From contig JAPNXP010000005.1 in assembly GCA_028753945.1 (NCBI GenBank), positions 3,782,001 to 3,846,000 of the forward strand: DNA of 64,000 bases, given 5' to 3'. The notes beneath the pieces were generated by a model. The model had not been told where the DNA came from. It was given only the letters and a program-made list of their open reading frames with translations, and ran no database searches. Each line of letters opens with the position of its first letter. The first letter of the stretch is position 1. Source of the DNA: Hexactinellida sp. DTS-2022. Taxonomy: Eukaryota > Porifera > Hexactinellida. A program made the translations under genes and the position numbers. Below are positions 1 through 64,000 of the stretch, piece after piece.

Positions 1-625
1 AGTGCGTGGAATTAAAATATTATAGGTAAATTCAATTTAAATTAATAATAATTGCAAATAATTGAATTCAATTAATTTGCTGAATATAATAATGGTGTTA
101 AATAATTAATAAATTAATTAAATATTTATACTAATTAGCTAAATTTCATTAATCTCAGAGATGATACAAGATAGAAACAAACTTTCAATTTATCAATTGG
201 TCCTTATGCCAGGTACCACCTATACAAGTGGGTCTTGACACCTTGAAGTGATTATGACATCGTCAAAAAAATGTATTTTTACAATTTTGTGAATTAAATA
301 ATTCGCATGGGTTGGTTGGAGTTGGGTGAATACCCAACACGCACCTAAAAAATGCTGACTCAGCACATTATATTCTACTGAAACTTGAATATCTGAAACA
401 CCTTTCTGAAATAATTTAACACCTTCATAGTGATGATGACATGGCGAAAAAAAAAATCCAAAATTTCAGCCTGTGCCGACAGCATGTTCCATTGGAGGTA
501 CTATCAATAAACCACCAACAAAATATAGTGCCACCAAAGGAACATTCGTCGGCACAGGCTGCAATTTTGGATTTTTATTTTAATCGATAGTGAGTACATC
601 AAGTAACTAATAATATGACCTAAAG
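1..625. other. AT-rich stretch with a small inverted repeat; no gene seen
   Basis: No coding sequence is supported here. A short inverted repeat (arms about 456-480 and 548-573, containing CAGCCTGTGCCGAC and its complement) encloses about 70 bases and looks like a small MITE or foldback. The first exon of the plus-strand KDZ-linked gene of copy A should lie upstream of 1031 but was not recognised here. Confidence 0.4.
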
Positions 626-936
626 CAGGAGTTCTTAACCAGGGGGAAATTTCGGGAATATAAGGGGGAAATCAATTTAGACAAAATTTATAATAATAAT
701 AAACTTAATTAAATAAAACATTATAAACCATATATTTTATCTACATAGATCATTTCAAAGTACTGACCACCAATCATATTGATGTTATGCTCTATGGTTT
801 GCTAAATATGTAAGCAGCAGACTTCCAAAAGGTTGTTTGTAGAGGCTACTTTTTTCCTTATACAAATGAAGGGGGAAATAGGGTCGAGTGAACAGACCAA
901 AAGGGGAAATTACATAAAAAAGGTTAAGAACCCCTG
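626..936. mobile_element. hAT-type MITE, 311 bp
   Basis: The ends read CAGGAGTTCTTAACC and GGTTAAGAACCCCTG and are flanked by an exact 8-bp duplication ACCTAAAG (618-625 and 937-944). CAG-type ends with an 8-bp duplication are the hAT signature. No coding capacity. It lies just upstream of the first recognised exon of copy A. Confidence 0.85.
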
Positions 937-1601
937 ACCTAAAGGAATACGAGGACCCCAGTTTTACCGGAAAATTTATCCTTAAAACAATTTAAGTAAC
1001 GGATATTTATTTTAATCACATCTATTCTAGGTAAGACACGTGATTATTGGGGCAAACCAAAATATCTACCTTTGTGGTGGCCAGCAGCAATTAAATTTCG
1101 GGGATTAAAATCCAAATCTAAAATAGACATATTAGCCATCATTCAATCCTACAAAGACTACACTCATCCAGAAAGTGACACGGTTAAATCCGCTCCGGAC
1201 AGAGACAGGTCCCCTTTAACATCGCGAAGGTTAATAAAATACTCTAAGTCGGAAACCTCTCAAGACAATGTTTTGAAACCAGCAAATGTTCAAGGAAAAC
1301 ATATTAGTAACCTATTTTCAATCAAACTTCCGATATAGACACCTCGAATGATTCCTTCTTTTCACCTGGCATACGGCAACCCGATTTTACTTCATTCCCA
1401 GAACATTCAGCTACACTCGCAACACTATCAAATGCTAAACCAATTTTACCTATTTATCAATCTCTCAGCATTATTGAGCCAATTGTTGAAGCGAATACAG
1501 CTGCAGTTTCTGTTAGCATAGAATCTCCACTCAAAAATACTCACTGAACATTTAAGGGAAAAGTGCATCAAAGAACTCTCCAAATCCAATTCATTTATTA
1601 G

Positions 1602-1971
1602 CAGGGGCGTAGGAGTAGGCCCGCCAGGCCCGGCGCAAGCCGGACCAATAATTTCATGATGAATTTTTACAAAAGCTATAATGTTTAGTCGGATAGAATT
1701 TAAATTCATTTTGATAATATAATCATGATTAATCTCCATATTTTTGTAATATTATATTTGTGTTGATTACTACGTATTTTCTAAAATTTGCATTTAATTA
1801 ATTAACAGTGGAATAATTATCTTCATTTCACCAGGCTAATAGTAGTAAGGGCGCATAAATATTTATACTTAAGTGCATATCATGCATCGAAATTCATTTT
1901 TATATGTTTCATGTCCAAGCCGAAGTGGAGAAACCCGCCGGACCAATCGGTAATAGGTTCCTACGCCCCTG
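1602..1971. mobile_element. MITE with CAGGGGCGTAGGA ends
   Basis: Inverted ends CAGGGGCGTAGGA and TCCTACGCCCCTG bound 370 bases with no ORF. They resemble the ends of the hAT at 3637-6488 (CAGGGGCGTAACTAG). No clean target duplication is visible. It sits in the second exon of copy A; homology to copy B resumes at once afterwards. Confidence 0.7.
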
Positions 1972-2193
1972 CTTAGTGATACAATAATCAATGCGTTTTG
2001 TGTAAATTGACTTTATAACCGTTGCTATGAATGATTAAGGACTCACCCCTAAATAATTATTGTATACACATATTTACCAATATCAAATTTAGGACATTCT
2101 TAAAAATCAATATCCAAAAATATTGGGACTGCAAGATACGATCCTCTCACAGGTAATTGATCTAAATAACTTTATTCAACACTTATATTTACA

Positions 2194-3103
2194 CGAGTCC
2201 TTCTGTCTCGGGGGCTTCGCGATTAATCACACATCGCTATGTGATATCGCTTTAGTTTTATTGTATACAACAACAATAACGATTAATAGTATAAAAGAAA
2301 ATTATCCAACTCGGCAGCCAAAATTCTGAGCATTTTATTGGGAATATTTTACCCGAGCACATTAATAAAATGCTCGGATAATTGATTGACCGAGTCGGAT
2401 AAATATTCATATTATAAATTTGTAACTACGAAATTCGAAATCAGCATACTTATTAACATTTGCAAGGTAGTCTATATCACAATTATGAATGCGGTTTCTA
2501 TTCCCCCAATATTTTAATGCAATCCGGACACACACACATACTTACACATGATGTCACTTACACACACTTTCATAATTAACGAGCCTTTCGGTCTCGGTCG
2601 CTTTGCGACAGATCGGTGCTACGCACCTCAAGTTAACGGCCGCTATGCGGCCTTACTCTTCACACTTTCTACCATGAAAATGGTAGAAAGGGACGTTATG
2701 ATTTTGAATTTTCATTAATTTTTGTTTACCTATTTGTGTAAACAACAACAACAACAAATATTCACATTATAATTTTATAAACGCGAAATTCGTGTTCAGC
2801 ATACTTGTTTACCTATAATACCCGTTGAAACCTAACATCTAGGTCGATTTTGAATTTTCATTAATTTGTTACCTTTTTGTGTAAACAACAACAAATATTC
2901 TTATTAGAACTTTATAAATGCGAAATTCGTGTTCAGCATAATTGTTTACCTTTTATAGCATCTGTTTACCCATTATAACATTTGGAAGTTAGTCTATATC
3001 TCACATATAAATGCGGTTTCTATTCCCCCATCACTTTAATACAATCCGGACAAACAAACAAACAAACAAACAACAATCGAGATTTAATAATATAGATTTG
3101 TTT
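2194..3103 (-). mobile_element. Nested Helitron copies (family H3)
   Basis: Minus-strand Helitrons inside an intron of copy A. The inner copy runs from a 5' end at 3096 (TCTATATTATTAAATC on the minus strand) to a 3' end at 2580 (GGCTCG). A second 3' end of the same type lies at 2194 (GGACTCG). Near the 3' ends are short hairpins of the GCGAAGC type, and near the 5' end a run of TTTG/GT repeats. About 100-145-bp segments around 2690-3000 are tandemly duplicated. The relation of the outer copy to the inner one is not fully resolved. Confidence 0.65.
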
Positions 3104-3636
3104 TTAGAATCGTGGCTTTGTTAAGGCTCACTCAGGGTCAGTTCAAATCCATCATAATGGCTCTTTACATTGGGTTTGTTCTCGAATGGACCAAAACCAG
3201 TCTGTATTTGTTTATGATTCCCTGTACTGTAATCGTACGACAGAGGAATTTGATACTCAATTGGCCCTACTCTATAGTAGACAGGAATAAAATCTAAATA
3301 TTACAGTTTTCCCAATTCAACAACAAAGAGGGCCTTCAGATTGCGGACCTTTTGCACTTGCTGTGTGTACCGCACTTGCAGCTGGGGAAGATCCCACGAC
3401 ACTACGATGGCGCCAGGATAAGATGCGTTCGCACTTGATAAAGTGTTTCGAAACTGAAAATATTTCCCCCTTCCCTCTTATTCAATCACAGAGATTACAA
3501 ACAAAGATCTCGTTAAATCTGGAGCAAAAGTTGATAATTAAACTTTGGTGCTACTGTCATTTTCCAGCTTACTCATCTAAATTCATGGTTGAGTGTCAAC
3601 AATGTAAGACATGGTTTCACAAACCTTGCATTGGAC

Positions 3637-6488
3637 CAGGGGCGTAACTAGAGCCCACCGTTGGGGGGGGCCAAACCTCGTAATCTGTTATAGGGGGGGG
3701 GGGCCATGATTCTAGATAATTTTAGGGTTTTATGAATCCCTTCCTCAATTCAACGAAGATTTAATTTCTTGTATTTTATATATTGTTTTAGAGTGTCATT
3801 GATGAACGTGAAACGTCCTCGAATAGAAGGGGTTGATATTGACACTGATAAATGTTCTGCTGATGAAGAAGCTATGCCGTCTTTAGCTTCAGATTTTGTC
3901 GATTACACTGTGAGTCAGCCTGCTCATCATGGCAATTTCGACTCCTCTCGTGACTCGGATGTGGAGTACGACTAGGCGCAAGTTGAGGAGGAGGACAGGA
4001 TTGATGATGTGGAGCCAAATGCGGGCACTGAATCCCGAAATCCCCCTCCCGAATATCGTTCTCGGGGCCCTTCTGACATAAGTCGAACTGCAGGCGAACC
4101 TGCCATCGTGGTGGGAGCTCCACGCACTGGCTATCCAAAGACCTTTGCGGGACAGCATAGTAGGGCTTTTCAGCCCCAATGGGCAGTTCGTTTCAAATGG
4201 GTGGAGTACTCTCTTCTTGAGGATAAGGTGTATTGCCATCCGTGCCGCCACTTTGGGGATGGCACTTTGTGCACTTGGGGAGGTGATGGATCTCGCTTCA
4301 ACCAGTGGAAGAAGGCCAGCGATAAGCTTCTAGAACACGATGGCCATCCTTCCCACAAAGCGGCCGTATCGGACACGTGGAATGGCAAAAGTCTCTTCAG
4401 ACTGGAGGTATCCGTAACCTTATCCTGGATGGCACTGTAAAGGCCGCCATGACTAACCGCATGTACATTGCCGCTGTTGCTGAGGTGGTGAACTTCTGTG
4501 CTCGTCACGGACTTCCTCTGCGTGGGCATGATGAATCTGACAAGAGCGATAATCGGGGAAACTTTTTGGAGCTACTGGAACTGGTCGGCCATCATGACTT
4601 GCTAGTAAAAGAGAAGCTTCAGCATGGACGACTCCTCTACACTTCTCCTCTTATTCAGAACGAGCTCATTCACATCCAGGCACGGTTGATCCACTCCGAC
4701 ATATGTCGTGAGGTTCGCGATGCTGGAACATTTTCGATTATGGCGGACGAGTCTCGCGACCTCTCTAAGCACGAGTAGGTCGCTATCAACATCCGGTATT
4801 GGATGGATGGACGTGTGAGAGAAGCTTTCCTAACTTTCGCAAGGGCGCATTCACTCACAGCAGCCTCTCTGACGCAAGATATAGAGAGAGCGATCCAAGA
4901 TGGTGGACTCTCTTTGTCTCACTGCTTGTCGCAGAGCTACGATGGAGCCTCTGTGATGTCTGGGGCCATAGGTGGAGTACAAGCGCGTGTGCGTGAGCTT
5001 TCTGGAGGGAGGGCTCTGTATGTCCATTGCACAGCCCACCGTTTGAACCTTGCTGTCGTGGGTGCCATTCGTGGAGTCGGTCGTGGGTCTGATCTCTTCC
5101 ACCAGTTGGGCCTTTTATATGCGTTCCTTTCCTCTTCTGTCGTCCACTCCAAATATGAACAGTTGAGAGGATCCACCAACAGGCTGCAGATTCAGAGGCT
5201 AAGCGACACCCGATGGGTGTGTCAACATGCCGCTTGTCATAATGTTAGGGTGAATTTGAGCATCATTGTGGATACGTTGACACACTTCATGGATTCGACA
5301 AGTGGATTGGATGGAGATCGACGTGCACATGTCAGAGGGTTGATTTCATTCATTGACACTGTGTGGGTGATGGAGCTTTGTATCATGGAAGAGGTGCTGG
5401 CTAAGCTCAAACAGCTACATTTGACTCTTCAGGGTGTGGATCTGGATCTTGCTTCTGCTACTGTTATGATACAAGCTACCATACAACACTGCAGTGATGA
5501 GCATCACACCCTAAGTCAACCTGGTGGCGGGAGTGAGGGGTGGAGCACCATCTGGAGAAAATTCAGCAACCTGATCGAAGAACTAGACCTTCCTCGCCCA
5601 CAAGCTAGGCCGGTGCGCCGTGCTCGCAAAGATTCAGCAGCGGCTACAGCTGTAGTTCTAGATACGGAGGATGACTACAAGGTCAAGTTGTACCTCCCAA
5701 TTATACAGTCTGTTGAATCAGAGCTGAAACGACGATTTGAGGGCGATACTCACTTGGCATTCACTGGCATTGATTGCCTCCACCCACTATCGCCCAAATT
5801 TCTCCACCCTGATGGCCTAAGTCCCTTTGCTGATCACTACGGGATAGACCAAGACACACTTCGGCATGATATCGCAACTTACAACATCCTTGTGCGAGGA
5901 ATGCAGGCGAGAGACAACGAATTTGTGCACCCTCGGTGTCTAAGCGAGCTCATTAACCTACTAACCCCTTACAAAATGGCTTTGCCTGCGCTTTTGGAAA
6001 TAGCCACCATTGCAGTGACCATCCCCGTGGGGACAGCGGGTTGTGAGCGAGTGTTCTCTGTCATGCGTCGTGTGAATACTTGGCTTCGATGCCAGTGTTC
6101 CGATTCACGGCTCTCAGACCTTGCAGTGCTGGCTGTCCACCGGAAGAGGGCTAAGCAGCTTGCCGAGGGCGAGTGGTGCAGATGTTCAAAGAAGAATCCA
6201 CAAGAAAGATAGATATTATAATATGGATAATTTGTGTTTAGTCGATAATTTGTTAGCTTTTTCCCAAAAATTCATTATAACATCTTGTTTCCCCTTTATA
6301 TAATTATTCTTAATGACAAGTACAAATAAATATATTTACGAATAGAGGGGAAGCCAGCTAGCAACTTAGCCTAGGAAAATAGGAAATTTGGCTAAAGGGG
6401 GGGGGCAAGCTTGGCCAATGGGGGGGGGCAAGCATGGCCAAGGGGAGGGGGCAAGGCCCCCCGTAGGCCCCCCCTAGTTACGCCCCTA
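3637..6488 (+). mobile_element. Near-complete hAT transposon, 2.85 kb
   Basis: Ends CAGGGGCGTAACTAG and CTAGTTACGCCCCTA are flanked by the exact 8-bp duplication CATTGGAC (3629-3636 and 6489-6496). The element carries one transposase gene (3769-6212), much richer in GC than the surrounding DNA, and G-rich subterminal runs. It inserted into the PHD-finger codons of the older KDZ copy A, so it is younger than that copy. Confidence 0.93.
3769..6212 (+). pseudogene. hAT transposase with TTF-type zinc finger, lightly broken
   Basis: The N-terminal half has a TTF/ZMYM1-like zinc-finger region (EYSLLEDKVYCHPCRHFG, then a His pair in EHDGHPSH). The catalytic region follows (acidic residues in MADESRD and SYDGASVMSG). 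The C-terminus is a hATC dimerisation domain (GTAGCERVFSVMRR). Three lesions are visible: TAG at 3973-3975, a frame change near 4380-4440, and TAG at 4776-4778; the last 469 codons (4803-6212) are open. Overall length fits ZMYM1-like hAT transposases. Few lesions and a distinct base composition point to a recent arrival. Confidence 0.9.
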
Positions 6489-7906
6489 CATTGGACTACC
6501 AGATACTGTTATACAAGTAAAATAATTCAATTGTAATTAATGTCCTAGTAGTTAGTTTTAATAATAGACATTTTTGTAGATACATACAAGTGAATACTAA
6601 CTATTTTGGTTAATATATCTACCCTATCATTCCAACAAGCGATGAAATATCTTGTATTATATAACACATTCTGAATATTCATGTAAGTAATCTGAGTAGA
6701 AATCTTCCTCAAAGATGAAAAAAATTGTTAGCAAATTTGTGAGTTTAGGTTAGTTATTTCTTCTGTCTTTATTGAATTCATCCTACAGTATAAGATGCAT
6801 TGCATTTGTGGTTTTTCGTGTGAAATCGATCGATCAGAAAAGATGTATTTCGAAACAATTTTGGGTCCCTGAAAAGAATTCGATAAACATATTATATGCA
6901 AAAAAAGTGTGCATAAATTATAAGCTAAGTACCTGATAGTGATAGCTATATAGTGCATGTGGTATGTAAGTTGCAAGCATTTTCATAAATAATGATACTT
7001 GGTTGTCTCTTAAAAAGTGTCGAAAGGGTGTTGAAAATCGAAATGGTTGATTCCCTCTGTCTCATAATTTGAAACCCGTAACAAATTTTGTGTTTGTAGG
7101 CAATTACCAAAAAGTCCAGGAGAAAACCTCTGATGTATAGGATAAATTTTTGTACATGCTATACTTGATAGAACTGTTAGCCTCATAAACAGGTAATCTA
7201 ATTGGGATAAAAATAAGCATGTTGCAAATAGATTAAACAAGTTCACCAATTATACTATAATAATGCTACTTACTTGTAGTTTATATTGAAAGTTGGGAAG
7301 TAATTTAAATAATCAGAGTAGGAGCGTCGAATTCTACAAGTTTGCGACTCGGTTTGTGGAAAAGGTTATCTATTTTCAAATTTTACTTTTTAATAATCTG
7401 GCTGTAGTAGGATGTAAGATAAAATTCTCGTCTACTGGTAGTAAAGTGACAAGTACTAGTGATGTAAAGAATTGTTTCAAAATATGTATTTTGACATAAA
7501 TTGCTAACAAAAGTTTCCTGAGAATAGCTTTACCTTCAGATAATTGAACAACCAAGTTTATTACATCTTTAGTCAATAAGGAAAATTGGAAAAGTCCTGT
7601 AATGGGTTCTTGATGACAGAGGTGTCCTATTACCCTATATCTATTAGACGCCCATTAGTTTAGTATAGTTAGTATAAGTTAATAGTTAGAGTTTACCTAG
7701 GGTCGGTAGCAACAATTTAGTTTCTTAACTGTGTTCTATTAGACTGATTATACATTCGTAAGTTACGGTAAGTGAGTCACGGTGAGTCTCTCACAATCAC
7801 TTTCGTCGTTACAATAGTCTGGATGAATTAGAATCATCCTGTCATTGTTAGAACAGCTAAAGATAATATAGTCTGTTAATTCTTCAAATTCTATCGATGT
7901 GACAAT

Positions 7907-9752
7907 TAGGGTTTGCAATCCCGGGATCCCTATACATTTTCTCCCGGGATTCGAAGACCAATCCCGGGATTAAATAAAGTACTAGGAATCCTGATCAATT
8001 TGTTGTTGTTAATAAGTTATCGCTATTTCAGCCCAAATGAAGGGAGTGAGTATATACAACACACTACTCGTTTATCCTAGTAAGCTGATATTTTCAGTTC
8101 TAATTAGCGTTTATATGTAAGCTATTTTAAGACTACTAGTGCTCTAATATAAGGCTTCTAAGTACTGATTTTTTTTGAAATTCTATATTTAAGCTCCCAT
8201 ATAGAATAATATAGTACCAAAAGCTTAGTTCTGAAGAATTGAAAAAGATTACAAGGATCTGAATCACTCAAATCCATTCTACTACATCCCCTTGAGATTA
8301 GCTAGGAAGGTCCTAATATTAAAAAGTCAAATTTTTCATTTGAATTGCTCCTTTTTAGAAAAAACGGACGTTTTTTCACATTTGAGCCACATTCTTGCTC
8401 CCAAAGGTGTCTAGATTTTAATTAAGTACGAAATCGGACAATCAGAACTGTAGCAGGTCTAAGTATACTTATTATGGTGCTATATTCCAAATCTCAGCGA
8501 TAAAACTTCAAAAAGTTCCCCAAAACTAAGCTTTGAAATAGTGGCATGCTATAATTAGTTACGGTGGTCTTCAAGTGGCAGAGAGGATTTTCGACACGTC
8601 AACAGCGAAGAATATTGATTCGGGAAGGAATTAAAATCGGCCATCTTGCTGGAATACAATCACTAATAGTGTCTGAAAGTTAGAACTAAGCTCCAGTTAG
8701 CTTTTGAATTTGGATTTTCTCAATTATGATGATTACATGACACTCCTTATATGGGCATTCGAGATTATTAGCAAGGTAACCATTTGGTTTTGAGTGATTT
8801 TTGACTTTGCAATGATTTAGAAATGATATATCAATGTGATTAGTAATTTAGAGCTTAGATCTAGAGTCTCCCGTTTAGGAGATACAAATTTGCATGTGTC
8901 ATCAAAATTGGTCACATTCACACTACCATATAGGGCAATCTCGAAAACGGTGCGTCCTAGGCTCACAAAATGTATTATTCACATATGGGAAACCATGTGT
9001 TCTGATCATTTTTCACTAGTCTAACTTGAATTTATCTCTTTTCCTCTCTGAGTTACAAATTAGTTAAGAATCCGTACCCTGAAGACCGCCGAAAGGCTAT
9101 AACTTTTGCAATTTCCACTTTTATCTAAAAAAATTTTGTGCAAAAATTTTGTCAGACTATCATATGTCTGAATATTGAAACGTTGTAAATACAATAAATA
9201 GTTATTTTAACGTGGGCAACACCTTTGGAGTTATAAAACCGCGTTTTAATATTAAAAGCTGCTCTACTAAAACAGTCATAACTCTGGAAATAATGATCGG
9301 ATCGATGAAAACCCAAGTCCCCTCAATAGATACCATCCTTCCGCAGTGTCTGTAAAAATATCGTAAAAATCGGTGCAATTTTTATTCCTTATTATTTTAG
9401 GCTGAAATAGCGGTTAAGTGCTAACCACGTTACATTAATGCGAATCCTTTGATTTCATAATTAGATGTGTGAACTTAAACACGATGCTCAACAAGAATTA
9501 TCATATAGGATTCCAGGTGTTTACTACTAATTATCCTCTTTCATTATTTATACTTTTATTACTATTACACTCATTATACAGCATTAAAGTAATATTTAGA
9601 TCGATTAAGTTATGGTCCTTAAAAGTTGATTTCATTTATACTAGCTTTTCCATACTATGTTACGTGAAATGTTTAATCCCGGGATCCCGGGATCCCGGGA
9701 TTGAGTATCGGGTCAATCCCGATCGGGTCAATCCCCGGGATTGCAAACACTA
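7907..9752. mobile_element. hAT-type element with CCCGGGAT repeats, 1.85 kb
   Basis: Ends TAGGGTTTGCAATCCCGGG and CCGGGATTGCAAACACTA are flanked by the exact 8-bp duplication GTGACAAT (7899-7906 and 9753-9760). The word ATCCCGGGAT of the TIR is repeated near both ends (9680-9740 especially). No transposase was recognised inside. It splits the KDZ transposase remnant of copy A. Confidence 0.88.
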
Positions 9753-10354
9753 GTGACAATGTTATGGAAAAGTTGTTCGCAATCCAAGTTGAGCAATAAT
9801 CAATTAGTTGATTCCTCGAATCTGTATTTCTTATGAATACGCGCTCAATCATGGAATCGGTTGGTAGATTTGACCTGCATCATATTCATATTGGACTAGA
9901 CATTGTGGAATTTTTCTCACTGTCCCCATCATTATTCCATCTATAATTATAACATCTGGACTGTCTTGGCATTTGGGACAAGTGAATGTTTTAGAGTAGT
10001 CAGTGTCAATCATTCTTAAATAAGCATTCCATCCTTGCTGTATAATATGATAGAAGAATCTGAATTGCCTACCCATTCTAAAAAATTCATATATTAAAAA
10101 TGTCTAGGCGCTAGCGCCTAACCTACTAAGCGCTAGCGCCTAAGGTACAAGGCTCTAGCGCGTTAGGTATACGGCGCTAGCGTCTATACCATCAGGGAAG
10201 TTATTCGCTAAACTACTTGGAGCTCGGTGAAATAAATTATCCAATCTTTTTAAGAAAACACCGACGGCGAACTAGATTTTATTTGTATTTGTTATTTCCA
10301 TTTTTAATATTATAATAACATTATCCTAAGCCAAACACTAAATATAGATATACA

Positions 10355-10521
10355 CAGGGCCGGCGGAAGAGGGGCGGTTGGGGCGGCCTGGGCCGCCCCA
10401 CTTTTTCTGTGATTCTATTGGTACTTTGAAATTTCGCGGGCGTGGTTTGCGATACTGTTATACAAGGCCGCCCCACCTCTCACAAGGCCGCCCCACCTCT
10501 CACGAGCTTCCGCCGGCCCTG
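10355..10521. mobile_element. hAT-type MITE, 167 bp
   Basis: Ends CAGGGCCGGCGGAAG and CTTCCGCCGGCCCTG flanked by the exact 8-bp duplication GATATACA (10347-10354 and 10522-10529). The interior is GC-rich and palindromic. Confidence 0.88.
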
Positions 10522-10527
10522 GATATA

Positions 10528-10628
10528 CAGTAGAGCCTCTGAACAACGGACACCTTGGGAAAGGAACCGTTGTCTGTTATTTAGAGGTTGTCCGCTATTT
10601 GGAGTGTCCGTTATGGGAGGCTCCATTG
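10528..10628. mobile_element. pogo/Tigger-like MITE, about 100 bp
   Basis: Ends CAGTAGAGCCTC and GAGGCTCCATTG are flanked by TA. Ends of the type CAGTAGAACCTC with TA duplication are usual for pogo-like Tc1/mariner MITEs. It directly abuts the hAT MITE at 10355-10521. Confidence 0.65.
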
Positions 10629-10760
10629 TATCCTTAATTTATTTATAAAATTATATGACAATGAATCATTAAATAATTTTTAAAATGCTCTGAAATATAG
10701 GGATGAAACGAATATTCGAATTGTAAGGAACGAATATTCGAATAGCCGCTTCGTTTTGAT

Positions 10761-12373
10761 GGGCATGCCTAATTTCCGGGACGGGACGGGACGGAACCGT
10801 CCCGGAAAATCCAGGTACCTAAAGTACGGGACGGGACAGCCCGAAACCTCCCATATAGATCAAATTATTTATTCTACTGTAATTACGTTTGTATATTTAA
10901 ACAAATACGTACAAGTATCGTGAATAAAATAGAACCAGAAAATATTAAATCTTGGGTGAGGTTATTTTGATGTGGTTTTAACCTTTTCTGTGCAATTTCC
11001 TATATTGGGTGACCCAGATACTCTACTCCCCACCTAAATATGAACTTAATTCACAACATAAAAATGAATGTATATACGGTATCTCTTACAGGGCCGTAGC
11101 TACCAAAATAAAAATGGTCAGGTGAAACCTGACCAGTGGCTACGTCTTATACTAAGTATATAGTATTCTGTTGAAGAACTTAATAATTTAAAAAATGAGC
11201 AACCCATCTATCTGATTCATCATCAACATCGCTTAATCTTGACATTTCTCGATAGATACCGGTGTCAGGGAGATCCTGTTCCCCCGTGAAAATTGTTCCC
11301 CTCTTCCTAATAGAAAATATTGTTCCCCCGAACAGTATTCACTAGAAAATATTGTTCCCCCGAACAGTATTCACTAGAAAATATTGTTCCCCCGAACAGT
11401 AATCGCTAGTAAATATTGTTCCCCCGAACTGTATTCACTAGGGAATACTGTTTCCCCTTTAGTACAATAGTAATATTATCTCCCGTAGGTCCCGTACAGT
11501 ATGTTATATTGATATGACACAATCGAAAGTGAATTCGAGAAAATCCAATTACTAATAGTTATCCATTAATTAATTAAACAATTATAGAAACTAAACAGTA
11601 TTATGCATTATTCTGCATTTATCCATAACACAATGGAGAAATTCGACCATATTCCATATATGAAAGTAGACAACACATGTGTACTTTTGAATACCTCCAT
11701 ATTCGCCTATATCTTCCGGGAGGAAAGTATACAGCAGGGTGTTCAAAGACCGAGAAGTATGTAATAATAGGTAATTCAACTTTTCTACATATTCTAGTAA
11801 CCTTAGTTCCATTTTGTATTGAGGGGAAGATAATTTTCTAGTGAATCTGCACTGTTCGGGGGAACAGAATTTACTAGTGAATATTGTTCGGGGAACAAAA
11901 TTAACCAGGGGGAAACACTCGGGGGGTACATTATTCCCTAGGAAATATGGTGTGGGGAACAGGATTTCCTAGAAAATATTGTTCGGGGGAACAAAAAGAT
12001 GGGGGAACAGGATTTACTATGACACCGGCCAATCAAATTTCTAAAATTCTTTATGAAATAGTTGCACTTGTTTACTGGGCAAGCTTGGCTATGTGAGGAC
12101 CAGTGAAAGTGTTTTCCTCTAATTTGTTTCGAACTTAGCTTTGATCATAATAGTGAGGAGGCTCGACAATAATACTATAGCACGTAGAATTTATATAAAA
12201 TATTTCTCAGAAATTATATTTTATACAAAGGATCCATTCCCCACCAGTTAAGAACTACTGTTTTAGCCCATGTAATCGTAATTAATAATTTACTACTACC
12301 TGTCCCGTCCCGTACTTTAGGTACCTGGATTTTCCGGGACGGTTCCGTCCCGTCCCGGAAATTAGGCATGCCC
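10761..12373. mobile_element. Inverted-end element rich in GGGACGG words, 1.6 kb
   Basis: Ends GGGCATGCCTAATTTCC and GGAAATTAGGCATGCCC are flanked by the exact 8-bp duplication GTTTTGAT (10753-10760 and 12374-12381). About 80 bp at each end form an inverted repeat of GGGACGG/CCGTCCC words. The short ORF at 11591-11812 has no recognisable domain. A related fragment lies at 28270-28350. Confidence 0.85.
11258..12029. mobile_element. Foldback element with GTTCCCCCGAACAGT arrays
   Basis: Ends CCGGTGTCA and TGACACCGG. The left arm has four tandem units of about 40 bp containing ATTGTTCCCCCGAACAGT; the right arm has inverted degenerate copies (TGTTCGGGGGAACA). No clean target duplication. Nested in the 10761-12373 element. 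Confidence 0.65.
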
Positions 12374-12454
12374 GTTTTGATGACTAAGCATTAAATCAAT
12401 TTCAAGACTCAAATTATAGTATAAATAGTTTATTGTTAATTATTTTTGAATTTA

Positions 12455-12591
12455 CTTATCCACCGATCATCGGCGCTTGTATTAAATAACCCTGGCTACT
12501 TTCTACCGATGGTGATTTTTATAAACATAAAAAACAATCGGTAGAAAGTAGCGAGGTTTTTTAATACAAACGCCGATGATCGGTGGATAAG
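12455..12591. mobile_element. Palindromic MITE, 137 bp, TA flanks
   Basis: Nearly fully palindromic: starts CTTATCCACCGATCATCGGC and ends with the inverse, flanked by TA. A second copy lies at about 35972-36103. Confidence 0.75.
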
Positions 12592-13120
12592 TAAACTCAT
12601 TATTTATATGGTTATGTATTCGACACAAGTTAGTTATTACTCAGCTAGTTTGGGTAGGAATGTACATATACGATCTCTTCAATAGAAACAAAATAATATC
12701 CGTTTCAATCTAATATTCTTTCAATCAATTCGAAACGAAAATATGAATATTTGGTATTTTCGTTTCAGCCCTACTAATATCAAACTTTTAAAAATTGATA
12801 CATTAGATATACTTTTAGTTAATATTTTGCACGATTATGTTCATAATTTAATAATACAATATTCTCGGACGGACGGAGTGTAAAGTAGGGACGGACGGAG
12901 ATTATAAACAAATTATATATTTTATACTGTATGGCCTTATACTTACTTTTCATTAAGTATTCTTTACTTAGTTTGCACTAAGTTTCAGCTAACTGTCATT
13001 TAATTTAAAACTCAATATGCAGAATCAACATCGGCTGTATTTATGATTTTAATATTGTTGAAAGACAATCTTTATTTGCAAAACTTTCATTTCGATCAAT
13101 TTACAACTTTCGGAATGGGA

Positions 13121-15585
13121 AGGGACGTCGCCACTGGGCATGGAGGGCAATGCCCCCCCCAGGTAAAACTATTTGTAACTATTTCATTGTTCTGATCCAT
13201 TAATGCTATAAATTCAATTCAATGAATTCACACTTGCCAATCATTTGAGTCATATCCCTGTACGAGGCTCCAATTTTTCACTGTACATTGGTCAAGATCC
13301 ATGGACATTGGACACCCCAAATCTTTTTCTCGCTCGCTGCTCTCGCTCGTCTAAGAAGTAAATTTACGCTTATACAGACACAAATTACACTTTACAAAGC
13401 AATGTATTATGTGTGTCAAGATATACGATCATGTTCTTTATTAATATTGAATTTGACATAATCCAAAATAATCATTTAGGATCGGAGATAATATTTAATT
13501 ATATAGACTGTACAGGGAATTCCTGTACGCTTGAATAGGGATTGTTAATTTACACAAAACAAACTGCTATGTTTTGAAGGTGTAGGCATTTTTTAGGTAT
13601 TATTCGACAGACAATAAAAAAAAATTCCAAACTAGCAAGCAGATACAAATTTAATACATCCCTGAGCGCCTGGACAGAACCAGGGACTTCTTTAATATAG
13701 GGACTGTAAACTTCGTTCTACGGTAAAATTAGCGTAGGCCTAAAACAGTATTGTTACTTATTGATATCCCGTAATCCGCTAATGCTAGACATAGGAAATG
13801 TATTATTGTCGTATAGGAAGTCATATTTTGGGAGTCCAACGGTAATATTGGTTTATCGAAAATATTTGTGGAATGTAAGTTATGCGATTTTCACACCCTT
13901 CCATATATGGTAATATTGTTAAAATCTCGAGATTACTTAGCTTTATACATATGAAATGTATCATTTTCGTACAGGAAATCATATTTTGGGAGTCCAACGG
14001 TAATATTGGTTTATCGAAAATATTTGTGGAATGTAAGTTATACGATTCTCACACCTTTCCATATATGGTAATATTGTTAAAATCTCGAGATTAGTTAGTT
14101 TTATACATATGAAATATATTATTGGCGAATTGGAAATGGGAATTCATATTTAGGGACTCAGTAGATCACATTGATTTACCTAAGGCGTTCCCCTTAGCCT
14201 ATATTATTATTTTGGCACTCTCCATAGGAGGATTGCCCCGACCCTGTTTTGTAGTTTAGCTAATTCTTACATTATTAAAAAATCTTGATAAGTTTCTTTC
14301 AAATCTATATTTAAATCAATGTTGTCCAATAAAATGTATTAAGTGGTGATGAGAAATGGATTTAGGACTACATATTCTGATAAAATTCAAAAAAATTTAA
14401 TACTTTATACATTAATTTCCCAATAACTCTACTGTTATTCAACAGACCGGCTAACTGGTTAATAAAATCTCTAATCGTTAACCGATGTCAGCAACGGTAA
14501 CCGGTTAACCGAATCCAGCCTTGTTGTTTTTTAATAAACAACATAATCACAGATATCTGATATGTAAGTATTAGCTAAACTACAAAACAGGGTCGGGGCA
14601 ATCCTCCTATGGAGAGTGCCAAAATAATAATATAGGCTAATGGGAACGCCTTAGGTAAATCAATGTGATCTACTGAGTCCCTAAATATGAATTCCCATTT
14701 CCCATTCGCCAATAATATATTTCATATGTATAAAACTAACTAATCTCGAGATTTTAACAATATTACCATATATGGAAAGGTGTGAGAATCGTATAACTTA
14801 CATTCCACAAATATTTTCGATAAACCAATATTACCGTTGGACTCCCAAAATATGATTTCCTGTACGAAAATGATACATTTCATATGTATAAAGTTAAGTA
14901 ATCTCGAGATTTTAACAATATTACCATATATGGAAGGGTGTGAAAATCGCATAACTTACATTCCACAAATATTTTCGATAAACCAATATTACCGTTGGAC
15001 TCCCAAATATGACTTCCTATACGACAATAATACATTTCCTATGTCTAGCATTAGCGGATTACGGGATATCAATAAGTAACAATACTGTTTTAGGCCTACG
15101 CTAATTTTACCGTAAAACGAAGTTTACAGTCCCTATATTAAAGAAGTCCCTGACAGAACAAACAAAATGGTTGAAATCCCTATAGTGTACAGAAATCCCT
15201 ATACCGTTGACAGGAATAGACTGTTAGTAATCTAGTTTCACCTTATAGGATATTCCTATTTATTTGGCAATTTTGGTTCTAACTTCCAATCAACAAACCC
15301 AATACATCTTTTACTTTAGAACTTTTACCTGTCAAAATTGACTTTTACCTGTCATTATAGCTAGTAGATATTCTGTAGTATATGCTAGGATTGCTAAATT
15401 CTTGTTACTGTATTTGATTTTTGTAGGTTACTTTTCATAGTTTAGAAAACATTAAACTAGAAAGTTTCACCTCAATTGCCTAGTTTTGGTAACATCAACT
15501 GTTAGATCTAACACCAATATAATGTTCCCCCCCCTGGAAATTTATATGCCCCCCCCCCTAGATTAAAAATCCTGGCGACATCCCT
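13121..15585. mobile_element. MITE with AGGGACGTCGCCA ends, expanded by a nested foldback
   Basis: Ends AGGGACGTCGCCA and TGGCGACATCCCT; the flanks agree only at 6 of 8 bases (GAATGGGA, GAATGACA). Its terminal sequences match the compact 287-bp copy at 27582-27868, so the extra 2 kb are later insertions, chiefly the element at 13681-15151. Confidence 0.65.
13681..15151. mobile_element. Long foldback element, 1.47 kb, 8-bp target duplication
   Basis: Two arms of about 600 bp (13681-14290 and 14575-15151) are near-perfect inverted copies around a 285-bp spacer. Each arm holds a tandem pair of about 165-bp units. Flanks are the exact 8-bp duplication GACAGAAC (13673-13680 and 15152-15159). Ends start (C)AGGGACTTC. 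The spacer contains GGTTAACC-type words. No gene is present; the two mirror-image 70-codon ORFs are a by-product of the palindrome. Confidence 0.88.
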
Positions 15586-15801
15586 GTGAATGACACAATC
15601 ACTTTTAATAATTGAGGCTGAAACAACTCAGTGAGTCTAACCGACTAACCCAGGAATGAATCTTTCCATATAGACTGATCGTTATGTTTTCATGCAACTA
15701 CTGTAGTACACGAAATAGTTAAGTTTTCTGAATCGACCCACTTACAAATCACTTTCTATTCCAACTAGACTACCCAAATGTAATCATTTCTATATAAGAC
15801 T

Positions 15802-16320
15802 GAATTTACTTCGGTACTTGGCTGTATCGATGGTACCTATGTACAAATCGTTGCACCTACAGGTAATGAAGAAATATTAGGACACATGAAGAATGATTCA
15901 ATGAACACTAGATAAATATCCAGGAAATATCTGATGATAATTCGAAGTTCATTGATCTTGTTGAGAAATGGCCAGGAAATATGATTCATTTATTTGGAGA
16001 CAATTGGGAGTAAACCATAAATTTCCAACAATGATTTACCAATTGTAAATGGATTGTTTCTCGGTGACTACTATTTGTCCGTTACGTCCCAACTTATTGA
16101 CTCTCATATGTCCAATATAGCTGCTAGAGTAGAGGATATACAATCGTGCTTTCCTCAAGACTCGCAAAACAATTGAGTATTCCCGTTTTGAATTTGGAAG
16201 AGTCGATGGAAATCATTGCATAGAACGGGAGGAACATTACATTAGGTTTCAATGGTAGTTATAGCAACATTGAATTACATATTGTTAGCATTGCCCATAA
16301 TATATAATGGAAAATCGAAT
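15802..16320 (+). pseudogene. PIF/Harbinger-type transposase remnant
   Basis: Translated across frame changes, the segment shows VLGCIDGTYVQIVAPT (the first catalytic Asp block of DDE_Tnp_4 transposases), KFIDLVEKWPGNMIH and then FLGDYYLSV. The order and spacing match PIF/Harbinger transposases. Stops and frameshifts are frequent, and the C-terminal motifs are faint. It is a fossil inside the large intron of KDZ copy A. Confidence 0.55.
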
Positions 16321-16441
16321 TGTCCCAGAAATCGAAGATATCCAAGAAGATATCCAAAACATATTGATTCTATGACCAGTGGACAACTAGTGCGTCAATT
16401 AGTTATTTAATAATATTTTAATTGGCACATGTACAGGACGC

Positions 16442-16700
16442 CAGGGGCGGCATACCCGGTACGGCTGGTGCGGCGAGCGCCGTACCACTTTTCAGGATAG
16501 TCAGCTTTGCTGTACCACCTAAATTAACAATTCATTGATAATTTAATGATTTAATAATTAATAATAGCAGAATGTTATTCAAATAACTGGTGCAGCGTCG
16601 CCGGACCATATACGAATACCTGGTGCAGCCTCATCGGGCCACATACAAATATTGTAAAATACTCCGCCGTACCACTTTCCTAAAAGACTTGCCGCGCCTG
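16442..16700. mobile_element. hAT-type MITE, 259 bp
   Basis: Ends CAGGGGCGGCATAC and GCCGCGCCTG flanked by the exact 8-bp duplication CAGGACGC (16434-16441 and 16701-16708). Interior has repeated GGTGCGGC/GGTGCAGC words. Confidence 0.88.
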
Positions 16701-17814
16701 CAGGACGCTGATTTATTATGACTAGGGCCTAGTTAGGCTAGTTAGTGACTAGTTAGGCGCTAGCGGTTAGTAGGTTAGGCGCTAGAACTTAGCGCCTAGT
16801 CATTTTTAATAGCTCAAAAAATTTACTGTTTTTAGCCCTAAATTAGGAATAGAAAATTAATTCCTATCGAACAAATGCCCACTATTTGTAACTTATAGGT
16901 AATAAAACAAACAGTACCATTAGTTATTACCTCAAAAAGCTGTGAAGTGGATTTCGGGATAAAGTCATCAGTTCACTAAATTCATAGAGTAATGCGAAAT
17001 GAATGAAATAGTGATTATTTAGGTTTAGTAAAAGAAACCGTTGCCCTTCAAAAACGCTTTGGCAATGACAAGGTCCTCTACATCGAGAACTGTAAACTAA
17101 GTGAATAAAATAGATAAATGAAATCTTGAACAAATTTATATATATACCTTCGTCAATTAGTAGCAAAATATGTATTTCCCTTGAATAAAATTAATTAATT
17201 AACTTAGTTTACCTTTATGTCCTTTAAGGTCAAGAATGTCATTATCCATATAGACTATGCCCCTGTACGTTGTAATGTTGAGTCTTTGAATGCATAGCCA
17301 TTATTACAATCCTTGGCTTCCGGATATAAATCGACTGGTAGAGTGAATCCTTTGGAAAGTTGTTCAGAGTACACTGAAGCCAGATTTTCATCCAATATAT
17401 TTGGAATGAGTAGAGTAGAAATTGTCGAATATTTTTCAGTTGTTGTAATATCTATTGGATTGGTTTCTGCTTCCAAATCCGGAAGAATCTTTTTTAATGT
17501 AGATACTTGTTTGCATTAATTATTGCAACTCTCACATGTCCATTTATTTTCGGTGCAAACGAAACAATGAAAGTAGAATTATCCGTTAAGAAAATAGTTT
17601 TATGATCTATGGAGTAGAAAGTTAGATTGTCCTTCTGGTCTGATAGGGTATTTTCTCGAATTATTTCTGAACAATTTTCAAAAGCTTGGTAGTGATAGCA
17701 TCATTGGTAAGGCATTTCAAGCATACATTCTCTAGTCTATCAATTAGAAATTTTTTCTTCTTAATTTGTAGTTTACATATTTAATTATTCCATTATATTT
17801 AAACATCTATGTTG

Positions 17815-17945
17815 CAGTGCAAACGCGAATGTACACGCGTTCACACCAACTTGTCTGGTGTACACGCGTTCACATGGTGTAAACGCGAGATTTTATTAAG
17901 TTTAGTTAATCTCGCGTTTACACAAGTGCAAACGCGAGATTGGGG
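17815..17945. repeat. Cluster of inverted GTGTACACGCGTT / AAACGCGA words
   Basis: The words GCAAACGCGA, ACACGCGTTCACA and their complements occur several times within 130 bp. They probably form a small MITE or a foldback core. Its position coincides with the end of recognisable KDZ copy A sequence. Confidence 0.4.
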
Positions 17946-17970
17946 ATTTATTATACTTGTGGTTCATTTA

Positions 17971-18977
17971 GCTATACTATTAAAACACAAGCCTGGGTGG
18001 GTGTATATCAGAGATGCAGCGGTCCGGAAATTTCATGGACCGGACCGGACCGTCATGATTTTTTCTGGACAGTCCGGACCGGTCCAGACCGTATGATCAA
18101 AATATTGGATCGGTCTGGACCGGTCCAGACCGATGAACCGGTCCAGACCGATGTACTGGTCCAGACCGTTATATCCCTTATTTGGACCGTTACAGACCGC
18201 AAAGTAGGGTGGATAATTATATCCACTTGTGTTTATAAGATACTTATTACTTATGTGCTTGTAAACAATGGGTAATAACGGATTTGAGCCCGATCGCTTG
18301 TCCAATCTAGGATGAGTCCAGACCGATGAACGGTCCAGACCGTTGAACCGGTCCAGACCGATGGACCGGTCCAGACCGTTATATCGTTAATTTGGACCGG
18401 TCCAGACCGCACTTGAAAACAAGCAGACCGGACCGACCTGAGACCGGTCGGTCCGGTCCGGTCCCGGTCTGGACCGCAGTCCGGTCCAGACCGCTGCATC
18501 TCTGGTGTATATATATGTTTGTTTGTATGTTACGAGTTGATTGAAGAAAGTGGACGGTTTCCAAATGTGATTTTTGGCATATAGGGGTAACTTTTGGCAC
18601 CCGCCAACAAGTTGAGGTTTCCACTCAAAATTTCTCACACCTCGACAAGTTATGACGTCATTGTCACATTTAGAGAACCCTGAAAATTCACTTAATCGCA
18701 AATAATTCGCGCCCTGTACGAGATAAAAATTTGAAAAATTAATACAACATGTACATTTATCATGCGGACACGTTGGTCACACCAGATTACCAATATGCTT
18801 ACTCATTATCGCACGATGACGTAATCATTAAAATTTCACATTGTTAAATTTGACTATTTAGGCCTATTTACGCTTTATAATCAATATTAGGAGTATATAA
18901 ACCACACACCAACCGCGAAGCGGTTGGTGTGTGGTTGTGTTCTTCCGCGAAGCGACCTAGCATGCGAAGCGCGCTAG
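17971..18977 (+). mobile_element. Helitron H1a, non-autonomous
   Basis: The 5' end has CTATACTATTAAAACACAAG. The 3' part has a 15-bp-stem hairpin (CCACACACCAACCGC with a GAA loop), then further GCGAAGC hairpins and CTAG followed by T. CTRR ends with a preceding hairpin and no target duplication define Helitrons. Without the nested MITE (18009-18504) the element is about 0.5 kb and matches H1d (62199-62659) along its length. No Rep/Hel protein is encoded. Confidence 0.85.
18009..18504. mobile_element. hAT-type MITE made of GGACCGGTCCAGACCG arrays
   Basis: Ends CAGAGATGCAGCGGTCCGG and its inverse are flanked by the exact 8-bp duplication GTGTATAT (18001-18008 and 18505-18512). The interior is almost wholly repeats of CGGTCCAGACCG and CCGGTCCAGACCG in both orientations. 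It inserted in Helitron H1a near its 5' end. Confidence 0.9.
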
Positions 18978-20148
18978 TTATAAATAAACCTCATGATGGA
19001 AGTGATTCTGTTATCTACCTGCTTTTACATGATAATCTGTAATTATACCAAAATTGGATCGATAGAGCTTCCATTGTTGAGTTGTTGCCATTATAAGGTG
19101 AATATATTGATTAATTAACGGAATTTCAATTGAAACAGTATTATAATAATGGCTGGTATCTTCTTCAGAATCTTCTTCAGAATTGATTTCACTTTTTCTT
19201 GGGCATAGAAGATCTCAGGCGATTATATTTTTTTGAGAATTAATTAATTGAAAAATATATTACTTACAAAACTCAATTTTAAGATTTTGAGGATTAAAAT
19301 TCGACTAAATTGTTCAAATTGAGGTTGGGATCCTGTAATTCTTAGTGTAGATATAGTAGCCAGGGTAGCCTCTTCTCCTTCGAGCTTAAGTTTTTTCTGT
19401 TTGCAAGTCACTTTTAGAGTAGAAATATCCATACTAGTGTAAAACTATAAGCTCTAAAACAATCTGAGATACAGTTTCCTAATCAGACACACGTTTGGAT
19501 AGGAAATACGTGTCGGATTAATGTGAATTCCGGATAATAGGGGGTCAGATCACGCTTGTTCTACTGTAATGAGATACAAAATTAAATAATTTACATTTCT
19601 TTGGGACTATATTGGATACTATACTTGAACCAAAGTCGATCCATATATCTGATGACAAAGATGCTAGCAATCGTAAAGAATGCCAAATTGTAGGCACATG
19701 TTGTGTACTTTTCAATATCCTATGCAGATTGTTAGGCGCATGCGCCCAGGTGGTTAGGCGCATGCGCCCAGATAGATAGGCGCATGCGCTCAGTACTTTA
19801 TAATATATGATAAAAGGATATATATATATATGATATCACTACAAGATATACGATGAAAATATCACTTCAATCCAAGTGATATGATACTGATTAATATATC
19901 TCGATTTGAAAAAAAATAGATATGATATATATATCATGGTATATTCAAAGCCCTGGGGGCAACCATTCAATTCCTGTACTTTTGAACTTATTATTAATCA
20001 AAGGTCATCTAAAATTAAAGGGGGTTGTAACCCCCCCACCCATAAACCTGGATCCGTCGCTGTTTATTACATTACATTTTGTCGTTATGTAATGGTTATA
20101 ACAAGCTACCGTCTGCCTACGCGCGTCCTTACATTTTGTACTCGGACT
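18978..20148. other. No gene recognised; GGCGCATGCGCC triplet at 19732-19795
   Basis: This interval has no supported coding sequence. A threefold tandem of about 22 bp containing TTAGGCGCATGCGCCCAG lies at 19732-19795. The word is built like the GGCGCTAGCGCC ends of the element at 10093-16810. AT-rich ATATAT runs follow at 19800-19940. Confidence 0.5.
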
Positions 20149-20285
20149 CAGGGGCGGATTGGGCCACCGGGACACCGGGATAATGCCCGCTGGATCGATG
20201 GGCTGTGGATCGGTGGGCCGGTGGATTCGGGCAGTGGCCCAGTTTCGGGAATTTGCCAGGGCCGCCTAAGTATTATCCGCCCCTG
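20149..20285. mobile_element. hAT-type MITE, 137 bp
   Basis: Ends CAGGGGCGGATTGGG and TATCCGCCCCTG flanked by the exact 8-bp duplication CTCGGACT (20141-20148 and 20286-20293). Confidence 0.9.
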
Positions 20286-20351
20286 CTCGGACTAGTGGTT
20301 CGCTTATATTTTAAAACATATTCCTTTTCAAATAAATTTCCGGGTCTATTT

Positions 20352-20478
20352 CATAGGCGTAGCACGCGGTCCGGCCCAGTTCTTATTTGCTGTAACTATA
20401 TTATATAAGAGGGTTGAGTTTTGGCCGGACCACTTTCAAATGTTTTGCCGGAGACATTCCAGATCCGTGCTACGCCCC
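20352..20478. mobile_element. MITE-like inverted repeat with TAGGCGTAGCACG ends
   Basis: Ends TAGGCGTAGCACGCGG and CCGTGCTACGCCCCTG bound about 130 bp containing GGTCCGGCC and its inverse. The flanks do not form a clear duplication. Confidence 0.6.
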
Positions 20479-20479
20479 T

Positions 20480-21386
20480 GTGTTTAAATGCAGCCTTATT
20501 GGAGCACGTAACATTATAACTAACTGTGTATCAGTGAATCCCAATTTTTCTCATCTGTGGACCCACAAAGACGTATTGTATGTCCTATGGACCCTAACTT
20601 TAGGTTTAAATAGGGATGAAGTAACTTAGTTACCAAGTTACTAATAGTAATTATCCAATTGAAATTTATTGACTGAATACAGCCTAGCTCTACAATATAT
20701 TATTTACAAATTATTATTTGAAAGTAATATTTCGGATATTATCTGGGGGAATTTAGTATTTTTAACGGATTTATCGAGACAAAGTCTATCTAAGCTATAC
20801 TTGGGATAATTATTAATTAATTAATTAATTAATTAATAGTAATAACTTGGCAGAAATTTGTAAATTGTTGTTATTAATATGAGTTTATTATGTCAAGATT
20901 AATATTCCATTGTACATTAGAAAGATTACAATTAAATACTATATATCTAAGTTTATGCAGAACTCTAAAATGTGTGAGATTTAATGCATAAAACATTGTA
21001 CATCCAAAGTAACTAAATATACATTAGTAGAGATAATAGTTAAATTCTGTGGGATTCACAAGTTGCCTCCTCAAATTTGCAGTTCCTCCATATCTCCATT
21101 TACTTTTCGTTGTGCACTTGTCTCGTACTAACACTGCTACAAGATGTATATTGAATATAATCATCATTAGAAAGAAAGTACACAAAATTATCTCTTCCAT
21201 AAGTTCCATTACCACTGATGTGTATTCATATCCATGGTAAATTGGGTAAATTAAATGGGATACCGACATTTCGTAACACGACAATTCGTAACATTAGATA
21301 TATCTAATTAGTAATTACTCATTCTATTATTTAATTTAAATAGTTAGTACTTTATTATTAAGTAGTATAATGTAGTGGAAAATAAA
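20480..21386. other. No gene recognised; AT-rich with a TTAA run at 20811-20838
   Basis: Only short ORFs without recognisable domains are found. An (ATTA)n run sits at 20811-20838. Confidence 0.5.
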
Positions 21387-22250
21387 TTAGTCAGGTCCAA
21401 TACTAAAGTGGTACGATACTCCTCTTAGAAATTCCATTCTGGGGCGGTGCGAATAACTAAGAATTAGATTTTTCAGGGCTCTTTCATTATCTTTGACTGC
21501 TTTCCGTTTTACTGGTTGGTCCCCAGCAAGGTACTTGGCTTGCCTCACTTCTACTAATCCTTGTTCCCCCTTGAGTGCAGAAATAAATTTCCAAATAGTG
21601 GGATGGTGGCAACCCACAGTGCAATTAAAGCTCCGGTGCCATGCTTCCACCGCATTTGTTGTTCGAGGGATCCCTAGGACTGTATCAAAATGGTAATTCC
21701 ATATACCAATTGGAAACAATGGCTGTTGGTATGCCCCACCAGGTAACCTTCCTCCTATATAGGTCCTCTCGAAGTACTCAATTAATTGATCCGCCTGAGG
21801 AGTAGGGAGCTGGGATGCCACTTCAGCAAACAGGCTGGGGACTTCGAAAGGATCTGCAAATGCCAGAGATGCTATCATTCTAATACTTATAGCGAATTCT
21901 TGATCATTCGAATATAGTGTCTGCAACCCTACTGCTTGGACTTTCCGCCATATATTCTGGGTGAGATGAAAAAAGCATCCTTTAACAGTAGAGTTAGGCC
22001 ATGTCTGCTGAAAACTGTTAATAGCAGCCTTCTCAAAGTACATCAGCATATCTTTTGGGTGGGCTTGCGGACAAAGAAGCTGCACCTGTTGCCACATTCT
22101 TTTATATGTTGCTTCCGATTTGTTGGGGAGTAAAATAAAAATACTTGGCAACAAATGGCCATCTTTCAGCAAATCAGGGCCTCCTCGAAGAGCATTACAT
22201 ATACTTGTGTGAAAAGTAGAGGAGCCGTCCTAAAAGTACCATCAGCCATG
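21387..22250 (-). pseudogene. MULE (Mutator-like) transposase fragment
   Basis: The 261-codon ORF 21387-22172 has the MULE core: FILLPNKSEATYKRMW, then YFEKAAINSF, KGCFFHLTQNIWRKVQ (Cys/His motif), FERTYIGG, PRTTNAVEAWHRSFN and HHPTIWKFISALKGEQG. These match animal MULE transposases with FLYWCH-type N-termini. Upstream, in another frame, ADGTFRTAPLLFTQVY extends the match to about 22250, so there is a frameshift near 22170. The N-terminal zinc-finger part is missing. The usual Asp before FE is a Tyr here, so this copy is probably inactive. No TIRs were found around it. Confidence 0.85.
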
Positions 22251-22384
22251 GCCTACTTAATATACGGCTATATATGTCGCCGAGAAGGCCATAAAACAAA
22301 GAGGCCAGTTTCTAATTTTCAAAATGGAGAATTGATCTTTATTCGAATAATTAGCAATGATAGAGCTGAAAAGTGTATTATAAC

Positions 22385-22812
22385 TATATAGGAATATGGT
22401 ATCCAGGTATACATAGCACCCTCCAGAATTGTGATATGTCATCATCTGATGACGTTATGGTTATTTTGGTTGCGAATTATCTTGTTTTTCTAGCATACTT
22501 TTAACATAGTTAAACACGTTATAAATGTTCAAAATTGGAACATGTTTATACCCAGAAGTAGTAGAATTAAATATATCGAAATTATAATTGGAATGTTGAC
22601 ACATTCCTCGGTTGCCATGGAAAATGTATATTTCCTAAAATGTGCCATAACTCAAAAACTATAGATGTTATGTAAACTAGGCTGGTACTGATCTATCCGG
22701 AATAGGTAACTTCCTATTCATCGATAATACATTTTATATGCCTAACTTCAAAGATATTTGAGATAATGAGTGTATTACCTAATAATGAATTAAGTGTTAA
22801 TTATCTCATTAT
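22385..22812. repeat. Half-copy of the Z foldback sequence
   Basis: The sequence from ATAGGAATATGGTATCCAGG to about 22812 follows one arm and the centre of the palindrome at 49603-50253 with scattered differences. It lacks the opposite arm. It lies next to the MULE fragment, and long TIRs are common in MULEs, but a link is not shown. Confidence 0.55.
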
Positions 22813-23046
22813 CTCAAAGTTAAATGGGACTTTAATAATAATATAATATAACAGTATTTAGAACGCTTAAGTGTTAATTATCTCATTATCTTAAAGTTAA
22901 ATGGGACTTTAATAATAATATAATATAACAGTATTTAGAACGCTTTACACTTGTGTCCCAAAGCGTTTACAGTTCAAAAGGATACAGAAATAATTATAGT
23001 ACGTAAGTTAACAGTCCAAAAATATACATTACAGAAATAGAAATGT
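22796..23046. repeat. Tandem 66-76-bp duplication and dispersed 135-bp repeat
   Basis: TTAATTATCTCATTATCT through AACAGTATTTAGAACGCTT is present twice in tandem (about 22796-22862 and 22869-22944). The following 135 bp (22911-23046, with ACACTTGTGTCCCAAAGCG) recur almost unchanged at 30782-30918. The class of this repeat is unknown. Confidence 0.7.
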
Positions 23047-23083
23047 AGTGCATCTTGTTAGCAATCCAAACTATACATTAGAT

Positions 23084-23287
23084 CAGGGGTCGGCAACCCT
23101 AGGCACGCGTGCCACTTATGGCACGCGAAGTGTTTTCCATGGCACGCCAAGTGATTCACCAAACATTTTCCGTGATGACCATATTATGTTTTCTCTAAAA
23201 ATAAATTATGTTTGGCACGCAAGGTCATAAATATGTTGACATTATAGGTAAACTGGCACACATCATTCAAAAGGTTGCCGGTCCCTG
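23084..23287. mobile_element. hAT-type MITE, 204 bp
   Basis: Ends CAGGGGTCGGCAACC and GGTTGCCGGTCCCTG flanked by the exact 8-bp duplication CATTAGAT (23076-23083 and 23288-23295). TIRs of this type are widespread in animal hAT MITEs. The interior repeats GGCACGCG words. Confidence 0.92.
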
Positions 23288-24840
23288 CATTAGATAGATA
23301 GTACATCAAAGATTAAGAGTAATAAATTTTAAATTATCATTACTATGGATTAAATCTTGAATCTTGAACCTCAATTCTCTCAACAGTTTTCTTGTTTGCT
23401 TAATTGATATAACAATGAACATCTGAGAAGATATTATAATAACTGCGTACCCCATTGACACCATCCATGGTAGCATGTACAGTATCAGTGTTACAACCCA
23501 ATAGACTGTTGAACTAATGGCGAGTTTTATTAAATTTCTATAATCTATTTTCTCCTTCAATCCCATCCTGAGATACAGCAGTAGGATACACAAAATTCCC
23601 AGATAATACACGTTGAGTGATATATGTAATGAGCTTACCAAATTCGATGCTAAAGTGATTGAGTCTGTACTGAACGATTCACTTAGAGTGGTACCTTGTT
23701 CCATTGTACAGTTAACACCAATTGTTATGTTGCGTTTGAGCTCACAAAGTGTTCAAGGAAAGATCCTACATTGTATGTTAGGAAATATAATACTTCCACA
23801 GGCAGGAACCAGAATAGGAACACACTTCTTGTTACTCGTTCTTTATAACTAGCGTATATCTTTGTTTGAAACTCGTCTTTGTAGGGTACTGTTTTCAAAT
23901 TCCTGAAACTTTTAATTGTGTCAAATGATACAAGAAATGCTGGTATTATTGACATTAATAAAACTACTGTTAGTGGGGCATAACAGCCATATTGGAGTGA
24001 ATTGTTCAATTTTTGATACAAGCATGAAATTGGCACAGACATAGATAAATATATTATATAAAGATATGGATATGGAGGCATCACGAAATTTTAATATTTT
24101 CAAGATGGCGGCCAAAAATTGTCGGAAAGTGTCGGACAAAAGCCCGCTCTCGCGAATACTTGTTAAATGACCTCGTAGAGTATTTGTATGCATAGTTATT
24201 CTCAAATGACTGTGCGGTGAAGAAAGAGGGGTCACTCGATAGGGTAGAAACAATATTTGAGAATGGAATGTATCACATTCCAGCGTTGTCAAGGAATGTC
24301 ATCCCTCCAAAACATGGTCATGTGACCCCTATAATGACAGGAAATCTTATGCTGATTACGAATATCATCATTAAACATTTATTAAACTTCAATTGACGGA
24401 GTTAATTTGCTCTTGTATACATATATGTACTACATTATAACTCGCTTAGTACGTATTTCAGCTTAGTAGGTACTAATTTATTTAACCAATTAGTAAATTT
24501 ATATGTATCTCAATATAATGTAAAGTCAGTTAGTACTGTATAAATCAAATAATCACTTTTCGTTTCTTCTATTTCGGCTATTTTTCCCTTATCTATTTAC
24601 CGTTCATGTAACAAATTGGTATCAACCGGTGTTATTCGAATTGAAGATTCTTTGAAAGGTCCAAAAATTGTGTTCATAGTACATAACCGGAAATTCGCAT
24701 TATCCGTGTTCATACTAATGAGGTTATACTGTATATTTCAATTTTTGAATTTCATTAGGATTAATTTCAGTTTAAGCGCTCAAAAATATTTTAGGCGAGA
24801 ACAATCAGGGGGCTAAGGATTTTAAGAAACTATTGATGAA

Positions 24841-25200
24841 TCTATATTATTAAAACTCGACTGTTGTTTATGTTTGTTTGTGTGTGTGTGTGTAGTATAC
24901 CACTGTGTGTGTTTGTTTGTCCAGGTTGCTTTAAAGTGATTGGGGAATAGAAACTGCATTTATATACCAGATTGAGACTAACTTCCAAATGTTATAATAG
25001 GTAAACAAGTATGCTGATTTCAAAAGTCGCATTTTTAAATTTTTAACATGAATAGTATTATTGTTGTTGTTTACAAAAAAGGTAACAAATTATTGTATAT
25101 TCAAAATCACCCTAGAAGTTTGCTTTCAAGTGGTGTTAAAGGTAAACAAGTTAAAAGTATGGAAATGGTAGGAAGGGATGTTTTACTAACTCTATCATCA
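24841..25200 (+). mobile_element. Helitron H3c, 5' part
   Basis: Begins TCTATATTATTAAAACTC right after an A, followed by TTTGTTTGTGTGTGTG. It matches the H3 copies at 2194-3103 (in inverse) for about 350 bp. The 3' end is diverged and not located exactly. Confidence 0.6.
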
Positions 25201-25370
25201 ATGATTTAGTGAGGATTAAGCGTATCGAGCCATTTACCTCCTGGAGGATGCAGTCCTCAATCGGCGCAGACTTTTCTTATAGTATAAGAGCCACTATTTT
25301 AAGGAAATCGAATACACAATATTGATTTCTAGTAAAATATGAATAAGATCTTTACATGCATGCCTATATA

Positions 25371-25543
25371 CAGTAGAACCTCGTTAATATGAGCACCAAC
25401 GGGTTGATAAAATTTTGTTAGCTTTATCCGGAGTTCATATTAACCGGAGTAATACCCAGTGAATAGCCATTGTAGCTTATAGGGACCTGATTCTGTGGAA
25501 CTGTTTGTCTTCTTATCCGGTTCGCACTAGCGAGATTCTACTG
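25371..25543. mobile_element. pogo/Tigger-like MITE
   Basis: Ends CAGTAGAACCTCG and CGAGATTCTACTG flanked by TA. Nested in T-1. A half copy with the same end lies at about 41974-42100. Confidence 0.75.
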
Positions 25544-26342
25544 TAATATGGAAATATCCGTTGAATATAAGATAGGTATTGGTGTCGATTAAACGCAGTC
25601 GACTCCGCTTTATAGAGCTACCAGTTAATAGATTTCTCCGCTTAATCGAGTAAAAATTTCACAAGACATTTTGGGTTAAAATAGAATTCGGTTAGCATGT
25701 AACCCCTCGGGAGAGAAAATGTGTGCATATTATGCAAGTGTAAGTACTACGGAATTTACATTATATTGAGATACATATAAATTTACTAATTGGTTAAATA
25801 AATTATTACCTACTAAGCCGAAATACGTACTAAGCGGGTTATAATGTAGTACATATATGTATACAAGAGCAAATTATCTTTGTCAATTGAAGTTTAATAA
25901 ATGTTTAATGATGATATTCGTAATCAGCATAAGATTTCCTGTCATTATAGGGGTCACATGACCATGTTTTGGAGGGATGACATTCCTTGACAACGCTGGA
26001 ATGTGATACATTCCATTCTCAAATATTGTTTCTACCCTATCGAGTGACCCCTCTTTCTTCACCGCACAGATATTTGAGAATAACTATGTACATACAAACA
26101 CTCTACGAGGTCATTTAACAAGTATTCGCGAGAGCGGACTTTTGTCCGACAGTTGCCGACAATTTTGGCCGCCATCTTGAAAATATTAAAATTTCGTGAT
26201 GCCTCCATATCCATATCTTTATATAATATATTTATCTATGTCTGTGCCAATTTTCATGCTTGTATCAAAAATTTAACAATTTTATTGCTATGCTGCCCCA
26301 CTGTGTGAATGCCGCCCAGAATCTCACTCGAGAATACTAATA

Positions 26343-26536
26343 CAGTCAGGTTCTTTTATTATGAACATTCAAGGGACCAAAAATTGTGTTCATAATAGAG
26401 AGACTTCATAATAAGCGAACTCTACTTAATACAAACCCTATGTAAATTGTTAAATTGGGACTGTAGAGTTTGTTCATAATAAAAAATCTTCATATTAAGC
26501 AGACGAAATCTTGTTCATAATAAGCAGACCTGACTG
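26343..26536. mobile_element. Tc1/mariner-type MITE
   Basis: Ends CAGTCAGGTTC and CAGACCTGACTG flanked by TA, with GTTCATAAT words repeated inside. It lies in an intron of the broken 7TM-like gene, just upstream of the exon starting at about 26330. Confidence 0.75.
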
Positions 26537-26794
26537 TATGTCAAATACAGATAATTCAGTATTATTGCTGTAGATTAACTGCATCACTGATATTGATAGA
26601 ATTAGTTAGTTTATCAATTTGACACGAGCATTTATAGTTACTGAAGTGCTTTCAAAAATTATTATATTTTAATGATAACAGCCTCAACATAATGTGTAAG
26701 GATTTAAACCTTCAATTTCAATGTGTGATGCTTTGTCTTAATTAACTTACCCTATTAATTCTATTATTTAATCGATTTAAAACGGACTTAAGTA

Positions 26795-26960
26795 CCTAAT
26801 TTCCGGAACGAAATTATTCCGGAAATTCAAATGCCTATTTTCCGGAATATTCGATTCCGGAAATTATAATTGCTAATTTCCGGAACAAAATTATTCCGGA
26901 AATTTAAATGCCTATTTTCCGGAATTTTCGATTTCGTTAATCTTGATCCCTAATTTCCAA
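26795..26960. repeat. CCGGAAT palindrome array
   Basis: The units TTTCCGGAACGAAATTATTCCGGAAAT and TTTTCCGGAAT alternate over about 160 bp. It resembles the interior of the arrayed MITEs but clear ends were not found. Confidence 0.5.
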
Positions 26961-27581
26961 AACAAAGATACCTCCTTTCAGTTAAACCTCGATCGAAAGA
27001 TATGTGCAATCCCGTGGATACCCTACCGAGACCCCGAGTAAACCAAAATAGTGATTCCAATTTCCAACCTTCCTTTCCCGTCTAAAATTCCTATTTTATT
27101 TCTTTACCCCCGGCCCTAAATCACTAGCGTTTCAGGGCCGGCTTAGTCCGAAATCGCTAAATGTAGGGATGAATCCAGTGATATGGACTAGACCTCTGCA
27201 CGGGGCGGGTTAATAAATGCGGGTTGCGGGTCTAAGGATCTGAATATTTGTGGGGCGGGGCGGGGGCGGCACCCGCATACGACCCGCGCAGAGACCCTTT
27301 AAAAGTATTATATTATTACTGGAGCAAGTCATAGTAACTAAGTGTCGCACTCAGGAAGGAGGGAAGTGATACAATGTGCATTTAACAACAAGAGTTATCA
27401 TTAATTAAAAACGTATGTAAGTCCCTAAACACTAAGTATGTATAAGTGACAAGTGTTGGATGTGTAGACTCACTAGACTGTAAACAAGGTGGTATAGTTG
27501 GGGGTATATACTAGGGTATTCATTTAGACATTGACTCAAGTGATGGCAAAATTATGGTTTTCTAGAATAAGGGATGGCGAG

Positions 27582-27868
27582 CAGAGACGTCGCCACGGGG
27601 GGGGGCATAGGGGGGCAATGCCCCCCCTGGTAAAATATATTGAACTATTTAATTCTCTGATTCATTGATGCTATTGAATTCAATTTAATGAGTTCACATT
27701 TTCCAATCCAAAACATTTTCATACTTTGCAGGACATTAAACTAGAAAGCTTCATCTTTATCGCATAGTTTTTGGTAACGTCAACTGCTAGATTTAACACC
27801 AATATAATGTTTGCCCCCCCTGGCAATTTCTGTGCCCCCCTAGGTGAAAAATCCTGGCAACGTCCCTG
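27582..27868. mobile_element. hAT-type MITE, 287 bp
   Basis: Ends CAGAGACGTCGCCACGG and CTGGCAACGTCCCTG flanked by the exact 8-bp duplication ATGGCGAG (27574-27581 and 27869-27876). It is the compact form of the element at 13121-15585. Confidence 0.9.
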
Positions 27869-27959
27869 ATGGCGAGGATGTGACCGCGCGCGGAAGCACG
27901 CTCTAAGGTAGGGGGTGCGAGGGATGTCGAGAGCCATCCCCCGCCATCCCCTAAATTAA

Positions 27960-28420
27960 GCCCTGGATCCGTTATTTACATTGTTAATTTAGGTACTTGA
28001 GCTAGATCAACTAAAGATTGATTAGACTATAACAATATACTCACTCTATGCAAAACGCGGGATCCCTAAATTACTAGTGATTTAGGGTCCCACAAGAATT
28101 CAATAGGTTAGCTATTTCGGCCCCTGGCCCGGGTCCCTAAACGCGCTTACGGCTTACGCCAGTTTGTTTCAATTTATCTTCATAATTTAGCACATTTAGT
28201 ACAAAATAGTATATCAGGATGCAAGACCAAATGTTTCTAAAGTCTATAATAACCAATACCTTGGGGGGCTATCCCGTTCCGTAATTTAGGTACTTTGATT
28301 TTCCGGAATGGTACCGTTCCATACCGTTCCGTTCCGGAAATTAGGTATGTCCTATTAAAACACAAGGCTGGGTGTGTGCTGTATATATATATATATATAC
28401 TATTAAAACACAAGGGTCGG
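27960..28420. other. Repeat fragments, no gene
   Basis: A CCGTTCCGGAA block related to the 10761-12373 element lies at 28270-28350. Two Helitron H1 5' starts (CTATTAAAACACAAG) lie near 28346 and 28398. No coding sequence was recognised. Confidence 0.5.
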
Positions 28421-28424
28421 TGTA

Positions 28425-28517
28425 CAGTAGAACCTCCCCAATCCGGGCAGCCTCGTCCGGAGGGGGCCCGAATCTTAGAATTTGCCCGGATCTCGGAAAT
28501 AATCATAATTTCTATTG
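28425..28517. mobile_element. pogo-like MITE, about 93 bp
   Basis: Starts CAGTAGAACCTCCCC and ends TTTCTATTG with TA on both sides. It sits just inside the 5' end of a Helitron H1 copy. Confidence 0.55.
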
Positions 28518-29039
28518 TATAATCAACTAGTGTTTATGTTCTGATGTCTCAATGCTTGTTGTCTGACCTGATATGCACCTCCGACATCTGATCTTGGTAT
28601 AAGTTTACCAAAGAGTTCATAAATTTCGAATATGAATCGTATATAAAGAAGCGAGATTACCATATGGCCAAATCCAAACCAATATTTACCGCCCAAATAA
28701 GGGTGGTTCTAATTTAAGTTACATGTTTGACATACTAATCTGCAAAGATAAACTATATTTTTGGGGCTAATTCCCAGAAAAATGGCGAATAAATTTTGAA
28801 CTTATACAAAAATGTTGCCCGGTTTAAGGAGGTTTTTTAAAACTTTAACTTTCTTATATGGAGTATAGGATATTGGGACAAAACTGTCCCAATATCTAGG
28901 ATAAAGGGACATACTCCTGTGTGTGTGTGTGTGTGTGCAGGAGGATGTCCTCATATCGCAAAAACTTGTCCTCGTATCTATAGATGTGAGGACAAAAACC
29001 CGGATATGAGGACAAAAACCGGATATGAGGACATTGATC

Positions 29040-29076
<37 letters not shown>

Positions 29077-29599
29077 TTGTTTGTCCAGAATTAATTGGAA
29101 AGATTACGAGTCCCAGAAAGCTGAAAATTTGTATACAGGGGTAATTTTGTACTGCGACAACGATCTATTGGTTTTTTAAGAGAAATATTCACATTTGAAG
29201 GTGACAAAATATGTTAGCCAATTAAATTCGAGGGTTTGTTAGTATGGATTAGCAGATTTCATCAATTAGTATAAATAAATGGTGCATAATAGAAATATTT
29301 TCTGAGGCTCCAATTTGATTGATTGAAAATTAATTCATTTAACCAATCAATCATTTGTCTATTCTATTGCCTGTTTTTCTTTTAGTATTATTTTGATTCG
29401 AGCTTTCTTATCGTGCAACTGAAATTTATTGAGCTACTAAAACTCATTATTAATGTGATTGCTTTTTGGGGAGGGAAAGGCTGCGAAGCGGCCGTTAATT
29501 GTACCGCGTAGTGCCTAACACGAACGAACAAAAGTCGCGAAGCGACTTTTGTGAGAGAGTGATCCGTCGCGAAGCGACCGAGACCGAAGGGCAGGGCTC
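29040..29599 (+). mobile_element. Helitron H2b
   Basis: After a (GT)n run (29042-29070) the sequence TTTGTTTGTCCAGAATTAATTGG matches the 5' region of H2a (54858-56124). The 3' part has GGCCGTTAATTG, GTCGCGAAGCGAC hairpins and ends GGGCTCG before T. It is followed at once by the body of Helitron H1b, in which it is inserted. The exact 5' end is masked by a repeat block (TGTCCTCATATC words, 28910-29040). Confidence 0.65.
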
Positions 29600-29947
29600 G
29601 TGTATATAAATATTTGTTTGTATGTTCCGAGTTGATTGAAGAAACTGGACGGTATCCAAATGTGATTTTTGGCATTTAGGGGTAACTTTTGGCCCCTGCC
29701 AACAAGTTGAGGTTTCCACACGAAATTTCTCACACCTCGACAAGTTATGACGTCATTGTCACATTTCGAGCACCCTGAAAATTCACTTAATCGCACATAA
29801 TTCGCGCCCTCTAAGAGATAAAAAACTGAAAATTTTATAGAACATGTACATTAATGATGCGGACACGTTGGTCACATCAGATCACCAAAATGCTTACTCA
29901 TTGTCGCGTGATGACGTAATCATTAAAATTTCACATTGTTAAATTTG
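29600..29947 (+). mobile_element. Helitron H1b, middle segment
   Basis: From TTTGTTTGTATGTTCCGAGTTG to CACATTGTTAAATTTG this matches H1a and H1d. It is cut by the KDZ transposon at TAAATTTG (29940-29947), continues at 37767-37787, and its 3' end is found inverted at 47203-47320. Confidence 0.8.
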
Positions 29948-29959
29948 GAGTTATTAAAA

Positions 29960-30075
29960 ACTACTATTCGCATGCTAATAAGTTACTATTCGCATGCTAA
30001 TAAGTTACTATTCGCATGCGAATAAGATACTATTTGCATGCGAATAAGCTATTATTCGCATGCGACTAGTAATTT
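29960..30075. repeat. Left subterminal array of KDZ copy B
   Basis: Five units of about 22 bp, each (A)CTATTCGCATGC(G/T)AATAAG; the palindrome GCATGC is at the centre of each. The inverse array occupies the right end (37450-37490 and 37690-37750). Confidence 0.85.
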
Positions 30076-30556
30076 TTAATAAGTTATGATAAAGTCTCTA
30101 ACAGGACCTTAGTCTCCTCAAATAATAATTCATTATTAATGCTATAGACCTGTGGCTAAATATGTTAATTAAATTTATTCAGTTTTATAGAAGCCAATAT
30201 AGGTGTAATAAATATACAAGCTTCGTCAGAGAATTGTTTTTTAGATAATTTTTGTAGTATGATTTCTTCACATCCACTCAACTTCTGTTACATTCTACAC
30301 CAATTTTATACATTTTATAATCTAATAGGCGTGTGTGTACGTTGCAGTTTAATTAATTAATTAATCAAAGTCTACTTATTATTACGGATTCAACATTGAA
30401 TTTATCTATTTCCCATTGATCTAATTATTTAACATTTGACTATTTGAGATGTCAAGAATGAATAGGAGAAATGCCCGAAATATTCTCTTGAAAGTATGTG
30501 ATCAATTTCACAAAGTCACTGGTCAAACTGTGGGAATCACTTATACATGGGCAGGA

Positions 30557-31682
30557 ACATGGGCGTAAATCCTGGGGGGGACGGGGGGACGCGTCCCCCC
30601 CACTTTTTGGAGTGGGGGGGGACACCTATATTAATTGTCCCCCCCCACTTTTTGTCAGGATTGGATTCAAGTACAGTTGTACTTAAGTACTGTTTCAACA
30701 AAATTTTACTCGCATCAAGTGATGAAGAAGGATTTGAGAAATTAACGGATCATAGATTCTTTTTGCATTTTGCGTAAATAATCTAATAATATAATAATAT
30801 AACAGTATTTAGAACGCTTTACACTTGTGTCCCAAAGCGTTTACAGTTCAAAAGGATACAGAAAGAATTATAGTACGTAAGTTAACAGTCCAAAATATAC
30901 ATTACAGAAATAGAAATGATCTAACTTATTCTTCATATTATATGTCCAAAAAGTGAGAAGAATAAAGTCTTTTATCCATGTCAATAGGTAACATCTTGAG
31001 TTTATTCTTCTCACCTGGGTTGTAATTACTCGACTTCTTAATTAAACAGGATATAAAGGTAACAAGTATTGTCCACAATATGACTTCCATATACTATTAG
31101 CCAGGCATGGGGCCAAGCCCCAAAGGGCTTGGCCCCATGCCTGCCCATTTTAGAGAGAATTAAATCCGGACTTATGTCCTCCTTTAATAAAAGGGCTTAC
31201 GTCCGGACATGGACTTTAGCCCTTTTTAGATGAGCTTCAAGCTCTTTTCAAGGCACTTATTCAATAAAATATGGTATGTACTGTATTTCTAAATAATTAG
31301 AGTTTAAGTCCGGGCTTAAGCCCTTAATTAAAGGCTTGAGCATGGACTTAAGCCCTTTTTGAAAAGGGCTTAGAAAAATGGCTTAGGCTTAAGCCCTTCT
31401 GATAAGGGAAGGGCTTGGATTTAAGCCCTTTTGAAAGGGCTTGACACCATGTCTGCAGTATTAGTTTTCCAACGTTCTAGATAAGTCCATAAGCTGCTCA
31501 CAAAAAATGGATCGTGACCGATGTCTCGAAACAATGGTATTCCAAAGTGGGCGATCCATGGGTGCCAAAATCGACCTTGATCAATCTTGAGCGGCTGGGA
31601 ATTAATCTTTTTGGTACGGGCAAGTTTCTCTCCCCAACTGTGAAAACGTCCCCCCCACTTTGTAAGATGGATTTACGCCCTT
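30557..31682. mobile_element. hAT-type element in exon 1, 1.13 kb
   Basis: Ends ATGGGCGTAAATCC and GGATTTACGCCC are flanked by the 8-bp duplication GGGCAGGA (30549-30556 and 31683-31690). Removing it rejoins the frame TWAG-SLDIF. The interior holds the 135-bp dispersed repeat (30782-30918) and the AAGGGCTT MITE (31101-31456). No transposase. Confidence 0.88.
31101..31456. mobile_element. MITE of AAGGGCTTAAGCCC words, 356 bp
   Basis: Ends CCAGGCATGGGGCCAAGCCC and GGGCTTGACACCATGTCTGC are flanked by ACTATTAG / AGTATTAG (8 bp, one mismatch). The interior repeats AAGGGCTT and AAGCCCTT many times. Confidence 0.8.
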
Positions 31683-32821
31683 GGGCAGGAAGTCTCGATA
31701 TTTTCGGAACATCTAACTTCCGCAACATCATTGAAAGCAAAAAAGATTAAATTTGGAGGAGCTTAACATTCCAAGGCAAAGAAGTTCCCTGTATCAAACC
31801 ACATATGGATAGAGAAATGTTTGACCAATTACAGGGAAATATCGAACAATTGAGTGTAGTGAATTTGAGAAAAGTTGTTTCATGGGCCACTCAAAAATCA
31901 ACAGGTTTGTAAATTATTAATTGTAGAATATATTTTTAAATGCAGAATTATAAATTCTAACCATCCATTTTAGGACGCGCCAGAAGTTTTTGGGGTGATC
32001 CACATTTAAGGCCCTCCTGGTGGCCAGAGAAGACTCCTTTCGTATGTATTTCGAGAAACACTAAAAATAATAAAATTACCAAAGAGGTATTAATAAACAT
32101 ATTAAAATGTTATAAAGAGAGCATTGGGTTGAATGAAAGTAAAGATAATTTTTCAGCAAGCACTCCTTTAAAACGCATCAATGCAGATTCTAATATTCCT
32201 CCATTTGCTAAGAGGTTTAAATTAGATGACAACATTTCTGATACTAGTTCATTATTTGGTGGATTACTAAATACTCCGGAAAAGGGTACAATTGAAACGC
32301 CCCAATTTATTCAGAAACATGAAATCTCCACTAAACATTCACCTTATACACCTCGCCTTTGGACTTCTCAAAAAAGGAAATCAATTACTCAAACAACGAT
32401 AAACAAATGCCTCAAAGAACTGTCAAATCCAACAACTTTAGTAACCGATATTACCATACATACATACTGCGTAAGTCAATATTTAATAATAGTGCATTAG
32501 AGATATTCCGGTTATATAGCATGTAGTTTGGTCAAATATTGTTTATTTATATGACAAGTTTATGTATTCCGAGGATGACAATTATTATCCTTACAATATA
32601 CATTAGAACACAATATAAACACGGTTCACACGAATTTCGGATAAGGCGAACAAATTTTGACCGTCCCCTGATGTTCTTATTGTCGAGGTTCTACTGTACG
32701 TATGTAGCATTTCCTTTGCAAAATATCTTATTAATTGTGTATCACTCTACTTATTATATTTAACTTATTCTCCCATAGAAAATTCTTCAGAATAGTTATC
32801 CATCAGTGAAAGGATTGCAGG

Positions 32822-32987
32822 CAGTGGCGGTCCCAGGGGGGGGGCATCCGGGGCAAATGCCCCGGGTCAAAATATTTTGCCCCGGATTCCAACCCAATTG
32901 GTAGTATAATTACATGGAGCATGCCCCGGATTTATATTAAAAGCTGCTCTTTTGCCCCGGGCTGGCCAGATCCTGCGACCGCCCCTG
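32822..32987. mobile_element. hAT-type MITE, 166 bp, in exon 3
   Basis: Ends CAGTGGCGGTCCC and GCGACCGCCCCTG flanked by the exact 8-bp duplication ATTGCAGG (32814-32821 and 32988-32995). It splits codons GLQ|D of the Ulp1-linked exon; the same residues are contiguous in copy A. Confidence 0.92.
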
Positions 32988-33918
32988 ATTGCAGGATCCA
33001 ATAATGTCCCAGGTATATTATATACTACTCTTAAATATATTAAGAGCTCTCATTTATACTTGAACTATTTTTAGAAATTGAAATTTAGAAATCTAAAGGA
33101 GAAAGATTTAGCCATCCAAGTCCATCATGATGGAAATATTCATTGGGTTTGTTCTAGCTACGATAATAAGCTGGAAAGGGTATTTCTGTATGATTCTTTG
33201 AATAAAAAGGAAACAACAATGGAACTCGACACTCAACTAGCTCAGATATTTGGAACACCTTCAATGCAGTTGGATGTTACAGTGCCTAGAATTCAAACTC
33301 AGTCAGGAGGTTATGATTGTGGACTTTTTGCATTGTCTTCAGGGACCTGCATTGCAGCTGGAATTGACCCAATGTCTCAAACATGGGATAAAAAAAAAAT
33401 GAGAGCTCATTGTATAAACTGCATAAAGAGTGGGATTGCATCTCCTTTCCCTGCCAGTACGCGCGGGTTACGTCAGGTAAGCTTCCACAATCCCGCCAGT
33501 ATACAGTTGATCTGATCTGTGACTGTAATCTACCCGAGTTTGCATATAATATTACACCAAAAGGAAATGCTATTACACTTGTGATACAATGCGAAAGGTG
33601 CACCATGTGGTTTCATAACCATTGTTATGGCCTTTCAGATACATCAGTAGATGGAGTCTTTCTATGCAGATCTTGTTCTAAATGAAGTCAATTACAATAT
33701 TAATAAATACAGTATTTTAGCACTTACGATGGTTTTAAGACTGCTCTGAATCTAGATTATTGATAGACATTACGTATGTATAGTCTTAGTATACGTATAT
33801 CAAATAATAACAATACATTATGTTTCATTAATTTATCTATACTGATATTAAGAAATAATCTTTACTAATTGACATGATCTGTAACTATTATCATTCTTTT
33901 GATTATACAATGGTTAAA

Positions 33919-36900
33919 TTAACTCATAACTTTGAAATCCACTGTTTTTAGCTTATTCCAACAAGCTAAAAAATATCTTGTATTGAAAAAGACATTGTCT
34001 ATTCGCATATATGCAATTTGTGTTGAGATGCGTCTTAATGCAGAGAATAGTTACTCGCAAATTTGAGAATTAGTCTTTCGAATTTCTTCTGTGTCATAAG
34101 TTTTCATAGAAAATATTGGATCGCAGCAATGGTTTCTGTTATGAAATCTATCAACTAAAAACGTAGTCTTGCTAAATAACGCTGGATCCCTAAAAATGTA
34201 ATTCAAACTATTTCGAAAAGAGTATACATTATCATGTTATCAAAAACTCAAATAATATCCTATAAATATCTGAAAACTTATCAAAGTAATACTTCATTGA
34301 ACACGTTGTGCAGAGGTTGCAAGCGTTATCATATATTATAACTTCAGGTGGATATTCAAATTTTCTCAAAAGCATATTGTAGACCATTATTGTAGACTCG
34401 CGGGAAGACATGATTTCAAAACCATAACAACGTTGATGTTTACATGTCATTACTAACAATCCAGGAGAAAATATCTGATGCTTTGGGTAAACTTTGGTGC
34501 ATCTGGACAAAGATTCATTACAACTATCCTCATATTTTGGTATCCTACAAGTAAATGTACAAGTAATCATTTACACACAAAAGGAACACTCTAAAGTCGT
34601 TGAACTTCAAAAAATTACTTTTCAATGCTGGAAAGTAGCTGAAAAAGTCCAATTGTGAAGAGGGTATTGTTTTCAATATCGCTCGAGATTTATGTTTGAT
34701 GAGATTATTTATTTTTTTAAGTATTGCATACAATAGCTGAGCAACTTCAGGGTGCAACGTGATATTCCCATTATCTATTTCTGGAGGAATTGAATGTATA
34801 AGAATTTCTAGACTATACGTTTTTTTAAATACAGATGTTAAGTCGCGAACTTCAGCAGATTTTCCTAAAGACAGCTCTGAAATAATTTTCCTTCCATTTC
34901 CATTCAGTGCAGACACTCTTATTAGGGCTGCCAATGTTTCACATCGTGCTAATAAATTTATAACTTTGGTAACACCATGTAAGCCTGGATCTACAATGTT
35001 CAAAGAGCCATGAACTTTAGTGGTGATATTCAAATAAGTAGCAAATTCAGGGGTTTTTAAATTAGATAACATGCTATCAAAGATAGATTTGTTAACTCCA
35101 AATTCAGCATAAATCTTAAGCATTTCACGCATTTGAGAATCACCAACAAATATACGGTCAGTCATAGGTATTATAGGAAAGATTTGTTCGGTGTCTACTT
35201 GATTTGAAATATCTGGCAATTGTTTGGTAATACCCATCGCAATCCCATCTAAGACAACTATTGAAGGCCGATCTTTACAAATAGGACAAGTAAAACTTAA
35301 TTAATAATCTATATCCATCATTCTTAGATAGCAATTCCATGCTTGCTGGAAGATATGGTACTTGTACATCAGTTCTCTCCCCATTCTGATAAGCTTGTTA
35401 TTCTTGGCCCTACATTGATTAATATATTAATTAAAGATCAAATATATTATACTAGCACATGTTTTTATTCGGATTATAAGTAAAATAAATTAGTCAATCT
35501 CCCTAAGTAACCTCATGAGCCAACACTTAATGGGAGTAAAGGGATTAAAAAATTTGTTATATCACATGCCAGTGATTCTTAACATTTTCAGTGAAATTTC
35601 TCACGTTAGACAAGCCAATCACTCTTTTCCTACCTTAATATGATCTTCAGTCAAAACGTTATACTACGAATATATCTCATCTAATATCTCAGTAGAGTTT
35701 TTTATAAACAAGGGGGACATAACTATACTGTCATCTAACAAGACTTCTGGACATTAAAAAATCGGTAATTCTTAGCCACTCAATTATGATTGTGCCACTT
35801 ATTTACTGGCCGGAAAATGAGGGGCCTCTAATTTGTTTAGTATTGTGAGTGTTCGCGAGGAGGGTCGAAAATACAACACGAAGAGTTTATAGAAAATATT
35901 TATTACGTATAAACTATATTTTCCCCAAAGCTCTATTTCCCACCGGTTAAGAAGACTGGTATATACATCAGTTTGTATTTAAAAATCTCGCTACTTTCTA
36001 CCGATGATGTTTTTTATAAACATAAAAAAACAATCGGTAGAAAGTAGCGAGCTTTTTTAATACAAACGCCGATGATCAGTGCTACCGATGATCGGTGGAT
36101 AAGTATTCACATACATTTAATACCTTAAGAAGCTATAAAGAGGATTTCTTGAAACAGTCATTAGTTCACTATACTCAAATAGGAGGCCCTTGTGAACCAA
36201 ATATTTATTATTTATATTCATCAAGAGACTACTGTGGCCTTGATAATCAGTTCTACATTGACAGCAACCGTTGCAAGTTGAACTGTATACTACAAGATTA
36301 GATTCATTAACAGCATAAAATGAACACTGTAATTTAAAAATATACGCAAATAACTATACCATTGTGTAGCTTGTACTCCCGAACTTCGTTTTCTAGATAA
36401 ACAATTATCCCTGTTTGTTCTAATTTCACATTTGATGCGAGGTATTCATACCCATAAGGACACCTTTGGAGAAGATCTTCGGGGTATAAATTGTTAGGAA
36501 GATATAAACCGGATAATAGTTGTTCTTTATAAACCTTTGAAAGAGATGGTGGCAGAGTAAACGGGATCGGAGTACTCGAAATAGATTTTGATTCAGTTTT
36601 CGGATTAAAGTTATTAGCTACCGGGGGAGAAATATGTTCATGGAGGCTATTTATTATTGATTTAACTTTGCAAACTTTCTCACAAGTTTCACAGTACCAT
36701 TTATTCTCTTGGAAGCAGTATACATGACTTCCTGTGCCAATATTGTCAATCAATATTATATGAGCAGTGTCTACCATATAGCATGCTATAGTTAAGCATC
36801 TATAGTTTCTAATGTTATCAGACATTTACACTGTTCATAGGCTATGCCGTGAATACAATCAGATGATTGACATGTTTTGCAAAATTGTTTCTCTAAATCC

Positions 36901-37392
36901 AGTATTATGAATCTTTTGGACAATAAAAGTTTCCCTATTTGGACAATCCAAAAGTAAAATATACATAGTAGTAATTGGTTTATTAATGTTAAATTTTATC
37001 TGAAACTAACCTTGATTCCATTTATAATCTTCAAAGATGACCGCGTTTGATTGAGATAAATTAAAAAATATGGAATCCTTTAAGAGGAGGCTTATATATT
37101 GATCAAGGATTGATATTTCAACGCTAGCTAAACCATGTTCATCTTGGCAGTCATCTTCAAAGGTCGTCTGTAATAATTCTATTCTTGCTAATTCTGTAGA
37201 AATGTCAGTTGAAGTCGGATAATATAACGAATTGAATTTAGTCAAAGATTGGCCTTGCGAAGAATTTGGAGTTGGTAAATGTGATATCTGTATCGAACCA
37301 ACATCAATTGATTGTAATTGGGAAATTATTTCCTCTTGAACGAGTTTACGTTTCTTATGGGTTGGATATACTGTTGAGAATTGTTGATACAT
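33919..37392 (-). pseudogene. KDZ transposase of copy B
   Basis: Exon 1 (37392-37011) starts at ATG and ends at a GT donor. The next part (about 36985-36335) has a cysteine cluster (FCKTCQSSDCIHG, WYCETCEKVC) and a region ending EYKLHNG. The exon 36289-36124 encodes STCNGCCQCRTDYQGH and EYSELMTVSRNPLYSFLR. From 35395 come FTCPICKDRPSIVVLDG and the long ORF 34545-35237. The core KDZ block lies at 34232-34570 (IFSPGLLVMTCKH, PEVIIYDNACNL) and in the exon 34189-33919 (TTFLVDRFHNRNHC, KTNSQICE). YDNAC and DRFH are hallmark KDZ motifs. In-frame stops (in DIDY|LSF and after SQICE) and frame changes show it is no longer intact. It is convergent with the gene at 30449-33685. Confidence 0.85.
35972..36103. 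mobile_element. Palindromic MITE, second copy
   Basis: Matches the element at 12455-12591 (CTACTTTCTACCGATG and inverse; right end GATCGGTGGATAAG before TA). The left end is truncated. It lies in an intron of the KDZ transposase gene. Confidence 0.7.
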
Positions 37393-37497
37393 TTCTTGAA
37401 AGATATTTACGAAACTAATACTGCAAGATGATAATTAATAAGGAAATAGCAACGCTTATTCGCATGCGAATAGTAAATTATTCGCATGCGAATAGTA

Positions 37498-37684
37498 CAG
37501 TCGAAACCGGTTTATTCTAACACCGGTTTTTTCTAACTAATCGGTTTTTTCTAACTAACGATTTATTTTAAACGTGTAAGAAATTCCAATTTTGTGTTAT
37601 TTTCAATCGGTTTATTCTAACTATCGGATTTTTCTTACTTTATTTCCATGCAAAGAATTGGTTAGAAAAAACCGGTTTCGACTG
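37498..37684. mobile_element. Tc1/mariner-type MITE in the right TIR of KDZ copy B
   Basis: Ends CAGTCGAAACCGGTTT and AAACCGGTTTCGACTG flanked by TA, with GGTTTATTCTAAC words inside. It interrupts the right GCATGC array. Confidence 0.82.
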
Positions 37685-37781
37685 TAACTTATTAGCATGC
37701 GAATAGTAACTTATTAGCATGCGAATAGTAACTTATTCGCATGCGAATAGTAGTTTTTAATATATGTAAATTTGACTATTT

Positions 37782-37787
37782 AGGCCT
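37782..37787. other. AGGCCT target site, left flank of X
   Basis: In intact Helitron H1 copies (18862 and 57271 regions) the context is GACTATTTAGGCCTATTTACGC without insertion. Here AGGCCT is followed by element X. The same 6 bp flank X on the right (40522-40527), X' on both sides (47315-47320, 49505-49510) and Y on the right (56303-56308). Confidence 0.85.
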
Positions 37788-38088
37788 GTTTCGTAAAAAT
37801 ATGTCCGGCTGTAAAAATATGTCCAGCTATTTATATGGACACTTATTTACAAAACCATGGAAAGTTTGTAAAAATATGTCCGGCTGTAAAAATATGTCCA
37901 CTTAAGATTAGAGTAAGAATCTCCGAATTTTAGTTTATTTTCTAGAGATATCACGTCCTTTCTGGGTTTTGTAACAGCACAGATGTTGTGTTTATTTACG
38001 ATCACTCATTTATTCAATTCCCGAATACAAGAATCAATGCTGTTTTGATTATCCGTTAACATATCTATTTCTCGTAGTCAATATAAAC

Positions 38089-38656
38089 CAGGGTTGGGTT
38101 CAAGTACATTTGAAAGTACTTAACTACAAGTACTACTACTTTTCATATATTCAAGTACAATACAAGTACAAGTACAGGTAAACTTGAAGTACTTAAGTAC
38201 AAGTACAAGTACAATGAAAAAATTAGGAAAATACTTAAGTACAAGTACTTCCCAAGCTCTTATGATAAATCTCTCGTAATAATGGTAGAAATTGCTAAAT
38301 AGTCTAAATACATAGTTTATATAGTATCATCCAAATCTATTTAATTGATTTATCAGTAGTCCTTGACACGAACACAATTCCTAATATACTAAGTATTAAG
38401 TAACACTACTTTATTTGAGATGGGATTTGAGGAACATCAATGATGTGTGTTGGAAATATATTGAATGATAAAAAAGTCACGAGTAACAAGTACTCAAGTA
38501 CAAGTGCAAGTACTTTAGAAAAATGAGGAAAGTACTTAAGTACAAGTACAAGTACAACGGAAAAATGGTGAAAGTACTTAAGTACAAGTACAAGTACTCA
38601 AAAAATGTACTTAATTACAGAAGTACTTAAGTAAATTGTACTTGAACCCAACCCTG
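38089..38656. mobile_element. hAT-type MITE of CAAGTACTT arrays, 568 bp
   Basis: Ends CAGGGTTGGGTTCAAGTACA and its inverse flanked by the exact 8-bp duplication ATATAAAC (38081-38088 and 38657-38664). The word AAGTACTT/AAGTAC of the TIR fills both ends of the interior. The same insertion is present in X' (48636-49203), so it predates the duplication of X. Confidence 0.92.
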
Positions 38657-39568
38657 ATATAAACCATGATCTTCTGAAATTATGGCACTACATTATTAAT
38701 CTCACAATGATCATTTCGTACTTTAGGTACCTTAGAAACTAAGTTGTCTAAATTGATTTATAATTATAATATTCTGACAAATTCTGAAAAGTGTAATCTC
38801 TTATACAATAATTACGCAATAACACTGCTAATATTTAAGAGATCTGTTAACTAGTAAATAAATTCTGTAACCGTTAACCGATTAACCAAATCCTTGTTTG
38901 CACTGGCTGTTAGGCAGGTTCAACTGCAATTATAACAAGTCACAATTGAGCTAATTGTTTCTAATCTAGTGGAACATTTAACTGTATTTGTACGTTAACT
39001 AATACTACAGTCCAACTTCTTATTCTCGAAATAAAAATTTGTCCTACTTTCCCCGATGCAGTGTTTGCAACTTTGCATTAACAAGAGTCATAGCATCTAT
39101 ACATAAGGCAATGGCGCGCTTATAAATTATTGGACCAGGGATTGGTTAGTTACTTAGAGAATCTACTATTACTATCGTAGTTATATAATTGTTATGCTGA
39201 ATATTCCATAATAATATCTAGGTATATAATGCATAGTATTGCATACGATTAGTTTAGAACTATTTAGAATCAAATAAGAGACAGTTTAATGTATTTCTAA
39301 ACACTTACAAGAAATGAAGAAGAAATAAATATCTATAATAATAAAACAAGTAGTAACAAATAGTGGGGGGAATTGAAACTAAGTTTAGAGTCAAAGGGTC
39401 AGGGTATCGTTCTAAGCTCCCCTGTGTGCGAAGTAGTTTGGGTTGTTGACATTTTACAGTAAATGACTATGGTATATTTCGACAATGTTCATGGTGAATA
39501 TTGCAAATTAACGCTGTCAATGCCACTTGGTGCTGACTTTTTCTTAATAAATAAAAACTCTTAATAAC

Positions 39569-40128
39569 CATAGATGCATTATACGATCATACGTTATACG
39601 TTCGGGGAGCGTATAATGGATCATATATACGTATAATGGATCATATATACGTTCGAGCGTATAATCAACGTATAACAAATGGCCAACGTATGATACCATC
39701 ATACGATGAAACTGAATTTAGTCAATTTAGTAAAAACTAAAACGTGACTATTAGTGATGCTAAGGAAGACAGGTTTCTTCGATACATAACGTATGGTAAC
39801 GTATAATGAACGTATAATGAACGTATGATGAACGTATGATAACGTATTGTAACGTATAATGAACGTATAATGAACGTATAATGAACGTATGATAACGTAT
39901 GATGAACGTATGATAACGTATGGTAACGTATAATGAACGTATAATGAACGTATAATGAACGTATGATGAACGTATAATGAAAATCGTATAAAATCATTAT
40001 ACGTTATACGTCGTATGATGATTATACGTTTTGACCATATGATCCTCTAACGTATGATGGCATTATACGTTCACCTAACGTATAATGGCACCATATATAT
40101 GTTATACGTTACGTATAATGCATCTATG
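39569..40128. mobile_element. MITE of CGTATAATGAA arrays, 560 bp, empty site known
   Basis: Perfect 16-bp ends CATAGATGCATTATAC and GTATAATGCATCTATG are flanked by TTAATAAC (39561-39568 and 40129-40136). The inverted partner X' has the empty site with a single TTAATAAC. The interior is repeats of CGTATAATGAA and CGTATGATGAA. The 8-bp duplication suggests hAT, but CATAGATG ends are unusual. The repetitive ORF through it is an artefact. Confidence 0.93.
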
Positions 40129-40527
40129 TTAATAACCACTATATTTCTTAATAAGTTATCCTTAATAACCACTAGGACACAGAGATCATTGATTTGTTTA
40201 TACAATAACTGCTTTCTCAATAACATCCCAGAAGCATATCGATGGATCTTTTTCTTCGAAGATTCAGAGACAGAATCTGCATAGGAATTAGATGAGATAT
40301 ATTGGGACTATCTGGTTATAAAATTGCTCATCCAATGACATCCATGTCATACGAAAACGAAGAGGTGAAAATATAAATAAATAAATACATCTTCTGTGCA
40401 TATGAATTAATACTAGTTATAATTCTCGGACATATTTTTACAAACTTTCCATGGTTTTGTAAATAAGTGTCCATATAAATAGCTGGACATATTTTTACAG
40501 CCGGACATATTTTTACGAAACAGGCCT

Positions 40528-41041
40528 TATATAACGTAGGTCACGCATTATCCTATGCCAAACAATAAATTATAATATTTAATTTAAGGGAATCCTTATA
40601 TAGAGCTGAGCTTTGTAGAGTTCAGATTTTTTCCCATACTAAAAGCCCAGGCTTACTTTCTAAAGGTCAATTTCAAACTCTGGAAAAAAAACTGACCTTT
40701 CTCAGTGCTGAATTCACATAGTGAAAAACTGAACTCTACTAGAGCTGAGCTCTAGTATATAAGTATTCTTAATTTAAATAGAAAATCACATGACATTGCT
40801 TAAATAAGTAAACTATGTTCTAAAATACAAGGCTTATTATTAATTGAATTCATGTTTACTTTCAATACTACGGGAGTGACTAGTTGGAATTTTTTGAATA
40901 TCATGACATTTCGAAATTACTCAAGCATTCCTATTGGTTTCAAAGTTTATATCGCTAATCGAAGTCTGCACGTCTGTCACGTAATGTATAATATGGACTA
41001 AATTAGTATAGGCTCAAATCGACTTCAAATCAACGCATTTC
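40528..41041. other. Left end of the inverted segment; no gene
   Basis: Starts TATATAACGTAGGTCACG, which also follows AGGCCT at 56309. The rest is AT-rich without recognised coding. Confidence 0.5.
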
Positions 41042-42238
41042 AAAAAAAACCCTCACAGACGGGATGGGAGTGTGCTCCTTCTGATTTGCACTTCCCCAAT
41101 GGTTTTTTTTGTAGAATTTCAATATTAAAATTACATTTATCTTAGTGTAATATAATTTATTTATTGTTTGAATTGTGAAGACTTCAAATGTTTAAATTAA
41201 TTAAAGATTAATTAAAATTATTACAAATAGAAATTAAGATACGTGTAGTATTTACGTTACTATTTTGAATACTATAATTGACATCATCATCAACTTGTAA
41301 AATGTTCCAACTTCCAAGTGTTTTCATTGCACTTGTATGAAACACATAGTATTCACTTACAAACCAATCAATAACACCATTATCTAGCAGATAGTAGGCT
41401 TATGTAATATGTTCTATTGTATTCAGTATACTATAGAGTAATTACAATATGGAGAAGATGGCTGATTTATGTAAATAATCGTTAATAAAACGTAGAATTG
41501 ATTAGCGACCTAATAATTTGAATTGATATATAGAAAGAACACCCTTAGGAGAATACAACCTCTATATTTTCAATAACTAATTCGAATTATTAAAGAGTCA
41601 CTGGACCAGAATACAAATTTCGATATAAGTGACGAACAAAAGCGAAATTGAGAAATCGGGCTTCGAGGTGATCATCTCCAGGAAATTCTATATCTACTGT
41701 CCAAATTATAAATCTCTATCCCTTATGGTTTAGTCAGACCATCGCGTACGGCCGGCCAGCCGGCCGGCCGGTCGGAAGTCCGACATAGGTAAATTCAATA
41801 GTGTGCACTTATAGTATAAAACTATAGTAGGACCCTACTATAACGTTTTTTACTAGAAGAAGCACACTAAAAATATCCGGACGGAGGGTAAAAGTTGGAC
41901 GGACGGGGATGACAAACAAGTTATTTATTTTATATGACCTTAGTACACTCTGTACTAGTTAATTATCGTATACAGTAGAACCTCGTTGATACAAACACCA
42001 ACGGACGGTAAAGATCTGTTCGCTTTATCCGGAGTAATGCCCATTGAATAGCCATTGTAGGATCTAATTTTGTGGAACTGTTTGTTCATCTTATTGGAAA
42101 TTCGTATTAATTAAATTATATTACACTAAGATAAAATGTAATTTTTTGAATATTGAAATTCTAGTTATTAAAATTAAACATTGGGGAAGTGCAATCAGAA
42201 GGAGCACACTCCCATCCCGTCTGTGAGGGTTTTTTTTT
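41042..42238. mobile_element. MITE/foldback with AAACCCTCACAGACGGG ends, 1.2 kb
   Basis: TIRs of about 120 bp (41042-41165 and 42105-42238) share AACCCTCACAGACGGGATGG and the following bases. The interior includes a GC palindrome (41744-41790, GGCCGGCC repeats) and half of a pogo-like MITE (about 41974). No ORF of note. The target duplication is obscured by A/T runs. Confidence 0.7.
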
Positions 42239-43054
42239 CTCTTAATTCCCCCTCACAAATGATTGCCCGTGTATTTCAATCAGAATGAATACAAGATATT
42301 GAGAAATATATCAGCTTTATGCCTTAGTAGTTAATTATCAATAAAGATGCTGCATTTAATTTATGATAGTTTTAACACAATTATGATGTTAGTGAATAGT
42401 AATTACTCCTATTGAGACACCCGATAAATGAGAAATTAAAATTAATTTGTTTACATGTTAGTTTACCTTAGCAGCAAAGTTACAAAATCCTCCATTATTC
42501 TGGGGTTTCATTTGTTCAACAACATGGTGTAAACGTACCTAATATGGTTTATGATACATAGTACGTATACTAATAATTATTCGTAAATAAATGTATTACT
42601 TCACTGATCCGAAAAAATTCGCTTATCGGAACAGAACTTTTTGAATCGGAATACTACTGCTATTCGGATTAGCGAGGGTGTACAGTATTTAATAATTTGA
42701 CTAACCCTCTCGGCAGCTTCCCGCGAACCTAACTGCACATTTAGGCAGTGTTTCCAACCTTCTTTAGTCATTCGCTTAATTTTACAAAGTTTGTTAACAA
42801 TATCAGTATATCAGTTTTTGTTATAGTTAAACGACGTAGATCACCACCAGTAGACGTTAAGCTTGTTTGTTTTATTTGTGACCTTACTGAAAGCTATTTC
42901 AACTCAGTAAGAGTAACACGTACTTTCTCATATATGTTTCGATGACATATGTTTGAAGTACAAATAAGTGTTTGATAATAAAGTTCTAATTTTTTGTACA
43001 CACATATCAAAACCGAATATTCATTCAGTACATAGAAATAGAAAAGTTCTTTGG
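42239..43054. other. Intergenic, downstream of the kinase; pogo-like fragment near 42600-42690
   Basis: The segment CTAATCCGAAC-type word and GATTAGCGAGGGTGTACAGTA (42600-42690) matches the right end of the element at 61751-62081. The rest has no recognised feature; it should contain the kinase 3' untranslated region. Confidence 0.5.
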
Positions 43055-44176
43055 TTAGGAGCTCTTTCGTGAAAGTCTCTTCTTTAGTTTTTGTAGTACA
43101 TTGCCTTCTTTATGTATTTTCCCAGATTGTTCTTCTTTGTTGTCCTCCATGGCAAAATTCTCAATTATTTGGGATAGTTGCTCATTCAAAAGTTTTGTTG
43201 CTGTTAGTCTCATTATTCCACCATCTTCATTTGTCAAATTGTCATCCACTCCTCCAGCTGTATGTCCTGACTCTCTAAGATCTCTCTTCGCTTTAAACAT
43301 ATTCAACTCTAAAAGACCGCTTTCTTCTTTCATTAGTAGAGGCCAATTTGTTTTTTCTTTCAACCATCTGTTGTTCAATACATTCTCACTCGTGTGTCTC
43401 ATGTTCGGGTCATCACACAATAAACCTCTAATAAGAGTGTTAACTTTTGAAGATACACCTTCTAACTGAGGGTAATTACCCTGGATGATATTTTCCTCAA
43501 TATGAGCTTCACTGTGCCCTGAAAATGGCAGCTTCTTTGTTATGAGAAGATAGAGCAGTACGCCCAGGGACCAAACATCTGTTTGCTTTCCGTCATACCG
43601 ACATTTCCCGCTAATCTTATCATAACTCTTCAGTATTTCTGGAGCTAGGTAAGTTAGAGTGCCACAAAATTTGGTCTGCTGCTTGTCCTTCCTTGATTCT
43701 GTACAAAAACCAAAGTCGCATAGCTTGCAATAATTTTTGCAGAACATTAGCACGTTGTCTGCCTTTATGTCGCGATGACATAGGTCTCTATCATGTAAAT
43801 ATGCTATTGCTAGAGTTACCTGTACGAATAGAAATGCTGATCTTTCCAGTGAGATATAATCTCCTGAGCGAATAAGTTTTTTAAGATCTCCTTGCGGTGC
43901 GAACTCAGTAACGATACCAAACTCATGGAATGTCTGGAATATGTGAATCAGGGATATGATATGGGGATGTGAGAGCTTTTCCCAAATTAATAACTCGTTT
44001 TGAAATTGATTGCTACCATTCTCCGCAACACAACACATAACCTCTCTTTTTACGATTTTAAGAGCCACTGTCTGCGCTGTTTTAACATGGATCCCTCTAC
44101 TGACCGTACCGAATGCTCCCTCTCCAATACTCTCCTTTATCAAATACGCGCTTAGTTTCTTTTTAGTGAAAGACAT
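43055..44176 (-). CDS. Serine/threonine protein kinase, CAMK group
   Basis: A single intact, intronless ORF of 373 codons. The catalytic domain covers about residues 10-270: Gly loop IGEGAFG (17-23), Lys in VALK (40), alpha-C Glu (about 61), HRDIKADN catalytic loop (134-141), DFG (154-156), activation segment with FCGTLTYLAPE (170-180), and DVWSLGV in helix F (200-206). All residues needed for catalysis are present. The 100-residue tail is charged and ends KKRLSRKSS. The domain resembles CAMK-group kinases, perhaps the TSSK/SNF1-related branch, but the subfamily is uncertain. The intronless structure could mean a retrocopy. It lies inside the segment bounded by inverted X copies; the MITE 44272-44616 is just upstream. 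Confidence 0.9.
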   Translation of the reverse strand: MSFTKKKLSAYLIKESIGEGAFGTVSRGIHVKTAQTVALKIVKREVMCCVAENGSNQFQNELLIWEKLSHPHIISLIHIFQTFHEFGIVTEFAPQGDLKKLIRSGDYISLERSAFLFVQVTLAIAYLHDRDLCHRDIKADNVLMFCKNYCKLCDFGFCTESRKDKQQTKFCGTLTYLAPEILKSYDKISGKCRYDGKQTDVWSLGVLLYLLITKKLPFSGHSEAHIEENIIQGNYPQLEGVSSKVNTLIRGLLCDDPNMRHTSENVLNNRWLKEKTNWPLLMKEESGLLELNMFKAKRDLRESGHTAGGVDDNLTNEDGGIMRLTATKLLNEQLSQIIENFAMEDNKEEQSGKIHKEGNVLQKLKKRLSRKSS

Positions 44177-44271
44177 TTATTAGAATAAGACCTTTCTTGA
44201 TTTAAATAGCTTATCAATTCCGTTAGGCATAATTGAACTCTGCTTATGATTGGCTACTGCGATACTATCTA

Positions 44272-44616
44272 CCTTATTATAGGAAATTAACGCGCCATGA
44301 AATTAACGCGAATTTATCCAAATCGCGTTAATTTCCTTCGCGTTAATTTCATGGAGCGTTAATTTCCATGACCTTAATTTCCTGCTAGTTAGCAAAATTA
44401 TACAATGGATGCCAAACTTCCGAGCTACAAATTTTTAGATGTGCAACTAGTTTGAGAGGATATACCATGTCTATCAAGTAGAAGCCTATTTGGGCACATA
44501 ATAGTATTCAATCAGGAGATAAATAATCCTGAAATTTTTTTATAAAATTTACTCGCGTTAATTTCATGTATTTGAAAATGTTCAGCTCCAATTCGCGTTA
44601 ATTTCCTATAATAAGG
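44272..44616. mobile_element. TA-flanked MITE of GCGTTAATTTCC arrays, upstream of the kinase
   Basis: Ends CCTTATTATAGGAAATTAACGCG and its inverse flanked by TA. The word CGCGTTAATTTC recurs six or more times in both orientations. It ends about 95 bp upstream of the kinase start codon, so it may overlap its promoter. Confidence 0.8.
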
Positions 44617-44950
44617 TATTTTATATATTAACAAAATAATTTCTTTCTTTATCCACAATTGATTGAGGAAATGCTAAGAGCTACAGACTTAAATTTGGTA
44701 GGAGTAGGAAATATTAATACTGGAAACAAGTTTAATATACAAGCAGGAAATTCACATTTTCCTTCCGAAAAGGTGAAATAAAACAATTTTAATTATAATA
44801 TTGCCCCAGTATGGGTTAACGGCCTAGTATACGATTATTATGCATTTATTTAGTGTCTCTATCAGTTGTTAAGAGTAAATTCATGCATACATCACTTATT
44901 TGTATTCCTTCTGCAGCCATACATACATATATACAGTGCCTGAGTGGAGG

Positions 44951-45459
44951 TATGGGCGTAGCCAACCAAAACTTTTTTTGGGGGGGGAGCATTATTAGCA
45001 GGGGCGGCGCCAGCACAGCCCCAGTGGGGGGGCGAAAGGGGGGCGGACCAATGCACTGGAGGGGCAAACCCAATAGTTGTAAACATTCCAAAATTCACAT
45101 TCAAACCAAAATCGATATTTTTAATGACAAACTTGGTTAAATAATCTGTCCTATAATAGTGTACGGTGGTGCAAAACGGCAAATTATGAACTCCCTGTCC
45201 AGGGCATTTAGCATTTCCGCATTAACATTAAGTCCTCCTATAACTGACAAGCTAGTTCCCGCCCCCCCACAGGGGGGGCGGATCAAAAGCCAGGGGGGGC
45301 GGCCGCCCCCTCGCGCCTCACTGATTATTAGATGTGTCATTACAATAAAGTGAGCGAAAGCTCAATCTATCCTTATTCAAAGTTATTGTAGAAAATTTGG
45401 GGTCCAGGTATAATTTTTTGGGGGGCCAGGCCCCCCCAGGACCCCCATGACTACGCCCA
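44951..45459. mobile_element. MITE with TATGGGCGTAG ends, containing another MITE
   Basis: Ends ATGGGCGTAGCC and GACTACGCCCA lie within a direct repeat TGAGTGGAGG (44941-44950 and 45460-45469), of which 8-10 bp form the duplication. It contains the element at 44999-45323. Confidence 0.8.
44999..45323. mobile_element. hAT-type MITE, 325 bp
   Basis: Starts CAGGGGCGGCGCCAG and ends GCGCCTCACTG, flanked by the exact 8-bp duplication ATTATTAG (44991-44998 and 45324-45331). G-rich subterminal runs. Confidence 0.85.
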
Positions 45460-45469
45460 TGAGTGGAGG

Positions 45470-46129
45470 ATCCATAATTTCTTACAAGGGAAGTTGTCAT
45501 TTCATAAAAGTAACGCGTCACTAGATTGGGGTCTGGGGGGCGCTGTAAGCCCCCAGTGGGGTCGAGGGGATTTGTCCCTAGAAGCCAGAAACGATAGAGT
45601 GCAATTTGCCCAATTTGCAATACCTAACAAGTGCGATACTTAGCAGATTATTCTGGACATTTAGAAAATTCACGAGACCATGCGCCACACTGTACCCCAA
45701 GCAGTGGACATTGTCTCTTAGGATGGCCCAATTCCCAGCAAGGGTTCTCGAGGGCGATGAAGATCCCCCCCCTTTTTTTGGTAATAAGGGATTTGTTAAT
45801 TAAAAGCAATATGTATACTTGAGATCAATAACTATAAAGAGCCATACTACATTATTTAGAAGCTAAGCAATTTATCTAGTATAAATAATAATTAATGAAA
45901 GTATATTAATAATTTGGATATTAATCACATAGAAGTGTTTCATCCAGACATTTAGGCAAGGGGGGGGGGGGGGGGCAAATAGGGCTTTGAATATATCATA
46001 TCGTCCAAATGATATATGAGTGATACACGTTTAGTAAAATTCAACAATATATATATACGTATATCAGATTTAATTTTCACTTGACCGGTTATATGTTCAG
46101 ACTTCACTTCTTCACTTGACAGCTCCTCT
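45470..46129. other. No gene recognised; 17-base G run at 45959-45976
   Basis: G-rich words near 45530 and 45765 look like MITE ends, but no pair was resolved. The homopolymer G run at about 45959-45976 may be an end of the hAT remnant to its right. Confidence 0.4.
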
Positions 46130-47195
46130 TCATCTTCTACTGCCGTCGCCACGCCTGCAAAGGAGTAATAAAATATAGACATAGACATTAGACAATACGT
46201 ACTTTGAGTTGCAGCCTTTGATTTTTCCCTGTGTTTGAGAATGACTAGGTTTGCCATCGTGCGGGGAGAAGGCAGCTCCTGTGAGCACTGGCCACTCTCC
46301 CCGCCACACTGAACAGCCGCTCCACCTCCGTCGTCGACGTTGGCGCCAAGAAGTACATCTTCGCCAGCTCTGCGATAATCGGTAGCTTAGCTTCATTCAG
46401 CGCCCAAGATTGGCCTACGTCGGTGTCCATCTTCATGAAAAACCCCATCAATTCGGCCACGAAACTTTCGTACGCTCCCGTCGAGGCCGTAGACGCTTCC
46501 GGGATGGTCGGCATGCAATCGAATATCGATCCCCGGCTTTTCTTGAGGGTAGGCAGAGTGGCAGCACCGGATGAGCTGGACGCACTAACTCCAGTGTCCT
46601 CCCGGTGAGCTTGGACGACCCCGATGGCTGAGTTGAGGAGCTCCCTGTACTCAGCGTTATCCTTGTAGAAGTAGCAGAACCTTGGGTCAAGGGCCGCAAT
46701 CTTATAGAACGGGTCGGAACAAGGATCACTAAACCTCGCAACGACGACATTACTGAATGTCTAGCATAAATTAGAGCAGTCGGCGGCAAGCTTCTTAGCG
46801 AGCATTTCGAGACCGCAGAGCAACAGCCCTGAAGTCGACGACCCCTTCTCTTGCAACTTCGTAAACTCCACCGCCTGCGCCCCCAATGCTTCCCTCACCT
46901 CCTCCAGGATACGAATCTCATGGGCAGAGGGAACTGGACTCTTGGGGTATTCGGGGAGGAGATCCAGCTTCCCTTTATTGTCAACAATGGATGAAATCAT
47001 CGAATACATCGAATTCCACCGCGTCTCGTTCATCGCCACGATGTTGAAGTGGTGCGTGTGGAACACTTCTGCGCACAGGGAGGAGTTTTTCACACAGATA
47101 CGCCACTTCCTTGCCTTGCCAATCAATGACAATATTTGAGAGCCACTTCTTCCTTGAAGTGGCGATATGAGAAAATCGCCGACGGCCAGATTCAT
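46130..47195 (-). pseudogene. hAT transposase, C-terminal half, broken
   Basis: Minus-strand frames 46761-47195 and 46245-46514 are in phase, separated by a TAG at 46761-46763. They read through FNIVAMNETRWNSMYSM, ALDPRFCYF and the hATC dimerisation domain LAKMYFLAPTSTTEVERLFS. A frame change near 46258 leads into MANLVILKHREK. The base composition is clearly more GC-rich than the surroundings. The N-terminal half is missing, because the match ends right at the 3' end of Helitron H1b (47203). It is a different hAT subfamily from the one at 3637-6488. Confidence 0.85.
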
Positions 47196-47202
47196 TAAAT
47201 GA

Positions 47203-47314
47203 CTAGCGCGCTTCGCTTGCTAGGCCGCTTCGCGGCAGAACACAACCACACACCAACCGCTTCGCGGTTGGTGTGTGGATTATATACTCCTAATATTGAT
47301 TATAAAGCGTAAAT
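47203..47314 (-). mobile_element. 3' end of Helitron H1b, inverted
   Basis: On the minus strand it reads ATTTACGCTTTATAATC to the CCACACACCAACCGC-GAA hairpin, two more GCGAAGC hairpins and the terminal CTAG before T. This is exactly the part missing after AGGCCT at 37787. Its orientation is opposite to the rest of H1b. Confidence 0.85.
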
Positions 47315-47320
47315 AGGCCT

Positions 47321-49504
47321 GTTTCGTAAAAATATGTCCGGCTGTAAAAATATGTCCAGCTATTTATATGGACACTTATTTACAAAACCATGGATAGTTT
47401 GTAAAAATATGTCCGGCTGTAAAAATATGTCCGAGAATTATAACTAGTATTAATTCATATGCACAGAAGATGTATTTATTTATTTATATTTTCACCTCTT
47501 CGTTTTCGTATGACATGGATGTCATTGGATGAGCAATTTTATAACCAGATAGTCCCAATATATCTCATCTAATTCCTATGCAGATTCTGTCTCTGAATCT
47601 TCGAAGAAAAAGATCCATCGATATGCTTCTGGGATGTTATTGAGAAAGCAGTTATTGTATAAACAAATCAATGATCTCTGTGTCCTAGTGGTTATTAAGG
47701 ATAACTTATTAAGAAATATAGTGGTTATTAAGAGTTTTTATTTATTAAGAAAAAGTCAGCACCAAGTGGCATTGACAGCGTTAATTTGCAATATTCACCA
47801 TGAACATTGTCGAAATATACCATAGTCATTTACTGTAAAATGTCAACAACCCAAACTACTTCGCACACAGGGGAGCTTAGAACGATACCCTGACCCTTTG
47901 ACTCTAAACTTAGTTTCAATTCCCCCCACTATTTGTTACTACTTGTTTTATTATTATAGATATTTATTTCTTCTTCATTTCTTGTAAGTGTTTAGAAATA
48001 CATTAAACTGTCTCTTATTTGATTCTAAATAGTTCTAAACTAATCGTATGCAATACTATGCATTATATACCTAGATATTATTATGGAATATTCAGCATAA
48101 CAATTATATAACTACGATAGTAATAGTAGATTCTCTAAGTAACTAACCAATCCCTGGTCCAATAATTTATAAGCGCGCCATTGCCTTATGTATAGATGCT
48201 ATGACTCTTGTTAATGCAAAGTTGCAAACACTGCATCGGGGAAAGTAGGACAAATTTTTATTTCGAGAATAAGAAGTTGGACTGTAGTATTAGTTAACGT
48301 ACAAATACAGTTAAATGTTCCACTAGATTAGAAACAATTAGCTCAATTGTGACTTGTTATAATTGCAGTTGAACCTGCCTAACAGCCAGTGCAAACAAGG
48401 ATTTGGTTAATCGGTTAACGGTTACAGAATTTATTTACTAGTTAACAGATCTCTTAAATATTAGCAGTGTTATTGCGTAATTATTGTATAAGAGATTACA
48501 CTTTTCAGAATTTGTCAGAATATTATAATTATAAATCAATTTAGACAACTTAGTTTCTAAGGTACCTAAAGTACGAAATGATCATTGTGAGATTAATAAT
48601 GTAGTGCCATAATTTCAGAAGATCATGGTTTATATCAGGGTTGGGTTCAAGTACAATTTACTTAAGTACTTCTGTAATTAAGTACATTTTTTGAGTACTT
48701 GTACTTGTACTTAAGTACTTTCACCATTTTTCCGTTGTACTTGTACTTGTACTTAAGTACTTTCCTCATTTTTCTAAAGTACTTGCACTTGTACTTGAGT
48801 ACTTGTTACTCGTGACTTTTTTATCATTCAATATATTTCCAACACACATCATTGATGTTCCTCAAATCCCATCTCAAATAAAGTAGTGTTACTTAATACT
48901 TAGTATATTAGGAATTGTGTTCGTGTCAAGGACTACTGATAAATCAATTAAATAGATTTGGATGATACTATATAAACTATGTATTTAGACTATTTAGCAA
49001 TTTCTACCATTATTACGAGAGATTTATCATAAGAGCTTGGGAAGTACTTGTACTTAAGTATTTTCCTAATTTTTTCATTGTACTTGTACTTGTACTTAAG
49101 TACTTCAAGTTTACCTGTACTTGTACTTGTATTGTACTTGAATATATGAAAAGTAGTAGTACTTGTAGTTAAGTACTTTCAAATGTACTTGAACCCAACC
49201 CTGGTTTATATTGACTACGAGAAATAGATATGTTAACGGATAATCAAAACAGCATTGATTCTTGTATTCGGGAATTGAATAAATGAGTGATCGTAAATAA
49301 ACACAACATCTGTGCTGTTACAAAACCCAGAAAGGACGTGATATCTCTAGAAAATAAACTAAAATTCGGAGATTCTTACTCTAATCTTAAGTGGACATAT
49401 TTTTACAGCCGGACATATTTTTACAAACTTTCCATGGTTTTGTAAATAAGTGTCCATATAAATAGCTGGACATATTTTTACAGCCGGACATATTTTTACG
49501 AAAC
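47321..49504 (-). mobile_element. Unclassified TIR transposon X', right copy
   Basis: Inverted near-identical copy of X (37788-40521), 2.18 kb, flanked by AGGCCT (47315-47320 and 49505-49510). It carries the CAAGTACTT MITE at 48636-49203 (duplication GTTTATAT) but not the CGTATAATGAA MITE. No ORF of note. Confidence 0.88.
48636..49203. mobile_element. hAT-type MITE of AAGTACTTG arrays, second copy
   Basis: Inverse of the element at 38089-38656 with the same length (568 bp) and the complementary duplication GTTTATAT (48628-48635, 49204-49211). Confidence 0.92.
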
Positions 49505-49602
49505 AGGCCTATGCACCAACTTTGTGAAACTGGACCATGGATTAAAGGAAGGCTATTGATAAATAGGTTATTTATCGTTATCTAAATAACTAGTAGTGAT
49601 AG

Positions 49603-50253
49603 ACCTCATAAATGTTCTATAAGTATATAGGAACATGGTATCAAGGTATACATAGCACCCTTCAGAATTGAGCTATGTCATCATTTGATTACGTAATCGC
49701 TATTTTTGGTGGGTATTATCGTGTTTTTATAGCCCGCTTTTAACATAGTTAGACGCGTTATAAATGTTCAAAATTGCATCAGGAGGATGTCCATAACTAG
49801 TTGAATGAAATATATAGAAATTATAAATGGAATGTTGACACATTCCTCGGTTGCCAGGGAAATGCAATTTTGTTAAAATGAGCCATAACTCAAAAACTAT
49901 CAATTTTATGTAAACTATGCTAGTACTGATCTATCCGCAATAGGTAACTTCCTATTCATTGATGATACATTTTCTAGGCCTAACTTCAATAATTTTTGAG
50001 ATAATGAGTGTATTACCTCATAAGGAATTAAGTGCTAATTATCTTATTATCTCAAAAATTTACATCCTCCTGATCCAATTCTGAACATTTATAACGCGTC
50101 TAACTATGTTAAAAGCGGGCTATAAAAACACGATAATACCCACCAAAAATAGCGATTACGTAATCAAATGATGACATAGCTCAATTCTGAAGGGTGCTAT
50201 GTATACCTTGATACCATGTTCCTATATATTTATAGAACATTTATGAGGTCTTA
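49603..50253. repeat. Z palindrome, about 650 bp
   Basis: Arms of about 200 bp (ACCTCATAAATGTTCTATA and inverse, with GCGGGCTATAAAAACACG) enclose about 240 bp. A half-copy with base differences lies at 22385-22812. It may be a separate MITE inserted in Y or the original core of Y. Confidence 0.75.
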
Positions 50254-50420
50254 TGTTACGAGTTCACAAAATAATATAGTTTATTAATATAGAAAATACA
50301 ATTAAGTTGTGTTACTAACTATTACTAAAGTACGGATATATAGCTATAATATACTAAGCCTAATCTACTACACTTAGTGTGTGGTCCGAGTACTAGAGCG
50401 TCATTGACGTACTCTTAACA
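50254..50420 (-). repeat. 3' LTR of the gypsy element
   Basis: 167 bp with TG...CA ends, nearly identical to the two pieces of the split 5' LTR (54775-54857 and 56125-56209), which suggests a fairly recent insertion. It shows the uninterrupted GGATATATAGCTATA context that serves as empty site for Helitron H2a. Confidence 0.92.
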
Positions 50421-50432
50421 TTTCTCCCCTTT
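50421..50432 (-). promoter_or_regulatory. Polypurine tract
   Basis: On the minus strand AAAGGGGAGAAA immediately precedes the 3' LTR. This is the expected primer site for plus-strand synthesis. Confidence 0.75.
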
Positions 50433-50582
50433 AAGTCGAAGGTCCTTCCTTTTGTTCCCTCCACCAATCCCTTGGGATGGTTTCCCACTTCACATAGTCA
50501 GCGTGCCACTTGGAAGCCTTTCTCTGTCTTGACGGGTAACGTTTTGGCTGTTCTTCTTCCATTCAATCGGCTCCGTCCTCTG

Positions 50583-51113
50583 CTAGTGGAATAGGGCATC
50601 TTCTTCTCCCGATGGTTCGATGTGTTCCTCTGGATCACTGTAACTTTCTTCTCTTTCCCTACCAGCGGTATCAGAGATTAGTTCTGTACGTGAACTAGTA
50701 ACTTCAGAACCGTCAGCTGAATACCCGGCATTCCACCTACCCACGTACTCTTTGCAGCGGTTCAAATGTACCCACTTATTTCTGTTTCCACGCTTGATTT
50801 TTACTATGGCTCCTCGATGCTCCAATACCCTGAAAGGGCCGTCAAACTTGGGATCCAGTGAGTCTGCTCGATTCTCCTTTCTCAGTAAAATGTAATCTCC
50901 TTTACTGATAGTAGACGACTTCTTTGACTTATCATAGTTCTCCTTTGCTCGTTTCCGGCTAGCTACGTCATTTTCATTTGCCACCTTGTATAATTCCTCC
51001 CTCTTTTCCCTGAGTTCTTCTATTCCTCCTCCTGTTCCCTTGCCCATACTTTGTGGATGGTTGTCGATCCTTGCATCAATAGGAGAGACCGGTTGTCTTC
51101 CATACATTAGCAT
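50583..51113 (-). pseudogene. Gypsy integrase C-terminal region
   Basis: A 176-codon stretch continuing the pol frame after a TAA at 51168-51170. It begins with LMYGRQPVSP, typical of the end of the integrase core, and has the small beta-barrel region (DYILLRKEN, FDGPFRVLEHRG) found after gypsy integrase cores. An acidic tail follows. No chromodomain is evident. Confidence 0.8.
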
Positions 51114-51167
51114 CTGAGGTGAGATTTTTGTTGAGGAATTCTCAACATTATTACAATAGAAAGTGAT

Positions 51168-53369
51168 TTATGGTAGTAATCCTGGCCACGAGCCCTTACT
51201 TAGCTCTCTATCTAACGTAAGACACCTCGCTACCTGCTTCACCAGCCCGATACTACGTTCCGCAAGGCCATCAGCCTGTGGATGATAGGGTGTAGTATGC
51301 CGCTTGTTAATGCCCAACTGTTCACACAGTGCCCGAATCTCAGTACCATCAATATTTTTTGCTTGATCACTTAATAAGATCTTCGGAACCCCGTGACCTC
51401 GAAATATCCGTCCGTTCATAACCTCTTGTACGAGGGATCCAGCCTTTTGGTCTTTAAGGGGTATTGCTTCAATATAACGCGAGAAGACGTCAACTATTAA
51501 TAAGAAGTATCTGTAGTTGTCGTCTGACCAGGGTAAGGTAGCAATATCCATTGCAACAAATTCCCCTGGTTTGACATCTTCGCGAGAGAAATTTTCCAAT
51601 GGAACCCTGGGGGCGTTTGACGGTTTTGATCTTTGATAAGGGAGGCAATCCCTACACCACATCTTGGTATCTTGAGCCATTTTCGTCCAAAAATAGCTTC
51701 TTTTCAGCATTTGCAACGTTCTGTGTTGACCAAAATGACCTGCCGCGTGTACTTGGTCCCACACTCGACGTTGCACCTCTTTAGCCACCACAATCCGATT
51801 ATCAAAGTACAACGCTCCTTCTCTTAAGTTCATGTGTCCTGTTACTTTCTTGAATTGACCCCACCATATTATCCGTTCATTCTCTAACTGCTTTAAGGCA
51901 ATGCTAATGGCGTTGTCCTCAAACTGTTTCTCTTCAACCATTTGTAGAAAATCTTCGCGAGATTTAACAAAGCATAACTTGTCTTCGAATATACTATCAT
52001 CGTTCACAACATGGTCAAACTGTAGGTCAGGTAGTCTGCTGAGGTAATCTGGGAGCTGATTCTTGCTTCCTGGCCGATAAGATATGACATACGGTATTTC
52101 TTCCAACTCTAGCAACCACCGGGCATAAGTGTGGCGTGGATCTTTTTGCTCTCGAAGCCAACGAAGAGGATTATGATCGGTTATGAGTTCTACCATGGGT
52201 GCGGCTCGTAAGTAAGTATTCCACTTTCGTACAGCCGCTACTAGACCCCAAGTTTCTAATTGACCTGCCGAATAATTCCGCTGACTCGGGCTCAGTGAGG
52301 ACGAAAAGAAATCTAACGGGTGAAGTTTACCCGTTTTGTCATCCCTCTGTGACAGCACACCCGCAACGCCTATAGAACTGGCGTCGGTTTCAACTATGAA
52401 ATTCTTATCCCAATTGGGGAACGCTAGCGTCACTGGTTTTTCGACTAAGCTTTTCCTTAATCGGTTAAAAGCTTCTTGGCACGTCTGGTTCCAACACCAT
52501 GTCACACCTGTTTTAGTTAGCCTGTAAAGCGGTTCAGCAGTTAGAGCTAAGCAAGGGATATAGGCCCTGTAATAATTTAAGCTGCCAAAGAAACGCTGCA
52601 GTTCTTTTACTGTTTTCGGAGTCGGGAACTTTGATAGCCTTTCCGACGCCAATGTCAACGGCTGCCTTCCATCCAGCGAAATACGATGTCCTAAGAACTC
52701 TACCTCCTGTTTTCCAAATTGACATTTAGCTCTCTTCAGGTGAATATTAGCCTTCCTTAATCTTTGGAAAACGGCTCGGAGTTCTTTTATGTGATCAGAA
52801 AAACTTTGCGAAAAAATAATGCAGTCGTCTATGTACGACTCGACTTGTTTCATTCCCCGAAACGTAGTGTCCATTAGTCGCTGAAACGTAGCCTGAGAAT
52901 TTACAAGCCCGAATGGCATGACAAGCATTTCATGTAAACCTCTTGGAGTATTAAAAGCCGTTTTCTCAATATCACCTTCTCGAAGAGGAACATACCAGTA
53001 GGCCGCAGAAATGTCAATGACTGAGTAATAGCAATTTCCATGGAGTCTATCCAAGATTGCTTGGATGTTTGGGATACTATAGGCATCCTTCTTGGTGATG
53101 TCATTAAGCCTTCTATGATCTATCGCAAAGCGTTGCCGACCGTCCCTTTTTGTCACCAAAACAACATTACTCGCCCATGGGGAATTAGAAGGGCGGCATA
53201 TATTCTGGATAAGCATATCGTCTAGCTGAGTATTGATTTCTTCTTCCCAACGTGGCGGAAGGCGTCGTGGCCTCACTCTAACTGGGAGTGAGATCCCTGT
53301 ATCAATTGGATGTTCGCACATACTGTTTTTTCCTGGTCGTTCGCTGAAAACATCACTGAACTCTTCCAA
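51168..53369 (-). pseudogene. Gypsy pol: reverse transcriptase, RNase H, integrase
   Basis: 733 codons. RT lies in about residues 40-220 (LVTKRDGRQRFAIDHRRLN; active site YIDD). RNase H follows (FIVETDASSIGVAGVLSQ). The integrase has an H-H-C-C zinc region (HAAGHFGQH, CRDCLPYQ) and a catalytic core with Asp in MDIATLPW, Asp in LLSDQAKN and Glu in DGLAERSIG. All the usual catalytic residues are visible. The frame is closed by a TAA at 51168, after which the same frame continues. The upstream protease lies in another frame. Confidence 0.93.
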
Positions 53370-53446
53370 TAGTGATCTCAGGGCTTCTAGCTCCGATGCT
53401 GTAAGGTGAGGGTAAGCGCCGAGATCCGTCTCTTCACTTTTGATCC

Positions 53447-53830
53447 CTAAACGGTTTGGGCTCGAAATACCGGATCTCCTCCTGTTGCAGTTGACAAGAT
53501 CGGTAATTTGGCTTTTCCTATTTCAATGGTTCCCTCGTCCCAATTGAAAGACACTTTCCTAAACTGACGCAAGAATTGGCGACCCATGAGCATGGTCGGT
53601 TCACAGTCTCGTATGACGAAAATGCGACTCTGTATGGGGGATTCGCCCGGTACTTCTACTGACACGTTGACAAACCCTTGGACGAGAACTGGTGTTTCAC
53701 ATAGCCCATATACGGTACTCTCTCTGGGGACTAGTCTCTCTCGTAGGCCTAAGTTGTCCAAGGTACGAATATCCATCACCGATGGCCTGGCTCCTGTATC
53801 TAGGACTGTTGCTATTAGCTGTCCTTCCAC
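53447..53830 (-). pseudogene. Gypsy aspartic protease region with upstream zinc knuckles
   Basis: The retropepsin active site reads VLDTGARPS near the start, and LMGRQFLRQF follows. The same frame is open further upstream, where two CCHC zinc knuckles (CFTCGKPGHGWRFC and CKNCGRRGHDPSTC) occur at about 54040-53940. Protease, gag and RT are in three different frames. Whether the changes are programmed or decay cannot be told from one copy. Confidence 0.85.
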
Positions 53831-53844
53831 CTTAAGTTCGACTG

Positions 53845-54747
53845 TTACTGAATGTTCATCATCTCCAAAACCACGTGCACGTAATACCTTGTCACTGGGC
53901 CTGAAATTCCACCGTTGGTTTCGCCTTTGTCGACATGTACTTGGGTCATGACCTCTCCGTCCGCAATTTTTACATACTCTTTCTGGACAGAACCTCCACC
54001 CGTGTCCCGGTTTCCCGCATGTAAAACAACCCTGAGCTTGTTGCCGATAGGTTCCACGTGCTCCGGAATAATTATTGGAAGTTGTCGTAGTTGTTCGCGG
54101 ATTGCATGGATTTTACTATCCTCTCCCAGCGCTTCTTTTGGGTCGTCTTCAGCTTCCGGTTCGTTGAGTTTTTGTTCCACTCGTTTCACTAATGACATTT
54201 CTAATTTGCGTGCGCCATAATCCAGTGGCAGGCCTTTCTGCTGCAACATATCTTGCACTAATCGGATTAATTCTCGGGCTTCCTTCTCTGAGATTGCTTC
54301 CTCTCCTTTAGCGTTTAACCATGATTTAGCTGCCGGTCGCACCTCCGGCGGTAATTGAGTTATTAGAGCCACACACATCTGTTTGCTCGTATGTTGGGCT
54401 CGTATTGCCTCCTTCCATAACTTAGTGAAGAAATCATCAATCCGTTCACCCACACACCAAGTCATACCTCGATAACGCAGGCTTGCTTCGTAAACATCGA
54501 CCACTAGATCTAGGTTTAACTTAAGGAGGTTGAATGCAGCTGTCCAAGTTTCTTCCTTCAGCGCCTCCAAGACAATTGCCCGTTCATACGTGTGTCGAAT
54601 TAGAAAGGATGGTAACATCTGAATGGCTGCCTTCTCGCCGGCGCTGGCCACTAATGTACTAGTCCCCGCAATAAAAATAGGTTGCCAATCCTCTATACGC
54701 TGATCTTCGGATAAAGGTGGTATCGCTATATTGACTGGTGCAGCCAT
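53845..54747 (-). CDS. Gypsy gag, N-terminal region
   Basis: 300 codons starting with an ATG about 27 bp inside the 5' LTR. The first 200 residues are a helical capsid-like domain of the retrotransposon gag type (EDWQPIFIAGTSTLV, YRGMTWCVGERIDDFFTKLW). The last part of this frame, downstream of about 54030, overlaps the zinc knuckles that are read in another frame. So the true gag probably changes frame there. Confidence 0.8.
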   Translation of the reverse strand: MAAPVNIAIPPLSEDQRIEDWQPIFIAGTSTLVASAGEKAAIQMLPSFLIRHTYERAIVLEALKEETWTAAFNLLKLNLDLVVDVYEASLRYRGMTWCVGERIDDFFTKLWKEAIRAQHTSKQMCVALITQLPPEVRPAAKSWLNAKGEEAISEKEARELIRLVQDMLQQKGLPLDYGARKLEMSLVKRVEQKLNEPEAEDDPKEALGEDSKIHAIREQLRQLPIIIPEHVEPIGNKLRVVLHAGNRDTGGGSVQKEYVKIADGEVMTQVHVDKGETNGGISGPVTRYYVHVVLEMMNIQ

Positions 54748-54774
54748 CTTATAGAAATAACTAATTGTATTTTA

Positions 54775-54857
54775 TGTTACGAGTTCACAAAAGAATATAG
54801 TTTAATATAGAAATACAATTAAGTTGTGTTACTAACTATTACTAAAGTACGGATATA
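54775..54857 (-). repeat. 5' LTR of the gypsy element, inner part
   Basis: Matches 50254-50336 of the intact LTR. It breaks off after GGATATA, where Helitron H2a begins. The remainder of the LTR is 56125-56209. Confidence 0.92.
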
Positions 54858-56124
54858 TCTGTATATTAAAAGCGGAATTGTTGTTTGTGTGTGTGTTTGT
54901 TTGGATGTTTGTCCGTAATTGATTGGAAAGACTACGAGTCCCAGAATGCTCAAAATTTGTAAACAGGGGTAATTTTGTACTGCGACAACGATCTATTGGT
55001 TTTTGAAACAAAATAACGGGATTATGACGTCACAGTTTCGAAAAACAGATATTTTGTACTAACTTTCCAATTTTGCTCCGATCTGTATAAAATTCAAAGG
55101 ATTAGACGTACACTAATTTCTACACCTGATGACAGTTCACGAATTCCCATTTTCCTTCTTATTGTGACACAGTTAATTAATTAGTCCCTACGCTAATCAA
55201 CCATAAATAGTGTATCGTACCAACACAGGTATAGCAAAGTGCAAAATCGATTTTCGATTGTGTTCTATTGCAAACAATTCAAGTAAGAGTGATTAACGAA
55301 ATTTATTAGTTCAAATGTATCCTATTATTCTTAGCACTATGTGGGTGATCTGATTTGTTTGGTTAACAAGAATGCACTCGAGTAGTTAACTTCTCTGATG
55401 CATTGTTTATCTATTACACCTACATATTGGCTTCCTATTAATAAGACAATGAATGGAATTACGTAATTTCTAACCTATACTGAAATTAGGAAATTTAGTA
55501 GTTGATTCATCAAGGATTTAGGATCTGTCTAATTATGAGATTGATTATGTTTATTATTACGTACTATCAATTAAATCAAATATTTTACAACCCTGGATTT
55601 AACCTCTGCATAATAATTGTTTAATGGTGAGAATAAGACCGCGAAGCGGTCTTATTCTCATCTTTAAACCATTATTATGTAGAGATTAGATCCAGGCTAA
55701 GTAAATTACTTTGCAATACAATATACTGAAATAAATAATTTGGTATAATTTATCAGCCACGGGTTTCAATTTATTTGAGCTAACAAGCTAACCTTTTAAT
55801 GCAGCTGAAATGAGCTACCTTAATTAAGAATTATTGAGCCAATATCATATATTATTAACTAATAATTAATAACTAATAAGTAATGAGAATAACATACATA
55901 ACACATCATTTCCCAAACAGATACATTAACGAATCACAACCCAGAATGAATTTAAGCGCACGTTAAGTAGTGTGTGTAATATACTAGCCACAGGTTAACT
56001 TATTTATTATTAATATTACTGTCTTTTGTTGGAGGGAAAGGCCGCAAAGCGGCCTTTAATTGGATCGCGTAGTGCCTAACACGAACGAACAAAAGTCGCG
56101 AAGCGACCGAGACCGAAGGGCTCG
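54858..56124 (+). mobile_element. Helitron H2a in the LTR, exact ends
   Basis: Comparison with the intact LTR defines the insert exactly: it starts TCTGTATATTAAAAGCGG after A and ends GACCGAAGGGCTCG before T, with no target duplication. A-T insertion without duplication is the Helitron hallmark. The 3' end is CTCG rather than CTRR. Inside are GC-rich hairpins with GAA or AAA loops: GAGAATAAGACCGC-GAA (55620-55660), GGCCGC-AAA-GCGGCC (56040-56056) and GTCGC-GAA-GCGAC (56094-56106). 1267 bp, no Rep/Hel gene, so non-autonomous. Confidence 0.93.
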
Positions 56125-56209
56125 TAGCTATAATATACTAAGCCTAATCTACTACACTTAGTGTGTGGTCCGAGTACTAGAAGCGTCATTGACGTACTCT
56201 TAATTAACA
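56125..56209 (-). repeat. 5' LTR of the gypsy element, outer part
   Basis: Continues the LTR from TAGCTATAATATAC to the end; a few bases near the tip (TTAATTAACA) differ from the other LTR (TTAACA). Confidence 0.88.
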
Positions 56210-56533
56210 CTATCACTACTAGTTATTTAGATAACGATAAATAACCTATTTATCAATAGCCTTCCTTTAATCCCTGCGTCCAGTTTCTCAAATTTGGTGC
56301 ATAGGCCTTATATAACGTAGGTCACGGATAATGTTATTTGCGGATTTATGGAAATACAAATTAGAAATATTATCCGTCCGCCGTCCGAATTTTCTGAAAA
56401 TATCTGGATGATAAACAATTAATTTGTTTACTTGGGCTAAAGGGATACCCTATGAAATTTGACAAATATATGCCAATTAATAAAATCGAAAATTCTTCTT
56501 TTTTAGATGTTGGCATTTGTCAACTTAGTAGTA

Positions 56534-56718
56534 CAGGTAAACCTCCCAAAGCGGCACCTCCGAGTAGCGGCAACCTCCGAGAAGCGGCACAAATCATTCT
56601 CCCGATGGGTGCCGCTTTGGGAGGTTTACCTGTACGAGCAACCTCCGAGTAGCGGCAACCTCCGAGAAGCGGCACAAAATCATTCTCCCGATGGGTGCCG
56701 CTTTGGGAGGTTTACCTG
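56534..56718. mobile_element. TA-flanked MITE with internal duplication
   Basis: Ends CAGGTAAACCTCCCAAAGCGG and its inverse flanked by TA. The inner block AACCTCCGAGTAGCGGCAACC is present twice, making a tandem dimer that shares the terminal sequence in the middle. Confidence 0.8.
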
Positions 56719-56887
56719 TATTATGTAATGAGACTCGACTTTTCATGAAATTAAATGAGTAAGATATCAAATTAATAAAATATTTTGTGTAAATTAGATT
56801 CTTTCTTTACCAAATCCAAAATGATAGCGAAATGAATTCATATGATTGAATAGGTATTGTTCAATCAATATATTAAATGCCCAGATA

Positions 56888-57320
56888 TCTATACTATTAA
56901 ACACAAGCCTGGGTGGGTGGGTGTGTGCTATGTTTGTATGTTACGAGTTGATTGAAGAAAGTGGAAGGTTTCCAAATGTGATTTTTGGCATATAGGGGTA
57001 ACTTTTGGCACCCGCCAACAAGTTGAGGTTTCCACTCAAAATTTCTCACACCTCGACAAGTTATGACGTCATTGTCACATTTAGAGAACCCTGAAAAGTC
57101 ACTTAATCGCACATAATTCGCGCCCTCTAAGAGATAAAAATCTGAAAATTTAATAGAACATGTACATTAACGATGCGGACACGTTGGTCACACCAGATTG
57201 CCAATATGCTAACTCATTGTCGCATAATGACGTCATCACTAAAATTTCACATTGTAAAATTTGACTATTTAGGCCTATTTACGCTTTATAATGAATGTTA
57301 GAGGTGTGCGGTTGTGTACG
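56888..57320 (+). mobile_element. Helitron H1c, 3' end diverged
   Basis: Begins TCTATACTATTAAACAC and follows H1d to GACTATTTAGGCCTATTTACGC. The usual terminal hairpins are replaced by GTGCGGTTGTG and a different hairpin (ACGATTTTGTT ... AACAAAATCGT), so the 3' boundary is uncertain. Confidence 0.75.
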
Positions 57321-57423
57321 ATTTTGTTTAGAGTAACAAAATCGTCTTATGAAGAAATCGTCCATAACTCCTAGATAAGGGCACCTTCCTCAACTGGACA
57401 CCCTTATTGGTGTCATGTCAGGA

Positions 57424-57563
57424 AGGGTTGTATCAACTCAATTTGAGTTGGCAGAATCAACTCATTTTCTTGAATGAGTTGGTACAGCAAAATGAATGAA
57501 TTGAATGAGTTGGTAGACTAAAATGAGTTGTTTTGCCAACTCAAAATGAGTTGATACAACCCT
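57424..57563. mobile_element. MITE of AACTCATTTTGAGTT words
   Basis: Ends AGGGTTGTATCAACTCA and its inverse; the interior repeats GAATGAGTTG. A second copy, truncated on the left, is at about 57723-57856. No clear duplications. Confidence 0.65.
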
Positions 57564-57722
57564 AGTTCCGACCATGGCCAGACCACTTTCACTTTGTCGT
57601 AACATTAATGCGTAGAGATCCAAATTTGGCCGGACCACTTTTGAGAGCCGACCGACGCAGCTGTAAATGTATTAGTAAACTGAAGATTTAAGATATACGT
57701 TAGTTACAATTAGTTTAATAAA

Positions 57723-57856
57723 AAATGAGTTGGCAGAATCAACTCATTTTCTTGAATGAGTTGAATGAGTTGGTAACAGCAAAATGAATGAGTTGAATGA
57801 GTTGGTAGACAAAAAATGAGTTGTTTTGCCAACTCAAAATGAGTTGATACAACCCT
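57723..57856. mobile_element. Second AACTCATTTTGAGTT element, left-truncated
   Basis: Matches 57440-57563 and ends GATACAACCCTG. It is followed directly by the ATAAATAA microsatellite (57859-57930). Confidence 0.65.
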
Positions 57857-57858
57857 GT

Positions 57859-57930
57859 AATAAATAAATAAATAAATAAATAATAAATAAATAAAAATAA
57901 ATAAAAATAAAAATAAAATAAATAAATATT
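57859..57930. repeat. (ATAA)n microsatellite
   Basis: Imperfect ATAAATAA / ATAAAAATAA repeats. The low-complexity ORFs over it are not genes. Confidence 0.9.
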
Positions 57931-58404
57931 CATTGTCAGGGTTAATATGTATAAATTGACCAAAAATTGAGTTACAGAACATAATTTAAATAATCCAAAA
58001 CAATTTTCAAACAACAGTTTGTGATTTTTGAATGAAACTAGAAAATATTGATTAGACACTGGGATCAGACGCCCACAGACCCCTAAAAAGATACGCACAT
58101 TGTTGTAGGGAAATATTTACAAAAATTGTGTGCGAGAAGTACAGTGAGCTGCAAGTAAAATATGGAATGGGGAAATTACCCAGTTAAATTTGTATACGCA
58201 TGTGCCGATGTGCGTATACTGAGTCGGCGCCATTGACTGGGATTGCAACATACTATTTCTGAGATCCAAGCAAATTCCCAGTTACGGGCACCCTCCAGAC
58301 GACAGTGCCCGCATAAGGGAGATTTGAGTGTACAGCAGACTCCGCTCAATTTAGGCTTGTTGTTTTAAGCAGTTTGTCCCTATTAGGTGGAGTCTACATA
58401 ATTA

Positions 58405-58505
58405 CAGTCGATGACCGCAAATTCGAATACCCGTTGATTCGAACTTCCCTAATTCGACCAAATTTATTTTTCCCTTGAGTGTTCGAATTTAACGGATGTT
58501 GACTG
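58405..58505. mobile_element. Tc1/mariner-type MITE, 101 bp
   Basis: Ends CAGTCGATGACCG and GGATGTTGACTG flanked by TA, with TTCGAATT words inside. It ends 37 bp from the stop codon of the VOC gene. Confidence 0.65.
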
Positions 58506-58541
58506 TATATTTATTGGAGCATGTACAATATTATGAGTCTG

Positions 58542-58904
58542 TTATGTCTCGTCGGGTTGGTATAGGCCTATCATGTGGCCATCTGGCGTTCTCAGTGTGG
58601 CACTAGACCCATGAGCTTCGTGGAGGATCTGTCCATCTAGACTAGCTCCCATCTCCACTAATCGGTAGATAATCTCGTTTACACCGGATGAAAAAACAAA
58701 ATTTATAAGCGGAGAGTATCCTACGGACAGCTGGCTCTCCTGAGTGGCCTGCTGTAGAGCTATAAATAGATCCGTTTTAGGCGCCTTAAGCAGGATACAG
58801 TCTTTTGTCTGGGAAACTGAATCAAATTTGAGACCATCTTGATAGAACTTGGATGCCTGTTGCAGGTTACGCACAAACAGTGTAAGCGAAGAGATCTTTA
58901 GCAT
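58542..58904 (-). CDS. VOC (glyoxalase / bleomycin-resistance fold) protein
   Basis: 120 codons from the ATG at 58904 (MLKISSLTLFV); the upstream in-frame ATG at 58955 would add 17 residues that do not fit the fold. The sequence has one pair of the beta-alpha-beta-beta-beta modules: LTLFVRNLQQASKFYQDGL at the N-terminus, LLKAPKTDLFIAL, then LINFVFSSGVNEIIYRLVEMG and a C-terminal TLRTPDGHMIGLYQP. The length and the end motif TPDGH.IGL fit small VOC proteins. Substrate and metal dependence cannot be told. The ORF is intact and single-exon, in a region otherwise made of transposons. Confidence 0.82.
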   Translation of the reverse strand: MLKISSLTLFVRNLQQASKFYQDGLKFDSVSQTKDCILLKAPKTDLFIALQQATQESQLSVGYSPLINFVFSSGVNEIIYRLVEMGASLDGQILHEAHGSSATLRTPDGHMIGLYQPDET

Positions 58905-59520
58905 AATTAAATCCTTAACTATTTTAATATAGTCAGGTCTGCTTATTGTGTACAATATTCAGTCTAAAATATTTTTATTATGAACAAGCCCTATTAGTAG
59001 GGCAGATTAGATGATGGATGTGGACATCCCGGACCAAAGCACCAAATTTTTTCCACATATAGACCATTGCTTGGGCACTCGATTTTTGGTAGGATCCACT
59101 TCCGCCGGATACATTATGACCTCCATCAGGCATTTTCAAAATGACCACTTTAATATTATTCGGACAAAAGCCCGCATTCACGAACTCATGTCAAATGACT
59201 TCGTATAGGGTTATTATATGCATAGTCGTTATCAAAACAGTGTGCGCTGTCGAAAGATGGGTCACTTGGTAGGGTTGCTATCATATTTGAGAATAGAATG
59301 TTCAACATTCCACCGTTGTCAAGGAAACCTTTCAATCTGAATATGGTCATGTGACCCCTATAATTAACGGAAATTCCATGCTGATTACGAATATCTTATT
59401 TCCAGATTGGACTAAATATCACTTGAAAAGTTATATTATATTTAGTGGTTAATGATTAGCTAGTAAAAATAATAAAGTGAGAATTGTGTGAATACTGTGA
59501 TGGTATACTAAAAATTATGG

Positions 59521-60650
59521 TTCGTACCATGTCACTAAAAATATTGCTTCTCACAGTTACAACTACAAAGTTCTGTGCATATCCAACGCACTTTTCTGCA
59601 CGCGCATCTACCGCCAAAGTCACTTCAACTCTTGAAACTACATTTTACGAATTCACTGCATGCTTTTGAAGCCACAGGTAAATTGTTCCATACAGGAACC
59701 CATGATTGGGTTTTATCACCAATAGTCCAGCCCCGACCTTCTGGAGTAGGTACCAGTTGTCCAATTTGCTCACTGGTGACCATATCCCAGACTGATATGC
59801 AACTCGTTTTGAGTGTTGTAGTAGTGCATCCCGGGTAAGCGGTATTCTCTCCATTGTTTTCTCCTGACAAAACATTTCTTTTCTTCCTTCATCCACATAC
59901 TGCAAATTACTTGCTTATCATAAAGAATATATGTGAAGCGTTATAGCAGCTAAAAATGCTGAGCATCGAATTCTACTTTTGTATAAGGGTTTAGTGCCAT
60001 GTAGGTAAAGGCAAATGTCACATCATGATAACAGTTTCAAACCTCTCATGCTGACCACTTGCCTCTCCCAAAGAATGCAGATGTAGTACACATCCCGTGA
60101 AACAATGGAAAAACAGGAAGGGCCAGAGATTTCTCTCTTCCTACTTCTTTGTAGATTGCTATGATATGATAGTATGTAAAGTTTTTTCCTGTACCAAAGC
60201 TAACCCAAATGTTCGCATCTTTGCATATGGTAATCAAGTGGTGTAACTTTCCATGTCAACTGCGCGGACTAGACATTTAGTATAGTTATTGAGAATGGCA
60301 TCCTGTAAATGGATCAGAAGTCTAGTGTCAGCTTCCCCATGATCGCATAGTGCCATAGAACGATCACTTTCTCGAAGAATAGCTGTGACACCAGTCGTGA
60401 TGATTATTTCCTTGCTTCCGGGACAATTTTGTTGGAAAGAAATGCAAACAGTTCTTGTTTAATAGTTGGATCACGTAAGAAATCTGTCCAATTTTTTGGA
60501 AGCTTATTTCTTACTTGCAACCTTTTTCCGTAACCTTTACCTCTCTTTTTTCTAGTAGATTCTTTGATGCTCCTGAGGATGTATATGTCCCATACTAATA
60601 CTATATCAACTCTTTTGGTGTTTGATAGTTGTTTAATGATGTATGGGACA
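59521..60650 (-). pseudogene. T-2 encoded protein (widespread animal TE protein), broken
   Basis: Across frame changes it reads: a block with RVDIVLVWDIYILRSIKEST and RKKRGKG, then LPKNWTDFLRDP; CDHGEADTRLLIH; then WVSFGTGKNF and SAFFGRGK; and a C-terminal segment WVPVWNNLPVASKAC followed by a Cys-rich region (RCACRKVRWICTELCSC). This order is that of a protein family abundant in cnidarian and other invertebrate genomes, with a PIN/XPG-like nuclease look (EEADTR, FGRGK). The exact superfamily is not certain. There are frameshifts near 60404 and 60240 and a TGA in the Cys-rich part. It lies within the TIRs of T-2 and is probably its transposase gene. Confidence 0.7.
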
Positions 60651-60892
60651 CATAGGCGTAAAGTTTTGGAAAATATAATCAAAGATGGGGGATCACTTGG
60701 GGGTCTGGGGGGGCCACCGGGAGGTTTACTAAATATTTCCACTTCCAGATTTGTTTCTTCAGAAACTAAATCTGGATATAATGAGTAAACAAGGGTCCCT
60801 TGGTCGATCAAAATGACCACTTTCATATAAAATATAAATCAACCGACAGGCCCGGGAGTCGTCCCCCCGAAACCCCAAACTTGGCGCCTATG
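60651..60892. mobile_element. MITE, 242 bp
   Basis: Ends CATAGGCGTAAAGTTTTGG and CCAAACTTGGCGCCTATG flanked by the exact 8-bp duplication ATGGGACA (60643-60650 and 60893-60900). It interrupts the T-2 gene; the N-terminal residues of the ORF over it are MITE-derived. Confidence 0.88.
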
Positions 60893-61437
60893 ATGGGACA
60901 AATACTTGATTAGCATAAAGTCCGCTTTATTTTATTTGGGCTACATGGAAAATTGAAACGAAGGGACATGATAGATAAATTTTCATTATTAAGCTAGCTA
61001 ATCATTAACCACTAAATGTAATATAAATTTTCAAGTGATATTTAGTCCAATCTGGAAATAAGATATTCGTAATCAGCATGGAATTTCCGTTAATTATAGG
61101 GGTCACATGACCATATTCAGATTAAAAAGTTTCCTTGACAACGGTGGAATGTTGAACATTCCATTCTCAAATATGATAGCAACCCTACCAAGTGACCCAT
61201 CTTTCGACAGCGCACACTGTTCTGATTACAACTATGCATATGATAACCCTATACGAAGTCATTTGACGTGAGTTCGTGAATGCGGGATTTTGTCCGAATA
61301 ATATTAAAGTGGTCATTTTGAAAATGCCTGATGGAGGTCATAATGTATCCGGCGGAAGTGGATCCTACCAAAAATCGAGTGCCCAAGCAATGGTCTATAT
61401 GTGGAAAAAATTTGGTGCTTTGGTCCGGGATGTCCAC

Positions 61438-61622
61438 CAGGCTTTCATCCAGACAAAATTTCCCGCGCGCCTAGATTTAGTTTGAGCTCGCTCACACGCG
61501 CCTAAATTACTCATTTTGTATTACGTCTATGGAAGCATCTCTCGATTTTCGCGCGCCTAGAAATGTTTCCTTCCAAATTTACGCGCCTCCAGGCGCGCCG
61601 CATACGCCTGGATGAAACCCTG
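61438..61622. mobile_element. hAT-type MITE, 185 bp
   Basis: Ends CAGGCTTTCATCCAG and CTGGATGAAACCCTG flanked by the exact 8-bp duplication ATGTCCAC (61430-61437 and 61623-61630). GCGCGCC words repeat inside. Inserted in the right TIR of T-2. Confidence 0.92.
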
Positions 61623-61750
61623 ATGTCCACATCCTTTCAAAATATGGGCTTAAGCTGCCCTACTATATGGTCCAAATTTAACAACTTACATAGGGTTTGA
61701 ATTAGTTGAGTTTTTTGGGCCTTTGAATGTTCATAAAAATATTTCATATA

Positions 61751-62081
61751 CAGTACACCCTCGCTAATCCGAACCCCGCTAATCCGAACCCTCGCTAATC
61801 CGAACAGGAGAAACCAAAATATTCTTCTAATGAATGTGAAAAAAAATCGTAAATTGCAATGGAAGTATAAAAATAAGTCTCAGGCAAGTATTTTATGGAG
61901 TACACTAGATGATTTAGTGCGGATTAATAAGGTTTGTACAAGTTTGGTTCGGATTATCGAGATTCTCATTTATAGATGCCAATAGAAAATGCATTACTTC
62001 ACTAATCCGAACGAATTCACTAATCGGAACAGAAGATTTTTGAATCGGAACACCTCTGTTCGTATTAGCGAGGGTGTACTG
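61751..62081. mobile_element. pogo-like MITE, 331 bp
   Basis: Ends CAGTACACCCTCGCTAATCC and GCGAGGGTGTACTG flanked by TA. CTAATCCGAAC is repeated three times at the left end. A partial copy lies near 42600-42690. Confidence 0.85.
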
Positions 62082-62198
62082 TACTACGTAATAGTAGTTA
62101 TATGAGATGTCAACCAAATTGTCCATATAATACATTTATAGTTGACTAAATAAATCTATATGATCAATAGACAGACCAATAATAGAAATATTTATCTA

Positions 62199-62659
62199 TC
62201 TATACTATTAAAACACAAGCCTGGGTATATATGTGTATATATTTGTTTGTATGTTACGAGTTGATTGAAGAAAGTGGACGGTTTCCAAATGAGATTTTTG
62301 GCATATAGGGGTAACTTTTGGCACCCGTCAACAAGTTGAGGTTTCCACTCAAAATTTCTCACACCTCGACAAGTTATGACGTCATTTTCACATTTCGTGA
62401 ATCCTGAAAATTAACTTAATCGCACATAATTCGCGACATTTAAGAGATAAAAATCTGAAAGTTTAATAGAACATGTACATTAATGATGCGGACACGTTGG
62501 TCACACCAGATCACAATATGCTTACTCATTATCGCATGATGACGTAATCACTAAAATTTCACATTGTTACGCTGTATAATCAATGTTAGAAGTATATAAA
62601 CCACACATCAACCGCGAAGCGGTTGGTGTGTGGTTGTGTTCTGCCGCGAAGCGAGCTAG
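62199..62659 (+). mobile_element. Helitron H1d, complete, 461 bp
   Basis: Begins TCTATACTATTAAAACAC and ends GCGAGCTAG before T. The 3' part has the hairpin CCACACATCAACCGC-GAA-GCGGTTGGTGTGTGG and a second GCGAAGC hairpin. This is the cleanest H1 copy and the reference for H1a, b and c. Non-autonomous. Confidence 0.9.
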
Positions 62660-62833
62660 TCTAATGATATACAAAAAAGTAAAACAACAACAAAAATATA
62701 ATACAAAATTATGTCCAAAAATAAAAGAAATCTGAAAAATTGCAGTCCAAAAATATACACAAATGTAAAGAATACAGTTAGTCTGTTCTAGAGGGGTTAC
62801 TTACTATAGACAAGAAAGCTAACATACAAAGAA

Positions 62834-64000
62834 TCAATTGTCCTCAGATTTAACTCCCTTCTCAAACTCCTGACGCGCATTAACAGCTGATCGCATAATA
62901 TCCAACTTGTGCATCTCAAAGGTAGCTTCCTCAATAACCTCCTCGAAGAATCCTATTAGTCCCTTGATGTCTGTGTCTAGATCGATATCAATGGTAATGC
63001 CTCTCTCCTTGAGAGCGCTGTCGAGACGCTTCACTGCTGCCTCAGCCTGTCGTAACCGCTTGTCACTCATTATCCTACTTTTGTGCTCACTGATATATTT
63101 GGTCTCAGCGGTTAACTTTTCATTGGAAAGCGCCTTGATGTGAGATTCTAACTCCGAGTACTGCTTGCGGTAATCCTCTGCCTCGTTCTGTAGCTTGGAA
63201 GCCTCCTTTATCTGCAGAGACAGTTCTCTCTCCATCTTCATCTTACCTTCGCTAATTAACCGGGAGCGAGACTCCATCTCAGTCAGGTCCTGATTAAGAA
63301 TTTCTGTTTTCTTCTTGAGTTCTTCTTTTTCAGTGCGTAGAGCCTCAGACACGGCGAGATTCTTCTCCAGCTCCTTCTCAGATTCTGCCTTCTCGGTCTC
63401 AATCACCTGCAGCATTGACTGAAGATTCTGGCGATCTAACTGGAGATTTTCTCTTTCTTTGTCCAGCAATTTAACTTTGTTCATGGCATCTTCTAGTCCA
63501 GCTTCCGAGACGTCTTTCTCAGCTCGAAATTGGTTAGCGTGTTCTTCTAGCTTGGCTTTTTCATCGGAGAGACGCTTGGAGAGTTCCTCCAATTCATCTT
63601 TCCTTTCTCTCTCCCCAGCCAGAGCATCCACCTCCTTATCAAGTTTATCAATAAACTTCTGTTTGTCTTCGATCAGGTCATGTGTGTGCTGAGTGAAATC
63701 CTGCACAAGTTTAGCGCCTAGCGCGCTGTTCTTCCAAGTAACACGACTGCTAGCAGCAATCTTATCAACCCATATGTCCTGAGACTTTTTATCACTCGTA
63801 GCCATTACAACAGCTCCGCCGAAGAAATTATCATGATGGATTGCTATCGAGTTCCTATGGCCTGGAACTTCCACTCGACTCACAGTACAGCCGCCTAGTG
63901 GGATTACCCCTTTCGGGTGTATGTTGAAGAGATTGCTCTTCTCAAAGGTACGACCTTCATTCTCAGAATAATACAACAGGAAACCTTCTTTTATTACGAA
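62834..64000 (-). CDS. PLEKHD1-like PH and coiled-coil protein, 3' part
   Basis: The reading frame is open to the window edge (FVIKEGFLLYYSENEG precedes the first in-window Met), so the N-terminus lies beyond 64000. The first 90 residues are the rest of a PH domain, with FNIHPKGVIPLGGC and the C-terminal helix DIWVDKIAA. The next 240 or so residues are a long charged coiled coil (RKDELEELSKRLSDEKAKLE and onward). The NIHPKGVIPLG block and the PH-then-coil layout match PLEKHD1. It ends EFEKGVKSEDN at the TGA/TAA near 62834. The molecular role of this family is poorly known. It looks like an intact host gene. Confidence 0.88.
   Translation of the reverse strand, partial: FVIKEGFLLYYSENEGRTFEKSNLFNIHPKGVIPLGGCTVSRVEVPGHRNSIAIHHDNFFGGAVVMATSDKKSQDIWVDKIAASSRVTWKNSALGAKLVQDFTQHTHDLIEDKQKFIDKLDKEVDALAGERERKDELEELSKRLSDEKAKLEEHANQFRAEKDVSEAGLEDAMNKVKLLDKERENLQLDRQNLQSMLQVIETEKAESEKELEKNLAVSEALRTEKEELKKKTEILNQDLTEMESRSRLISEGKMKMERELSLQIKEASKLQNEAEDYRKQYSELESHIKALSNEKLTAETKYISEHKSRIMSDKRLRQAEAAVKRLDSALKERGITIDIDLDTDIKGLIGFFEEVIEEATFEMHKLDIMRSAVNARQEFEKGVKSEDN

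Follow-up and report, generated by a model that had tools for sequence, protein, structure and literature searches.

The window analyzed here is a 64,000-nucleotide stretch of contig JAPNXP010000005.1 of Hexactinellida sp. DTS-2022, and it contains a whole KDZ (Zisupton-type) transposon of 7819 bp, designated family A, at 29948..37766. The element has exact ends, with the 8-bp target-site duplication (TSD) TAAATTTG on its left (29940..29947) and right (37767..37774) and inverted end arms (29935-30030 and 37684-37779) that are 91% complementary, confirming the exact duplication and the GCATGC-rich inverted ends described in an initial annotation. Many relatives are present in the same genome, including three sister copies of family A (L009, L010 and L011, at C4, C18 and C2), each in different flanks. 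By eye from the flanks, the two TSD copies agreed at 8/8 bases in six insertions and at 7/8 in four, and terminal inverted repeats were also found. Scanning the window for Rfam families and tRNAs yielded no matches.

The minus strand carries the KDZ transposase gene (33922..37392), whose product has the CxC4 cysteine cluster at its N terminus as well as KDZ motifs. The KDZ profile PF18758 scored 34.5 bits against a cut-off of 26.6 with three L010 exons joined and fell below the cut-off with single exons, while the CxC4 cluster scored 28.6 bits (cut-off 26.9); PF18758 was also above its cut-off at six of seven other loci. The minus-strand transposase previously proposed is thereby borne out, as is its convergent linkage to a plus-strand partner gene, the two genes facing each other within the element. 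Among six NRF1-like loci, the KDZ gene was not seen at one, and locus E1 showed neither a KDZ match nor flanking inverted ends.

The partner gene comprises four exons on the plus strand. Exon 1 (30449..31904) encodes the first NRF1-like part, including the residue matching NRF1 R206; exon 2 (31974..32470) encodes the WWPE-containing DNA-binding part and a linker; exon 3 (32779..33012) holds the start of the Ulp1 domain; and exon 4 (33075..33685) the C48/Ulp1 catalytic core and a PHD finger. Using a 496 aa query identical to the spliced translation of L011, all three domains exceeded their Pfam cut-offs – Nrf1_DNA-bind (PF10491) with 35.3 bits (E 1.3e-8), Peptidase_C48 with 22.1 bits and PHD with 26.6 bits over 24 (PHD_2, 30 over 28) – so that the three-domain composition initially read from the sequence stands. 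PF10491 was likewise above its cut-off in families E, D, H and I and slightly below in family G (22.7 against 23.5). The catalytic residues of the predicted Ulp1 protease are complete (His, Asp, Gln and Cys, invariant across three aligned families), as also claimed, and the PHD finger is nearest by sequence to those of PHF2, PHF8 and BPTF. A protein search with family A residues 1–160 gave no match at E≤10, and one with a full-length single query returned two Ulp1/PHD proteins and nothing else. For a putative dimerization domain, the exon 1 profile aligned collinearly with the host NRF1, but with an E value of 0.041 and a probability of 1.3%. Structure prediction was of little help, with a mean pLDDT of 60 for exon 1 alone. 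A Foldseek search gave no match under E 0.001, although the three best-ranked chains were NRF1.

The gene is indeed spliced, as first annotated, but two of the presumed introns proved to be insertions (30558..31683 in exon 1, TSD GGCAGGAA; 32822..32987 in exon 3, TSD ATTGCAGG), since both are bounded by 8-bp duplications and absent from all three sister copies. Both appear hAT-like, a reading that for 30558-31683 is our own, from its ends and TSD. A third insertion (37498..37684) splits the right-hand repeat array. The partner gene is also one base short near 33473, and the KDZ gene is frameshifted at a point where L010 stays open, so both genes of the window copy are broken; an open partner gene is present in copies elsewhere in the genome.

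At the element ends, the GCATGC repeats take the form of 22-bp iterons, with palindromic cores of the NRF1-site type; five lie in the left array (29963..30075) and five in the right (37455..37756). The full CGCATGCG is kept in only five of the ten iterons of the window copy, the other five being GCATGC with one half altered. The cores of families A and B are weak sites for human NRF1 and perfect NRF1 sites occur in families D, E, G and H; the spacers between cores vary among families while the core is constant. In family J, the 601 bp upstream of the exon contained no repeated palindromes, the sole repeat there being a direct, non-palindromic one of 19 bp. The window holds a further KDZ element, of family D, whose right end (19732..19809) carries three perfect NRF1 consensus sites GCGCATGCGC at 19736, 19758 and 19780, for which the chance expectation in the window is 0.02. 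Its partner gene (1003..3635, plus strand) includes an NRF1-like exon 2 (1003-1158) and an Ulp1/PHD part (2096-3635), the exon 1 sequence being taken from another family D copy, and its KDZ gene (6596..19166, minus strand, by tblastn) is split by a nested element at 10088..16815 with its own ends and TSD. The left end of the family D element was not found in the 3.5 kb upstream of the window.

On contig C1, among the arrays listed, all eight array pairs lying 3–8 kb apart enclosed an NRF1-like exon; these pairs represent only five families, with three of the pairs from E and two from F, and are therefore not independent. Among the same listed arrays, 9 of 26 NRF1-like hits on C1 lay <1 kb from an array, and for six of the nine unpaired clusters listed no hit was found up to 100 kb away. 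Families F, G, H and I were chosen with array and exon both known beforehand and were dropped as independent proof.

In a phylogenetic tree, which is unrooted and in which the host row is flagged as a long branch, a split with support 100/99 separated nine families of element proteins from the host and human NRF1. The element proteins share 16–24% identity with NRF1, and these sequence data indicate a deep split between the two groups, outside orthology. A recent capture from the host NRF1 is unlikely, given this identity and the single clade formed by the nine families apart from host and human NRF1. Of the NRF1 residues that contact bases (R206, N242 and R244), the R206 equivalent is retained in all nine families and N242 in five, with R/K at 244 in four and at 245 in the remaining five. 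Families B, E, G, H and I and human NRF1 combine N242 with a G at position 3 of the site, families A and F have neither, and families C and D lack N242 with the G present (6/36 = 0.17, by hand). A residue-by-residue recognition code is thus only partly supported by these sequences. A code linking R244 to site position 4 was discarded, showing no relation and being contradicted by families I and H.

The glass sponge Oopsacas minuta has full-length relatives among its proteins (P0003 to P0007); the 493-aa P0003 matches a family E sequence at 59% identity and 99% coverage. PF10491 matched all four Oopsacas proteins scanned, with P0005 and P0007 over the cut-off and P0003 and P0004 slightly below; the C48 profile matched P0004 only weakly and P0003 not at all. 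The names listed for these proteins are hypothetical, PHD-type, NRF1-domain or Calcium-responsive transcription factor, and none mentions a transposon. The predicted structure of an Oopsacas protein had a mean pLDDT of 39 and was usable only at about residues 83–151.

The finding that the end repeats are NRF1-type palindromes, arrayed at the ends of several families, argues for recognition of the element's own termini. We therefore favor, with a probability of about 0.77, a two-gene KDZ/Zisupton-type DNA transposon whose partner protein is the terminus-binding factor for its own iteron ends. The KDZ protein is the DDE transposase, and the NRF1-like module would bind as a dimer to the palindromic iterons of 22 bp on either side of the element, so as to mark and pair the two ends for the transposase and probably also to regulate the promoters that adjoin the arrays. 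At the ends so bound, the Ulp1 domain could strip SUMO from the transposase or from factors of the host, and the PHD finger could read histone H3; we infer binding, dimerization and both of these roles. The initial annotation had taken the SUMO-protease, chromatin-reader and DNA-binding parts to suggest control of the element's own chromatin state or target choice; that the DNA-binding part mainly has such a function is not supported, the palindromes being arrayed at the ends in several families.

That the arrays are instead promoter sites recruiting host NRF1 to activate the element, its NRF1-like part doing another job or competing, is unlikely. The sponge does have an NRF1 (176 bits) retaining R206 and N242, with K at 244, families D, E, G and H carry perfect NRF1 sites, and NRF1 activates mouse IAP retrotransposons (PMC12420836). 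Since the genes are convergent and start at opposite ends, each array adjoins a gene start, so the position of arrays at both ends is not in itself enough to tell end binding from promoter activity. Host recruitment, however, leaves the element-encoded NRF1-like domain unexplained, fits poorly with the weak cores of families A and B, and does not account for two short array pairs that lack an NRF1-like gene yet keep arrays at both ends. Less likely still is that the NRF1-like, Ulp1 and PHD parts serve to steer insertion or control element chromatin: the sequence similarity of the PHD finger to those of PHF2, PHF8 and BPTF and the retained Ulp1 residues would suit such a function, but the sites lie inside the element and the flanks of three family A copies (284–414 bases a side) contain neither GCATGC nor GCGCATGCGC. 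It may be an added role beside end binding. Iterons are also tandem repeats that related families could inherit without selection, yet a compositional or tandem repeat unrelated to the protein is highly improbable as the source of the GCATGC enrichment, given 478 genome-wide matches to GCATGC triples against 2 in the reversed-pattern control, 150 against 0 for perfect NRF1-site pairs, 19 against 0 for a further pattern compared in the same way and only one match to GCCGGC arrays, together with the persistence of the core across varying spacers and the linkage of arrays to NRF1-like exons on C1.

End binding by the NRF1-like protein most likely resembles that of TnpA in CACTA elements. The transposase and DNA-binding protein of CACTA/En-Spm are not known to be related to those of KDZ elements. 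In the TnpA-TnpD system, too, a second protein recognizes repeated near-end motifs, which are diversified by family, TnpA binding having been reported (PMC2613891), whereas end binding in the KDZ elements is putative. The element shares with known Zisupton/KDZ transposons the KDZ DDE domain, cysteine cluster, terminal inverted repeats and 8-bp TSD (8 bp in Zisupton and 7 bp in Kyakuja; PMC12730594), and differs in its NRF1-like partner gene and NRF1-type iteron ends, neither of which was found in a literature search on KDZ elements. With NRF1/EWG/P3A2 (PMC10810270), it shares PF10491, the R206 equivalent and palindromic sites of the GCGCATGCGC type; unlike them, the element protein is transposon-encoded, fused to Ulp1 and PHD, represented by many divergent families forming their own clade and often changed at N242 and R244.

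These findings tie a transcription factor of animals to a transposon superfamily by both protein domain and type of DNA site, and the origin of NRF1 becomes testable. It is conceivable, if doubtful, that animal NRF1 descended from the terminus-binding protein of a KDZ transposon, with GCGCATGCGC an ancient transposon iteron kept on taming; in the reverse direction, a KDZ element may have captured NRF1 and its site preference before the families radiated. KDZ elements gain a candidate end-binding protein, their end recognition being otherwise unexplained in the literature consulted, and a single genome holding many families whose proteins and sites have diverged offers a natural experiment in how specificity shifts in a recognition module of this kind.

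Element A, the KDZ (Zisupton-type) transposon at window 29948-37766, is 7819 bp long with a copy of TAAATTTG at each flank, and a search of the genome (112 Mb, 18 contigs) gave three sister copies, L009 (contig C4), L010 (C18) and L011 (C2), with different flanks and longer aligned pieces 96-98% identical. The sequence bordering the element on the left (48 bp, 29900-29947) is part of another dispersed repeat (>20 copies, 96-100% identity). Three stretches of the window copy were absent from all three sister copies. Two of these, 30558-31683 (8-bp duplication GGCAGGAA) and 32822-32987 (8-bp duplication ATTGCAGG), had been taken as introns in the initial annotation and are instead insertions inside coding exons of the plus-strand partner gene, with ends that read as hAT-like; the third, 37498-37684, is palindromic, apparently with a TA duplication, and splits the right array of terminal repeats. 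The window copy of the partner gene also lacks one base near 33473 and its KDZ gene is frameshifted. The plus-strand frame is open in L010, where the last PHD cysteine is altered, and in L011, and is frameshifted in L009, which also lacks much of the KDZ gene.

The partner gene comprises four exons with GT-AG introns, and its product (496 aa in L011) matched Pfam Nrf1_DNA-bind (35.3 bits, residues 39-146), Peptidase_C48 (22.1 bits) and PHD (26.6 bits), all above cut-off. In sequence searches its top PDB matches were the NRF1 structures 8k4l and 8k3d, and the nearest sequence relative of its PHD was the PHF2 finger. The convergent minus-strand gene contains a CxC4 cluster and the KDZ motifs YDNAC, VDRFH and the glutamate in NSQICEQ, its KDZ domain scoring above cut-off once three exons were joined. 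A convergent Ulp1-PHD gene adjoined the KDZ gene at all seven KDZ loci found with Pfam. Leaving out the host NRF1 and three family A copies, six other Nrf1_DNA-bind loci were examined (three on C11 and one each on C14, C13 and C1), and exons of both genes were matched within inverted ends at five of them, the KDZ match at the C14 locus being limited to the last exon; neither flanking ends nor a KDZ match was found at the sixth, E1 (C1:14549328). Among those five, E11a and E11b are probably one duplicated insertion, since their flanking sequences are the same.

The element ends are built from 22-bp iterons whose cores are palindromic. Family A has the iteron ACTATTCGCATGCGAATA, present five times per side in the window copy, with the full CGCATGCG kept by five iterons over both sides together; the corresponding iterons are GAGAGCATGCTC in family B (C11, C14) and TAGGCGCTAGCGCCTA in family C (C13, C11). 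Family D, the second KDZ element in the window, has at its right end (19809) three perfect copies of GCGCATGCGC, the NRF1 consensus (PMC10810270), against 0.02 expected in the window. GCATGC occurs 22 times in the window (7.7 expected), 13 of these within the family A and D arrays. Families closely resemble one another in their outermost bases, with GAG.TATTAAAAA or a near form at one end and CATATATTAAAAA or a near form at the other. In six families (A, E, F, G, H and I) the NRF1-like gene has its start codon 89-391 bp downstream of the final GCATGC of the array. The KDZ gene begins immediately internal to the opposite array. In family D (window 1-19809) the plus strand holds the NRF1-like, Ulp1 and PHD exons and the minus strand the KDZ gene; the left end of this element is beyond the window, and a search of the 3.5 kb upstream failed to find it. 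Inside its KDZ gene lies an element of 6728 bp (10088-16815) with iterons of family C type and the 8-bp duplication AATTTTTT, which is probably non-autonomous, as no convincing KDZ or NRF1-like match was found inside it. The family C element at C11:9487718-9495542 (L032, L033) is adjoined by an ORF that we take to resemble a Helitron replication/helicase protein.

Human NRF1 is described as contacting the site centre through R206, position 3 through N242 and positions 4 and 5 through R244. The R206 equivalent was invariant in the nine families A to I, which share a GC..GC core (GCATGC in eight, GCTAGC in C). N242 was retained in B, E, G, H and I, each with G at position 3, while A and F have cysteine at 242 and T and C, respectively, at position 3; families C and D lack N at 242, yet have G at position 3. 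Residue 244 was basic (K or R) in four families (D, E, G and I); the other five (A, B, C, F and H) have S there, with an adjoining basic residue. Residue 244 did not track with site position 4, where families B and I both have base A. A residue-base code is thus hinted at for one position and lacking for another. The core of family A (TCGCATGCGA) and that of family B (GAGCATGCTC), placed in other flanks, are bound only weakly by human NRF1 (PMC10810270, Table 2).

Genome-wide, GCATGC repeated three times at 19-24 bp spacing was matched 478 times, compared with 2 matches for the control pattern (reversed, not complemented); the count includes overlapping triples and so is not a number of elements. 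Perfect GCGCATGCGC pairs numbered 150 (control 0) and GCTAGC arrays 19 (control 0; one displayed place is a simple repeat), while the comparison palindrome GCCGGC gave 1 match against 3. Used as protein queries, the family E and B domains yielded at least 146 and 166 matches, respectively, both exons counted. Arrays and genes were compared on C1, where the listed GCATGC triples reach 10.18 Mb and the listed GCGCATGCGC pairs 17.40 Mb. Among the arrays listed, 9 of 26 NRF1-like matches lay <1 kb from an array (random mean 0.08), and 6 of 12 in the first 10.18 Mb (random mean 0.04). Ten array pairs <8 kb apart were present among those listed, and all eight longer than 3 kb enclosed an NRF1-like match (random mean 0.067, maximum 4 in 20000); by iteron, E accounts for three of them, F for two and D, G and H for one each, making five families, so the pairs are not independent. 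The two pairs of 1.2 and 1.5 kb enclosed no NRF1-like match, and six of nine unpaired C1 clusters had none within 100 kb.

The families entered the comparison by different routes. Element A was supplied together with its repeats; in B, C and D the protein match came first and the motif was read afterwards. Family E, which counts among the eight C1 pairs, was chosen from the site list and its gene then found, with arrays of six and three sites at its two sides and the KDZ and NRF1-like-Ulp1-PHD genes running from opposite ends. The selection of F, G, H and I came after the co-location of array and gene was known; these four families add sequence rather than independent proof. Family J (L063, C1:1382930-1383530; exon at C1:1383532), with five other matches of similar score and length elsewhere, was fetched for having no listed array nearby. 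No repeated palindromes were found in the 601 bp upstream of its NRF1-like exon, where a non-palindromic 19-bp direct repeat is present; its palindromes may have been lost or lie farther away, or J may be a host gene family.

In the tree, the nine transposon families were separated from host and human NRF1 with support of 100/99. Identities were 29-55% among the families and 16-28% to host and human NRF1. The tree gives no direction of descent, because it has no outgroup, leaves five of its eight inner branches open and carries a long-branch flag on the host NRF1 row. Recent capture from this host's NRF1 is spoken against by the 16-24% identity to the host gene. The host NRF1 (L014 1018-2541) is a single exon encoding 507 aa, strongly diverged (38% to human NRF1 in the compared part), with K at the position of human R244. 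Relatives were found by profile search in another glass sponge, Oopsacas minuta (P0003, P0004 and the shorter P0005, P0006 and P0007), P0003 being 59% identical over 99% of the family E sequence. PF10491 scored above cut-off (23.5) in P0005 and P0007, and 23.0 and 21.6 in P0003 and P0004; among the four Oopsacas proteins scanned with Pfam, PHD was slightly below cut-off in P0003 and P0004, and a weak C48 match was given by P0004 alone. DNA transposons are put at 15.44% of the Oopsacas genome in passages of its genome paper that do not mention P0003-P0007 (PMC10280926).

Literature searches covered NRF1 with transposon, KDZ or domestication, Zisupton-Ulp1-PHD, P3A2/EWG/transposase, KDZ inverted repeats and hexactinellid KDZ/Zisupton; among the matches listed, mostly open-access papers, no title or abstract described an NRF1-like KDZ system. 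In CACTA elements the subterminal repeats are recognised by TnpA, with TnpD as the transposase (PMC2613891), and by analogy the best model for the KDZ element would be a similar division of labour, the NRF1-like domain of the partner protein binding the ends of its own element and the KDZ protein acting as transposase. Iteron binding could additionally regulate both genes, since the arrays adjoin the starts of the NRF1-like and KDZ genes, and array position alone does not discriminate between the two roles. End-binding by the element's own protein is favoured by the two short array pairs without an NRF1-like match and by the poor NRF1 fit of the family A and B cores. At ends bound in this way, the Ulp1 domain may act on SUMO and the PHD on histone H3.
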